Shown here one piece after another: positions 1 to 64,000 of a stretch of 64,000 nt of DNA. The notes under the pieces are model-generated. The model saw only the letters and a program-made list of their open reading frames with translations. It was not told the DNA's origin and made no database searches. The DNA is from Isoetes taiwanensis (lineage: Eukaryota; Streptophyta; Lycopodiopsida; Isoetales; Isoetaceae), in NCBI GenBank assembly GCA_021234155.1, contig JAJEKV010000290.1:124001-188000 (forward strand). The letters run 5' to 3'. Each line of letters opens with the position of its first letter. Position 1 is the stretch's first letter. Position numbers and translations under genes: made by a program.

Positions 1-2356
1 TTATCGACATTTGTCTGGATGGCGGTCTTCTACTTGAGGGCACTTCGAAGTGTTTGGAGTCGAAGGTTTGCTTGGCCTCGGTCGGTTCTCCCTCGTACTT
101 GCTCTTCCCTTTTGATCTTGGGCTATAGTTGTGCTTCCTTGCTTCCTCCTTTGGTAGTGAAGTGAAGGAGCTTCCTGATCTAAAGCTAAATCCGTAAAAC
201 ATGACTTTAAACTCATGTTTCTCAAGCTATATCTGTGAGCACCGAGATATACAATAGACATATCGCATTTACATTGGGATTTTAATTCATCCACTTTTCC
301 AAAACAATTACCATGATCTACTTAAATGTTTATACTCCTTTAGGGTTTCCCTCCTCCTAAAGTGTTTGATTCTTGGTTTCTTTGCATCTTCTTCGTTACG
401 GTTGACTCAGGGATTCCTTGAGATCTTTGCTATTATTGTTGAGCTTCATGTCTCCGATCCAAGCTCGTCACGCCAAGTTGCGAAGAGTGTTCGTCGATGT
501 GATCCGTTGAAAAAGATGCTCCTCCTTAATTTGTATGTCCGTTATGCAGAATGTGGTGACAGCTCAACTCCCTACATGCGGTGTGTCGTTGCAAGGTTGC
601 CCGATTAATGTGCGGTGCCGTTGATAAACTTGACTAGGATCACTGGCTGTTGCGATCGGGCATTCTTGAATGTCTTGAGACTCACGAGATCGCGGTCGGT
701 GGGGAGGCATTGTGATTCCTCGCGGGTTGAATTTCGAGTCGACTCTGTTGCTTGGGCTTTGCTTCATTAGAGGTGCCTCTCCTATGCACGGAAGTGTGGT
801 CATCTCCATTGCCCCACCATAAGTCCTATCCATTAGTCGCACCCGGGCTGGCGTAGTAAAAGTCGTCCTTCCTTTGGTTTCTAGATGTTTACGGGTCCGG
901 AATCCTTGTTCGAGTGGGATATTCTCCTCCTTGATCTTGCCCTAATGCTGATATAGGCCTTCAAGTTGGAGATGTTCCTTCCACGATATCGTCTCCTCCC
1001 CTCATGGTCTCCTACTTTTTTGGAACCGGATGAAAGTTCTCCCCGCTGGTGCAAGCGAGCTGGAAGCTTCGTCCGGGTCAGCCTTAGGTGCTTTGTGGTT
1101 GCCTCGCTTGGTTTACTCCTTTTGTTGAAGTTGCATGACATTCGCTTGAGCTGCTGGGCTGCAAGGTCATGGTTGTCTTCCCTCCCGGTTTCTATGCGCG
1201 CCCTATGTCGCCATGACTTCTCTCCTCGATGAAAGATTATGCCCTCGACCTTAGCTCGTGATGCCAGCGTGGCATTCCGCGTCTAACGTCTTCACGCTTT
1301 TTATTTTTCTGCCCTTGCGTTCTTCCATTTGAACTCATGTGCATCGAGCTGGTGAAGGTGTGAGATCCTCTTTACGATGTGAGCTTCGTGGGCGTGGTAG
1401 CGGGAAGGTTGCCATCTAGAAGAATTCTTGATGCCGTTGGTTACCAATATTCTTCCCATTTGATGAAGATTGATGATAGGCGGTGGTGTCTGTTCTACTC
1501 GTTTGTCGATTGAGGTGTTTGTCGTTGTGCTTCCCTCTCTTGGCTGCGCCTTTTGGTCTCCTCTCCTTATCAATGCGTACATGGTTGGGACCTTGATGTC
1601 TTCAAGAAGTTGCGCCTTTAGCTCGATACGTGGCTCTCGGCCTTGTACTTGAAAGCAACGCTCGTATATCCTAGAGTCTAAGGGTCTACTTGAAGGGCTC
1701 TCCTACAACATACAGGCTAGCAATCACTGGGGACATATCTATAATCTACAAGTCTAAGGGCTTAGGGCGTGTGGTATGGCATGACATGAGGGTTGTTTTG
1801 CAAAACCTCCATGATGTTTGAGGCATACTCTAAGGTCCTAGCAGAGTTGGTTTGGGGGGGTCCAATCTCTACACATGGAGTGACTTGGGCAGCTCTAGGC
1901 TCTAGCTCCTTTCTAGGTATTTTGGCAATGGGGGGTGTCAATGTGGCTATATAAGTCAAACTCTATTAGAAGGACACAGAATTAGGTCAAGGTTTATGCC
2001 TTTGGCATGAGCAGAGGTGATGTACCAACAGTTGGATTTGGGTTGCTATGCTGAGGTCTAGATGACTCTAACAAAGGGGTGTTCTTGGGCACTTCTATCT
2101 AGGAGTAAGGCATCAGCTTCGAGCCGAAGCAATACTTGCAGGTACTAATGGGATATGCTTCTATTTACAAATAAACCACAGTTTGGGAAGAAAATTCAAG
2201 GGTTTGAGCAATTTTGGTTATTTTGAGCTGGGGTTTGACATTTCTAGCCTAATTTGAGATCATAAATGGATTCTAGGCTGTCTAACGATCCTATTGCAAC
2301 AATTTTCAGGCAATTTGGAGCTCTGTAGCTCAAGTTATGGAGGTTCAAAGTTTGGA

Positions 2357-2427
2357 GGTCTCACACATTGCGCCCAGACCAATAATGAACTTTTCATTTT
2401 CTGTCCTGGCGCGACGTGTGAGACATT
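2357..2427 (-). repeat. GC-rich dyad 1 of a pair (copy in the truncated unit)
   Basis: Imperfect inverted arms (GGTCTCACACATTGCGCC and GGCGCGACGTGTGAGACA) flank an AT-rich loop. It lies downstream of the H3-derived ORF on the element strand. The same structure recurs about 210 bp away at 2570-2640 and again in the sister unit. Confidence 0.7.
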
Positions 2428-2569
2428 GGCTCTAAATGGGTTAAACTTGTCCAATTTGGGTGATATAAGGGTCTAATCCTGCTTATCTCGTCGAGTTAGG
2501 CAGAATGGACCCCTTATTTGGTCGATTTGGAGCAGTTTTCGGCACTTTTGGGGCATGGTCTCACAGCAA

Positions 2570-2640
2570 GGTCTCACACGTTGCGCCCAGACCGATAATG
2601 AACTTTTCATTTTCTGTCCTGGCGCGACGTGTGAGACATC
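2570..2640 (-). repeat. GC-rich dyad 2 of a pair
   Basis: This is a second, nearly identical copy of the dyad at 2357-2427, with the same arms and loop. It is the nearer of the two to the H3-derived ORF. Confidence 0.7.
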
Positions 2641-2776
2641 CTCTCAAATTGGCCTAGGATGTCTGTTTTGACAAACAAAAGCTAAAACTTACTAAATCAA
2701 CTTAATTAAGTAACTTTATACACTTATAATTTACTCTAAAACACTTTGTATTAAACAAATTTTATCATTTACGAAA

Positions 2777-3007
2777 TTAATAAGGCTCTCCTTTGATATG
2801 ACTGGGTAAGTGCATATCTTTCTTCATTAGAGTTACTCCCTTGGCATGTACTGTGCAGGCTGTTGAGTCTTCAAAGTGTTGGACCAGCTTCTGCTCTGCT
2901 ACTTCTTGACCCTTGGCCTCCCGCTCTCGTTCTGATCTCTCCTCTTCTTGTTTCCTTCGGCCTCCTTGGCCTCTGGTCAGTGCTTTGCTCTTGGTCTCCA
3001 AGAACAT
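2777..3007 (-). CDS. Histone H3-derived ORF, C-terminal fold only, inside LTR element
   Basis: This is a 76-residue open frame whose ATG lies one base beyond the PBS, so it is the first AUG of the internal transcript. Residues 1-35 are highly charged (E, R and K rich). Residues 36-76 match the end of helix 2, loop 2 and helix 3 of histone H3: the core reads HFEDSTACTVHAKGVTL, against FEDTNLCAIHAKRVTI in ordinary H3. It continues with a KKDMHL segment in place of H3's PKDIQL. Helix N, helix 1 and most of helix 2 are missing, so it cannot form a complete histone fold. The frame is intact here but broken in the sister unit. The H3 relationship is seen in the sequence; any function is inferred. 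It could be a decayed relic or a short peptide exploiting the H3 C-terminus, for example H3-H3' or H4 contacts. Confidence 0.75.
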   Translation of the reverse strand: MFLETKSKALTRGQGGRRKQEEERSEREREAKGQEVAEQKLVQHFEDSTACTVHAKGVTLMKKDMHLPSHIKGEPY

Positions 3008-3008
3008 T

Positions 3009-3020
3009 GCTCTGATACCA
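3009..3020 (-). other. Primer-binding site, initiator tRNA-Met
   Basis: On the minus strand this reads TGGTATCAGAGC, complementary to the 3' end of plant initiator tRNA-Met and the standard PBS of many plant LTR elements. It lies one base inside the LTR. The ATG of the H3-derived ORF begins one base further on. The sister copy at 12171-12182 differs by one base. Confidence 0.9.
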
Positions 3021-3021
3021 C

Positions 3022-4688
3022 TGTGACGTCCCCTACTCATATACGGTGCACTCACCGTATACAAACAGGAGTTCATCCCCCATACCAGCTCCAACCCGTC
3101 TGGGGCCCTCCGCGTGTCGCGCAACCTTGAGTTCGATTGGGAAGAATGAAGGGTCATTTTACCTGTCTCCCGCCGGGGCCTACCTAGGCTGGAAGCGTAA
3201 ACATACATGTCATTAGTACATACATCAACATCACATGACCATCACGAAGGATGGTTCACCACATATATCTGCATAGACAAAGATCGGACATCACATAGGG
3301 AATCCTACCCAAGGCTGGAACACGGGGATGGGTGACAAGCTTGGGTCTCCGAGGTCATTGCGCATGAATTCATGGCAATGGATTTGGGTGGCATAAGAAC
3401 ATGGCTTAGGGTTGTCCACTCCATCCGCCCCTCCTGTGCACACTTTGCGAGTAGGCTGAAAAGTGTTGGGACTGTTGTAGCCAGCGGGTGCATAGCCAAA
3501 GGGGCTACGACCTCTTGGGTTACATCTCCCAGCCCGATGGGGCGGTGGAGGATCACTCCCTCCGGAGATCTACATGCCGACTCAAGGTGACTAGAGGGCC
3601 ACTGCCCTTATTCGGTGAACCCACTGGAAGGTGAACCCCACCCACGGGTGTCGAGCCCATGCCTTGCCACTTTCGATTGGCAAGCCATTGGACCTAGTCA
3701 CAATGATCCCGTTAGACTTTACACGGAGGGATCGTTCAAGAGTCGAGAACACGAACCTCCTTCTAAGCCCGGTGGCCCCTTCACCCACAACCAGGTGTGG
3801 TTCTTTGTACCTGAGCGAATCTATAGTGTGCTAGAGAGGCTAATCTAGGAGCATCTACTACCAAGCTTTTAGGTCTCTACCCCCTTCCCAATACAACAAG
3901 GAGTTCATAGAGATACATCATCCACATACATCATAAGAGAACTAAAGAACAAGATCTAATCTATATCATAGAGTTAGGTTCTTTAGTTAGAGTCCTGCAT
4001 CTAGAGATCTAGAAGGTTGCTATGGGCAATTAAATAGGCTAAACCTACTTGATTCGATGGCTAAAAGAGGGTTTAGGCTATTGAATTGACCCAATACCGA
4101 TCCTTGAGTTGCTCCTCTTGACACGAAGTTGACCATCCCGGCTGAAATGCTGAACCAAGGGAAACTAATGGTGCAATTCTCTCAGAGGTAGTGCGGGATG
4201 CGGTTTTGGCTCTTGAGGCTGACCAAAAGCAGAGCTCTAAAACCCTAGAAACGAAAATGGGCAAGTTAGGGCTCTCCACCTTAAATAGACAAGGGGGTTG
4301 GGCTAGGGTTTCCAATTATCCCCTTTAGGCATGTGGGATAATTGGGAATGGGCCCACTTGCCTTTAATGGCTAGGTGGCAAAATGTGCCCACATGGAAAG
4401 GTGTGCCCACATTAATGTGCATATTGGTAAATGTGCACATTAATTGTAATACTTGGGTATGGCCCACTTGGCATAAAGTGTCCACATGGAAAAATGTGCA
4501 CCTAGATAAATGTGCACATGGTTAAATGTGCACATTAATAAATGCACACTCCTTGCAAGTTGCCCCTAGGGGCTACCCACTGGCTTCGCGTCGGCTTTAC
4601 CGCGTCGGTCGAGGTGGGCGTGTACGCAGCGTGGCGGCGATGACAAGATATCGTCCTGGGGCCGTTATATCTTTGTCCGAACGTCACA
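3022..4688 (-). repeat. LTR shared by two tandem units
   Basis: This LTR is 1667 bp with inverted ends TGTGACG/CGTCACA. On its left is a PBS complementary to initiator tRNA-Met; on its right is a polypurine tract on the same strand. Having both signals means one LTR sits between two internal regions. The stretch 4330-4550 is a run of short imperfect repeats around ATGTGCACATT. Confidence 0.85.
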
Positions 4689-4701
4689 TTCTCCCCACCT
4701 T
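4689..4701 (-). other. Polypurine tract
   Basis: The minus strand reads AAGGTGGGGAGAA, directly abutting the TGTGACG start of the LTR. This is the expected site for plus-strand primer formation, and it fixes the element orientation as minus. Confidence 0.85.
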
Positions 4702-7700
4702 GAAATGATCTTTGTCGGCGGCATCGCGGGTCTCCCCACCTTGGAATCTTCCTAGCACGCAATCAAGCGATGCATCGATATACTACTATAATACTTACAC
4801 ATTTATTAAGATTACCTTAAGGTAATATTTTTAAATCATTATTACGCCATTACATTATCAACTAACTTGTCAATTCGTAACTTCTATTAAAACAAGGTAC
4901 TTATTAGTTTCCGTTATCACAACATTTAGTTATCACAATTTAACATTTTCATATACAATTATTATTTAAGGTACTCTTCGTTCCTTGCAACACATTCCAA
5001 CAAAATTTGTGTTGCAAGTCTTCGCACCTTAAAATCCTGCATTAATTTTACAATATCTATAATTACATACTTACTATCTTAATTATTGGAATTACTCTAA
5101 GGTAATGTTTAAGACATTACTGTACTATTTCATTATCCAATTAACTTATCACTTCATAACTTAATCCAAGGTAATTATTAACCTTACTTAATACAACATT
5201 TAAGTTTATCAAAGTTTATCAATTTCATACAAAATTTACACTTCTAATGTACTCTTCATCCCTTGCAACACATTACAACAAAATTTGTGTTGCAAGCCTT
5301 AAATCAAGGTTCGACCTCCTTGCCCTCGGGAGCTCTATTGGCCAGCAGTCGACACTACCTATTATTATTAATTATTAATAAAATTTTTGGTTATATGGTG
5401 ACCACCCCACCTATCTACATGGATGCATGGCTAATCTCCTGGCGTAGGAAGAGGGTGAATCTTCCATTATGGCCGTGGAGGACAGTAGCCTATATGCCTA
5501 TATGCCTATATGCGGCTCATGCCTACACCCTAGTTGCCCAGTGGAGGATAGGTCCTTCAGGTATGTGGTGGAAGGCCGATTCCTCCTATCAAAGCATATA
5601 TGGGGCTAGAGGTGCTTTTCCTATCAATGCATCTCTCAATGACCTCCTTTCTTCGAGGTCGCTCTACTTGTGGGGACAGAAGTAGACTTTCTAATCTACC
5701 TTCCACTTTCGTCCAAGCGGAAACGGTCATGCCTACATTGACATTACACCACGCCCTAGAGATCACCGTCCGTGGTCTCATCATCGGTAACAACGCATGC
5801 ACTCCATACCAAGCATAGGTTGCATGCGTGGATTAATCTTAACTACACATGAAACTAATCTAAACACAAATTGACATGCCACGAAACGATTTTTGCTCGC
5901 TCCTTTAATGCATGTGATTAACATAATTACCCTAAGGTAATATTTATGAATTGACATTATCATAGTATCGGATACATTATTTCCGATAGTACAATTATAT
6001 TTACTCTAAGCTTTGCAATATTTAACGACTTTTAGATCGCGATTATTTAAACAATAACCCTAATTTAGACCTATTGTATCATAGACAAGGTTTTAATTAT
6101 AATGCACAAGAATTAGATGTGCTTTTTATTCTCTTCCTTGGTTCCTACATTACCCTTGGAAGTATATCCTTAAGATGCATTTAAGTATATCTGAATTCTA
6201 TTTTCTATTTATATTTATAAGGACCCGAGGTCATGTAGCTATCCTTGGAAGGAATTGCATCCTTGTGAAGGATTAATTAACATGCTACCTCATATTATCG
6301 TTGTTATTTAACTTATTTCCCTATGATACATATACGTACAACAAATTCTATCCAGTTATTAGGATCTATATTTAACTTATCAACAAGACACATTAAAGCT
6401 TATAATGCATGCGCACCCCTTACCTAAGGCTAGAACGCATCCACCCATTGAGCGGTGGGTTTAGTAATTTTGGAGATGACTTGGTCGTTGCATTGCTCCC
6501 ATGGTTTTGCTCCACGCCGTTGGTGTAGTTAGTTACTACATCCGTCTCGGGCCGTTGAAGGCCTCCCGAGCACTAAAGGTATCTATCTATCTTACGCTTC
6601 TATTTGCTTTCGGCTATTGGGAGTGACGTTCGATCAATTCGATGCAAGTACGTTCAATCATAAGATTGAGCTCTCCCACTTTCTTCAAAAAAGAAAATGG
6701 TCTTGCACCCTTCAATGACGTTGTATACAACGCCATATCTATCTCCCCTTAAGAGGTTATACGCTTCTTACTTAGCCTTAATTTACTAGCCTTAGCTAGC
6801 ATATATAACCATCTAAGATGGATGCACATATTATGTTGTCATTTATTTCAATATAGTTATGGGTTACCTACTTAGTTAGAACGATTCTAAACCATAAGGT
6901 TTTGTCATCATGACAATTCCTTTTGTCTCAAAAGACTATTTGATTACTATAATTCTTATTTTAGATGTACCTTACATGTATTATTCTTTTATGCTCTAGA
7001 GATTCCCCCTTTCTTAATTATTTAAACTCTTGGAATATTCCTACCAATCGAATTGATGTCATCGTAACAAGTTGGCCGGACTTGTTAGATTACTTCTTTT
7101 CTTTCGGTTGGATTATTCTTTGGAGGTACTAGATTTATACATGGTCAACAATTATCCTAGCAATGAATCCTTCTTAGCGAGGAGATCAATCTCACCAAGT
7201 GGTTTCAATATGTTGGATGTCTGTTAACAATCGTGTATAATTTTAGTTACTCCTATGCATTTCCTTCCCAATCTTGACGCTTAGCTCAATATTGGGGCGA
7301 TCCTTTCAGCGAGAATATCTGGAAATGCCTTCTAATCCCACTATGGATGTTACCGTCCATACATTTAACCTACTAGGCCCCATGGCCTTAGATGCTTGAG
7401 CTTGCTAGAAGCTCATCCACTTTCGTTACTTTGCTTGAAGTAGCAAGGTAACGTTCTTTTCGAAGTCGCTTCGATACCCGGTCTCCTTGACGGTGGATCC
7501 CCTTTGATGTAGAGGTTGACTTTGTTCGTTAGAAGCCTCTCATTGCTGGTGGCTTGATGGTGTAGTTGATCACTTGAAATCTTCCATGCCGCTTTTCAAA
7601 AAGCTTTGAAGGTGGCCGATTGAAGAAGATCTTTCATCTTGAACTCTTTGTCTTGGCGGCTAAAGGGCGACTCGTTTCCGATATTGTTTCTTGACTCCAT

Positions 7701-8099
7701 CGACGCCTCATACGTCGAGTCCTTTTGTCGCTATTATCGTGTTGCTGAAGGGTGTTGAGGATGTTGATTGCTGCACCCACAAATTGCGACATCTCTTCCT
7801 TTGATCGATACGCTATGGGAGGGAAGGAATAACAAGGGAACTATACATGCAAAACATATAGCTTACATAATTACAATTACTACTAGAGCTATTAGGTCCC
7901 CCTTGTGCCTCCCTTCGAAGTTGCACACCTACTCCTTGGCAATGTCATGGTGTTCCTCGGTTGCAATGGTGTTGATGATATCTATCCTCCTATTTGTACG
8001 TCGGCTCATAACGGGGGGTAACTTGTTGATATACTTGGGCCCTCCGATGTTTGTCGGCTATGGCACAACACGCTTTGCATCACATTCTAACTAAAGGTG
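4702..8099 (-). other. Internal 3' region of the array unit, no recognised coding
   Basis: This is about 3.4 kb between the gag-like remnants and the PPT. I see no RT (no xxDD motif in a plausible context), no integrase zinc finger or DDE signature, and no long frame. The part at 4790-6100 is very AT-rich and internally repeated. Unit length and LTR arrangement show it belongs to the retroelement. Confidence 0.6.
4795..5300. repeat. AT-rich tandem duplication next to the PPT
   Basis: Two diverged units of about 275 bp (about 4795-5024 and 5040-5300) share the order CTAAGGTAAT, an AT-rich stretch, then CCTTGCAACACATT and AAAATTTGTGTTGCAAG. A third partial copy starts near 5915 (CCTAAGGTAATATT). 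Confidence 0.6.
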
Positions 8100-11000
8100 T
8101 GCTGGTCGTTGATGCTTCGACGTTTCGGCCACGCTTCCCGATCACGTTCTCGGTAATTGTTCCCCCTTCATGATACTTGAAGCTATTCCTGAGGCGTCTC
8201 TTGAGGCCTGTCTGCGCTTCCTTTGGCTATACTCCTCTGGACTTGTTCTCTTCTGCAGCTTGTTCTTTGAATCGCCCATCCTTGGGTTCACCAAGTTGCA
8301 TGCAAGTCCACGCAGTAAGTCATCGGCTCGCCTCGCCTCACCTAGTTCTTTGCTCCATCGAGCTTCCAAACTTCCCTTGTTTGATCCCCTCGATCACATG
8401 GCTTGGACGTTGTCACGTTCCACGGTGCTATGCCGTCTTCTTGTCTTGAGGTACCTTCTGGTGGTTTTGATTGTGCTCGTCGGTTTTGATCCTCCATTTG
8501 CCTCTAGAGAGCTCGTGGAAGAAGTCGGGTTGCTAGCACTTCTCGACTTTCGGTTCTCGACCTTTGTCCCTCTATGCATGGGCTCGGTCTCTCTCGGCAA
8601 GTAAGGCATCATGGCTCTCCTCCTGGCTGGCTATGTTGTGGGTGATGGATCTTATATCTGCGGCTTGACCCTTGAGTTGAAGAAAGTACCGCCTTAGATA
8701 TACTCTTGTCTTATCTTGAACTCTCTTTTTGCGAAGGTGCTTCAGTTGCTATCCTTGTCGTTAAGGTGTAAAGCTTCTACCGAGGCGTTTGGCGTGCCAC
8801 GCGTCGGAGATATGATCGGCTTCTTCTCTTCTAACTCTTGGTAGGAGTACGGACGAAGCCATCACTAGTTGTTGAAGGCATATCTCCTCGCCGCGGTGCC
8901 TTTTCGTAAGTGCATCTCCATCTAATACACGCGTGTCATAGCGCATCACCCTATATTACCACAAGGTGGAATTATGGTCGTCGAGATGTTGCCTTCTTAG
9001 TTGGCTCGTTGATGTCGGGCGTTCCTCCTTCTATTGTTGAGGCCACTTTCGTGTCATAAGTTAGATCAACGTTTTTGCCTTTGCTAGAAGAGGTAGTGTT
9101 AGCCCCGGCGATGTCCCGGTGCGGCGTTGATGATCTTCACATGATCGGTGTTGTCTCTTATCGACATTGTGCTGGACGGCGGTCTTCTACTTGAGGGGCA
9201 CTTCGAAGTGTTTGGAGTCAAAGGTTTGCTTGGCCTCCGTGCGTTCTCCCTCGTTACTTGCTCTTCCCTTTTGATCTTGGGCTATAGTTGTGCTTCCTTG
9301 CTTCCTCCTTTGGTAGTGAAGTGAAGGAGCTTCGATCTAAGCTAAATCCAGTAAAACATGACTTTAAACTCATGTTTCTCCGCTTATATCTGTGAGCACC
9401 GAGATATACAATAGACATATACGCATTTACATTGGGATTTTAATTCATCCACTTTTCCAAAACAATTACCATGATCTACTTAAATGTTTATACTCCTTTA
9501 GGGTTTCCCCTCCTCCTAAAGTGTTTGATTCTTCGGTTTTGCTGCATCTTCTTCGTTCTGGTTGACTCCGGGATTCCTTGAGATGCTGCTATTATTGTTG
9601 AGCTTCATGTCTGATCCAAGCTCGTCCACGCCAAGATGCGTAAGAGTGTTCGTCGATGTGATCCGTTGAAAAAGATGCTCCTCCTTAATTTGTATGTTAT
9701 GCGGAATGTGGTGACCGCTCAACTCCCTACATGCGGTGTGTCGTTGCAAGGTTGCCGATGTGCGGTGCCGTTGATCGCTTGACTAGGATCACCTGGCTGT
9801 TGCAGTCGGGCATTCTTGAATGTCTTCGGAGCTCTGAGATCGCGGTCGGTAGGCAGGCATTGTGATTCCTCCGCAGGTTGAATTTCTGAGTGCGACTCCT
9901 GTTGCTTGGGCTTTGCTTCATTCTGAGGTGCCTCTCCTATGCCTGGAAGTGTGGTCATCTCCATTGCCCCCACCATAAGTCCTATCCATTCGAGTCTCGC
10001 ACCCCCTGGCTGACGTAGTAAAGTCGTCCTTCCTTTGGTTTCTAGATGTTTCTGGGTCCGGAATCCTTGTTCGAGTGGGATATTCTCCTCCTTGATCTTG
10101 CCCCTAATGCTGATATAGGCCTTCAAGTTGGAGATGTTCCTTCCCTGATATGCGTCTCCTCCCCTCATGGTCTCCTACTTTTTGGAACCGATGAAAGTTC
10201 TCTGCTGGTGCAAGCGGTGGAAGCTTCGTCCGGGTCAGCCTTAGGTGCTTTGTGGTTGCCTCGCTTGGTTACTCCTTTTGTTGAAGTTGCATGACATTCG
10301 CTTGAGCTGCTGGGCTGCAAGGTCATGGTTGTCTTCCCTCCGGTTTCTATGCGCTCCTATGTCGCCATGACTTCTCTCCTCGATGAAAGATTATGCCCTC
10401 GACCTTAGCTCGCGGATGCCAACGTGGCATTGCTGTCGCTAACGCCTTCCCGCGACTGTATTTTGCTGCCTTGCGTTCTTCCATTTGAACTCATGTGCAT
10501 CGAAGCTGGTGAAGGTGTCGAGATCCTCTTTTCCGATGTGAGCTCGTGGGCGGTAGCCGGAAGGTTGCCATCTAGAAGAATTCTTGATGCCGTTGGTTAC
10601 CAATATTCTTCCCATTTGATGAAGATTGATGATAGGCGGTGGTGTCTGTTCTACTCGCTTGTCGATTGAGGTGTTTGTCGTTGTGCTTCCCTCTCTTGGC
10701 TCGCCTTTTGGTCTCTCCTCTCCTTATCTCGTGCGTACATGGGTTGGGACCTTGATGTCTTCAAGAAGTTGCGCCTTTAGCTCGTCTGTGGCTCTGGCCT
10801 TGTACTTCGAAAGCAACGCTCGTATATCCTAGAGTCTAAGGGTCTACTTGAAGGGCTCTCCTACAACATTCTGGGCTAGCAATACTGGGGACATATCTAT
10901 AATCTACAAGTCTAAGGGCTTAGGACGTGTGGTATGGCATGACATGAGGGTTGTTTTGCAAAACCTCCATGATGTTTGAGGCATACTCTAAGGTCCTAGC

Positions 11001-11200
11001 AGAGTTGGTTTGGGGGGGTCCAATCTCTACACATGGAGTGACTTGGGCAGCTCTAGGCTCTAGCTCCTTTCTAGGTATTTTGGCAATGGGGGGGGTGTCA
11101 ATGTGGCGGCTATATAAGTCAAACTCTATTAGAAGGACACAGAATTAGGTCAAGGTTTATGCCTTTGGCATGAGCAGAGGTGATGTACCAACAGTTGGAT
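8100..11200 (-). pseudogene. Degenerate hydrophilic (gag-like?) coding region of the array unit
   Basis: The minus strand has a chain of hydrophilic, Q/K/R/E-rich open stretches in changing frames. The longest is 9719-10168 (149 residues); shorter ones lie at 9516-9749, 8761-8949, 8394-8612 and 8142-8369. The downstream unit repeats part of them at 1-294, 564-842 and 881-1141. Position after the PBS and H3-derived ORF, and composition, would suit a decayed gag. I see no zinc knuckle or major-homology-like motif, so the gag label is only positional. Frames differ between the two copies through 1-3 base indels, mostly at CG-rich sites. I see no pol motif downstream. Confidence 0.3.
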
Positions 11201-11521
11201 TTGGGTTGCTATGCTGAGGTCTAGATGACTCTAACAAAGGGGTGTTCTTGGGCACTTCTATCTAGGAGTAAGGCATCAGCTTCGAGCCGAGAGCAATACT
11301 TGCGAGGTACTAATGGGATATGCTTCTATTTACAAATAAACCACAGTTTGGGAAGAAAATTCAAGGGTTTGAGCAATTTTGGTTATTTTGAGCTGGGGTT
11401 TGACATTTCTAGCCTAATTTGAGATCATAAATGGATTCTAGGCTGTCTAACGATCCTATTGCAACAATTTTCAGGCAATTTGGAGCTCTGTAGCTCAAGT
11501 TATGGAGGTTCAAAGTTTGGA

Positions 11522-11590
11522 GGTCTCACACATTGCGCCCAGACCAATAATGAACTTTTCATTTTCTGTCCTGGCGCGACGTGTGAGACA
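11522..11590 (-). repeat. GC-rich dyad 1, sister unit
   Basis: The sequence is essentially identical to 2357-2427. The dyad arms are preserved. Confidence 0.7.
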
Positions 11591-11734
11591 TTGGCTCTAA
11601 ATGGGTTAAACTTGTCCAATTTGGGTGATATAAGGGTCTAATCCGCTTATCTCGCCGAAAGTTAGGGCAGAATGGACCCTTATTTGGTCGATTTGGAGCA
11701 GTTTGGGCACTTTTGGGGCATGGTCTCGCGACAA

Positions 11735-11798
11735 GGTCTCACGTTGCGCGGGACCGATAATGAACTTTTCATTTTACGTCTGGCGGCGTGTGAGACAT
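11735..11798 (-). repeat. GC-rich dyad 2, degenerate, sister unit
   Basis: This corresponds to 2570-2640, but both arms have lost bases in their CG-rich parts (GTTGCGCGGGACC; TCTGGCGGCGTGTG). The loop is unchanged. Confidence 0.6.
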
Positions 11799-11935
11799 CC
11801 TCTCAAATTGGCCTAGGATGTCTGTTTTGACAAACAAAAGCTAAAACTTACTAAATCAACTTAATTAAGTAACTTTATACACTTATAATTTACTCTAAAA
11901 CACTTTGTATTAAACAAATTTTATCATTTACGAAA

Positions 11936-12169
11936 TTAATAAGGCTCTCCTTTGATATGAGTGGGTAAGTGCATATCTTTCTTCATTAGAGTTACTCCCT
12001 TGGCATGTGCTTGTGTGGTCATTTGAGTCTTCAAAGTGTTGGACCAGACTTACGCCTCTGCTACTTCTTGACCCTTGGCCTCCCGCTCTCGTTCTGATCT
12101 CTCCTCTTCTTGTTTCCTTCGGCCTCCTTGGCCTCTGGTCAGTGCTTTGCTCTTGGTCTCCAAGAACAT
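11936..12169 (-). pseudogene. Broken copy of the H3-derived ORF
   Basis: This is the sister of 2777-3007 in the upstream unit, at the same position beside the PBS. Compared with the intact copy it carries a +2 change that creates an in-frame TAA after QEVAEA. A +1 change near the conserved loop restores frame, so the last 20 or so residues (HAKGVTLMKKDMHL...) are again readable. Net length is three bases longer. This is either decay or consensus error at two CG-rich sites. Confidence 0.7.
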
Positions 12170-12170
12170 T

Positions 12171-12182
12171 GCTACGATACCA
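12171..12182 (-). other. Primer-binding site, degenerate copy
   Basis: The minus strand reads TGGTATCGTAGC, one base different from the intact PBS at 3009-3020 after allowing for local shifts. It is placed identically just inside LTR 12184-13864. Confidence 0.7.
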
Positions 12183-12183
12183 C

Positions 12184-13864
12184 TGGCGTCCCCTACTTTA
12201 CTCGGTTGCACTCACTCAGGTATACAAACAGAGTTCATCCCCATACCGGCTCCAACCGATCTGAGGGGCCCTCCACGTGTCCTTTGCAACCTTGAGTTCG
12301 ATGGGAAGAATGAAGGGTCATTTTACCTGTCTCCCTTGGGGCCTACCTAGGCTGCGGAAGCGTAAACATACATGTCATTAGTACATACATCAACATCACA
12401 TGACCATCACGAAGGATGGTTCACCACATATCTGCATAGACAAAGATCAAGACATCACATAGGGAATCCTACCCAAGGCTCGCATAATGGGGATGGACTG
12501 ACAAGCTTGGGTCTCGTGAGGTCATTGCTGGGCGAAATTCATGGCAATGGATTTGGGTGGCATAAGAACATGGCTTAGGGTTGTCCACTCCATCCGCCCC
12601 TCGTGCACACACTGCGCAGTAGGGTGAAAAGTGTTGGGACTGACCGAAGCCCGCCCGGGTGCATAGCCAAAGGGGCTACCTACTCTTGGGTTACATCTCC
12701 CGGCCAGATGGGGCGGGTAGGGATCACTCCCTCCAGGAGATCTACATGTCGACTCAAAGGTGACTAGAGGGCCACGCGCCCTTATTCTGACCGAACCCAC
12801 TGGAAGGTGAACCCCACCCCATCGGTGTCGAGCCCATGCCTTGCCCTTTCGGTGGCAAGCCATTGGACCTAGTCACAATGATCCCGGTAGACTTTACACA
12901 CGGAGGGATCGTTCAAAGTCGAGAACCACGAACCTCCTTCTAACCCGGTCGGCCCCTTCACCCACAACCGGGTGTGGTTCTTGTGCCTGAGGCGAATCTA
13001 TAGTGTGCTAGAGAGGCTAATCTAGGAGCATCTACTACCAAGCTTTGGGTCTCTACCCCCTTCCCAATACAAGGAGTTCATAGAGATACATCATCCACAT
13101 ACATCATAAGAGAACTAAAGAACAAGATCTAATCTATATCATAGAGTTAGGTTCTTTAGTTAGAGTCCGGTATCTAGAGATCTAGAAGGCTGCTATGGGC
13201 AATTAAATAGGCTAAACCCTCTTGATTGATGGCTAAAAGAGGGTTTAGGCTATTGAATTGACCCAATACCGATCCTTGAGTTGCTCCTCTTGACTCCTGA
13301 GTTCGACCATCCATCTGTGAAATGCTTTCGAACCAAGGGAAACTAATGGTGCAATTCTCTCGAGGCCGAAGTCCGGGATCGCGGTTTTTGGCTCTTGGCG
13401 ACCAAAGCGAGCTCTAAAAACCCTAGAAAGCGAAAATGGGCAAGTTAGGGCTCTCCACCTTAAATAGACAAGGGGGTTGGGCTAGGGTTTCCAATTATCC
13501 CCTTTAGGCATGTGGGATAATTGGGAATGGGCCCACTTGCCTTTAATGGCTAGGTGGCAAAATGTGCCCACGTGGAAGGTGTGCCACATTAATGTGCATA
13601 TTGGTAAATGTGCACATTAATTGCACACTTGGTATGGCCCACTTGGCATAAAAGTGTCCACATGGAAAAATGTGCACCTAGATAAATGTGCACGTGGTTA
13701 AATGTGCACGTTAATAAATGCACACTCGCGCAAAAGTTGCCCCTAGGGGCTACCCACTGGCCCTGCGTCGCCTGCGTCGGTCGAGGGGGTGGCGTGTAAA
13801 TGCGGCGTGTGGCGATGCGGTATAGATCACGGGGACCGTGATCTTTGTCGGCCGAACGTCCACA
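12184..13864 (-). repeat. LTR (5' LTR of the array)
   Basis: This is the outermost LTR of the minus-strand array. It aligns end to end with 3022-4688 apart from many small indels. On its right side it meets unrelated sequence (AACAATGCAATTAC...) with no polypurine tract, so this is the outer edge of the array. The left terminus has lost two bases relative to the sister LTR (TGGCGTCCCC against TGTGACGTCCCC). The block of short TGTGCACATT-like repeats at 13560-13720 is shared with the other LTR. Confidence 0.8.
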
Positions 13865-14990
13865 AACAATGCAATTACTAGGTCCGATGGATGCAATTGG
13901 GTCGGTGAAAGGTCCGAATCGCGCATTTTGTGTAGTTGGCAAATTTACCACTCATCAATCTAAAGACTTAATAAGAATAAATCTTTCATTTTGCAAAAGC
14001 TTGACCAACGTATTTTACATGATCAATTTCGAAGATGTCAAAGTACCAGTCACTTGAAAAAAATATGAACCTTACCTTAAGCTAGGTTCAGGAACCTTAT
14101 ACTATTAACCATGCATAAAAAACACGTTTTCTTTTTTCTTTTTTCCCAGGATCACTACGTGACAATAAAGCCCGGAAAGGAACAGTTTGGGTGGTACAAT
14201 AATTATCCAAAAGTTGTCTCGTAGTGTCTGGTGCAGACACGCGAAGCATTAAGTTGTCTCGTAGTGTCTGGTGCAGACACGCGAAGCATTTATGAGAATG
14301 AGAATGAGAATGATTTTTTATCGTCCACTGAAGCAACAGTATATAATTTCTTACTACATTGCCGCGTAGTAAATAGTTTTACTTTTAGTGTCCAAGTGTC
14401 CATGTGTCAAACACTGATTTGAAGCCGGCAATGCAGGATGGACCATCTGTCAGAAGAAAAAGAAGCCTTTATAAATTGAAACCTCAAGAGACCAACAAAT
14501 ATGTACAATAATGGTCGGATTCAAATAACTTGCAAGGGCATCTGGTTAAGGATAAAACTGTCTTTTCAGTTTACGTGACAAAGGGACGATAATCGCTGAT
14601 CTTGCTCTCTTGTTCAGATTTTTAGATTGTTCTGGTGCTTTTGAATCTGGACATATAAGGTGCCAGATTTAGGGCCCACGAGGCGCTTGAAATTGAGAAG
14701 AATTGGGACAGGCTTAGAAAGCCACCGTCTTTTTATAGCAGCAACTGGCTAGAATCCCTTGGATCGATGCTCCTTGACCGAATTTTAAATACAGTGTAAA
14801 TAATTTAGCACGAGGCCGTTGAAGCTCATAAGCAGGCTTCGTGGAAACGGAAGTCCTGGTCAAAAGTTGCACTTAGTTTTACTAAGTCTAGGGGGACCCA
14901 TCTGCCGAAACCAAAAGATGATTGGAAGTCAACAAAATCTAGCTAGAACAGAGCTGAAGAATTCAACATCAGGATAAAATCTGCAGAGTG
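13865..14990. other. Spacer between array and SAUR gene
   Basis: No gene is seen. The segment holds a 40-bp exact tandem repeat (14211-14290). From about 14630 it shares sequence with the region upstream of the second SAUR gene (TTTTGAATCTGG..., GTCAACAAAATCTAG), so it is promoter-proximal DNA of the duplicated locus. Confidence 0.5.
14211..14290. repeat. Exact 40-bp tandem repeat with internal hairpin
   Basis: Two identical 40-bp units occupy 14211-14250 and 14251-14290. Each contains the perfect stem-loop GTGTCTGGTGCAGACAC. A short GAGAAT triplication follows. With no divergence, the duplication is recent. Confidence 0.9.
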
Positions 14991-14998
14991 GCTGAGAC

Positions 14999-15008
14999 TA
15001 TATATAAG
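14999..15008 (+). promoter_or_regulatory. TATA box of first SAUR gene
   Basis: TATATATAAG lies 95 bp upstream of the ATG at 15103. The following leader (TCTTCATTTTCTTAATTCCG) is conserved in front of the second SAUR copy, where the corresponding TATA position has decayed to TTTTTAAAAG. Confidence 0.65.
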
Positions 15009-15102
15009 GTCTTCATTTTCTTAATTCCGACATCCGCCTCGCTTCTGAAATAAAATTAAATCTCTCCATCTAATATCTTGTGTAGCAGATTAAAACAAGA
15101 AG

Positions 15103-15402
15103 ATGAGGCTCCTCAGTCTGAAACGCCTTTTGAACTCCAACAAGTCTGATCAAAAATACATGCAGGTAGAGCAGAAAACGGAGGAGGATTTTGTGAGTAA
15201 AGGGTTTGTAGGTGTGTATGTGGGAGAAGAACGTTTCAGATTCTTAGTCCCTGTTGCATATTTTCGACACCCCTTATTCTTGGCACTCTTGAAACTATCT
15301 GAGCAGGAATTTGAATTTTGCCTTGAGGGTGGATTAGTCATTCCTTGTGATGTTACATTGTTTGAGACTGTCTTGTCATCTATCCGGTTCAAGGCATTGT
15401 AG
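15103..15402 (+). CDS. SAUR family auxin-responsive protein
   Basis: This is an intronless 99-residue protein, typical of small auxin-up RNA proteins. The core from about residue 33 reads GFVGVYVGEERFRFLVP, then YFRHPLFLALLKLSEQEF, then a GGLVIPCDVTLFE segment, in the family order. Known SAUR proteins inhibit PP2C.D phosphatases, so plasma-membrane H+-ATPases stay active and cells expand. The N-terminal tail (about 30 residues, K/Q/E rich) is short. A TATA box lies 95 bp upstream, and the ATG (AAGATGAGG) has the same context in the second copy. It is one half of a tandem duplication with 18725-19000. Residue choices are intact, so it is probably functional. Confidence 0.9.
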   Translation: MRLLSLKRLLNSNKSDQKYMQVEQKTEEDFVSKGFVGVYVGEERFRFLVPVAYFRHPLFLALLKLSEQEFEFCLEGGLVIPCDVTLFETVLSSIRFKAL

Positions 15403-15950
15403 CTTCATGCATTGAGACGAACACATAGCAATCAATGTTGCTTCAGTAGAACGAAAGTATTGTCTGATCATCACAAGTGAACAATTCAGGTACTTCAAAG
15501 AAGTCAGAAAGAACGCATCGTGATCACTGAAAAACTCATTCCAAGTGTTAAAATCAAGCTCTTTCATCATCATTCAAGAAAACAAATTAACATAGCTCAT
15601 AGTCATCAGAGACTTATATTGGTAATCAAAGGAATAGATCATTCGTGCATAGTTCTCATCATTTCACAGAGAGAATCCAACTTACTTATAAAGACATCAG
15701 AATCCGTAACCTGAGAATCATATACATTCACATTGTTGCAGTAATTGATCATCATATGGCAGAAACAAGGAAACAGGAAAAAAGCCTTAAACCTGATGCA
15801 AATAATAGCCTCAGACAAAGGTTTAAGCGTCATTGTAATGCAAGACTGAAAGTCTTCCCTTCAGCAGAAAGTGGATAGCCTTGCACCATCTCCAGATATC
15901 GAAAGGCCAGAAAACAGTTAAAATCTAGAACACCATACCTGGACGGAGGA

Positions 15951-16090
15951 GCTGATAATCGCGAAGTCTTTTAAGAGATGCAATATGTTAGGATTTCCCT
16001 TATGTTATTAGGGTTTCCTTTAGACCGTTCGACTGAGAAGCTCATAATCGCGAAGTCTTTTAAGACCGACAATATGTTAGGGTTTCTATT
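15951..16090 (+). repeat. Tandem repeat, about 90-bp spacing
   Basis: The phrase ATAATCGCGAAGTCTTTTAAG followed by CAATATGTTAGG(A/G)TTTC occurs at about 15955 and again at about 16045. It lies between the first SAUR gene and the SAUR fragment. Confidence 0.7.
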
Positions 16091-16129
16091 TCCTATTATA
16101 TTGTGCACTGAAATTTTTGTAAATTTAAA

Positions 16130-16245
16130 AAGGAAGATTGCCCCAGCGCACTACTTATCTGACGAGGAATTCAGAATCGTCTTAAAGGTGGTTTAGCCAT
16201 TCTTTGTGATATTACATTCTTAAGTCTCTCTTGTCATCATATTTA
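16130..16245 (+). pseudogene. SAUR fragment
   Basis: A short stretch resembles the C-terminal half of the neighbouring SAUR genes. LSDEEFRIVLK parallels LSEQEFEFCLE. After a stop, the DNA still parallels the two intact copies in order (CCATTCTTTGTGATATTACATTCTTAAGTCTCTCTTGTCATC split by small indels; compare CATTCCTTGTGATGTTACATTG). The N-terminal half is absent. It is a relic of a third tandem copy. Confidence 0.65.
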
Positions 16246-17470
16246 GCCATTGATACCAACAATTTTAAAGGCCTCAACTCCCTAAGAATATTTAGTTCCC
16301 CGGCACTCTCTTTCATGGACATAATCATGGTAGCACAACAAATTCTTCAATCCTCTATGGAGGTGAATGCTTCTCCTTAAACCACAGGTCTTGCAATTTA
16401 TCATGATCGGACCGTTCCCAGCCATTAGATCAAACATATGTTATATTATGGAACTTGGGATAGCTGAAGATTATCACGATAATCTCTAGAGGTTATCACA
16501 ATAATCTTCCAAATATTCTAGTATTCTAATCTAATGGTTGTTTGCCTGCCACGTGGTGCTTCCAAGTTACCTCCTCCATCATTTTCCCCCCTTTTTGCTA
16601 TGTTCCGGCGTCGTTGCTCTGTTCCTCTGCTCGGCTTGCAAAATGCATGGATCCTCTGCTCAGCTTGCTCTGCTCTGCTCGGATTGCTCTGCTCGGCTTG
16701 CAAAATACATGGATTAACTGCAGGAGTGGAGATGAAGCTCCGGCAATAGTTGAGCTATAGTTTTTCTGTTCATAAAGGTATCTATGCATCAACTCGCACT
16801 GTGGTAAAATGTCTCGGCTATGCTTATATCTTTTCTCACACTGTCTGTGATGCTCGTAATTTTGGGCTCTATTTTCATTTTTAGGCAAAAGCAACTGCCT
16901 TTTACCTTCGTCTCCTCCAAGGTCGGCCATGCTTAAGGCCTAACAGACTATTTGTTAGGCCATGCTCTGATTCGTTTCCCACTTATGGCAGCCTAAACTT
17001 CTACCCAGGCCGTTATTTTTAGATTGACAGTACAGTTTAGCTTTTTAAGGGCTCAATCCAAATGGTCGTTGTGTAGGCTGTGGAATGTGAAAGTACTTGG
17101 AAAATTCTATTCAGTGTGCTGGAATGGAGTCTCCAGAGCAAGAAGCAAATTTTCATCGGAGTTAGAAACTAGTGATGGCCTCTTGCCAGAGTAGACCTAT
17201 TGCATCAATCCACAGCAGATAAATTGCTCGATCTGTGGTTTAAGGGAGGTCAACCCTCCCCTCTTGCAGATCATGGGAAATAGGGTTATTTCCCATAATC
17301 TGCTCGAGAGGAGGGTTAACCTCCTCTTCTACTCAAGAAATTCTACCACTAGAGTTCGCAAGGTGTTTGATTAATAATTAAATTTAGTAAACAATTATTT
17401 GAAATGACATTTTGCCCAAACCAATATATCATTATCGTTATATGCATATAAACACACTTAGCATGCAAGA
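16246..17470. other. Spacer without recognised gene
   Basis: There is a CT-rich low-complexity piece at 16600-16700 (repeats of CTCTGCTCGGCTTGC). Near 17235-17325, AGGGAGGTCAACCCTCC and GGAGGGTTAACCTCC form an imperfect dyad around ATCATGGGAAATAGGG/CCCATAATCTGC, that is, a MITE-like palindrome. I see no coding signal. Confidence 0.45.
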
Positions 17471-17479
17471 GCATGCATG

Positions 17480-18180
17480 TAGGGATTGATCCCAGCTGTT
17501 GATTCGAGAAAATAGAGGGGCAGGATGCATACACCTCACGGTGCTTCGAATGGCACCCGAAAGGAAGTTGGGCATCCAACTGGGTTCGCCCAAGCGAACC
17601 CTGAGAATTCGGCCAACCAACGGGCGGATCCTTCCCAGCGAACCCATGCCGCAGACTTGGCTATGGCGGCCCGGCTTACTTGGCATTCTTCGTAGCCCGG
17701 GTTAAGCCAGCGAACCCTAACCAGAGTTACGTCTGCGGCATTGGCGAGGGGCGTCGGTGGGTGCTCGCCACCCTACGGGTTCGCCAGCGAATCCCGGTGG
17801 CAGCCCATACGACAGCCATCCGGGTGGGTGCCCGGCCACCCTACCGGTTCATTTGTGCCGAATCGGGTGGCAGGCCCCGACGGTAGCTTCGCCCCCGCCT
17901 GATGTCCACCGCTGCATTCCCCTGCACCCCGGCCTAGCCGGGACTCTTGCCGGGAGAACCAGGGAACCAGGCCGCACAGCCGCCGTCACTCCAAGCCCCA
18001 CGCCCACAAGCCTCGCCAGCTAACTAACCGGGCCGGGTTCGCCAGGCCGAACCGGTGAAGGAAGGCCACGCCACCCCCGCTGCCCCGAGGCTCCGCCAGT
18101 CGGCCTGAGCAAACTGGGTTCGCCAGGCGAATTTTCCGGGTTCGCCTTGGCGAACCCACTTAGTTCGCGAACTTGGTTTC
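17480..18180. repeat. GC-rich insert with GGTTCGCC/GGCGAACC palindromes
   Basis: This block of about 700 bp is strikingly more GC-rich than its surroundings and contains at least six copies of GGGTTCGCC or its complement. The best is the dyad GGGTTCGCC-TT-GGCGAACCC at 18138-18157. GGGTGGC-type repeats occur between them. It sits upstream of the second SAUR gene and has no counterpart upstream of the first, so it probably arrived after the duplication. Open frames here look like composition artefacts. Confidence 0.55.
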
Positions 18181-18724
18181 GGGAGCCAATAAAGTGGGCG
18201 TACACCTCATGGGGATTGCATGGGTGCATGCATCACATCTCAATACCATTAAATCAAGGAGGGAGATGAAATCTTGGCCATCGAATGTGCCCAGGACGTT
18301 GCTTTTGAATCTGGGCATAAGAATATTTGGTTTCCGTTTTGGGGCTCAAGAGGCTCTTCAGATTGAAGGCGGCCACTTTTCAACTTATTGGGTAAACCGA
18401 TCAAAATATCACGCAACTTATAGATCAATAAGTTAGCATGCGACAGTTGAATTTTCCTGGCAATGGATTTTCCAAGAAGCTCGCGTCAGGCTTCTCAGAA
18501 AAGCAGACTCGGTCAAAAGCAACTGAAAGATGTTACGTTTCAGCTTGCTAATTCAAGTGGACCCATTCACAAAATCGTGCTAATTAGTCAACAAAATCTA
18601 GAACAGAAACCTAGTAGAGCGGCGAAGACTGAGCCTTTTTAAAAGCCTTCAATTTCTGAATTCCGGCATCGGCTGAAGGCAAGACCAAATTACTGGACTT
18701 GTGTGTGGCAGATCAGAAATAAAG

Positions 18725-19000
18725 ATGAGGCTCCTCAATTTGAAAAGCTCCAAGTATACCAAAGTCGGGAGGCAAAGGGAGGACGATTCTGTGAGCAAAG
18801 GGTTTGTTGGTGTTTATGTGGGGGATGAACGCCTGAGATTCTTGGTCCCTCTTGAGTGCTTTAGGCACCCCTTGTTCTTGGCACTCTTGAAACTATCTGA
18901 ACAGGAATTTGGATTTTGCCATATAGGTGCTTTGGTCATTCCTTGTGATGTTACATTGTTTGAGAAGGTCTTATCATCCATCATGTTTAATCCATCCTAA
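18725..19000 (+). CDS. SAUR family auxin-responsive protein, second tandem copy
   Basis: This is an intronless protein of 91 residues. I take the ATG at 18725 because AAGATGAGGCTCCTCA is conserved with the first copy; in-frame sequence upstream has no matching ATG. The core reads GFVGVYVGDERLRFLVP, then FRHPLFLALLKLSEQEFGF and GALVIPCDVTLFE, clearly paralogous to 15103-15402. The N-terminal tail is eight residues shorter. The upstream leader is conserved, but the TATA equivalent is degraded (TTTTTAAAAG). Function is as for other SAURs (PP2C.D inhibition, growth). Expression may differ from the first copy because of the promoter change and the GC-rich insert 600 bp upstream. Confidence 0.9.
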   Translation: MRLLNLKSSKYTKVGRQREDDSVSKGFVGVYVGDERLRFLVPLECFRHPLFLALLKLSEQEFGFCHIGALVIPCDVTLFEKVLSSIMFNPS

Positions 19001-19429
19001 ATTCATGTTTAGCCATTCATTAGCATCAACGATTTTGATTTATACGAATTGTCCCTAACAATCTTTACATTTGCCATTCTTTTGAGATAATAAAAGGGTC
19101 TTCATGGTGTGCCAAAGCCAAGTGAATTACCAATAAGAAAACAAAGCCTTGTGGTTTTCGTGACAAATTTGTTACAACTAATTCATTGCCTCAAACTCCA
19201 AAATGAGCATCCAGTGTATTAGATAGATCTTGACTGACACCCCTCAAGACAAATGCTGATGGTACGGATATGCTTGTTCAACCATGACAACACAACTATT
19301 TGGAGGGTGTAGGATTTTTCAATTGATTTGGATGATGAGTTCGTATTGCATTGGACAAGATAGAATGGACTTTTGTGGAAATTACTCACGAATTACAGAC
19401 TTTTAATACCACATGACTATAATAATGCC

Positions 19430-19897
19430 ATTGTGACAACTTATGTAAATGACATCATGCTTGTCAAACGTGATGTCATTATATGGCAAAATAAATAATG
19501 GCTAGATTGAAATGTAATGATAACAAGGAACATATTTAATAAATAACAATTCATTATCTAGAGATTCAAACTCTCATGATGTTTTAACAAGGAATGTAAT
19601 AAATGGCATCATGCTTGTATAGCCTTCGGAGATCCAAACTCTTATGTTGAACTCTTATGAGGTTTACAAGGATAATAGTTGCTTGAGAGTTCGAAATCTC
19701 TTGTGCAAGATTCAAACTCTTATGCAGTTTGAACGAGGAATCTAACTCTCACGAGCAAGATTCGAACTCACATGAGGTTTTTACAAAGAATATAGTAAAA
19801 TATAATAAATGGCATCATGCTTTTCAAATCTCATGTCATGAGAATATAATAACTAAGATTAAAACTCTCACAAGGTGTTAACAAATATCATAATAAA
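19430..19897 (-). repeat. tRNA-Ser-derived repeat array, left part (split by Helitron)
   Basis: On the minus strand this contains repeated modules of GCATGATGCCATTTATTA, a CTTTGTTAA-like linker, and GAGAGTTTGAATCTC. The last resembles the T-arm (B box) of plant tRNA-Ser. At least four modules are visible. The array resumes at 26108, where a nearly whole tRNA-Ser-like unit lies, so the intervening DNA is an insertion. Confidence 0.6.
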
Positions 19898-19908
19898 CTA
19901 GTTATGGT

Positions 19909-19925
19909 GCCCGGCGTTGCCGGGC
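19909..19925 (-). other. Helitron 1 3' hairpin
   Basis: This is a 7-bp stem, GCCCGGC-AAC-GCCGGGC on the minus strand, seven bases before the CTAG terminus. The identical hairpin occurs at 34342-34358. Confidence 0.8.
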
Positions 19926-20824
19926 TTTAGATCCATGTGAACTCTAAATGGGGCTTTGGGCAATTTGTGTTAAAATATATAGTGGAAGAGGACTAAATAG
20001 TTTGATATCTATTTTTTAAATTTAATTTTTCTGATGTGTGTCTAGAGCAGACAGCTGATGCGTTCCACTTCTTGAATCGAGTTCTATGGTCGGTCTGTGG
20101 CCCCTAGGAAACTAACGTTTGTGACTTGCAATGTTCTAAAAATATATAGCACTCCATTCATATTTCATGGATCAATTAAAATTGTGGATGGCTATTCTAA
20201 TCAGCCCTCGAATAAATAGCATGTGGTTTTTGATGGAAAAACATGAGTTTATACATATTTATTGTTTGTTCTCCTTGTGTTGTTTATCATTTCTGATTCT
20301 TTTGTCTAGTGCTAATAATGTATTTTGTTAAGGTGTGCATTAATGTTTCTGAGTAGATTAACAAATCATTGAACCACCAAACTTGAAGAGTCATTAGACA
20401 TAGACATGAAAAGCTACGTGCAAGCCGTGTACTACTTATATTATATCCAGCCACGGAGTTATAGTTGTAGTATAGTTGCAATTTTGTTGACGTGAACAAA
20501 AATAGTTGCATTATTAGACAATAGGATAAAAGTACCCTACTCGTCTTTGGTGGCATCGGAAACCATTCAAAAGACACTCTCTTGCTTATGGTCCATCAAT
20601 GAGTGCGGCCATGTCACATCATATCGAAGTTTAGCATTGAAAGTCGATCCTAGAAGGGGAGTGAAGCTCGAAAAACTATTGTGGTAGGGCGACACAATGT
20701 ATACTTGTTCAATGAAGAATTTATGCCAATCGTAATTTTTTTGTTAGAGCAAAGCCCAATTTATTAAATAGAGCTATAAACTTATGCACCATAGCACCAC
20801 ACTTATACACCTATCGTATATATT

Positions 20825-20846
20825 GGAAGGAAGGAAGGAAGGAAGT
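20825..20846. repeat. Microsatellite (GGAA)n
   Basis: Five consecutive GGAA units lie inside Helitron 1. Confidence 0.9.
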
Positions 20847-23800
20847 TGGTGTCTATTAATTATAAAGGACATATATTAGAAAAAAAATGTATTGAACTTA
20901 CTAAGTTGCACAACTAAAAATGTAGTCAAGTATAAAAGGTTTAGACACTTCCAATCTAAGTGACCTTTTCCCACCACAAAAAGACCAAAAATGTCTATGA
21001 AAATTAGAGATTGACATTGAATGGAGTCAAGTAAATCTTTGGGCAATATGCTACAATACTTGCACATCATTCAATGCACCACTACACACTTGGCTCTATG
21101 ACAAATATGACACTGTGATTTTTCAATTACACATTTGCATCACATGAACAGTTAAATTGCCAACATCATCAAGTAGATGCTGGGCACACTTGGCTTTGTA
21201 ATTTTTCAACTTCACATTCACTTCACATAAACAGTTGAAGCAATAAATAAACAGTTGAAGCAATAAATGTTGTTCCACAACACCAAGTAGATGCTAAGCA
21301 ATATGCTAAAATACTTATTACACACCTGGCTCTGGCTCTGTGATTCTTCAACTAAACATTTACATCACATAAAATAGTTGGATGCAATAGCTTGCCATTC
21401 CACAACATCAAGTAGAAGTTGGCATCAAGTAGATCTTTGGGCGATAGCGAGAACATCAAGTAAATTCTCTCCAATACATGTTGGCCAATCTCTAGCTAAA
21501 GGAGATGCTTATAAATAACGAACAAATGTGCGGATGAACATGCTCGTTAGATTTTTGAAGATCGAGGAGGTTAGATTTTTTCTAGATCGGGAGGATAACA
21601 AACAAAAATGCAGGTTAACATCCTTAGATTTTTGAAGATCGGGAGTATAAAAACGTAATAAACTTACCAAGTTTCACAACCCATTTAAACTGTAGTCATA
21701 TAAAAGATTGCATAGGTTCAATCTAGAAGTTCTCTCCCACCACAAAAGACCAGAAATGTTTATGAAAAATTGAGATTGACATTGAATGGAGTCAAGTAAA
21801 TCTTTGGGCAATATTTCGCAATACTTGCACAAACATTCCATGCACAACCGCACACTTGGCTCTATGACACTATGACACTGTGATTTTTCAACTACTGATT
21901 TACATCACAAGCAGTTAAATTGCCTACAAAAGCAAGTTTACCATTAAAACACTCGCTTAGCGGCACAAAGATGAAGCCAATAACCCTACTATAAATTTCT
22001 AATGCATGTATCATGGATGCATTTTGATCGAGATAATATTTGGCCACTTTAAGCCATAAAATAGGCACGCTTATGATTTAGGTGTAAAAGCCAATTCAAA
22101 TAGGAACCTTTGTATCATTAATTTATTTGGGCACTTAAGCCATAAAATAGTATAGCATGCTATGATTTAGCATTACCCCATCTCAATTCAAACATAGGCA
22201 TTCTACGATGCGAAAGAAGAAGAACATTAAAAGAGAAAGAAGTATCACTCACTTCAAATCCACGGCGTCGTGGCCAAACTTCATGAAGCTTTTATTGAAT
22301 CCTTGAATTCATAATCCACTCCAAGTTGTCCAAGCCGTTAATAAACACTATACGAGAGATAACTAAGATCTATGATGCCAAGACTTCAATCACATATCAA
22401 AAATGCGGGATCCAAATGGATCCCGTCTTCATTTTCTACAGAAAGTTGCAAACCACATAGAAAGTTGCGAAGTCTGCAAACCACATAGAAGTTTCTGAGT
22501 TTATGGTTATGCCACAATCTTTGCGGAAGCCTAATCATGTCACGTAAAAGCTAGGCCTTGGGCTTCCGGACTAAGATAGACATAGAAACCGATGTGATAA
22601 AGACATAGAAACTGGTGTGATAATGACAAATGCAAATCTATTATGGTGCACATATCAGCCTTGGAGTATAAGCCAATGGACATTTCTCGCAGGTATTTCA
22701 ACCTACTAATTCAGAATAGATCTATGAGCAAACGGTTGCAATATCATTAAATGCATCCTCTCCTTTTACTCCGTCCATAATAATGGCTTTTGGATATTCT
22801 AAATGTTGTCGATATGGCCAAGGGCTAATTAAATGTGTCCTAAGCCTAGCCCTAAATGTCATGTGGATTAGCCTCGCCCTTTGGGCACGTGGAAAAATGC
22901 ACGATTCAACTGGGTAGACTTCAAATATGGTTCAGACCTACTTCATATACTCATGCACAAAGTACATTTGATGTGAATGACATACCAAAGTCATTGTAGG
23001 ATGGGCGCAAGAAGATAATCTTTGAGAGACCCCAGTAGCATCTGCATGACCTAGGGAAAAAGACACACAAATCAGAAATAATTTAAGTAACATTCAATCT
23101 AGAATGGCTCGTTGAGCTCCGTTACTTTGAATGTTATGAAGCGCACATCACCCTATCTCACTTTTGATTGTAAGTAAATAACAAACCCAACCGTAGCGGA
23201 CATAAATTTAATGGCTTTACGTTTACGCATCCCCCGTAAATTGATGTTTGAAATGTACATGGATCAACACGTCATTGAATGAAGCTCGTAAACACATTAA
23301 GTGCCACAAGCTGAAAAAATTGGATGAGTGAGTAGAAGATTGAAATGGAGGCAATAAAAATCACTTTTGCATATAGATAATGAGATACTTAACATGAACA
23401 AATAGATTTGACAAAATTAGCAATTGTAAAACTTCTATTTTGTTTTATTGTATCTACAACTTGTATTTATTTGGACTCAAAATCCACATGGACTCAAACT
23501 AAGTATGGATCATCAGTCACAATCCGAATATGAACTAACATGCAAGTAATAAGACATAAGAAACATCCAACACTATAGCCTAAACGTGACTTGAGTGCAT
23601 CTAACGTAACAAAAATAAGTATGGGCTATGAAGCAAGCTGAGTTCCTCAAAGAATTGCAAGTAGAAACCAAGAGCATCAAATGTGTAGCGGTTGTAGCAA
23701 TTCTTGCCTAACCGAGCCTCTAATCCAAGTGTTCCATCCATTTGCCATGTCATTTGAAAAATTGCAGACATCCGTAAATTTGGGGCAGATCTACTGTGGT

Positions 23801-25581
23801 CCATCATATGCTTATAATGCTTTGGGAGAGACAATTATTGCATGCAAGCAGAGATGAAATAAGACGCAATTAACTTAGTCGAAGTGATGCGTAAAGTGAT
23901 GCTTCACAGAGCACATGAGGATGTCTATGAAATTTGCTCTCTCTAAAAGCATCAGATTTACAATACTGATTTAGAAAAACAACTTACATAGAACATGTTG
24001 TAAACTTCTTGGTCTCATCAAGGCATCCAACGTGAGAATGCCTTTTTGAAGCATATAAATGGTCATGTAAAGAAATGGGAAAGTTTAAAACTTCTACGAT
24101 TCAGCCATTCGAGAGATTCAGATCTTGAGGGTGTTGGATTTTTACTGTTTATGAAGGAAAGAAGGCAAATCAGGCATGAGCAAAGGCCTCGATTATTTTA
24201 GCCATATCTCAACATAGCTCCTTGCCACATACCTTTTTAGAATCCAAGTGGACAAATACCTCACACGGAAAAGCGCCCAATTTTGTTGCAAACATGGAGT
24301 TTCTCGTGATCGGAGAGAGCTTGCATATAGATCCTCCATAAATAATAATATTGATAAATCTTAAAAATCAGGGCTGGGAACCCATGTTGATATGCCTTAT
24401 TCCTTCAATAAGATCTGCATGGATTTGCTTGTGCAATTAATATATTGTAGAACGCACAAATAGCTAGCATTATCTACAACATCAACTCAAACATCGATGC
24501 ATTCACATGTATAAAGAACTTCTCTTGCATGAATCAAAGATACGTACCTGCTCAAAGCAAAAATATGCACCCAAGCAAATTGATTGTGTAAGCATGCAAT
24601 CCGTTAAACATGCATCCCTATATGAACAGAGCACTGAAACATGGAACACTTAAAACCCATCAAAGGAAAAATTTGTGCAAGAATATTTGAAGTCTATATA
24701 ACGTCTCTGCAATAAGGAGGGCATAAATGTTAGGCAATGCAATTGCTAAGGCCCCAGCCGGACATAAAATGTCCTAAATGGCGTAAAATGTCAAGCAGAA
24801 AAATTTGTATGCAAAGTGAAATCAACATCGAACTTTAGATAATGCATCATTGTTTTGGTCAAATGTGAGAAATGTGATAGTTTACCTGTAGTGACACTCC
24901 GGGGATCCGGGCATTAGTTACAAAATACTTTCCTCTTGTTGCGTAACTACAAGCGCACTCGGACGCCCATAATAAGCTCTTGTTGAATGCTCACAATATT
25001 TAGATAGTAAGGACTCTCAAGATTCTTGGACTCTCAATATTTAGATAGTAATAAGGATAAAATCTATTTCTTTGAGCATTTATAACATGTGTTAATATTA
25101 CCTCAAGTTCCTCGCCACCCAAAATGAGAAAACCATTTCTATTATGGTGAGGAAAAAAGGAGGACCTAACCTAAGCTATATTATTGGTGTTTTTAACATG
25201 ATAATGCACAATTTTCCTATCTTAGCTTACAGAATGGGTGTGGAAATTTAAACCATAAAGTGCCACAGGGGCAAAAGCATAAACATAACAAACTGATAGG
25301 ATACACTCATTATTTACCTCAATTGCGAAAATTTGAAGGCCATTCTAGTCCCTCCTTTACTCTGCACAACCTGTGATTCCATGCAATGGGGACAGATCCT
25401 TGAAATTAATGGCTCCGTTTAAGGAGATGAATACTACAAACTATATGCTTCTAAACACGGAGAGCTGCGTGCCATGGCGGAAGACCAGAAACTCTTCATG
25501 CAACTAAGGAAGCATTTAAAATTCTGCATTGGGCCATAGCGAGTTTTGAAAAGAAACACAAAGCGACATAACAAAAGTGAA

Positions 25582-25878
25582 CTATTTAGCTCCAAGGAAA
25601 AAGAAATAAAAAGCCACCATGAATTCACTTTGCTTAATCATCGATGCAAAAGCCCTAAAAGAATGGATCCGAAAACCTAAGAAAAGGGATATAGGCGCGA
25701 AACTTGAATACGTAGCGAAGCCCAAAGATCTACCGGAGCTTTTGGCCAAACGACTCGAACTCCCGCGACGCGCATCCATCAACAAAAATCTTTGCATGCG
25801 GACCGACTTACATCGACCAATCCATCCACCCTTTCTTTCTAATTGGGTTCGGATCAACAATATGCATGCCCTCTGCAA
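25582..25878 (-). other. Possible captured exon in Helitron 1
   Basis: A 98-codon minus-strand frame near the Helitron 5' end contains an S/R-rich stretch (residues about 35-55, DARRGSSSRLAKSSGRSL) followed by hydrophobic residues, reminiscent of an organelle-targeting presequence. I do not recognise it. Helitrons often carry host gene pieces, and the orientation agrees with the element. It may equally be a chance frame. Confidence 0.2.
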
Positions 25879-26128
25879 TCACACCCCATTTCGATTGCCA
25901 AAAAAAAGTTTTCCAGTTTTTGGGAAATCGGAAAATTTTTCCAGATAAGAACCCCAAAGCGTAAAATCATGCGAAGGGAATTTCTTCGATTTTTGGAAAG
26001 CCGGAAATTTATTCCGGCATCTAAACTCTCAAAAAACCTTAGAAAAATAACATAAAAATATTCCAAAAACATTTTCCACCAAGCCGGAAAATCCCAAATT
26101 AACAAGATTGATAACATCATGCTTTTAC

Positions 26129-26209
26129 CATTGGCCAAGAGATTCAAACTCTCGCAGGGAAACCCCATGTATTTAGGAGGCACATCCCTTAACCACTCGG
26201 CCAATTATT
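26129..26209 (-). pseudogene. tRNA-Ser-like sequence (degenerate)
   Basis: On the minus strand this reads TTGGCCGAGTGGTTAAGG (D-arm, A box), GTGCCTCCTAAATACATGG (anticodon arm), GGGTTTCCC (long variable arm) and GAGAGTTTGAATCTC (T-arm, B box). The order and bases fit a class II plant tRNA-Ser of the GCU type. The anticodon position reads CCT instead of GCT, the anticodon stem has a mismatch, and the acceptor stem does not pair. It is a pseudogene or the head of a tRNA-Ser-derived SINE; the adjacent repeat modules favour the latter. Confidence 0.75.
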
Positions 26210-26210
26210 T

Positions 26211-29200
26211 CTCATATGTGATCTTTCATATAAATACAAGAAATTTATCATGGCGGCCAAGGCCGCCGCGAACATTTCTTTTGTTCCAGCATTGTGAGAA
26301 TCCTCACATGACATTACGTGGGGTGAGGAATAATGTTCTCTCACAAGAACTCTTGCAGCTTATCTAAACACCATTCCTTCACCATATATGTGATATCCTA
26401 CTCCATCCTCCACTATATCCATAGTTTTTTTTGCTGTCAACACTAGCCATAACCATATCACTCCTCTCATAGCACTTCTGTTGGTACAAAAGATCTAAGA
26501 TTCACCTAATTTTATCTAGTTTAAGGATCTAATGACAACAATATGAAGTGAAACAATATCAACAATATGAATGTTATTTTCACCTTATCCATAGGTTGTT
26601 GATAACAATAAGAGCATTTATCATATATCATTTTATGTGCAAATTTAAGATAATTTTGTGATTCATCTAGGAGAATTCGGGCCGATAAAGAGAATGATGA
26701 TGCCTGGTTACATGATCTTGTCAAATTGCATTTAAATGTAAATGCAATAAGATATTCTATATGGCTGATTGTAATCCAGTTTCCAGGATATCAATAAGCC
26801 ACTGTGTTAAGATTTGTAGTATGATAAGTCCTCACATGATGCAATTCCTGTTTTTGCAGCTGGCCCACTGGTTGCCATTCCCTTCTAACCGCTCCACCAG
26901 TAATAAATTTTGATCGTTTTATGCGGACTTTTAAGCATATTTTAATTTCAAATCACAGAAAGTCCACATTAGCATCAAAGATATTTGTGCCACTAGAATC
27001 TGCATTAGAATCAAAGATTTTCGTGTCGGATTACATGCAGAACTTCATCCACGTAGTTTGGAAGCCCTTGCCTCTGCCTCTAGTGCCGGATTATGCCTAT
27101 TTTTGGAGAATCTAAAGCATCTAGTCTTTCAATATCAAGAATATTCAGTCTGGATAGCATCTGAAACGTGTATAAGAGCAAAAGAATGAACTACAAAAGA
27201 ATGAACTATCTTATGCACAAAAACCTGTAAATATGCCGCTCCATATTTTTCAAAGTGCCATTACTAGTGTAGAGTTTGATATAAGGCCTGATGCAGCCAG
27301 AATCGACATTGCAATGTCCTTCTAACTCATTCAAGTACCTTTTGATCACTAAGTATCAGATTGTTTTATGTACCCAAAGAGGCTAAAAGTAGAACTCTAA
27401 ATGTTGATTTTGCATTGGAACTCTGCTACAAATTAATGTTGTCATCTGGATTAATGTTATAGAATTAATGCTTGTTGTCTAAATTATATTCCAGAAAAAC
27501 CAGCAACATCTTGCGTCTCAAGACCAAATTGTGTTGAGCAGTAATCATCCTTGTGTTTCTTTCCCTAAGACATAGTCTCGCATTGCTCATCTTTGTCATT
27601 GAATCCTCTTTCACTCAAAGCTGCCTTTGCCTTTGCCTCCTGATAAGCCCATTTCCCTTTCCGATCTTTAAACTATTGAATGCAACAACCTGTTTCAGAT
27701 TTGTCAATCCATTCAATCACTTCATTATGTGGTTGTTGGAGAGGCAATTGTTGATTGAATGGCTTGGCTTGTTGAGGTGATTATGCTCGTGATTGTGCTT
27801 CCAACTACAACTTGAGGTGCTCAGGTGCAACTCGAGGTGCTCAGGTGACTGAGCCTGTGTTTCCATTTAATCAATGTTATTTACAAACCCTTGGCATCCT
27901 ATTTTCGACCTCGCCCAGCACAAAATTGTGTGCAAATACAAACTTTAACTACATTATTATGCAACTCTTCTCATGCTCCTTCATCCCATTCCCACACCTC
28001 ATATGTGTCCCACAATGTAAATTCATTTTCTGAAACCAGTTCTAAATCGTTCCGCCATCCTTCAAGCCTTAGATAGCAGAAATTCCCATTCTCTCTCTCG
28101 TGATATATCCAAGCAATAATAAATTAATCTGATCCATCTCGTCATCTTCTTTCAATATTGTAATATGAGAAACCAAAAAATACAGTTTGGGAATTGCATT
28201 CCCTCATCAAAATTCACCGCAGATTGAATATTACCAAAACCACAAATCCAAAGGTAATAATTTAAAACTTGCACGGGAGCACCAGAAACTAGGATATCTG
28301 CCATTTCATTACAAAAGATCAAGCATTTGCATGCAATAAACATATCTTGGCGAAAAAGGCAGCAGCGGCTGAGACTGTAGGTGCCATATTTAAACTATAA
28401 CTATGTATGTCATTTACATACATTATAACTATGGATGTCATTCTTATCCGTCCACATGCCATTTTTCTGGCCACCTGTTTATTGCCCTCTATAAAATGGA
28501 CTCTTGACGTGGCATGCTATCTCACCACCCAACCACGAGTCCTCAGCCAAGACACAGCTGCTCCAAAGCTCTCCCCTGAGCAACTATATAGCATGCATGC
28601 CCCTTTGGTCCCTCTTTGGACCAAAGCCTCCTTTGGACAAAAGCCCAAAGGTCCAAAGGCCCACATGGCCGAAAAAGGCCTAAAGCCTTTTGCCACGTCC
28701 TTGGCATATATCATTCCCTCCCTCTTGACATTGCAGCAGTCCTTTGCTGCAAAAGGGTGTTTACATACCTTTAGCCATCCGAGCATAGTCCTTCCTTGGC
28801 CCTCGCTTAGACCGGCTAGTAGAAGCCTATCCTTGGACTTCTTCTTGTCTCTCGGCTTCCTTTGCTTTCCGATCTTTATATTCCCTAAGAATATCCGGAT
28901 AAGCTTCTAAAACATTGCCACGCACCCATGAAGCGTCCTCCAAAGGTTTATAACCATCATTCAATTAAATTGGGATTATGTCTTAATTTTGGGACAAATT
29001 TCATATTGCATGTTTTTAGTAGCATATTCAAATTCACACATTTCACCTCAAAATTATGAAAACGTAATATCATGTTATTTACAAAATAGTCAATATTTCA
29101 CAATATAGCACCATATCATAAAAACGTGAATCAAAAATTTACATAGTTATTCAACTTTCTTCAAGCACCCCCAATGATATCATAGCCTTCTTCCTCCAGT

Positions 29201-31886
29201 TTTCTAGTGCTTTCCTCATCTTTCTCCAGTTTTCCAAAGTAAAAACTTTCTTAGCATATATCTTCTCAACTCAGAGCTACAATATTCAAGGAATGGATAT
29301 TAGTCGCTCAAAATCCATGTAAGAGAGACTCACAACAAGTGGATATATAAGATTTTCCACCCATCTAAATCATGCTACTACATTCAACATGATTTTAAAG
29401 TGCAAGAAGTCTTAATAAAGATAGCAATAACGTTTTCTATATAAGATAAAAGGGTATAGCTGTAGAAGACTTACTAAGAAAGATAGATAGAAAAATAGAT
29501 GTTATCCCAAAAATGCTTTAGAAATTTTGAACGTGCTTTTTGTACCTACACAAACATAGTAACAATAGCTTAGATAAGATGGATAAGACTTTACGCAAAA
29601 TTATTTAGTTTATTCTACCTTCGATCCCAACTGTCTAGATTCTTAGGTATTAGAATTCTCAATGGCTATATCGTATGCTTATATCAGGCCACGACATCTC
29701 CAAAACGAGTCCAAGCAACATAAAATAAGCTAAAAAAATAAGAAACAAATAGTACGCGCTTGGCGTGGCTTTTTTATGGCTCAAAACTAAAGAATGTTGT
29801 CAAAATGACTAAAACTCCTAGGCAGAAGAATTTTAAAATCAGAGAGATTCTTTAAAGAAATCAAGAAAAAGAAGCCCATAATGATTGCAATGTCACCGCT
29901 TCTAAGTAGCAAAGATGAAGCTATTGAAGAATCAAATTGACGAAAGAAATCTTACCTTACAGATATGGAATTGGAGCCGTTTTCTCTGTCTCAGCCAAGA
30001 ACTTTTCCTATTTTGTGAAAAGCACCAAATTTATTTGTGCCCCATTGATATAGACGCCTCTTCATGCCATTGCCTAGCATGCTTGCTTTTTACGTAGTGT
30101 TGCCGGTCGTGATCAAGGATTTTGGATTGATCAAAAAATATTATACGATATACAAGGACTTGGATTGTTATCGTGGTAAACGTAAACATTTCGCATCGAT
30201 AGGCCTTCTACTCATCCGACGCTTTATGAGTCTTTCAAAGCAAAGTTCAGATTATTTTGCACTTGCCTATTCTTTTTATTTTCGCTTTGCCAGCCCCTTT
30301 GCTCTACCGATGCTTTCCGAGGAAAAAAAAAATTTGATTCATCCAATCCAATGAGCGATTCTACAAAGCATACGGTTCAAGTCAATCCCTGGTTCAAGTC
30401 TTTCTACCCTGTGTTTGGGTGCTATCATTTAGATTCGGCCACGTCACACAATTCAAATTCAAAATGCACAAAATTCGAACTCACATTTTGTGCTTCTTTT
30501 TGTGCTTTCTCTGGTATCTTCTTGCTCGATCCATGGCTTTTTCTTGCATCCTTTCACTTTGCAGATTTGATATTTGGATTTGTCATCAACATTGCTCCCT
30601 GGATTTGTAATCAATCGTTCTGTTGGGTCAGCAGACGCGCCACAGTTGCTGATTCCAAAGCTTCAGACGGACGGCCATTTCGTATACAGAAAAAACAGTG
30701 TACATTGTTGTTCTGCGACATTAATCCAGATAAACAGCGTTTGAATCTGGGAAAAGCTCTCAGAGTGGAAAACAAAGTCTGTTGAATCGTCGGAATGGAT
30801 CATCAAATCGCCGGAATGAAAGTAAGAGCAGTTGAATCACCAAAAGAAAATCGTACCTTTTGCAACAGCAGACTGCGCACGCGGCAAGGTTGATCGGACG
30901 GAGATAGCAGAACAATATGCTGCAAAAATCAAGGGTTACCAGCACCTCTAGTCTGGAGCAAATTCATTATACAGTCTGTAGCAAATTAAAGATATAGTTT
31001 TATCTCCGTTCTGAAGGTTTTTTTCTAGATCGGCTCTTTTGCTGATTCAAGGCTTTCATTCTAATGTCTGTGCCCATCTAATCCGGCAAAGGTACGCTCT
31101 TTCCAATCTGCCCATTTTAGAAATAACAGGTGTTCTATTGCCCTCCAAATGTTGTCATCTTTGAACGCATACTCGTCTGCTCGTCTACTGCAAGGCCATT
31201 TGAGCAAGAACGGTCTGCCCAATATTCCTCTAGTCAAAATCCATCTGAGATTTGAAAAAATCCATCTAGCTTTGAGCTTTTAGCAAATCAATATGGTGCA
31301 AACCGGCATGTGCAAAAGCTTTAAGCGCATTGGTGGCAAATGGATCTCTGCAAATCTTGTGTTCTGAGCCGATGGGTCTGCAAATGCTTTGGTTTGAGCC
31401 AATGGGTCTGAGCAAATGGACCCGCAGATAACTCCATTGTTGGGAATCCGTCATGTGATGACCTGATTGATTGCTCCATGTTGTGGTCAGGTTCGTTCTC
31501 CTGTATTTGATGTTCTAATTTCGACACCTGAAGTTCGAGGTAATTTCAAATCTGTAGGATAAAATTTCATGTACATAAGCTTGTGTTTTTCTAAATCAGA
31601 TCGAAGTTTCTGCTTAGTTTTTAAGGGTTCTTGGAGTTGGGTTTATTTCTCATGCAAACAAGGTACATGATCCATGGTTTCAGATGCAGAGGAAATAAAA
31701 AACACGCCAAGCGTGATTTGCAGGCACATGCTTTTGCAATTATTTTTGAGTAATTTGCAACTTAGCAACATGAAAGATTCATGATGGCTTCATCACAGTA
31801 GTAAGGCAAGACTCTCTGTCTGGAACTTCCAATATGGTTTTTTTTTTTTAACTGGATTTTCTCCTGTCTTCTAAGCTTCACATCTA
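26211..31886. other. Gene-poor AT-rich region
   Basis: There is no credible gene in 5.7 kb. A hairpin CGCGCTTGGCGTG occurs at about 29757 and an inverted counterpart CACGCCAAGCGTG at about 31705, each next to a T- or A-run, so the stretch between may be an old element. Open frames at 28407-28910 and 30351-30785 lack any recognisable domain and codon-like regularity. Confidence 0.4.
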
Positions 31887-32175
31887 TAGGATGATTATGC
31901 TGGCCAATACACGCTTAGCGTGATTTGTTTTGTTTTATATAACCAAATGTCCTCTACAATATTATATTGGCTAATACACACATGGCGTGAATTATGCTGG
32001 CCAATACACGCTTGGCGTGAATTGTTTATTCCATGACCAAGTTCTACCTACAATATTATGCTGGCTAATACACGCCTGGCGTGATTTGTTTGTTCTATAG
32101 CCAGGTTCTATCTGCAATATTATGCTGGCTAATACACGCTTTGCGTAATTTGTTTTGTTTCATAACCAGGTTTTA
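31887..32175. repeat. Tandem repeat with CACGC-N3-GCGTG hairpins
   Basis: About four to five irregular units (55-80 bp) each contain GCTGGC(C/T)AATACACGC, then TTGGCGTGA, then a TTTGTT-rich tail and CAATATTATG. Each unit carries a CACGC/GCGTG stem. Related single hairpins lie at about 29757 and 31705. Confidence 0.75.
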
Positions 32176-32905
32176 GTTGTTTGGATCATGTAGAAAATTA
32201 GAGGAACTTGATGACGAGTTTGAACAAGAGGTACCGAATCATTGAATCGATAAGTCACGAGGGCCTTTTCTAAGGAAACTCTAAGGATAGCTTGGAAAAT
32301 CTAAACAATTGGTTACGTTGAAAATCATCAACTTTCAAAGAAGTTTTTCTTTCATCTTGTTGTTCATGCTTAGAAACAAACTGGGGAATTTCGAGTGTCA
32401 ATCTTAGTTTGGTCCATCCTAGGCCACTTCAAAGGCCCATCAATGGAGCCAGACTCAGAGCTAAATTCGACCGGATGTAATGGAGATTCGACGCCATAAG
32501 CTCGTCCTTGGTGCTTCGACATCTATAATTCATCGCAATGGTTGAGAATTTGAAGATGGTTATACTCCAAAGGTCATGTGGTCATGAGGTGAAAAACAAG
32601 ACCAAAAGAACCTCTGATTAAATGTTCCTCAAATTAAACTAAGTTTTTTAGTGTATTTTTGGTGAAGTAAAAAATTGTATTTATTATCAAAACCTCAGGT
32701 AATTGGCATTATTGGTTTTGGATTTAACCATATTCTTGTTGTTGTATATTTTCCTAAATAAACTTGTAACATTGATAATTTTTTGGTCTATCACTCTACG
32801 ATACAACGTTATTAATTCTAGGAAGTTTGTGTCTTTTATTATAATATCTCAAGTAAGATAAAAAGTACCCTACGAAAATGCAACATAAATGAGATTTCAT
32901 GATTG
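32176..32905. other. Spacer, nothing recognised
   Basis: This is AT-rich sequence with no repeat or coding signal that I can support. Confidence 0.4.
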
Positions 32906-32912
32906 CAAACAA

Positions 32913-33895
32913 CTAGCTCAAAAACCAATTTTTCATTACGAAATGACTATAGGTTGGCGTGATTTTGGAGTTGACATAATCCCAATTTAATTGGATGATG
33001 GTTTTATGAGCAAACTTTACCAAATACTCTCTCAAACCACTAGTGGATTTATCCGCCAAAATTGTTTCTGGCTCTAGGACTTCGGAATCATCAATCAATT
33101 CTGGGCTCACTTAACCTCCCAAGTTGAGGTAACTCCTTACCATGATAAGCCTTCAGGAATGACACATTCACTACATCATGCATTTTCCATCCTTGAGGCA
33201 ATCTTAATTGATATCCATTCTCATTGACCACTTTAATAACTTGAAATGGTCCATGGAAACGAGGTGCTAACTTAAGATCCTTCTTGTGCGCATCTTTCTT
33301 AAAGTGGCCTTTATGGATCCTCATCCATACCCAATCTCCATCCTTAAAAACCATTGGTTGCCGCAACTTAGATGATTTATTTGCAAAAGATGCTTGAGCA
33401 TCTCATATATGAGCTTGAAGCAAGTCTATGAGATCCTTATGCTCAATAACCAAATCATCAGCAGCTAGAACATCCTCACACACTCGAAAGAGTGGCTCCC
33501 GTGGCTGACCATAGACCGCCTGAAAAGGGGTCATCTTTATGGTAGACTAATAGGTATTATTATACACAAATTTAGCAATAGGCAAATACTCTTTCCAATG
33601 ACCTTGATGCTCATTGACAAATCCCCTTAAGATGGAACCAATAACTTTATTTACCACCTCGGATTGTCCATCAGTTTCTGGGTGAAAAGCAGTGGAGAAC
33701 CTTAACTCTGTTCCCAATTGCATAAACAATGCCTTCCAGAATTTACTGGTAAACTTTGTATCACAATCGGATACAATAATCTTTGGCAACCCATGCAGCC
33801 TAAATATCTCTTTGATAAAGAGCATAGCCGCACTATAAGCCGTCAACTTATTCGAACAAGGAATAAAATGGACGTATTTAGTTGGGTCTTTTTTT
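32913..33895 (-). pseudogene. Ty3/gypsy pol fragment: integrase core to chromodomain-like end
   Basis: Minus-strand frames give, in order: an integrase core (IKEIFRLHGLPKIIVSD, then TKFTSKFW, then FHPETDGQSEVVNKVI); after a stop near 33547, AVYGQPREPLFRVCEDV; then GDWVWMRIHKGHF with a GPFQVIKVVNENGYQLRLP segment; and a degraded chromodomain-like end (PETILADKSTSGLREYLVKF). The second catalytic Asp (SDCD, ancestral SDRD) and the Glu (DGQSE) are visible. The first Asp and everything upstream are missing, because homology stops at about 33885. It belongs to a different gypsy subfamily from the element at 47907-62603. It is a dead, 5'-truncated copy. Confidence 0.85.
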
Positions 33896-33899
33896 ATTG

Positions 33900-34328
33900 A
33901 TGGTGTACAATAAAGCAGTGCACGACATAGGGTGCTTAACGGGTGTTGCGTACTTTCATCGTGACGTCCTGGCACCCGTCACATTTTTTTTCCCTCCCCG
34001 CCATTTTTTCCCAACCTCCGGAACGGTTGATCTTGGATCAATTTTGGAGGATCGGTCGATTGTTTGTCTAAGTCAGCGATCCCTGGTATGTAGCTTGGAA
34101 TGTAGTGGTGGTGCTTGGAATTTGCAATTGGCGGGCAAATTTTCCAAAGCTCCATTTGTTTGGGAGAATGCAGCTGTTGCTTTTCTTTGCAGATGTTTTC
34201 CAATGCATGCGAATTGGGAAAGCGCTTTCCTTTTGGCCATTTCTAAGAATGAAACAAGATTTGATTCTAAGAATTTACTGTCCAGTTTGCATAATCTTGA
34301 AGAGCAATCCCAGCAATTTAAGCAGCTA
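33900..34328 (+). other. Coding-like stretch interrupted by Helitron 2
   Basis: The frame open on the plus strand up to the Helitron border ends in a helix-like segment (LHNLEEQSQQFKQLL). It would read on past the insertion if 34328 is joined to 37239 (next codons TGT GGT CGG), but it meets a stop about 20 codons later. I do not recognise the protein. This may be a host exon or an older transposon ORF. Confidence 0.25.
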
Positions 34329-37238
34329 CTAGTAAATGGGTGCCCGGCGTTGCCGGGCTAATGTCCTGGGATAGTCTTTACTTGCCCTTTTAACATCTAT
34401 ATATGCAAATTAGACAACGACGCATGTTGATATTCGAATGGGCATTATTTGCTTTTGTAATTATTTTTTTTTATTGAAATTCCCTAATGCGGTGATCATC
34501 TTTGTTCATGGATTTTTCCAGAGAAAACAATGCTCAAAATGTGTGCCCGATGTCGTTTGCTCATAAATACGCGGACAATGTTCATATAGGGCTTCAATGT
34601 AAGATTGATCCTATGGAGTCGGTACCCTATGGATTCATATAGATTCTTATCAATGTCCATCTCAAATCTACATGCACTTGTGTTGCCATGATGCTGCATA
34701 AGTGTGTGGTGTGTGTGTTAATATGGACCTTACTTGGGACAGGGTTGTACCCTTAATGGGGTTCATGCCAAAGAAGTTGTGGTAATATCTCTCAAAATAA
34801 CCTCTCATAAATAAATTCTCATAAATAAATTCTCATTACGTATTGCATTGCATAACCTCTCATTACATTTTTTGCATTGCATCATGGTCATAGAATCGCT
34901 TTGTTGATGTGCGCTTTGTTGATGTGTTTCTGGAATTACCAATCATAATATATTTTCGTGATATTTCCTTGATCTCCATCTTTATTTTAAGGCCAGCCAA
35001 ATGATCTCCAATCTTCAAACATCTTCAATCAACAGCTTATAAAGGTTGCAACACATTCATCACAAAAAATTTCTGAAACAATCTCTATAGCTCGATAACA
35101 ATCTCTAGCATCCAAGCATTGTATTTTGATCCTGGCTGTGGATGTGCCCGATTGCTGAGCAAGCTTGAAGAGCATCATATTTGTTGTCAAACTATGTCGA
35201 GGATGTGCAGGCACACAAACAGATGTTAAGTTGTTTGAAAGGTATGAATCAAGCATGCAGGGTCTTTTTCTTGCCACGGTCGGTCTGGCTTTTCTTGCCA
35301 CAATCTGTTAACCCCCCAAAAAAAAGGAAAAGATTGACCTTAACAATCCTTTGCTTACAGCAGATATAAAATCCAAGTGTGGCATCTTTGACTCTGCAAA
35401 ACCAAACATGAAATTACTATTGTAATAATGAAATAACAACATGTCAGTTTTGCAGCAATAAACTGATGAATGGCGCAATCTAATCTACTGTCCAGAGATC
35501 TTTCAACAATTAATGCATAGATGTAGAGATATACCTCTATGATAGAACATGTGGCAGGGCACTTCTGGTGCAGGAAGGCCAAACTGTTGACATCCGTCCT
35601 TCAAGTTTGCCATGGCATGTCTTACTAATATTGAGGTATCGAACCTTTAGATGCATCTATTTTTCTGAAAATGGTAGAAGATCAATCTGAATATTCCAAC
35701 ATGATGCGATAGACAGACGTACCTACATTTACCAGCAAATTTAAGCCTTTAAATCTCGTTAACAAAATATAAGACACCGTATAAGACGGCATAGAATGGC
35801 AACAAATGCAATAGCAGAAGAAAATAGTAACTATTTTGTATTGAAGAAAAGCAAGACAGGTTCTGGAAGATGTAGCTAATCAAATCAGAATATGTAGATG
35901 CTTTCCAGAATTCCGAAGGCAAAGCAACCTTGCAAAAAAAATTAGATTCAAATAATACAACATCGTAATATAGCATTGGGTAAGCAGCGTAGAAAAATGG
36001 CCCTGGATCACAGATTTTGACCTGAATATGATGCATGAACCCTGCAAAAAATGGATACGACTTAATAGCACCAAATCTCAAACTGTGCAGTGTTGCAAGG
36101 CATCTGTGCCATAGCTCAAATTGCAAGCTGCAAACATAATATGAAGAATGCAGACCTTGAAGACTACCGTGCCTAAAATTGGCCTGCCATCTCCAAGAAT
36201 AGAAAATGTACATACAAAAGAACCTAGTCACAATCTTTGTGCAATTTTCATATTCGCTAAATCGATATACTGCACACATTGATGGTAAAAAGTTCATGTA
36301 GTGCAAACTTTTATTGTACAAACACACATACTTCATGCAGATGTTCTACTATATCAGCTAAAAACTTGGATATGCCATAACTTCTGTAAACAACAGACAT
36401 TGATTGCCACACCCAAACCTGCCACCTACTTCATCTTTATAATTCCTACTTAATCTTCTTTCAGCAACAATTATGTACCTTGACTTAGGGGTTTAGTTTC
36501 AACTGCTCATACCTTACTGGAGCTGAAACTAATCGTGAGACTTCCTTGCCCAGGTCGCCAAATATAAAATAAGAAGAAATGGAATAATCTGTAAGCAAAT
36601 TTTGAGATCCACCTGGACCAAAGATTGGGTCGTTTGTAAAACTGTTTCTTATGTATTCTCGGTTTTGCACAAGAAAGAGCATATGTTAAGAGAAGCAAAG
36701 AAATTTACGGCAAAAATCCACCCTAAAAAAGAAACCAATCGTCTACGATGTTGAATGTGAAGTCCAACTCGCTATCCAAACCGCTATCCGGCCGGTTAGG
36801 AGCCTTCTTGAGACGGAATGGAGGATAGTGGGAAAATACGTCTCCAATGTGGTTTAATAAAAACATGTCTAATAATCGGTAAGAAATCACCGCTCCTAGA
36901 TATCCTTGCAAGCAAGAACCATTTCGATGCAGAAGAAAGCAAAGGGAAGAATAGTCATTCCAAAATGGCCGCTCAAAATATCTGCTTCAGCGACTCCTCT
37001 TTATTGCGATTCCTCTGCTTCAGTGACTCCCGGCTATGGCGGGGAGCCAGCCCAAAAAATTATTCCATCCGTTAAAGCCGAGAAAAAAACGTATGTCACT
37101 CAACCCTTGCCCTAAAAATTTCCATGCCGGATTTCAAATTTCTGATCACAAAATTTCGCTTTTTGGCCGGATTTCGATGTCCACCGGCGGCCGGAAAAAG
37201 GAGGACACACCCCCCCAAACACAATTTAAGTAAGTAGA
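34329..37238 (-). mobile_element. Helitron 2, non-autonomous, about 2.9 kb
   Basis: On the minus strand it starts TCTACTTACTTAAATTG at 37238. It ends at 34329 with the hairpin GCCCGGCAACGCCGGGC (34358-34342), ACCCATTTA and CTAG, followed by T. The hairpin is identical to that of Helitron 1. The flanks are A (34328) and T (37239), as expected for insertion between A and T. No Rep/helicase frame is visible. The interior has several minus-strand segments preceded by pyrimidine tracts and AG (for example near 36040), which may be captured exons. Confidence 0.65.
34342..34358 (-). other. Helitron 2 3' hairpin
   Basis: This is the same 17-base hairpin as at 19909-19925, nine bases from its CTAG end. 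Confidence 0.8.
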
Positions 37239-37361
37239 TGTGGTCGGCTGGCTTCCAAAATTGCTGGGAGTATGCCTCTGCAAGAAACATGTTATTAAGA
37301 TTAGGCTTGGCAAAGGAAGCAAGATAATGCATGCTCTTCACTTTCTGGAGAGAACTGAGGG

Positions 37362-37386
37362 TTTTTTTTTTTTTTTTTTTTTTTTT
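37362..37386. repeat. Poly-T tract, 25 bases
   Basis: This uninterrupted T run lies next to coding-like sequence. It may be the remnant of a retroposed poly-A tail on the minus strand, or a simple slippage repeat. Confidence 0.8.
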
Positions 37387-37430
37387 GAAATTTATCATTT
37401 CATTTCTTCACAATGCTAACAACTTGTTGC

Positions 37431-37886
37431 TTTTAATGCAGTGCACTTTTTATGCAAGATTTCGAAGAGAATATCCAAAATTTGAAGTATCTTTCTCAGT
37501 ATTCCGTGCACTAAAACCTCCATTCGTTCAAAAAGTAAAGGATAGAGAAACTTGCTGTTGTGTGTACCACATGAGGCTTGCCTATGTCAGACAAGCACTA
37601 AACAAAATTAGGCTGGACAAAAATATCCATGGTGCTGACTGTAGTTGTACTTGTTTTGTCCGTGGTGCTGGATCGAAATGTGAAGCAAATGCAATGACCT
37701 ACAAATCATCAAGTGATTTGTGGAGGTCAATTGTATGTCCTAAAGATGTTGCAGATGAGTGATATGCTCATGATTGCATGTTGCTAAAATCCACTGCATG
37801 TGGCCCGTCTAAGTTACCTATGTGTCCTAAAGAACTAAACAAGACTTCAGGACATTTGGTAGAATGGAAAACCTTTGACAGGATAG
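37431..37886 (+). pseudogene. Cys-rich ORF remnant, probably transposon-derived
   Basis: The frame begins after a TTTTAATGCAG acceptor-like sequence and reads YARFRREYPKFEVSFSVF, then RALKPPFVQKVKDRETCCC, then YHMRLAYVRQAL, then DCSCTCF. One in-frame TGA (37760-37762) is followed by a further 36 open codons in the same frame (HDCMLLKSTACGPSKLPM...). It ends at a donor-like ATAG/GTGAGG at 37887. The layout of 'L(K/R)PFxV', clustered Cys and a following His resembles an unnamed family of transposon-associated proteins in algae and other eukaryotes, from memory and unchecked. Splicing to the next acceptor (37950) creates a stop, so it is likely dead. Confidence 0.4.
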
Positions 37887-38097
37887 GTGAGGCACAATTT
37901 TTTTTTCATTTGTGGTTGAGTTATTCTTTTGTGGTTGTATTTTCTTCTTTTCAGGTTTTTGAATCAGCAAAAGAGGCTGATGGCTTTTTCAGTGAATCTT
38001 TATAGGAGTCCACTGCAAACGAAGCCCAATTCACAAGGTACTCTTTTTTGTTTGCTAAAGCTTTGCTTGTATGCTGCCAAGCAAAAGCCCTTGCAAA

Positions 38098-38343
38098 CTA
38101 TGTTCGAACTTCATTGTTTACCAGTTTCTTCTGGTAAACTTTGTGGACAAGCTCTCCCAATTCCGATCTAAAAGCCGGTCTGACCAAACTGATCTTCATT
38201 TTCCCATTATCTAATGGGCTGCTCCAAATCTGCAGCCAATCACATTCACTCACGTCCTCGGTCTTCAACTGCTTGGGCTTTTTCCCATCTGCACATAAAC
38301 CACGAAAAGTAGCGAACTCATACTCTGTTCTAGCCACTGGAAG
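38098..38343 (-). other. Exon-like segment, minus strand
   Basis: After a good acceptor on the minus strand (TTCTGTTACAG), 80 codons stay open to a stop. They contain VARTEYEFATFRGLCADG, QLKTEDVSECDWLQIW, KMKISLVRPAF and ELGELVHKVYQKKLV, which have ordinary protein composition. I do not recognise the family. No convincing neighbouring exon was found. Confidence 0.35.
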
Positions 38344-39308
38344 CTGTAACAGAAGAGAAAACAAGTTAGAATTCAAAGCAAACCCCAAAAAAAATCGATT
38401 ATTTACCTTCTTCAGCATGTAATCCATTGCTATAACGAAAAAGCAATAGGCGCCCGATTGATTCAAGCAGGACTGAACGCAAAGGTCAAACAGACTCAAA
38501 ACTAAGTGCTTGATTGGAATAAGCAAATCCAAAACTGAAATCCACAAACAGGCTATGAATTTTCGACATCATTGAGGATCATAGCCAGAGGTGATTTCAC
38601 GCGCATTACGAGGCTCGTCGGAACCCTTCACGATGATTCAGTGGCAGCTTTCATGCATGCCCGTCGCTAGTCTTCACTGAACTGTACGGCCCGTCGAAGG
38701 CAAAAAAGCAGCGCTTGGACGAGGTGCTGAGGAGGTGCTGCAATTTCGCTTTTTTGTACACCACCAACAAAAAAAGACCCATGTGTTGAGGCTGAAATTG
38801 GAGCAGAGCTTGTCAAAAAAGGAAGAGCAGGGCAAGTCGAGTTTGCCGAGGTCAATTGGAGCAGGTCAAAATTGAAGCAAAAATGACAGGTCGAAAGCAT
38901 GACCGGCCGAAACTGAAATAGCAGGACAGATCGAAGTTGAATTTTGCTTTTCGTTCTTTGAAATTTTAGTTTTCATAGCTTCCAGTTATGTCCAATTTCG
39001 CATAGTGGAAAAATCATGTCTTATGGTAATATTGCATGCCTTATTTTAACGCAATCGAAAACTGATTTTTTAAAGACATGTCTAATGTATGGCATAGAGC
39101 CTGAAATGATGTCTTATAACAATGTGATATTCATAAAATAAGACTGTTGTGGAAAATATGTAGCATAATAACAGGGGGTTTTCTTTATGTTTTTGTACGC
39201 TTTTCACTAAGGTTTTTCTATGATTTCATGATGTATTCAAATGGATGTACTAATGCGTACATCTAGAGTGCACCATTTCTGAGCCATTGATTTTAGCCTT
39301 TTTTTTCC

Positions 39309-39421
39309 AATGGTCAACAACCAATGGCTCACAACAAAAGCCCTTTTTTGTGCGTGTGGTGCATAATGGTCAACAACCAATGGCTCACAACAAAAGCCCT
39401 CTTTTTGTGTGTGTGGTGCAT
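39309..39421. repeat. Tandem 56/57-bp repeat
   Basis: Two nearly identical units start AATGGTCAACAACCAATGG. They end GTGTGGTGCAT. Confidence 0.9.
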
Positions 39422-39711
39422 ATAGACACATGAAGGGCTTGAAGGGCGCATGTAGTGCAGTTTCCCTGTCGGCAACACATTTCTTATCATAACTTTTGAT
39501 CCAGAGCTCTGTTTGAGATGATTTTTATTGCTTTGAAAAGCTCTCTCCGAGTTCTTTTTGATAGTGTATGATATGGATATGTTTGGTTAAGTTATCTATG
39601 CTAAAACAGCAATTTTCCGGCCAAGTTTGGTAGGCTTTCACATCCTACCAGCTGATTAATACAGGATTGAGCTATTGGATATTGTTTTATGGCTCATTCC
39701 GAATGAAGCTT

Positions 39712-41071
39712 GCAAAAAATTACCATGCATTTTTAGATTTTGAGGCTTCTAGATCCGTGTGCTAACAAGCAGAAAAGTTTTCCACTTTGGTTTCTCACCA
39801 CAAGAATCCATGGAGGCCAAAGGCTGCTGTTAAATTCCAGTTGAAAAATGTTTGTGTATGGGTGTTGCAAACTTTATGACTTTCAGAATAATGGGATCAA
39901 TCTGCTCTATCTTTATGGTAACTTTTACTTATGTTCTGTTTGTTTTATTGTGATGAAATTCAAAAGCTACAGGTGATAAAAGCCTCAAATGAATTCTAGT
40001 TTTTTTTTGGTTTGAATTCTAAAATTTTTTGTCACCAGGGAGGAGGGGGATGACATCCCTAAGGCCCCGAAAAGAAGGGCAAAAATTTTTTTTTTGCAAC
40101 ACAAACCATTAACATCCAACATATAAAAATTAAATCCCCCAACACATAACAACCATTGACATTAACAACCAACACATAACTACCATTGACATTAATTAAC
40201 ACAACCATTGGGTCCAACACATTTAAATTAAAATCCCCTTAAACCCCTTTAGTTTGGGTGCATATTCACACGGGGGTGACGAGGGCGGCGGAGAGCCCTC
40301 ATAATTGTATTTTGCACGTACGAAACCAACACCATATAGTATTCCGCTTGAAATCTTATAGTATTTTGCGAATCTTGTTATACAGTATAGCAAATTTTGT
40401 GCTTGCATACCCCACAAACGAGGAACTTTATGTACGGTGTAGATTAAGGAATAAGGGGTGAATATTGCCTATCCAAATGGCTCTTGTTGCCCCCGAGTCA
40501 CCCCCATGTGAATATGCACCCAAACCAAAGGGGTTTAAGGGGGATTTTAATTTAAATGTGTTGGACCCAATGGTTGTGTTAATTAATGTCAATGGTAGTT
40601 ATGTGTTGGTTGTTAATGTCAATGGTTGTTATGTGTTGGTTGTTATGTGTTGGGGGATTTAATTTTTATATGTTGATGTTAATGGTTTGTGTTGCAAAAT
40701 TTGGCTCTTCTGGGCCTTAGGGATGTCACCCCTCCTCCTCCCCCTCCCGATATGACAAAAAATTTTAGAATTCAAAAAAAAAAACTAGAATTCATTTGAG
40801 GCTTTCATCACCTGTAGCTTTTGAATTTCATCACAATAAAACAAATAGAACATAAGTAAAAGTTACCATAAAGATAGAGCAGATTGATCCCATTATTCTG
40901 AAAGTCATAAAGTTTGCAACACCCATACACAACATTTTTCAACTGGAATTTAACAGCAGCCTTTGGCCTCCATGGATTCTTGTGGTGAGAAACTAAAGTG
41001 GGAAACTTTTCTGCTTGTTAGCACAAGGATCTAGAAGCCTCAAAATCTAAAAATGCATGGTAATTTTTTGC
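39712..41071. repeat. 1.36 kb inverted repeat (arms of about 580 bp)
   Basis: The left arm runs from 39712 (GCAAAAAATTACCATGC) to about 40300. It is repeated in inverse orientation from about 40490 to 41071, with high identity along its length. Shared landmarks include GAATCCATGGAGGCCAAAGG, GATGAAATTCAAAAGCTACAGG and an AACACATAACAACCATTGAC repeat zone. The spacer is about 190 bp. Transcription through it would give a long hairpin RNA. There is no clear terminal target duplication and no ORF. It could be a foldback/MITE-type element or an inverted duplication that yields small RNA. Confidence 0.85.
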
Positions 41072-41650
41072 CAAATTCAAGGATTGAGGAACAAAACTTT
41101 GGCTTCTCCCTTCGTACTATGTCATAGTTTAGATCATGTTCATAGTTTAGATCAGTTTGAAATTTTTTTTTTGTCATTTATTGCCTAACTATTTATAGCA
41201 TTCAACACAAAGCAATATGTTATAACTTCATCTTTATCTTCATCTCACTTCCTTCGTGATTTGGCACAATGAATGCGTTGTGATGTAGATGTTGAATCTA
41301 GTCATGGATCTGGTTGCTCTTTCTTATAATTGAGAGCAATGATAGAAGAAAAGAATAAGCTAATCAATCAAATGCAAAATGCAATTTATGCATTAAATGA
41401 TAAACAATATCTGTGGATATACGATTTCCTTGTCGTTGGATCATGTGGGCATGCAATTGTGTTTTAATATGGAAGTTGGGTCACCATTTTGAGTTGAGGG
41501 TGAATCTCGTGATGCCACGTGGTATCCTTTCCATTCCGGAACAGAAGTTGGATTCAACATTTTGGCATAACAATTTTCGTCATTTTATATAGAATGAATG
41601 TTTTTTTAGCGTCAAGGGAGGCCAATCGTTCTATGGGATCCAATACGTGA

Positions 41651-41740
41651 GGCAGCATGCATATTACTGTCCGAGTTAAAAAACCCCCACCCCCAAGGGT
41701 TTTTGAGGAAAAAAATCTGTGGCAGCAATGACTGCTGACA
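41651..41740 (-). repeat. Stem-loop element A (conserved core, private stem)
   Basis: On the minus strand the core is TTTCCTCAAAAACCC, a G-run, then GGGGGTTTTTTAA. It is flanked by imperfectly complementary arms around CAGTCATTGCTG and CAGTAATATGCATGCTG. Confidence 0.5.
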
Positions 41741-42461
41741 AGGTGTACTTTCCCCTGTTTACATTGCACTTTCCATTGTTTTGCTATATTTTTCTCTTTC
41801 TTCTTCTTTATACAGGTATGCTACATCAATCTACCATAGCTTCAATCAAGAACACAAATTACACCATAGCTTCTTTATATAGGACCTCGAAAAACTAACA
41901 ACTCTTTCTTCAACAAACTTTGCTTTAGCCAATTCTGTGTTTTCCACCTTCGAAGATCTTTTTGCTCTATTTTTTCAAGAGCCAGAAAGAACAAGCTTCC
42001 TGCAAAAGATAATAACAAGCTAGATTTCAGCGTGCCCGGGAAAAAGACAAAAACTATGGGATAGAGACTAACAAAATACTCTGCGTCATGATGATTCCAG
42101 AGATGGAGATGAAATGTATAGGTGAAAAACAATAAAGATGTTTTTATTTGAAGCAATAGACCTTTTTGTTACTATTTTGTTATGGTTGTTTATGGAAGAT
42201 GTAGGGTAAAAAAGCATTGCAACTTCAAAATGTAGCGTAAACTATTAAATATATCCCTGAAACAACTACAACTATAGAGTTTTTTTTTTCATATATATAT
42301 ACCTATTTTGCTTCAGCTATGCAGCATATAATTTCTCAACTGATATAATTCTTCCTCTGTGTATGACTTGGCATTATATATACTTGAGGTTCTAGATGAT
42401 CGTCTTCAATTACCGAGCTCTCAGTAGTCATCATCGCCTATTTATATTTTCTTCTTGCTTG

Positions 42462-42550
42462 TGTAGTATCATCATTACTGCAAAGATTTTTCCCTTGAAA
42501 ACCTTTCAAGGCAGGGGTCTTTTAATCCTAGTAGTAATGGTTGTACTAGG
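42462..42550 (+). repeat. Stem-loop element B
   Basis: The core TTTTTCCCTTGAAAACC, then AGGGGTCTTTTAATCC, matches elements A and C. The flanking arms are GTATCATCATTACT and AGTAATGGTTGTAC. Confidence 0.5.
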
Positions 42551-43036
42551 CCATTGTATGGGTCCCATGGCCTCTTGGTCTTCATGGACGTTAGAAAATC
42601 TCGTCGATCCGAGACATCGGATCGACATTCTAGGATGGGGCGAGCATGCATGTCTTGCATGCATGCATGCATGCGGCGCATGCCCTTCCTGGTTGGGGTT
42701 TCGCTATTTTAGGCGCGATTCTGCATCAACGTCTCATCGGCGCTTCCTCTTCTCTCAGCAGTACCTTATTCTCTTTGAACCCACCCTCCCCCCCTTTTTT
42801 GTTTATTGTATTGTGCTCAAATTTACTGTTTATCATGTTTTTTCTTCCACCACATTTGGGTGATGCTTTTTTCACCCCCGGGTGATGCTTTCCCTCCTGG
42901 TATGTTTGTGTTGTCTCGTTTTGTTGTGTTGGTGATGTGCGGTGTACAGGGTTGGCGAAAGCACATCGATTTCGATTTCTCCATGCGGGGGTTTTTTGGG
43001 AGCGATTTCTATGCCTTACGTTTGTCCAAGCCCCTT

Positions 43037-43115
43037 GCCGAAGGCTTATCACTATGGTTTTTCCTCGAAAACCCGAAAGGGCGGGGTTTTTTAATCCCGG
43101 TGATAAGCTTTCGGC
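43037..43115 (+). repeat. Stem-loop element C
   Basis: The core TTTTTCCTCGAAAACCC, then GAAAGGGCGGGG and TTTTTTAATCC, is flanked by strong arms GCCGAAGGCTTATCAC and GTGATAAGCTTTCGGC. These give 15 bp paired with one mismatch. Confidence 0.6.
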
Positions 43116-45382
43116 AGGTACATCAGCCACACATCTATTAGCATTGTATTTTTTTGGGGTCCAAATGATATAATTGGATTTTCCCTTTATTTTTCGTGGG
43201 TAGTTCGCATGTGTGCGGCTACCCACTGTCCACCATTGTAGAAAATCTGCTGAGATGAATGAGAAGCCTATCTATGGGCGGTTTGTTGGTTTCATGCGAG
43301 CCCCATCCTATAATCTATTCTATTCTATTTTATTCTTACAAATGTCAACTAAATCTTTTTCCTCCCTCTTAGGAACATTTGTAATCTTTTTCATCTTTCT
43401 GTGCACACATAAACCAACCCTCAAAATGGCCATCTCAAGAATTTGTTTTTGTTGCTCCTCTATTTCATGGTGAAGATCCTACCTATGCCCGCAAACTCCA
43501 AATTCAATGATTCAAAAGATCAATAATGATAGAATGACAGTTATTCACAAATTTGGTGAGAATTTGGTGCAGTCTAATTGAAACTGGTAGAAGCCCCTGA
43601 CATGAAAGCTTTTATGCGATAGCATGCTGCATGCCAGTATTAGATGTTCAAAAAAAAAAAAATGCTCAAACTTAGATAGAACTCGAGAGCTCTAGCTATG
43701 TTAGAGCTGTGTGTACCTATTATGCAAAGCATACAGAGATCAGGCACTAAAAAGAGCAAGATCAATTTGCAACAGAGCCATAGCTCTTAAATTGATGTAT
43801 TCGGCAGCCTAAAACCCTGCTTACATCGTCGTCCAGAAGCCCTATTCTGTATGTAAAAATAGCACTTCTTGCAAAACATTTTTGGATCTATTGTAGTCGC
43901 CAAAAAAATGGATGCCCGCTTCTGAACGCTGTTTGTTATGAAAAAAGATTTCTATTCTCCTTGCAATCTTGCTTTTGCTAAAAGATCTCACTTTTTTAGT
44001 TGTGGTTGTCAACTATTAAAAAGGACACCATATTTTTCTTATATCTTTCAAAAAAAAAAAAAAAAAAAGGAGAAGGGCAGACTTGGAGCAAAGGTTAGCT
44101 GGGGTTTTGCACATAATATCCAGAAATGCAAAGTGAGGATTCTAGTGATGATGCTCCTAGCTTTCTGAGATGGATGCAAAAATGTGCACACATTGTAAAG
44201 TTTTTGCCTAATAAATGACGTATTCTATTTGGTGGTAGAATATACCAAATATATGAGTGTATATGGAATTTTAGAGGTTAGCTCATACAATGCTTTGGAG
44301 AAAAGCTAAATTTCCAAAAAATTAACCTTAATGTGATAAAAATGTAATGCACATGGGTGTTAGGCAAGCAAGGGTTGGGTAGTGTTATTAAGGATTTTGT
44401 TGTGGGTTTGCACTTTTGTTTATAAATGATATTTGTTAAGTACATTTTTCTTAGGGAGGTTGTATTCGTTAGTGCTTGTGGGGAAGGGTTGGAGAAACTA
44501 AATCATCATGGAGACATTTAAAGAACAATAAAATAGCATCTAACCTTATCTATAGTGAGCCTTCCATTCGATGATGATTCATCAATAAGATAAAAATCTG
44601 TTGATGAGTTATTTTGCAATTTGGTTTTGCATTTCTTATATGCATCCAGGAACAGAGCCAATACGATTGTGTATTTTCTACTTGAAAATGACTAACAACT
44701 ATGGAACCCAGATGCCTGCCAAGTTGAATTATCTTCACACCATGTGAAGATGAAACTGGATGTCCAAATTCTGAAGATTGAAATATGTCTACAAAGAAAC
44801 AAGTGAGTCATATGTCATTTCTTTGATGCATACAATCTTAAGACCAAGACTCCAAGCCTAGAGTAATCTAGCTTTAACCTACAAGTTCTTTGTTGAATTC
44901 TTAAACTTGTATGAACTTTAAAGTGCATGAACGTTGCTCTAGCCATATCTTTGTACATTGCAAAGCCTTCAACACTGGAACAGTAAGAGAAGCTTTAACA
45001 AATATAGCAAATTTATTTGCTTATGTCCACTTTTAAATAATTTAGTAGCATCCCTCTGCATTTACATAAAAGATGAATAAAAAGACTTCTGCAGCACAGA
45101 TTTGTTTGTCACACTATCCATAAGAATAGATAATGGAAACAAGAATGTACTTATGACAAATGTTCAAGTAATACTTGTATTGCACCGTGCACCTACACTC
45201 TAAGCCCTTGGCAGTGATGATTTTAGGGGCGAAATTTTGCAAAATAGCGAAATTTTAGGAATTTCAAAAGTAATGCCACGATGATGAAGTAGGTTCTGTA
45301 CAGTCCAAGAAAAGAAAATTTTCGCCCTACTTTTATGGGAATCGTGCCTTTTTTGGCTCCCGAAATCGGGGTCTCGCGCGGA

Positions 45383-45792
45383 CCAAAATCGCTTAAGCGA
45401 TTTTGGGAAAATCGCTATTCAAATTAGCGAAAATCGCTTAAGCGATTTTTAAAAAGCCGTTGCCGGAAAATGCGATCACCTGGCCAGGTGATTTTTTAAA
45501 AAAAAAAGCGAAAATCGCTTAAGCGATTTTCGCCTATCAGCGTCTGTCAGCGCCGACCCTGGCGGAAAATGCGATCACTGCCAGTGATTTTTTTAAAAAA
45601 AGAAGCGATTTTCGCGAAGTCGGGCGTCTGTCGGTACGACAAAAAAAAAAAAAATCGCTGTTTAAGCGCGTCCGTCATCCGTAGCAATACCGACGCCGGA
45701 CATCAGCGTCTGAAAAAAGCGAAAATCGCTTAAGCGATTTTCGATTTTTTTTAAGAATTAAAAATAAAAAAAAAATCGCGTAAGCGATTTTC
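45383..45792. repeat. Cluster of AAAATCGCTTAAGCGATTTT palindromes
   Basis: There are four perfect palindromes: 45383-45406 (24 bp), 45430-45449 (20 bp), 45508-45533 (26 bp) and 45720-45743 (24 bp). A one-mismatch copy lies at 45774-45792, and a partial GCGCTTAAGCG lies at about 45841. They sit within 500 bp upstream of the unidentified ORF at 45917, as binding-site clusters do upstream of transposase or regulated genes. Confidence 0.9.
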
Positions 45793-45916
45793 CATTCAAT
45801 ATAAAACAAAGCCTGCGGGTCTACCATATGTGTCAAAGGAGCGCTTAAGCGATCCGCCTTCGTAGTTTCTGAGTTCTGCCCGGCATAGTGCAGCTTGTTT
45901 GATAGGGTTTGTTAGA

Positions 45917-46123
45917 ATGTCGGATTCAGATTATGAGGATGAGGGCTCTATGAGCGAGCTTTCAGATGATGGCAATAGCGACTACTGGCAGGATTCATCT
46001 GACCAATCAGATGCCGATAGCTCTACATCGTCCGTTACCACAAGTGCTAGTCGTGGCCCCGGTGGTTCCAATGTCGTGCAGGAGGTGGTTCAGATGTATC
46101 CCGATCCGCGTAACCGGGCTTAG
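45917..46123 (+). CDS. Acidic Ser/Asp-rich ORF of unknown function
   Basis: This is a 68-residue frame starting MSDSDYEDEGSMSELSDDG. It is strongly acidic and Ser-rich to residue about 45, then more neutral (GPGGSNVVQEVVQMYPDP). It looks like the disordered N-terminus of a longer protein, because coding-like sequence continues in other frames to 47559. I do not recognise the family. The palindrome cluster immediately upstream hints at a transposon gene and its control region. Confidence 0.4.
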   Translation: MSDSDYEDEGSMSELSDDGNSDYWQDSSDQSDADSSTSSVTTSASRGPGGSNVVQEVVQMYPDPRNRA

Positions 46124-47559
46124 GCGAGTGAACGGGCTTAGGAGTTCGTGGTCATGGGTATGTGTTCTTGAAAGAGACATATGATCTTATGATTGCTTCC
46201 GTCAACGAGGGTAGGCCTCAGTATCCTGGGCGACATCGGGATCGCAGACCCCATTTTCCTCCCTTCCACGAGACCAAACCGGGCATGTTGTTTCCGAAAG
46301 TGGCATAGATATGAGGGACGGTGGGAGCAATACCGTGAGGGGCTATACGTGAAGTTTGGCCATGTTTCCTATTTGCATAAGGTGGGATAAGATCCACATA
46401 AGTGTGTGCCTTGGGTGGAGGATTGGAACAATGTAGTGGCCTTAATGCAACATTGCCAATGGCCGACTTGTCGAAGACGCAGACCTGGCGTAAATAAGAT
46501 CCGCGGTGGGGAGATGTGCATAGCGAGGCACCTGATCCCGCTTGAATACGTGACCCAGTGCTGCTGGGTGTGCCGATTGCAAGGTTCGCATGTACATGAA
46601 GGATAGTGACTTCCCTCAATATGAGACTAGCAATCACCACCATTGACATCGTGAGTGGGAGAGGTGCGGAGTGCGAGACCCTGCGTCCGTCTCTTGTGCA
46701 CATCCACACGCATCGCGCGGGCGGGGGTGGCGGCCTAAGATGAGGGTGGAGCGATTTTGCCCGCCACCGGGTGGAGGAACCCAGGTGCAGGCCCACAACT
46801 TTTGGCGCAGGTGCGGAGGAGTCCTGAGCGTGGCTGCACATATAGGCTTCAAGACAAGACGGGCCGAATGGTCATGCAGCAGAGGACAATGCGCGGACGG
46901 ATATTTTTGTGACTTTGTGCGTTCCGGCACGATCCTTTCAAGCGCCAGAGGTATGGTCTCTACCAGCCACCCTAATCGATAGAAAAGAGCATGCGGTTAA
47001 TGAGAAACGCGGAAAGCAGACAAAGGTTGTGTGGGACATGGCGGCAAATGGGTCCCATGCTCAGGGAGGAGACCACCGTAGTCGAGCGTGTCACATATCG
47101 GTTTGACATGAGCCAGGAGGATGTGTGGCGTTTCTGCAACAAGTATCGAATGTTTGGTGAGCGAATGTCATGTCTAATTATGCTTGTAAATGTCTGTGCA
47201 CTCACTTGCCTTGGCTCGAACGTGACTATGTTTCAGGCGGTGGCGCAATGGCCGACTGGGACAGCCTTGAGGAGAACATAGAGGCCTGGGCACATGCAGG
47301 AAAGGTCCTCTACCACCAGCCATTCGCGTCTCACGCTGCGGATCTGGAACGCCGCCCATGGATCCTAGTTCTACAAGATGACAGTATGCGTAGGGCAGCG
47401 ATACAGTACAGTGAAAACTCGGGCTATGCAGCTCAGCAGGCGGGAGCACGGGTGCGTAACTTTTCAACGCCACGTCGTGTAGCCTCTGTGCAACGCGAAA
47501 CCCCGCCGCAGCCACGTGGGAGGAGAGGGTCGACCTCGCGTCGCCTCAGATTTGACTGA
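46124..47559 (+). pseudogene. Frameshifted coding-like continuation of the acidic ORF
   Basis: GC content rises and open plus-strand stretches follow one another in changing frames. One has HGYVFLKETYDLMIASVNEG and a RPHFPPFHETKPGMLFPK segment; another has CVPWVEDWNNVVALMQHCQWP. A third, at 46991-47281, contains REETTVVERVTYRFDMSQED. The last (47170-47559) ends in an R/S-rich basic tail (RGRRGSTSRRLRFD). Together they could be one protein of about 540 residues broken by several indels. No domain is recognised. A DNA-transposon ORF is my best guess, but weak. Confidence 0.3.
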
Positions 47560-47591
47560 TCACTCGGATTTGCAATGTTTGTAGTGTTTGG

Positions 47592-47805
47592 CAATGACAC
47601 CATAGAGTGATGACATGGCACCATGGAATGATGACATGTCACCTTATGTATCAAGATGACTTTTCTTAAGTCAAACATGGCGAAAAAAGGTTTTTATGGT
47701 AGATAACATGTGTATGCTGACGTAGCATGCTTGGTGATGATGTGGATGGTACATGGCATCTTTTGATGATGACATGTCACCATGGAATGATGACATGGCA
47801 CTACA
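47592..47805. repeat. Short minisatellite (GATGACATGGCACCATGGAAT-like)
   Basis: The phrase GATGACATG(G/T)CACCATGGAAT recurs at about 47610, 47630, 47770 and 47790, with degenerate spacing. Confidence 0.6.
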
Positions 47806-47901
47806 TCTTGGACACTTTATTTCTCCTTGCTTGCTTAACTTTTAGAGAGAGAAGATAATCCTAGACCATAGAAATCCTAGACATTTAAATCAATTCATTT
47901 A

Positions 47902-47906
47902 GCCCA
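47902..47906. other. 5-bp target-site duplication (left), GCCCA
   Basis: GCCCA directly precedes the TG of the 5' LTR. It is matched exactly after the 3' LTR at 62604-62608. Confidence 0.95.
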
Positions 47907-48137
47907 TGTGACGTTCCCCTAAAATATATGGCATAAGTACGTATATTTTACGGACACGTCACCATACATTTCTACATCCCTAGACATGTATACAACCAAT
48001 GTGGGGGTAATGACTAAGTTATCTATAACTTAGCCAACCTAAGGTAAGAAGCCATTTCCATATGGCCTCACCTTATAGGCATACCGCCACATAGACACAC
48101 CTATAGGAGCCAAGTGGCACTCATGTAAACCCTAACA

Positions 48138-48163
48138 TATAAAAGGCTAAACCCTAAACCCTA
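48138..48163 (+). promoter_or_regulatory. LTR promoter: TATA box followed by telobox
   Basis: TATAAAAG at 48138-48145 is followed by AAACCCTAAACCCTA at 48149-48163, a double plant telobox. The 3' LTR has the same pair at about 60733-60758. Teloboxes are known binding sites of TRB-type factors near plant transcription starts, so this is probably the element's transcription start region. Confidence 0.65.
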
Positions 48164-49318
48164 GCCACTTTCGGCTCCACCAACCTCAGACCCACCCGGT
48201 TCGGATCGAGTTGGACCAAGACCGCCTTCGACGCCTTTGGGTTGCAGCAGCTAGATTGCCGAGATGGAGAACTGGTGGAATTAGCGGCAACAAGATCGTA
48301 AGGCAGGTCAGCATTGTAGTAGAGCTATTCTAGAACCTATTGCTCTGAACATGAACCCTAATCAATGAACCCTAACTATAGGTTAGATGTATGTGATTAG
48401 GATTAGTTGTTATTCTCTTTTATTATCAAGATTATGTTGATATGATGCTAGTTGATCTTATGTTTGCACCTCTTGTGTATTGGGAAGGGGGGTAAAGACC
48501 TAGTAGCAATTATTTAGATGATGCTCCTAGTTTAGATCCATTAGTTCCCATTATTTGCGGCCTGTGCATAGAACCCACCTGGCTACGGAGGCTATGGAGT
48601 GACTGAGCACCACACAACGGGGTCAGTGGCAAAGTGGAGGGAGGACCTTGCTGAGCGCGGCTACTGGGGTCCCATAGCGGGCTAGGCTCATAGTCGGTCA
48701 CTTCGTGTGGGCCGGGTATGGGACCGACACTTCCTGGGTCAATGGTGTCGCCCTGACTCTCAAGAGTTGCAAGTGTCGTCGGCTTGGCTCTTTGTTTTGG
48801 GGAGTTCGCGGGTATGGACGTGTGTCGCCCACGATCCTCTAGCGCCCATGGAGCCACCGTGACTCGGGAGGGGAGATGCAACCCTTCCTACCTCATCGGA
48901 CCGGGAGATGCAAACCGGAGTAGTCTCGATGGGTGATACCATGGGATTACGTCTCCCAAGCAGGTTGATCCACGCCTTGAGCCTGATTTAGCCTATCTGC
49001 AAGGTACGCACAGGAGGGGCGGATGGAGTGGTCAACCCTAGCCATTGTCTATTGCCAGCCCAAGTCATTGCCATAACTCCTGGCCCTGTTTCTATCCGAG
49101 GCCCCCGGTAGCCACCGACTCCCCTTGAGTCTGAGCCCTGGGTAGGAGCCTCTATTTGATGTATTTGATGCATTCATTGTATTGTTGTATTTGATGACAT
49201 GGATAGATGGATTATCACTACCCTTCGAGGTAGTCTATTGTTATTATTGCTAGTGCTTATGTTATATATTTTGCTTCCGCTGACATAGGGAACCCATAGA
49301 GGACGGGACAGAATGACA

Positions 49319-49873
49319 CATTAGAGGAAATTTGAGATCTCATTTCATCCCCATAAGAATCCTCCAATGGAATGGCTACCCTTTATTAACTGCAATTAAT
49401 GCAGCACCAACAACTTCATTGCTGTCGTTTTTCCCCCATAACTTTTGATCGACTTGTCAAAATGTTGCGACGTTTGTTGCATTAGATGCGGAATGAAAAG
49501 ATCTTTCCAATGATATATGGTTATGATGTATTTCAATATGGTCATATGTGTTAACCTTAAAAAAATATGATTTTTTGCTTATTTCTTATATATTTATATC
49601 GTAAAAGATATATAAATGGGTTATCACTAGATAGATCTTGTGAAGACGAACCCATTGCTACAAAAAGTTTTTGAATCGGAGTTTTGGATCAAAAGTTATA
49701 ATGAAAAAATGATACTACAGAAGTTAGTTGCAGCTGCATTAATTACAGGCTGCCACATAATACTGGAATGAGATATACTGGAGCTCTTCTCTTATTGGAC
49801 AGTTTAAAAAGCTGACATGGCATTTTAAGCATCCCTTAATGGGACGAAATGTGATCTCATTTTTCCTCTAATG
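49319..49873. mobile_element. MITE/foldback-like insertion in 5' LTR
   Basis: This 555-bp segment is present only in the 5' LTR. Ends are CATTAGAGG...CCTCTAATG, and the inverted similarity continues inward for at least 27 bp and, more loosely, across much of the arms (ATAACTTTTGATC near 49440 against GATCAAAAGTTAT near 49690; ATTAATGCAGC against GCTGCATTAAT). No ORF. The empty site in the 3' LTR reads GAATGACA/CCTTTGTG, and I cannot see a target duplication. Confidence 0.8.
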
Positions 49874-50010
49874 CCTCTGTGTCCTCTACTCGATCGTCTG
49901 GACCCCAGACGCGCGTTAGACAGAGGGCCCATACGACGGGTGCCGTTGGATGGGGAAGGTCCTTCGATGTATACGGCGGGCTGTCGTATATAGCGCAAGG
50001 AGTGTCACAA

Positions 50011-50023
50011 TGGTATCAGAGCC
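50011..50023 (+). other. Primer-binding site, initiator tRNA-Met
   Basis: TGGTATCAGAGCC begins one base after the LTR and complements the 3' end of plant initiator tRNA-Met over 13 bases. Confidence 0.92.
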
Positions 50024-50501
50024 TTGATCTTGGTTGACCAAGATCAAGCACTGGCCATTACCTTATGATAGAAAACTAACTGGCCTAGTAAAAAGTTGGG
50101 GTGCAAATCCCAATATTGAACCTCGAATGGAAAAATTTTCCATGGATAAGGTCATCCTTAAAATAAAGTCTAACTTAGAAAATAATAGTAATAGAATCCA
50201 TGAATTCTAAAGCTTGATGAAAAAAAAAAAAATAGAATTGGCTAAAATAGACTTCCCGGTGGAATGTGGTGTAAATCCACAATAAATAACCTAGGGACCA
50301 TTAGAGAATTTTAGGGTTCTAAAATTATAGGGTCAATGTAAATAAAGGTGGTAGGAATAAATAACCGTAAATACCCCCATATATACCCTAATTTGGCCAC
50401 AATAATTTTGCCTTAATCTGTTCTTTAAATCCCTTCTGAGTTACCTTCTCTCAAAAAAGGAGATCTCTAAGAATTTCCGTCCAACTCCAGAGCAGTTTGA
50501 T

Positions 50502-51516
50502 ATGGCACGTACGAAATCCACCGCCAGGAAATACCAAGCTCGTGAAGGTGTTCGACACGTAAGCATAGGCAAGCAGATTTACCCTGAGAAACATCCGAGA
50601 AGCGAGAGCGAAGAATCATCCGATGAACGGAGTTCACGGGAAGACGAGACGGTGGTATTAGTAGATTATGCGGAGTCGTCGTCAGAAGAACAACAGTCAA
50701 AATCACAAGAACAAGAAGAATCGCAGCAGGGAGAGGACTCTGAATCGCGAAAAAGGAGGGAAGTGCGCCGGGGTAAGCGAAAAGTAACACACGTAGCCAC
50801 AGAGGACTCAGAGGAACAAGAGGAGTCAATTGCACGGGAGAGACGATCTAAACGCCGCCTTGATAGGTATGGTAACTCGAGTCTAGTAATTCGTGATCAA
50901 GGACATCAGGAGCAAACAGAACAAAATCTCCCGGAGCAAGCGATAGCACCGCCACCACCATATCCGAAATGGACTACCCATGCGAAATCAGATAAGAAGT
51001 ACAGAGCAGGGGAGAGACCATTAAGTCTCCAGAAAGATCGGGAATACCGGAGGAAGTTGCAAGATTACCGTGCATATATGGAACAATGGGTTGCCTATAA
51101 TCATTGGTATAGCACACTGAAGATTCCCAGATTTGTAAAAGGAGGAAGACCTCGAACGGATGTTCGGAGACCCCCGCCTCGACCGGAGGAGTCGAAGAAA
51201 CCGGCAAAGCATGGGCCAAACTCGAAGCACTCCAGGGCCCTAAGAGAAATTAGGCATTTTCAACAATGCGTAAATCTCTTGATTCGAAGAGCCCCCTTCG
51301 AGGCTAGTGCGAGAAGTTATGCAGGAATTTATGACCCAGTATAGGGTTACCCCTATGATGCTCAGGGTTTGCCAAGAAGCAGCTGAGGCGGAGTTGTGTC
51401 AGTTGTTTGAGGAGTCAAATCTCTGCACTATTCACGCAAAACGAGTCACTGTTATGCCGAAAGACATGAATTTGGCGAAACGAATACGGAGGGAAAAGAT
51501 ATTGGGTTATTTTTGA
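50502..51516 (+). CDS. Long histone H3-like protein encoded by the retroelement (one frameshift)
   Basis: This is the first ORF after the PBS. The start [10 protein letters not shown] copies the H3 tail (MARTKQTARK), keeping the K4 and K9 equivalents. Residues 20-115 are Ser/Glu-rich with basic clusters ([15 protein letters not shown]-like). Residues about 145-235 are Pro/basic with PPPPYP. The histone fold then begins: [18 protein letters not shown], (frameshift near 51303), [39 protein letters not shown]. Hand alignment gives about 50 identities in about 88 positions to ordinary H3. Loop 1 has H3 length, without the extra residues common in plant CENH3, but HFQ, NLLI and QEAAE are CENH3-like choices. 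The first frame stops at 51344; the second covers 51307-51516. Total is about 335 residues against 136 for H3. The break may be decay, consensus error or programmed. Function is inferred: chromatin targeting or nucleosome mimicry. Confidence 0.85.
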
Positions 51517-52350
51517 AGAGTAAGAGAATCACGAAATCTTGTCATAATTAGTAGTAAATGTGTATGTTCAAAGATATTCATTCTATATGTTTAGACTATT
51601 TATTAAACTTTGCTTAAGAATCTATAAAGTCTCCGTGTTTCCATAAAATTGTAAAGCTACAGTGCTTCTACAAAGTTATTATGGAATATTAAATTTTCTA
51701 GCGCTTATAGAATAGTATTTTAACTTGGATTCAGGTAGCTATGAGTAATGCTAGATAAGTATTGAAGCGTTGTGAACGTAAAAAAAAAAAGAACGAGCTT
51801 AAAACATTATATTGTGTTAATAGATTGTATTTAAGCCATTGTAATCATCAAACTGTGCGCAGTAAGTATTGGTATTGATAGATCTCTAGTTTCTTAGTAA
51901 AACACACAAAAATATCCTAGCATTGCAAGTTATGCTAGTAAAACACAAAAATATATTAGAATTAACAAGCATAGGCACGATGCTGGAAAGCATTACAGTT
52001 TAATGTTTAGAGCCGGAACGAGTAGAATGTAATTAGTAGCTTCAACTATTATAAGCAACAAACTTATTAACAGCCTTTACTTAAATTCCATTCGAAACTT
52101 ACTTAACCGCAGCATTACCAGCCTTTACTTGAATAGGCTTAATAGAAACTTACATTGCAGCTCAGCTCTAAATCTGTGGCAAGCAGATTCTTAGCAGGCC
52201 GAAAGTGAAGAAAAGCTGGAAGATATTTAGTCACAAGCCGGAAATGAGACGCCATCAGAAGATCATAACGGTAAGTAGAGACATGTAGCAGGAATAGATT
52301 TCCATCAAAAATAGATAGGGCAAACCGGATAAGTAGAAACAGGGCTCAGG

Positions 52351-52417
52351 GCGACTCATGCCGCGCCCTGGCCTCAACCCAAACTTTCGAAGACCTCCCA
52401 GGCGCGGGGTGAGTCGC
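52351..52417 (+). repeat. GC-rich dyad 1 in leader
   Basis: The arms GCGACTCATGCCGCGCCCTGG (written here as its two parts GCGACTCATG and CCGCGCCCTGG) and CCAGGCGCGGGGTGAGTCGC pair over about 18 of 20 positions. The architecture and arm sequence recall the dyads of the minus-strand array. Confidence 0.7.
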
Positions 52418-52538
52418 ATCTGCATCAGAAAACATCTCCCTTTCCTGCCTTCTTCTGCCAAAGATCAAACTATACCTGCTGCTTGAAGAACCATCGCCAG
52501 ACTGGAAGAAGACCTTAAGCAGCTGGAAGAATGGCCGA

Positions 52539-52607
52539 GGCGACCCATGCCGCGCCCCAGAGCCATGCCAGAATCTAGGACGACCACCAGGCGCGGGGTG
52601 TGTCGCC
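52539..52607 (+). repeat. GC-rich dyad 2 in leader
   Basis: The arms GGCGACCCATGCCGCGCC and CAGGCGCGGGGTGTGTCGCC form a second copy of the preceding dyad, about 190 bp downstream. Arm substitutions have partly preserved pairing. Confidence 0.7.
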
Positions 52608-53310
52608 CTGTTCGACCTCTCCTGCTATTTTCTTGCCTTTAGCTTCTGCCCTAAATCGATTCCATATATCTGACCAGAGAAATAAAGGTTAAGCCTTTTC
52701 TTTCTTTCCATTTAATTCTTAGAAATTCCTACATTAGCCTTCGACCATAAATTATACCCAAACCTTCTCCTTCGTTTCTGTTCGTCCATGACCCTTTATT
52801 TTTTAACCCTTTCCATCGATTATTATTATTCATGACTCTTTCCATGACCTTTTAATTTTAACCCTTTCCATGACCCTTTATTATTATTCTTCCATGGATT
52901 TAACCCTTCTACTTCATTACACTATACTCTATTGGATTCCATATAGGTGTGAACGACCTCCTTTAATCTTTAATGGCCCCTTGTGCCAAGCCATTTGTGA
53001 TTAGCCATGATTTTTTTTTTTTTATTTTTTTTTTTATTTTTTTCTTGCCTAGACCAAACTTGCCGTATTAATGACAAACAATTGAAAAAGGGGCACTAAG
53101 GGAATGTGTGAATTCCAAGCCCCAAGAGCCACTCAACATAACCAAACATAAACATTAGAAAAATTAGGGTTTAGAATGAAACCCTAAAACGCTCTTTTGA
53201 GTATATATATCCTTCACCTCCTACTTGAAGCCACAAGAAGCTCACTTAGGCGATTTTTCATACTCCTCATCCTATTACACAGATTTTATTCGCACCTTGC
53301 ATATAGTTCC

Positions 53311-54043
53311 ATGGCACCTATAGAATTTGTTCAATGGTACGGCAACTCAGATCATATCAGGGAAGCACCAATAGAGGAGGTATTTCAAGTATTTCAGCAT
53401 ACCTTTGACTTGGGTGAGACAATATCCAGGACACCTTATTATCAAGATATTCTTGCTCGATACAATCAAGAGCTCCAGAGCCAAGAAGTAAGACTTCAAG
53501 GACAAATCGGAACGTGGATCTCTCTTAAAGCTATCATGGCAAAGACCTTGAGCCATAACAGGAAAACAATTAGAAAAAGGATGGAAAGAATGCCCGCATA
53601 CATGACATGCAAGGTTCAAGGGCACAAATATTTATCAACACAAGTAGCCTTAGCAACCTTTTTGCATTATCAGGCAATAAACAGGACAGGGGAACCGTCA
53701 GTGCGACCCCTTGATCTCGCACCATTGAATATGAGGGCAGCTATGCCGTATTTAGAAGAACTGGACCTCAAGTCCAACCCCCAGATTAGCCAAACAGCTG
53801 GAGAAGTACATCGACACCACAGAAGACCTCCCAAGAAAGGCAACAGCTCCCCCAGTTGGAATCACATCTCTTACGCCAATTATTATCGAAGGGGAGGAGT
53901 ACCTTTTCGCAGATGATATCTTACATCTACCGTACTGCATTGATCAAGGTCTCCGCTTGGACGAACTCCTGGCTATCATCACGGATGCTTATAACGATGA
54001 CTTCATCGATTATTCCGAAAGCGAGGAGCTTCCAAAGAGATAG
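53311..54043 (+). CDS. Extra ORF of unknown function ahead of gag (one frameshift)
   Basis: The likely start is MAPIEFVQWYGNSDH; an upstream in-frame ATG at 53197 would add a hydrophobic, probably artefactual leader. The frame runs about 157 codons and then shifts by one base near 53785. It continues (RLAKQLEKYIDTTEDLPRK ... DELLAIITDAYNDDFIDY) to a stop at 54041-54043. Total is about 245 residues with an acidic C-terminus. It has no zinc knuckle and no gag motif that I recognise. A middle segment is basic (NRKTIRKRMERM). Its position between the H3-like ORF and gag makes it a second accessory gene of the element. Confidence 0.6.
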
Positions 54044-54930
54044 CTGAAAAGGAGACCTATACCACACGAGAACATCACCGGCATACAAGCGTATGATTTT
54101 ATCAAGCATCGGATCGACATCGGGATCTTCCGGATGAGAATGAGTTCGAGCAATTGAGGCAAGATTGTTTAAGAGTGGGAATACTGAAGTCAAACCCAAG
54201 CAAGCCACCGTCATCATGGGGCCAAACTCAAGGGCAGTCACATTAACCTTGATAGTGCTATATCGATGAAGAAGGATCATGATGACTTGATGGCTTATAG
54301 AAATACTGGTCGCAGCCATGAGGAAAGGGTCCGGATCCGCGGCCAAGAGGAAAAGCTTTACGCTACTATCTCCCTTAAGCTCACTAAAAGGCCAAATAGT
54401 AGTTTTTCCGGGGACGTTTAGCCACACGAGGAGAAGAGGCGGTTTACTTGCTATCAAGACTCTCCGACTTTTGCGACTCATTCTAAACTTCGCGAGAACG
54501 TTGACCATATAATTCTAATTAGGAGATCACGGGGCCCAGATTACCTTGATTTTGCTCGGGGATACCTTTGAGATGGACCCTTAGCAAAGTAATGGCCGCC
54601 GCGGACACATGACTTGCCCCAGAAAAGGTAGCTCCAAAGACTTGAAGGACACTCGACATGGAACATGCTATTTAAACATCGGCCATGGCCTCAAACTCAA
54701 AGACATTAAAGAACACTTCAAACCCAAACGTCGACGTCAGCACTAGAGCCCAAGACCTCAGAATGTAGATATATCTTAAAATAGTATTTTTGAACTCAAA
54801 TTTTGAGATCAAATATGTAAATTTCTTATTATGAATATAAGTGTTTTGCTATAAGTTCTTCAACGAGTAAGATAAATACCATAGCAATAACATCTTAGTA
54901 GCCATAGTACATAACAGACATCCTTGATTA
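54044..54930 (+). other. Decayed coding-like stretch
   Basis: Short open pieces remain in changing plus-strand frames. One reads EERVRIRGQEEKLYATISLK, another HGTCYLNIGHGLKLKDIKEH. This may be the end of ORF2 or a further lost ORF. I cannot identify it. Confidence 0.3.
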
Positions 54931-56200
54931 ATGTTTGCAGCCAGGAACTTCACAACAACTCCACAGAATCAAGGAAGTCAAGGCCAAGCCTCTAATTGGG
55001 CACCAAGAAACTTATTCGGCCGAGAAGCACAGGAGGTCGAGATGACACCAGCAGAGATAAACAGGCGCCTGGTAGAAATGGGCAGGCAAATGCGCGAGTT
55101 GGTGCAGATTGTTATCCCACTCATTCGAGGGGAGGAGTATGGGCCACAACAACCACCTCTTCAAGAAGAGGAACATCAACTCAACAATCAGCCAGAACCA
55201 CAACCTGCCCCACAGCTATCCGGACACAACAAGAGAAAGAGAAGGACTAGAACATACCAAAACTCTTCGAGTTCAGGCTCGATGATGGCTTCGGATGATA
55301 ACTCGTCCGATAGTGACTCGGCAAAGATTCGCAGACAACTCACATAGCAGGCACAAGCACCGCAGAAAGAGGATTATCAAAAGAAAATAGATAGTGCAAT
55401 GAGCAATGTCCGGAAAACACGCATAGCAAAAAGCTGGGGACAGTTTTCGGGGAAAAGACAGTCGGAATGGAAGTGAAGCTTGGCTAGATGAGATGGAAGA
55501 ATTCGGGAATTCATATGGCATGAAGGACAAAGATATTGGCAAGGTAGCAACTGCCAACTTGATAGGACCAGTGCGTATATGTTGGAAGGGGTATGCAAAG
55601 TCAAATAGGCTAAGGAGAAACAATTGTCGATTCAAAACCTTTCAGCAATTTTTCGTAAGCATTATGTGCCACGCTCACATACTAGCCGCCGATATCTGGC
55701 AGGTTTACTGCTTTGGACCAAGGAAATGCATGCGTAGCCAAATACGAGAGGAGTTTATGAGGCTAAGGTTAAATGTTCCGGGATATCGAAAAGACAGCAG
55801 GTTGATGGTTATATAGAGGGGCTTAATAGCAACATCAAAAGATTAGTTAGTGCAATAAACCCGGGGACGGTAGGGGAAGCGAGAAGATAAGGCTTTGAGT
55901 CTAGAGGAGACACCACAAAACACAACAGCAGAGACAACAGTGTGCGACAAAGGGAAATCAGCATGTAGCTTCAACCAAAAGCGCCAACCCCCGCAGGGGA
56001 AGAGCACAACAGTACATTGTGGTAAAATGACAAAAAGACATCCTTTAAGGAACCTTATACAACAGCTCCCTCGTGAGGAAAGTCGATTGAAGCAATTTTG
56101 AATAGCATACCTAAGGAAAAAGGGACGAATGTATAAAAGAAAAGTTGTGCTTCGGGTGTGTTTCCAACAGGACATCGCACTCACGAAAGTGTCCTTTAGG
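54931..56200 (+). pseudogene. Gag, broken into several frames
   Basis: The first frame (54931-55347, 138 codons, MFAARNFTTTPQNQ...) is Q/E/P-rich with a basic then Ser-rich end. Further downstream, pieces in other frames resemble plant chromovirus Gag: VYEAKVKCSG, then GYIEGLNSNIKRLVSAINPG with a following TVGEA. Near 56150, a degraded Cys-x2-Cys...His...Cys cluster (CFGCVSNRTSHSRKCP) looks like a zinc knuckle. Gag normally assembles the virus-like particle and binds the RNA genome. At least four frame breaks are present, so this copy is dead. Confidence 0.65.
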
Positions 56201-56202
56201 TC

Positions 56203-57231
56203 ATGCAAGCAGCTATGGCAGATCTTGAAGGATGGGATTCCCCAACAGACATTGACGTCGACGAGGAGGAGGCCCAAGATTTCATCGAAGGTGAGTGTAG
56301 AATTTGTGCCGCCATAGAAACCGAAAATGTGGAGAGTCAGTCCACTGTCATTTCAGCAGAGGGCATTATAGATGATAAACCCTATCGAGTCCTAATAGAC
56401 ACAGGAAGCTCCAACAACTTCGCATCTCCTAGAATGGCAGCGTTACTCAAAAGAAAGATCCTCAAGTCAAAGCCCAGACCAGTGAGCATGGCAAGTGGAG
56501 CAATACGCCATACAAAAGGAAAAAGAGTGAACTTTGATATAGCATTGAGCGGGGCAAATTTGAACATGGGGGCTGAAGTCATGGATATTGGAAAATATGA
56601 TCTCATAGTCGGCATGGAATTCTTAAAGCCAGCTAAAGCAGTGATCGATTGTGATAAACACGAGATATCAATCATGGCACCTAATGGCAAACATTTTTTG
56701 GTCAAAGGTAAGAAAATTGCCTCAATAATGCAGTGCATGTCATTAAAGCAATTGCGTAAATGCATCTCCAAGGATGAGGTTGATTATATCCTTAGGCTAG
56801 AAGCCATAGACCCAAACGAAAAGAATAAGAAGGAGGATGAAAATTTTAAACAATTACCTAGGGCAATTGGCAAGTTAATTAAAGAATTTCATGACCTATT
56901 TCCGGATGAAATCCGAGAATTACCGCCTTACAGAGGTGTCGAATGTGAAATCACTCTTGCACCAGATGCAGCCCCATATAGGATGAGCACACCTGAGCTA
57001 GCTGAGCTCAAGAAGCAACTGCAAGAATTATTAGAGATTGGGTTCATTAGGCCAAGTGTATCACCGTTTGGTGCACCCATCCTCTTCGTCAAGAAGAAAG
57101 ACGGAAGTTTACGGATGTGCATTGATTATCGTCAGCTCAACAAGCAAACGATAAAGAACAAATATGCATTGCCAAGAGCAGATGATCTAATGGACCAGCT
57201 CCAAGGAGCAAAGCTCTTTTCAAAAAATTGA
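56203..57231 (+). CDS. Pol part 1: aspartic protease and RT fingers
   Basis: The 342-codon frame contains the retropepsin active site [10 protein letters not shown] (Asp at residue 66) and a partner segment [11 protein letters not shown] follows from about residue 240, with the typical [20 protein letters not shown], then [33 protein letters not shown] and an [12 protein letters not shown] segment. It ends at a stop just after KLFSK, where RT continues in the next frame. Known role: maturation of Gag-Pol and start of the polymerase. The frame is intact up to a single frameshift near 57225. Confidence 0.9.
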
Positions 57232-57715
57232 TTTAAGGTCTGTTATCACCAAATAAGAATCAAGGAGGAGGATATCCATAAGACCGCCTTTGAGCCTTGA
57301 TACGGGCATTATGAGTTTCGCGGTCATGCCTTTTGGTCTATCAAATGCTCCCACACGGTTATGCCCTCTGATGAATGACATCTTCAGGGACTTTCTAGAT
57401 GAATTTGTCATCATATTTTTCGATGACATTCTAATTTATAGCAAGTCTATGGAAGAACATGTCGTACATTTGAGGAGGGTATTATAAAAGCTAAGACGAC
57501 ATCGTTTGTATGCTAAACTTTCCAAATGTCACTTTGCAACAACTAGAGTGGAATATTTGGGGCATGTGGTCACAGCAGAGGGAATCTCAACGGACCCAGT
57601 AAAAATAGAAGCCATAGTGGATTGGCCCAGCACCAAAGAATGTCTCGAAGTAAGAAGTTTTCTTGGCTTAGCGGTGTTACTACCAGAATTTGTAAAGGAC
57701 TTAAGCTAAGTGGGC
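57225..57715 (+). pseudogene. Pol part 2: RT palm and thumb, frameshifted
   Basis: RT continues in other frames. YHQIRIKEEDIHKTAF precedes a shift at about 57296. The 57290-57487 frame then gives VMPFGLSNAPTRL and the catalytic FFDDILIYS (Asp pair at 57422-57427). After a TAA (57485-57487), 57506-57709 gives YAKLSKCHFATTRVEYLGHV, with AEGISTDPVKIEAI and a final VRSFLGLA. Catalytic residues survive although the frame does not. Confidence 0.85.
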
Positions 57716-58389
57716 ATCCCTTTGTCGGACCTTACTAAGAATAAAAAGGTAAAAGATTGGGGGCACATTGGCTAGAGAATGTTCAAGCTTCATTCAAAAG
57801 CTCAAAGAAGTTTTAACAATCGCACCAGTGCTCACCCTACCAGATCCAAACAAGGACAAGCTAGTAGCAACTGATGCAATTAAGCTAGCAACTGGTGGAG
57901 TCCTCATGCAAGAAGGAAGAGTGGTAGCCTACGATTCTAAGAAGATGAATGACGACTGAACAGCGTTATCCAACCCATGATCAAGAACTTCTAGTTTTGT
58001 TGTGAGAGCTCTTAAGTATTTGGAGGCATTATTTGCTTGGTAGAAAATTTCAGTTAGATACTGATCACCAGAGCCTCCAATACATTTTTACACAACCATT
58101 CCTCAACTTGAGGCAAAGACGCTGGATGGAATTCCTCGAAGAATATGACTTCGAGATAGTCTATAAGCCAGGCAAATTAAATGTGGTTGCCGACGCACTC
58201 TCTCGCCGACCATTAGAAACTCGAGTGCATTGCAATGCCATCTCCACCTTGTCCAGTGAATTCGGAGCAAGGAATTCAAGGAAATATGGGCTAGTCTTTG
58301 CAAAGAAGCAAGGACAGACAAAGAAAGAGAAGCTTATAAAAGATGTAAAAAGGAAGGTAATATTTTATACCACAAGGACAAACTTTTAA
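57716..58389 (+). pseudogene. Pol part 3: RNase H, frameshifted
   Basis: The 57768-57959 frame contains APVLTLPDPNKDKLVATDA and GGVLMQEGRVVAYDSKKMN, the start of the Ty3-type RNase H (its DAS motif now reads DAI). The 58033-58389 frame contains FQLDTDHQSLQYIF, then LRQRRWMEFLEEYDFEIVY and GKLNVVADALSRRP, the end of the domain. Two frame breaks separate the parts. Confidence 0.85.
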
Positions 58390-59726
58390 GGCCCCAGAGG
58401 CATGGAGTAAGGAAGTTAATTCTTCATGATACTCATAATAGCCCAATAGCCGGCCACGCTGGGGTTCATGAAAACTTACTTCAAGATAAGAAGTAGTTAT
58501 CCGCCGGGCATGAAAAGGACATCGCCAACTATATTCGGCAGTGTCAATTGTGCCAGCAAACAAAAGCGGAGCAACTCCGAATTCCAGGAACCTTAGAACC
58601 CTTGGCAGTGCCAAATGCTAAATGGGAGGTTGTGAGCATGGATTTTATAACCGGACTCCCAAGAACACCAAGAGGCCATGATGCCTTAATGGTCGTGGTC
58701 GACAAGCTATCAAAGATGGCTCACTTTTTGCCATGTCGAACCACCGATACAGCTTTGGATACCGCCTTGCTTTTTGCAAAGGAAATATTTAGATTGCATG
58801 GGATGCCAAGGGAAATCATCTCCGATAGAGATCCTAAGTTCATAAGTGCCTTCTGGAAGGATTTCTTCAACATGATCCAGACAAAGTTGTCCATGAGTAC
58901 AGCATATCATCCCCAAACCGATGGGCAAACGGAACGGACCAATCGAATATTAGAAGACATGTTGAGGAACTATGTATGGAATAAACAGTCCAAATGGGGT
59001 GACTATATTTACTTGGTAGAGTTTGCATATAACTTGATTACAAGCGAGAATCCTATAAATGTCCCCTTCATAATAAATTATGGCTATCAATGTTTAACAC
59101 CAGACATGTGGCATAACCCAGTGTCCAAGGTTGAAGTTTCTCAACAAATGTTGACTGATATGCAGCAATTAGTCGACGAAGTCAGAGGCTATTTATTGGC
59201 AGCAAGAAGTCGACAAAAGAGCATAGCCGATAAGCATAGAACCGAAAGAGAATTCCAAGTAGGGGATAATGTTTGGCTTAAGATAAAAGTTAAACAAGCA
59301 AAGCTCAGAATCGGCAATTGCAAGAAGCTTGCTCCAAGGTGGGCGGGACCATTCAAAATTGTTCAAAGAATAGGTAACCAATCCTATAAATTGGATCTCC
59401 CCACCCACTTGAAGGTTCATAAAGTCTTCCATGTAAGCCTTTTGAAAAAGCATACTCCTAATCCGGAGGAGATATTGGAGACTCCAACCTTGTTGGAAAT
59501 GACTGAAGAACAACTTGAGATCGTCCCAGAAGCTCTTCTTGACAAGGCATATAAGAAAACAAGGAGATCTCAGTTCCTCCAATATTTGGTCAAGTGGAAA
59601 CACTTGCCAGTGGAAGACGCGACATGGGTACTTAAATCTGATCTTGAGAAGCAGTACCCACAGTTTATGGAGCAATGCAAAGGCCAGCTCGCCACGGACA
59701 TCGTTAGCAATGATTCGGCAAGGTGA
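58390..59726 (+). CDS. Pol part 4: integrase with C-terminal chromodomain
   Basis: A His-His-Cys-Cys zinc-binding region (HDTHNSPIAGHAGVH, then CQLCQQ) is interrupted by a TAG near 58494. From 58548 the frame is open for 392 codons. The catalytic triad is D32 (SMDFITGLP), D93 (ISDRDPKF) and E129 (TDGQTERTNR), with exactly 35 residues between the last two. A C-terminal DNA-binding region (VGDNVWLK, RWAGPFKIV, SYKLDLP, VFHVSLLK) leads to a chromodomain at about 326-373 (PEALLDKAYKKTRRSQF, YLVKWKHLPVEDATW). Chromodomains of this class target integration to particular chromatin. The main part is intact, unlike the rest of pol. Confidence 0.93.
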
Positions 59727-60488
59727 GAGTAGGCATTAAGTAGTGACTCGACCTTGACAGGTCAAAGAGTCCACGCAATCACCTTTGCGTAGCCAAGACG
59801 CATGTAGGTTAAGCATGAGATCATGGGCGATGATGGGATCACCTTTAACGTTCCCTACGCCATGATGGCATCCCTATAAGCAATTAGGCATATATAAGTC
59901 CTAGAACTGTCATGGATAGGTGCATAATAGGGAACCACCTATAGTCTATGGCTATTAAGGAGGATAAGCCACCTCCTACGCCAAGGGTGACGAAAGGTGT
60001 AGGCATTAGTCGTGCATTCATCTTAGGCATGATAGGACGCATCTCCACGGCCACTATGGGGGAAGCATCCTCCCCCTATGCCGGGGAAATGTTGGATTCA
60101 TGTAGGTTAAATTAAAAATAAAAGGGGGTGGGCCCTTATAAAACCACAAATTACTAATTAAAACTAACGTGATGTGCTCTTGCAGGCCAATAGAGGAGAG
60201 GGGATTGTCAACAGAGAGCGCATCATGACAAAAATAGGAGTTATAACATTTCATTAAGTTATAGAACTCTATGAATGTTATAATAATCTATTATAATAAA
60301 TAAGTCTAAATAAATACATTGTTGGAGCTATATAATTTTCTCAAAACGAGATTATAGCTTCACAATTATATTGATGTAATTGGCATTAGTAGTTCATAAC
60401 TATAATAATATTGAAGTGTTATGGTGCATATATGTTGTGATATGTGATGCAGGTTCACCTTATGTAATGCTGAGGACAGCATTAACCC
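59727..60488 (+). other. 3' untranslated region of the chromovirus
   Basis: This is non-coding sequence between the integrase stop and the PPT. It contains imperfect ACCTTTGCG/ACGCATGTAGG and GCATGATAGGACGC repeats; the lower part (60230-60450) is AT-rich. Confidence 0.6.
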
Positions 60489-60501
60489 AAGGGGGGGAGA
60501 A
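60489..60501 (+). other. Polypurine tract
   Basis: AAGGGGGGGAGAA abuts the TGTGACG of the 3' LTR and resembles the PPT of the minus-strand array (AAGGTGGGGAGAA). Confidence 0.92.
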
Positions 60502-60834
60502 TGTGACGTTCCCCTAAAATATAGGGCATAAGTACATATATTTTACGGACACGTCACCATACATTTATACATCCCTAGACATGTATACAACCAATGTGGG
60601 GGTAATGACTAAGTTATCTATAACTTAGCCAACCTAAGGTAAGAAGCCATTTCCACATGGCCTCACCTTATAGGCATACCGCCACATAGACGCAGCTATA
60701 GGAGCCAAGTGGCACTCATGTAAACCCTAACATATAAAAGGCTAAACCCTAAACCCTAGCCACTTTCGGCTCCACCAACCTCAGACCCACCGGGCCAGGG
60801 ATCGAGCTCCGGCCAAGACCGCCGTCTTCGACAG

Positions 60835-61385
60835 CCTTGGGTTCAGCAGCAGCTAGGTTGCGAGATGGAGAACCGGGGAATTAGCGGCACAAGGTCAGTA
60901 AGGGTGTATTTTTGAATAGATTCCAGCATTGCAGTAGAGCTATTCTAGAACCTATTGCTCTGAACATGGACCCTAATCAATGAACCCTAACTATAGGTTA
61001 GATGTATGTGATTAGGATTAGTTGTTATTCTCTTTTATTATCAAGATTATATTGATATGATGCTAGTTGATCTTATGTTTGCACCTCTTGTGTATTGGGA
61101 AGGGGGGTAGAGACCTAGTAGCAATTATTTAGATGATGCTCCTAGTTTAGATCCATTAGTTCCCATTATTTGCGGCCTGTGCATAAAACCCACCTGGCTA
61201 CGGAGGCTATGGAGTGACTGAGCACCACACAACGGGGTCAGTGGCAAAGTGGAGGGAGGACCTTGGCCGAGCTCTTTGGGGTCCCATAGCGGGCTAGGCT
61301 CATAGTCGGTCACTTCGTGTGGGCCGGGTATGGGACCGACACTTCCTGGGTCAATGGTGTCGCCCTAACTCTCAAGAGTTGCGAC
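60835..61385 (+). repeat. LTR internal duplication, unit 1
   Basis: This runs from TTGGGTTCAGCAGCAG to CTCTCAAGAGTTGC. The next unit begins with the same phrase (CTTGGGTTGCAGCAGCAG). The 5' LTR has a single copy. Confidence 0.8.
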
Positions 61386-61935
61386 AGCTTGGGTTGCAGC
61401 AGCAGTTGCTAGAGATGGAGAACCAGGGAATTAGCGGCAGCGCGTCAGGGGCAGGTATTTCGAATAGATTCCAGCATTGCAGTAGAGCTATTCTAGAACC
61501 TATTGCTCTGAACATGAACCCTAATCAATGAACCCTAACTATAGGTTAGATGTATGTGATTAGGATTAGTTGTTATTCTCTTTTATTATCAAGATTATGT
61601 TGATATGATGCTAGTTGATCTTATGTTTGCACCTCTTGTGTATTGGGAAGGGGGGTAGAGACCTAGTAGCAATTATTTGGATGATGCTCCTAGTTTAGAT
61701 CCATTAGTTCCCATTATTTGCGGCCTGTGCATAGAACCCACCTGGCTACGGAAGCTATGGAGTGACTGAGCACCACACTACGGGGTCAGTGGCAAAGTGG
61801 AGGGAGGACCTTGTTGAGCGCGGCTACTGGGGTCCCATAGCGGGCTAGGCTCATAGTCGGTCACTTCGTGTGGGCCGGGTATGGGACCGACACTTCCTGG
61901 GTCAATGGTGTCGCCCTGACTCTCAAGAGTTGCAA
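61386..61935 (+). repeat. LTR internal duplication, unit 2
   Basis: This is the second copy of the segment. The two copies differ by scattered substitutions and small indels at CG-rich points. Confidence 0.8.
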
Positions 61936-62603
61936 GTGTCGGCTTGGCTCTTGTTTTGGGGAGTTCAGTCGGGTATGGACGTGTGTCGCCACGATCCTCT
62001 AGCCGCCCATGGAGCCACTGCACTCCGGGAGGGGGAGATGCAACCCTTCCTACCTCATCGGACCGGGGAGATGCAACCCGGAGTAGTCTCGATGGGTGAT
62101 ACCATGGGATTACGTCTCCGGCAGGTTACAGTCACGCCAGAGCCTGATTTAGCTTATCTGCAAGGTATGCACAGGAGGGGCGGATGGAGTGGTCAACCCT
62201 AGCCATTGTCTATTGCCAGCCCAAGTCATTGCCATAACTTCTGGCCTCTGTTCTATCCGGAGGCCCCGGTAGCCGGGTCGACTCCCCTTGAGTCTGAGCC
62301 CTGGGTAGGAGCCTCTATTTGATGTATTTGATGCATTCATTGTATTGTTGTATTTGATGACATGGATAGATGGATTATCACTACCCTTCGAGGTAGTCTA
62401 TTGTTATTATTGCTAGTGCTTATGTTATATATTTTGCTTCCGCTGACATAGGGAACCCATAGAGGACGGGACAGAATGACACCTTTGTGTCCTCTACTCG
62501 ATCGTCTGGACCCCAGACGCGAGTTAGACAGAGGGCCCATACGACGGGTGCCGTTGGATGGGGAAGGTCCTTCGATGTATACGGCGGGCTAAGGAGCGTC
62601 ACA

Positions 62604-62608
62604 GCCCA
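62604..62608. other. 5-bp target-site duplication (right), GCCCA
   Basis: This matches 47902-47906 exactly and defines the right border of the chromovirus. Confidence 0.95.
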
Positions 62609-64000
62609 TGCATTTAAATCAATGACAATGTTTCTATTGCAGAGTAGAAAGTACTCTAGGGGCCGGCACGCCTCATTATTTGGTAGTTGAACCAATATGC
62701 CTTCGCGTACAGGCAAGCAATGAGTGTAAAGAAGTTTCGCCGGAGTCGTGCCACATCTTCGTCGGTATGCATGTTCGGGCGTACCTGCAAGGTGGAAGGT
62801 ACAGGATGTCATGCGGAGCATATATAACTGAAAAATGAGTTGGTGGGGAAGGATAGTGTCGAACACGCAAGTCTATGCGTCTCGGCCATAGGAAAGCCCG
62901 CATGACATGCGGGATGTTTTGACGCACATGGGCACCACAAGACCATCACCGGTTCGTCGTGGGGCCGGGACCGGCCCGCGCGGCCCAACCGGTTCAAACG
63001 CTCGTGCCGCTGGTGGAGGGGCATGAGTGTGGTACAACCACGGCTCCAATACCGTCGGCCCCAAACACGGTAAGGACTTGATGCACGATTCAAGACAACT
63101 AAAAGTAAGAAAGTCGAGGGCAAAAGAACTCACCGTTTTATACGCCCACGGGTTGCACTTTCGATTTGAGTCCCGGTATGGCCCCCGCGCAAAGGGGAAT
63201 CCATGCACCAAAAGCCCTCGAAATGCACGGGCCACCCGAGTCTCCCGCACTCTGTGGTGCGCAATATGCACCAAAAGGTACCGGTGTCCCCGCAACTAGC
63301 TCACCGCGCATTAGTACCTATGGAACCACGAGGGGATGGGGACTATGCCACGCACCCATGACCGGATGGGCCAAATGATAGCTCGCAAGCTCTCCCATCA
63401 TTACCGATACATTGGGGCAGTGTCCGCGCCCATGACCTCGTGATCTTCGAACCGGCGAGGGTCCACCATTGCAAATGTGGATCTCTCATGCGGTTGAACC
63501 GATGCATCTTGAACGTGCACCGCACATGCGTGCTACATGGTCAGTAAAAAGGTTTACAACACATGAATGAAATCGTGCTAGGACCGCGTGCGATAGTTAC
63601 CCCGACATGATCCGCCTCCCACTCTTCACCGATTCACGCAACGATTGCCTTCATGCGCTCTCGCATCCAACGCCGCCAGCGAAGCTGGCCCCAACAATGA
63701 CATTACAGCCGCCGGCGGAGTGACAAGATCTCGTAGTGCGTGGGGGTGGTGTGCTATCAGCGCTTCGCCATACCTCGCAAGATATCTGGCGTGCGTATGC
63801 AGGTCCCCAAAATGTACACCTCCTCCCGAAATAGAGAGGCAACATCAAACCGGGATGTAGCACAATGTCACCGTGCATCGCGTGCCTGCCTGCCACCTCG
63901 GCCCACCCGCATTTCCGCGGCAAATAGTAGGCATAAAGGCATTGCCGCCCCCAAACTCCATCAGTCTGAAAGAAGCCTCTAGCCCTGTCCCTCGCCCACC
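62609..64000. other. GC-rich flank, no recognised gene
   Basis: Composition changes to GC-rich with a Pro/Arg-rich coding flavour. The longest frames are 62873-63295 (minus) and 63166-63378 (plus; GIHAPKALEMHGPPESPAL...). They oppose each other and neither contains a domain I know. It may continue the same GC-rich locus as 46124-47559, which the chromovirus split. Confidence 0.3.

Follow-up and report, generated by a model that had tools for sequence, protein, structure and literature searches.

The first open reading frame (ORF1) of a chromodomain Ty3/gypsy LTR element in Isoetes taiwanensis is, almost certainly, an H3-type histone that is carried by the retrotransposon. The element spans positions 47907-62603 of the window, i.e. 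the whole 64,000-nt stretch of DNA that was analysed. Its parts are listed here; L014 is another copy of the family, described below.

47902..47906, no strand: target-site duplication GCCCA, 5′ copy, identical to 62604-62608
47907..50009, + strand: 5′ LTR, TGTGACG...GTGTCACA, with an insert of ~550 nt at ~49323-49873
50011..50022, + strand: primer-binding site (PBS), TGGTATCAGAGC
50502..51344, + strand: ORF1 piece A, 280 aa, start [10 protein letters not shown]; H3-type N-terminus, spacer, and start of the fold
51301..51516, + strand: ORF1 piece B, 71 aa, remainder of the H3 fold (PF00125, 1.1e-18)
53311..53916, + strand: ORF2-like frame, 201 aa, MAPIEFVQWYG..., located as ORF2 is in other copies
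55045..56200, + strand: broken gag remains, taking in parts of the ORFs 54931-55347 and 55493-55816
56203..57231, + strand: protease (PF08284, 5e-9) and start of the reverse transcriptase (RT), the latter by similarity to L014
57218..58386, + strand: remaining RT and RNase H region, broken (PF17917, 5.2e-7, in 58033-58386)
58548..59726, + strand: integrase (PF00665, 2.4e-8; PF24626, 2.2e-22) with a terminal chromodomain (PF00385, 5.7e-11)
60489..60501, + strand: polypurine tract, AAGGGGGGGAGAA
60502..62603, + strand: 3′ LTR with an internal duplication of ~550 nt, 60829-61382 / 61382-61933
62604..62608, no strand: target-site duplication GCCCA, 3′ copy, pairing with 47902..47906

Both LTRs start with TGTGACG and end with GTCACA, and their divergence is K2P 0.029 (1521 aligned sites, gaps left out). 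The ~550-nt insert at 49323-49873 of the 5′ LTR is missing in the 3′ LTR, which has the internal duplication of ~550 nt instead. The PBS is presumably of the initiator-Met type; tRNA genes were not found in the window. The TG...CA ends of the LTRs, the PBS, the polypurine tract, and the 5-bp target duplication are those of a Ty3/gypsy chromovirus. An earlier note on this DNA, made from the sequence alone, had placed the H3 ORF between just these borders, and all of them were found (47907-62603, with GCCCA on both sides).

The Pfam domain order of L014 is Ty3_capsid, RVP_2, RVT_1 (PF00078, 7.3e-39), RT_RNaseH, H2C2, and rve, where the rve score of 30.3 bits is slightly below the cut-off and the position of the chromodomain is beyond the stretch analysed. 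Together with the protease, RNase H, integrase, and chromodomain of the window element, whose RT was identified by similarity only, this gives the chromovirus gene order (gag, PR-RT-RH-INT, chromodomain). The earlier note had spoken of an “otherwise standard chromovirus”. The assignment to the chromoviruses stood, the word “standard” did not, because an extra ORF2 is present at 53311 and stops and shifts disrupt gag as well as a large part of pol. The ORF2-like frame of the window had no significant sequence match to the ORF2 of other copies. The spacer between ORF1 and ORF2 contains two copies of a 68-nt repeat (52350-52417 and 52539-52606, 72% identical).

ORF1 is the first ORF of the element and extends over 50502-51516 with one frame break; location and start ([10 protein letters not shown]) are as previously given. 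Piece A has an H3-type N-terminus, continues with ~235 charged or Pro-rich spacer residues and the start of the fold, [22 protein letters not shown] (~51237-51302), and departs from the H3 frame near 51300. The search against Pfam PF00125 that had been proposed gave 68.1 bits for piece B (E 1.1e-18, cut-off 26.4) and 14.6 bits (E 0.041) for piece A alone; the values for ORF1 of the copies L014 and L056 are 148 bits and 101.6 bits, respectively (cut-off 26.4). The best of 174 PDB matches of piece B is histone H3.2 (E 5.1e-20). With the two pieces compared separately, not joined, the identities to the genome's own H3 are 40/67 for piece B and 13/22 for the end of piece A, in sum 53/89, close to the ~50 identities over ~88 positions that had been counted by hand. 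A chance match to H3 is ruled out by the E value of 1.1e-18 and by the conservation across many copies. The claim that the tail keeps the contexts of K4 and K9 has to be narrowed, as the context of K9 is kept only partly (ARK-Y, not ARK-S). A check that the two frames join in other copies had also been proposed, and a single open frame was indeed found in L049 (371 aa) and L051 (370 aa), lengths that count some codons upstream of the first Met. These are two of six retrieved copies of subgroup D1, to which the window copy belongs; in the remaining four ORF1 is broken or incomplete.

The window contains further remnants. A second H3 remnant at 2786-2908 (- strand) matches host H3 with 54% identity across 41 residues (E 1.8e-9), and a more decayed twin is found at 11945-12070 (- strand); both are within a repeat pair, 1-4685 / 9158-13860, that is 92% identical. 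At 33316-33882 (- strand) there is an integrase-like sequence that shares 39% identity, across 192 aa, with pol of the H3 elements.

The genome search covered 1,658,258,908 bases in 1110 contigs. Scanning with PF00125 yielded 8705 first-look candidates, among which core histones of all kinds are expected. The best 150 of these were scored, and all 150 were above the cut-off. The top 15 were taken as ordinary H3 genes (from the score table and inspection of L001-L008), and the other 135 are non-canonical H3s whose open frames range from 108 to 494 aa. In 20 of 20 copies (L009-L028), the open frame ends with the H3 fold, a value partly forced by their choice by H3 score, mostly with long frames. 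A degenerate codon pattern for DANLCAIHA, the element-type motif (host H3 has DTNLCAIHA), had 1269 exact matches in the genome (651 + 618), the reversed control had none, and many synonymous spellings occur among the 100 places listed. Piece A of the window has 143 matches in the genome.

The position of the histone within the element is recurrent. In 14 of the 20 copies chosen by H3, the PBS motif TGGTATCAGAG is found upstream of ORF1, preceded by an LTR end resembling that of the window (GCGTCACA), and the parts, wherever they could be identified among these 20, follow one another as PBS - ORF1(H3) - ORF2 - ORF3 - gag. For an independent anchor, we scanned for gag and scored the best 150 of 11488 candidates. 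At least 22 of these 150 have a non-canonical H3 on the same strand 0-8 kb upstream, as compared with the best 135 H3 hits, and the distance between gag and H3 is 2.51-2.71 kb in 17 of the 22. In these best-scoring lists, only one of 150 gag hits has an H3 on the opposite strand, and none has one downstream. On contigs C1-C579, an exact match to the H3 pattern is upstream of 7 of 12 gag hits. The earlier note had held that the histone lies inside the element and had named a later insertion with its own borders as the opposite case; the counts of 22/150 and 17 at 2.51-2.71 kb agree with the former. A host H3 gene adjoining the element, or a late insert, is rejected by the fixed distance to gag and by the PBS in 14/20 copies. 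An assembly chimera is rejected for the family, as the layout recurs across many contigs.

We also opened 20 slots located by gag alone, taking about one in four of the top 78 gag ranks. Ten of them hold at least part of the fold, one more holds only the N-terminal domain described below, and nine hold neither, some of these being unrelated DNA and others LTR or ORF2 pieces. Of the ten fold-bearing slots, two hold a partial fold (L032 and L039), one a fold with a stop (L035), and one a broken fold (L046). That the ORF recurs in other copies, which had been set beforehand as a condition, was therefore found for 20/20 copies chosen by H3 and, with at least part of the fold, for 10/20 chosen by gag. 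The 10 slots of 20 without a fold at the expected place suggest that many copies are deleted, shifted, or rearranged, and that the H3 may not be needed in cis. Two further conserved genes are ORF2 and a smaller ORF3. ORF2 has ~480 aa in L010 (3276-4727, - strand), L019 (5475-6923, + strand), and L028 (3136-4599, - strand), with 45% identity between L019 and L028; ORF2 and ORF3 of the H3 elements had no Pfam family above the cut-off. In L014 (3922-8197), ORF1 ends ~0.3 kb before gag with the H3 kept, and ORF2 and ORF3 were not found.

The ORF1 products have ~340-465 residues, with a C-terminal H3 fold behind ~240-370 residues (42 in ordinary H3), and fall into two clades. In clade ABC, ~320-370 residues precede a fold that is 80-89% identical to host H3 (74-81 of 91-93 residues; 72/82 in the shortened L035). 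They comprise an N-terminal domain of ~215 residues in three subtypes, mutually 30-35% identical, followed by a linker that is either Gln-rich or charged and by a basic, H3-like segment. Clade D, which includes the window copy, has MARTK-x-TARK, a highly charged spacer, and a more diverged fold, in which at most 57/93 residues are those of host H3. Of 14 D2 copies, 11 have the exact MARTKQTARK, although with codons that vary between copies; the exceptions are L057 and L068, with a single change in each, and L059, which is without the N-terminal end. MARTK[S/A/T]TARK is present in 5 of 6 D1 copies and in the window. In the ABC copies opened, ARTKQTARK is not at the N-terminus; a similar internal stretch is found in some (L044).

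In a tree built from 66 folds, with the copies restricted to unbroken ones, a branch sets off each of ABC and D (100/97 and 100/99), and ABC adjoins host H3. When ABC and D are constrained to group together, the tree is worse by 9.1 log units (p-AU 0.037; 14 rows versus 14, with a long D branch). A single capture is thus weakly disfavoured, and two separate captures of H3, in ABC and in D, are weakly favoured. The integrase of the window is 83% identical to that of L014 (261 aa), its PR-RT is ~61% identical to those of L014 and L023, and the gag piece 55493-55816 is 47% identical to L019 (97 aa). These identities relate the two clades through gag-pol, the tie of clade D to the chromovirus being that of the window copy only.

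To estimate selection, medians of pairwise dN/dS were calculated with NG86, a crude method whose values are rough because dS is near saturation in many pairs. Pairs with dS of 0.05-1.5 (ABC) or 0.03-1.5 (D) were kept, too-short or non-computable pairs were dropped, and the totals of pairs were worked out from the copy numbers. For the ABC fold, dN/dS is 0.041 with copies chosen by H3 score, a choice that favours low values (100/190 pairs), and 0.086 with copies chosen by gag (7/21 pairs). The respective values for the ABC N-terminal domain are 0.141 (37/120 pairs) and 0.107 (3/6 pairs). For D2, whose copies were collected with piece A as query (only the beginning of the fold is in this piece), the values are 0.036 for the fold (53/78 pairs), 0.099 for the middle (69/91), and 0.167 for tail and linker (58/78). 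As judged from these medians (0.04-0.09), the fold is under strong purifying selection in ABC and D2 and, more weakly, so is the part before the fold. In D1, the small group of the window copy, the values are 0.27 for the fold (7/10 pairs), 0.47 for the middle (13/15), and 0.46 for tail and linker (10/10), indicating that the constraint is weak (0.27-0.47).

The conserved part of the fold was determined with copies that had been collected without a motif filter. At 39 of 93 positions, the residue of host H3 is present in at least 90% of 27 ABC copies and of 18 D copies, after three ABC and two D copies with <80% of the fold had been left out. Copies picked by the pattern, which itself forces ~10 positions, gave 38/93. 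Kept in both clades are R49, R63, R69, R72, R83, C110, H113, K115, and R116, as well as V117, T118, D123, L126, R129, and I130. In terms of nucleosome structures, the kept positions are presumably involved in DNA contact and in the H3-H3′ four-helix bundle. Only 71% of the gag-anchored copies retain E97, residues 86, 87, 105, and 107 are all unlike host H3 in the 27 ABC copies, and the stretch 87-90 is unlike host H3 in D. Part of these differences at 86-90, 105, and 107 is presumably near the chaperone-specific patch of H3. An H3 that still enters nucleosomes, perhaps by a route of its own, would show a pattern of this kind.

We suggest that host H3 was acquired by a lineage of chromodomain Ty3/gypsy elements and has been retained there as the first gene, located between PBS and gag. 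The protein is probably incorporated into nucleosomes, with host H4 as its partner, as we infer from the conserved fold. Such variant nucleosomes, with their bulky extension and altered tail, would sit on copies of the element or on unintegrated nuclear cDNA. Element chromatin could then stay expressible or competent for integration where nucleosomes with host H3 would be silenced; that this is the purpose of the H3 in ORF1 is quite possible, short of probable. The N-terminus is not common to ABC and D, so that what both clades need would be the fold and a long stretch in front of it. Taken together, identity, selection, and assembly into nucleosomes with a role in chromatin make up a reading that we regard as likely on the sequence evidence.

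Several other functions have to be weighed against this reading. The element H3 could mark or join target nucleosomes, its extension or its methylatable ARTK-TARK tail drawing in the pre-integration complex; in one variant, the tail would be read by the chromodomain of the integrase. Such a chromodomain is present in the window element, ARTKQTARK is exact in 11/14 D2 copies, and the 5′ ORF proteins of Tekay elements are predicted to be nuclear, extra ORF proteins having been suggested to help shape insertion preference, according to the available part of PMC11728184. The ABC copies opened are, however, without ARTKQTARK at the N-terminus, so that a shared tail-reading mechanism cannot explain both clades, and we consider integration targeting, which ranks second among the explanations, rather unlikely. 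The absence of this N-terminus from the ABC copies opened also speaks against a decoy, i.e. a protein that soaks up host histone chaperones or the writers or readers of tails, outside nucleosomes. A decoy would fit the exact tail of most D2 copies (11/14), and mimicry of the H3 tail by viral proteins is known, but the most constrained part is the fold, with its presumed DNA contacts; it is an improbable explanation.

The same fold bears on packaging, in which an H3-like protein would condense the cDNA of the element, with or without H4, in the particle or at nuclear entry. The arginine positions that we take to contact DNA are kept and the D spacers are highly charged, as would suit this function; the presumed positions of the H3-H3′ bundle are kept too, however, and mere condensation of DNA would not need them, which leaves packaging with little likelihood. 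Passive hitch-hiking of a functionless fragment of host H3 has a published parallel in the capture of H3 by DNA transposons of fungi (PMC6710886, as far as available), and the weak constraint in D1 would agree with it. It is nevertheless very hard to reconcile with median dN/dS values of 0.04-0.09 at high dS in ABC and D2 and with the place of the H3, which is fixed across divergent subfamilies, and is scarcely credible. Returning to the nucleosomal histone, we tentatively propose a joint reading in which one lineage took in H3 twice (ABC and D), each time stretched it N-terminally, and uses a private nucleosomal histone as a selected strategy to control the chromatin of its own copies; histone-armed retrotransposons might then be a distinct kind of mobile element.

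Long H3s are also present in the protein collection. The H3 part of the L014 ORF1 had 4900 matches to proteins of similar length, of which the best 120, judged by names and identities, resemble gene models holding an ordinary H3; three of them were used in part for the tree. The N-terminal domain of ABC (from L014) gave 1930 candidates, none with an E value up to 0.001. A D2 query (end of the spacer plus fold) matched 160 proteins, and 26 of the best 120 were read. Five long H3s have the layout MxRTKQTARK (or nearly so), spacer, and fold, namely P0197, P0216, P0193, P0191, and P0172, with 24, 12, 6, 5, and 1 members, respectively; P0135, P0147, and P0161 have a different N-terminus. Given their layout, the proteins with MxRTKQTARK, spacer, and fold, some of which belong to large clusters, may be additional cases that arose independently, and the long H3s P0197, P0216, P0191, P0193, P0172, P0135, and P0147, of which some have a split tail as in clade D, may be further histones of mobile elements. 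A search of viral contigs for two long H3s gave 9 and 62 pattern matches, with no confirmed relatives.

H3 marks are part of the silencing of transposons by the host, so that an element with its own H3, strongly selected and with a tail that is altered or stretched, would, if the proposal is true, play with the central piece of its host. Selection seems to have maintained a working ORF1 in many copies, and the elements may therefore use a chromatin protein of their own. The many diverged H3s would be a natural set showing which parts of the fold are unchangeable and which N-terminal lengths are tolerated. In addition, the extra 5′ ORFs of plant chromoviruses gain a member with a clear, well-understood domain, so that its role is directly testable.

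Among known systems, CENH3/CENP-A is alike in its divergent H3 fold and variable N-terminus, and clade D has ~60% fold identity to H3; the element H3 differs in being encoded by a retrotransposon. CENH3 has a longer loop 1 than H3. In the unbroken copies, the fold aligns with that of host H3 without any insertion (93 columns), and no chain named CENP-A is among the best 60 of the 174 PDB matches of piece B, so that an identity as CENH3 is not supported. Core histones are also encoded by viruses, e.g. the giant-virus histones and the long-tailed H4 of bracoviruses. The likeness is that a mobile or viral genome brings a core histone of its own, in some cases one with a lengthened tail, but these are DNA viruses, whereas the Isoetes element is a retrotransposon and H3 is the only histone found in it.

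Additional 5′ ORFs have been described for plant chromoviruses, i.e. the Tekay group, RIRE3, RIRE8, and Retrosat-2 (PMC11728184, PMC7264820, in the parts available). They share with ORF1 that an extra conserved ORF in the 5′ region encodes a long, partly disordered product. The sunflower Tekay protein has no match to a known domain, and some relatives are dsRNA-binding-like by predicted structure; unlike ORF1, none is described as a histone, a word absent from the main texts of both papers (PMC11728184, PMC7264820). Of the features considered for the Tekay clade, the Isoetes element shares the extra 5′ ORF.

The earlier note knew of no plant LTR element with an H3 gene, and in the open-licence literature we likewise found by title or abstract no paper on such an element, nor on any retrotransposon-borne H3; “histone” is absent from the main text of both Isoetes genome papers (one is PMC8566536). 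The nearest case is that of Dothideomycete fungi, in which hAT DNA transposons captured histone H3, with hundreds of copies in Pseudocercospora fijiensis, inactivated by RIP, and tens in Pyrenophora tritici-repentis, which are recent and putatively active (PMC6710886, as far as available). Both systems have an H3 coding sequence inside an amplified mobile element. The Isoetes element is not an H3-carrying hAT transposon, since it is bounded by LTRs and has remains of gag-pol. The fungal elements, according to the same partial source, are DNA transposons that have TIRs and contain an H3-like sequence close to the usual H3 in length; in contrast, the Isoetes element is an LTR retrotransposon with 240-370 residues before the fold and with selection over high dS. 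An H3 in hAT transposons of fungi was thus known before (PMC6710886, in the part available), and what appears to be new here is an N-terminally remodelled H3 in an LTR retrotransposon.
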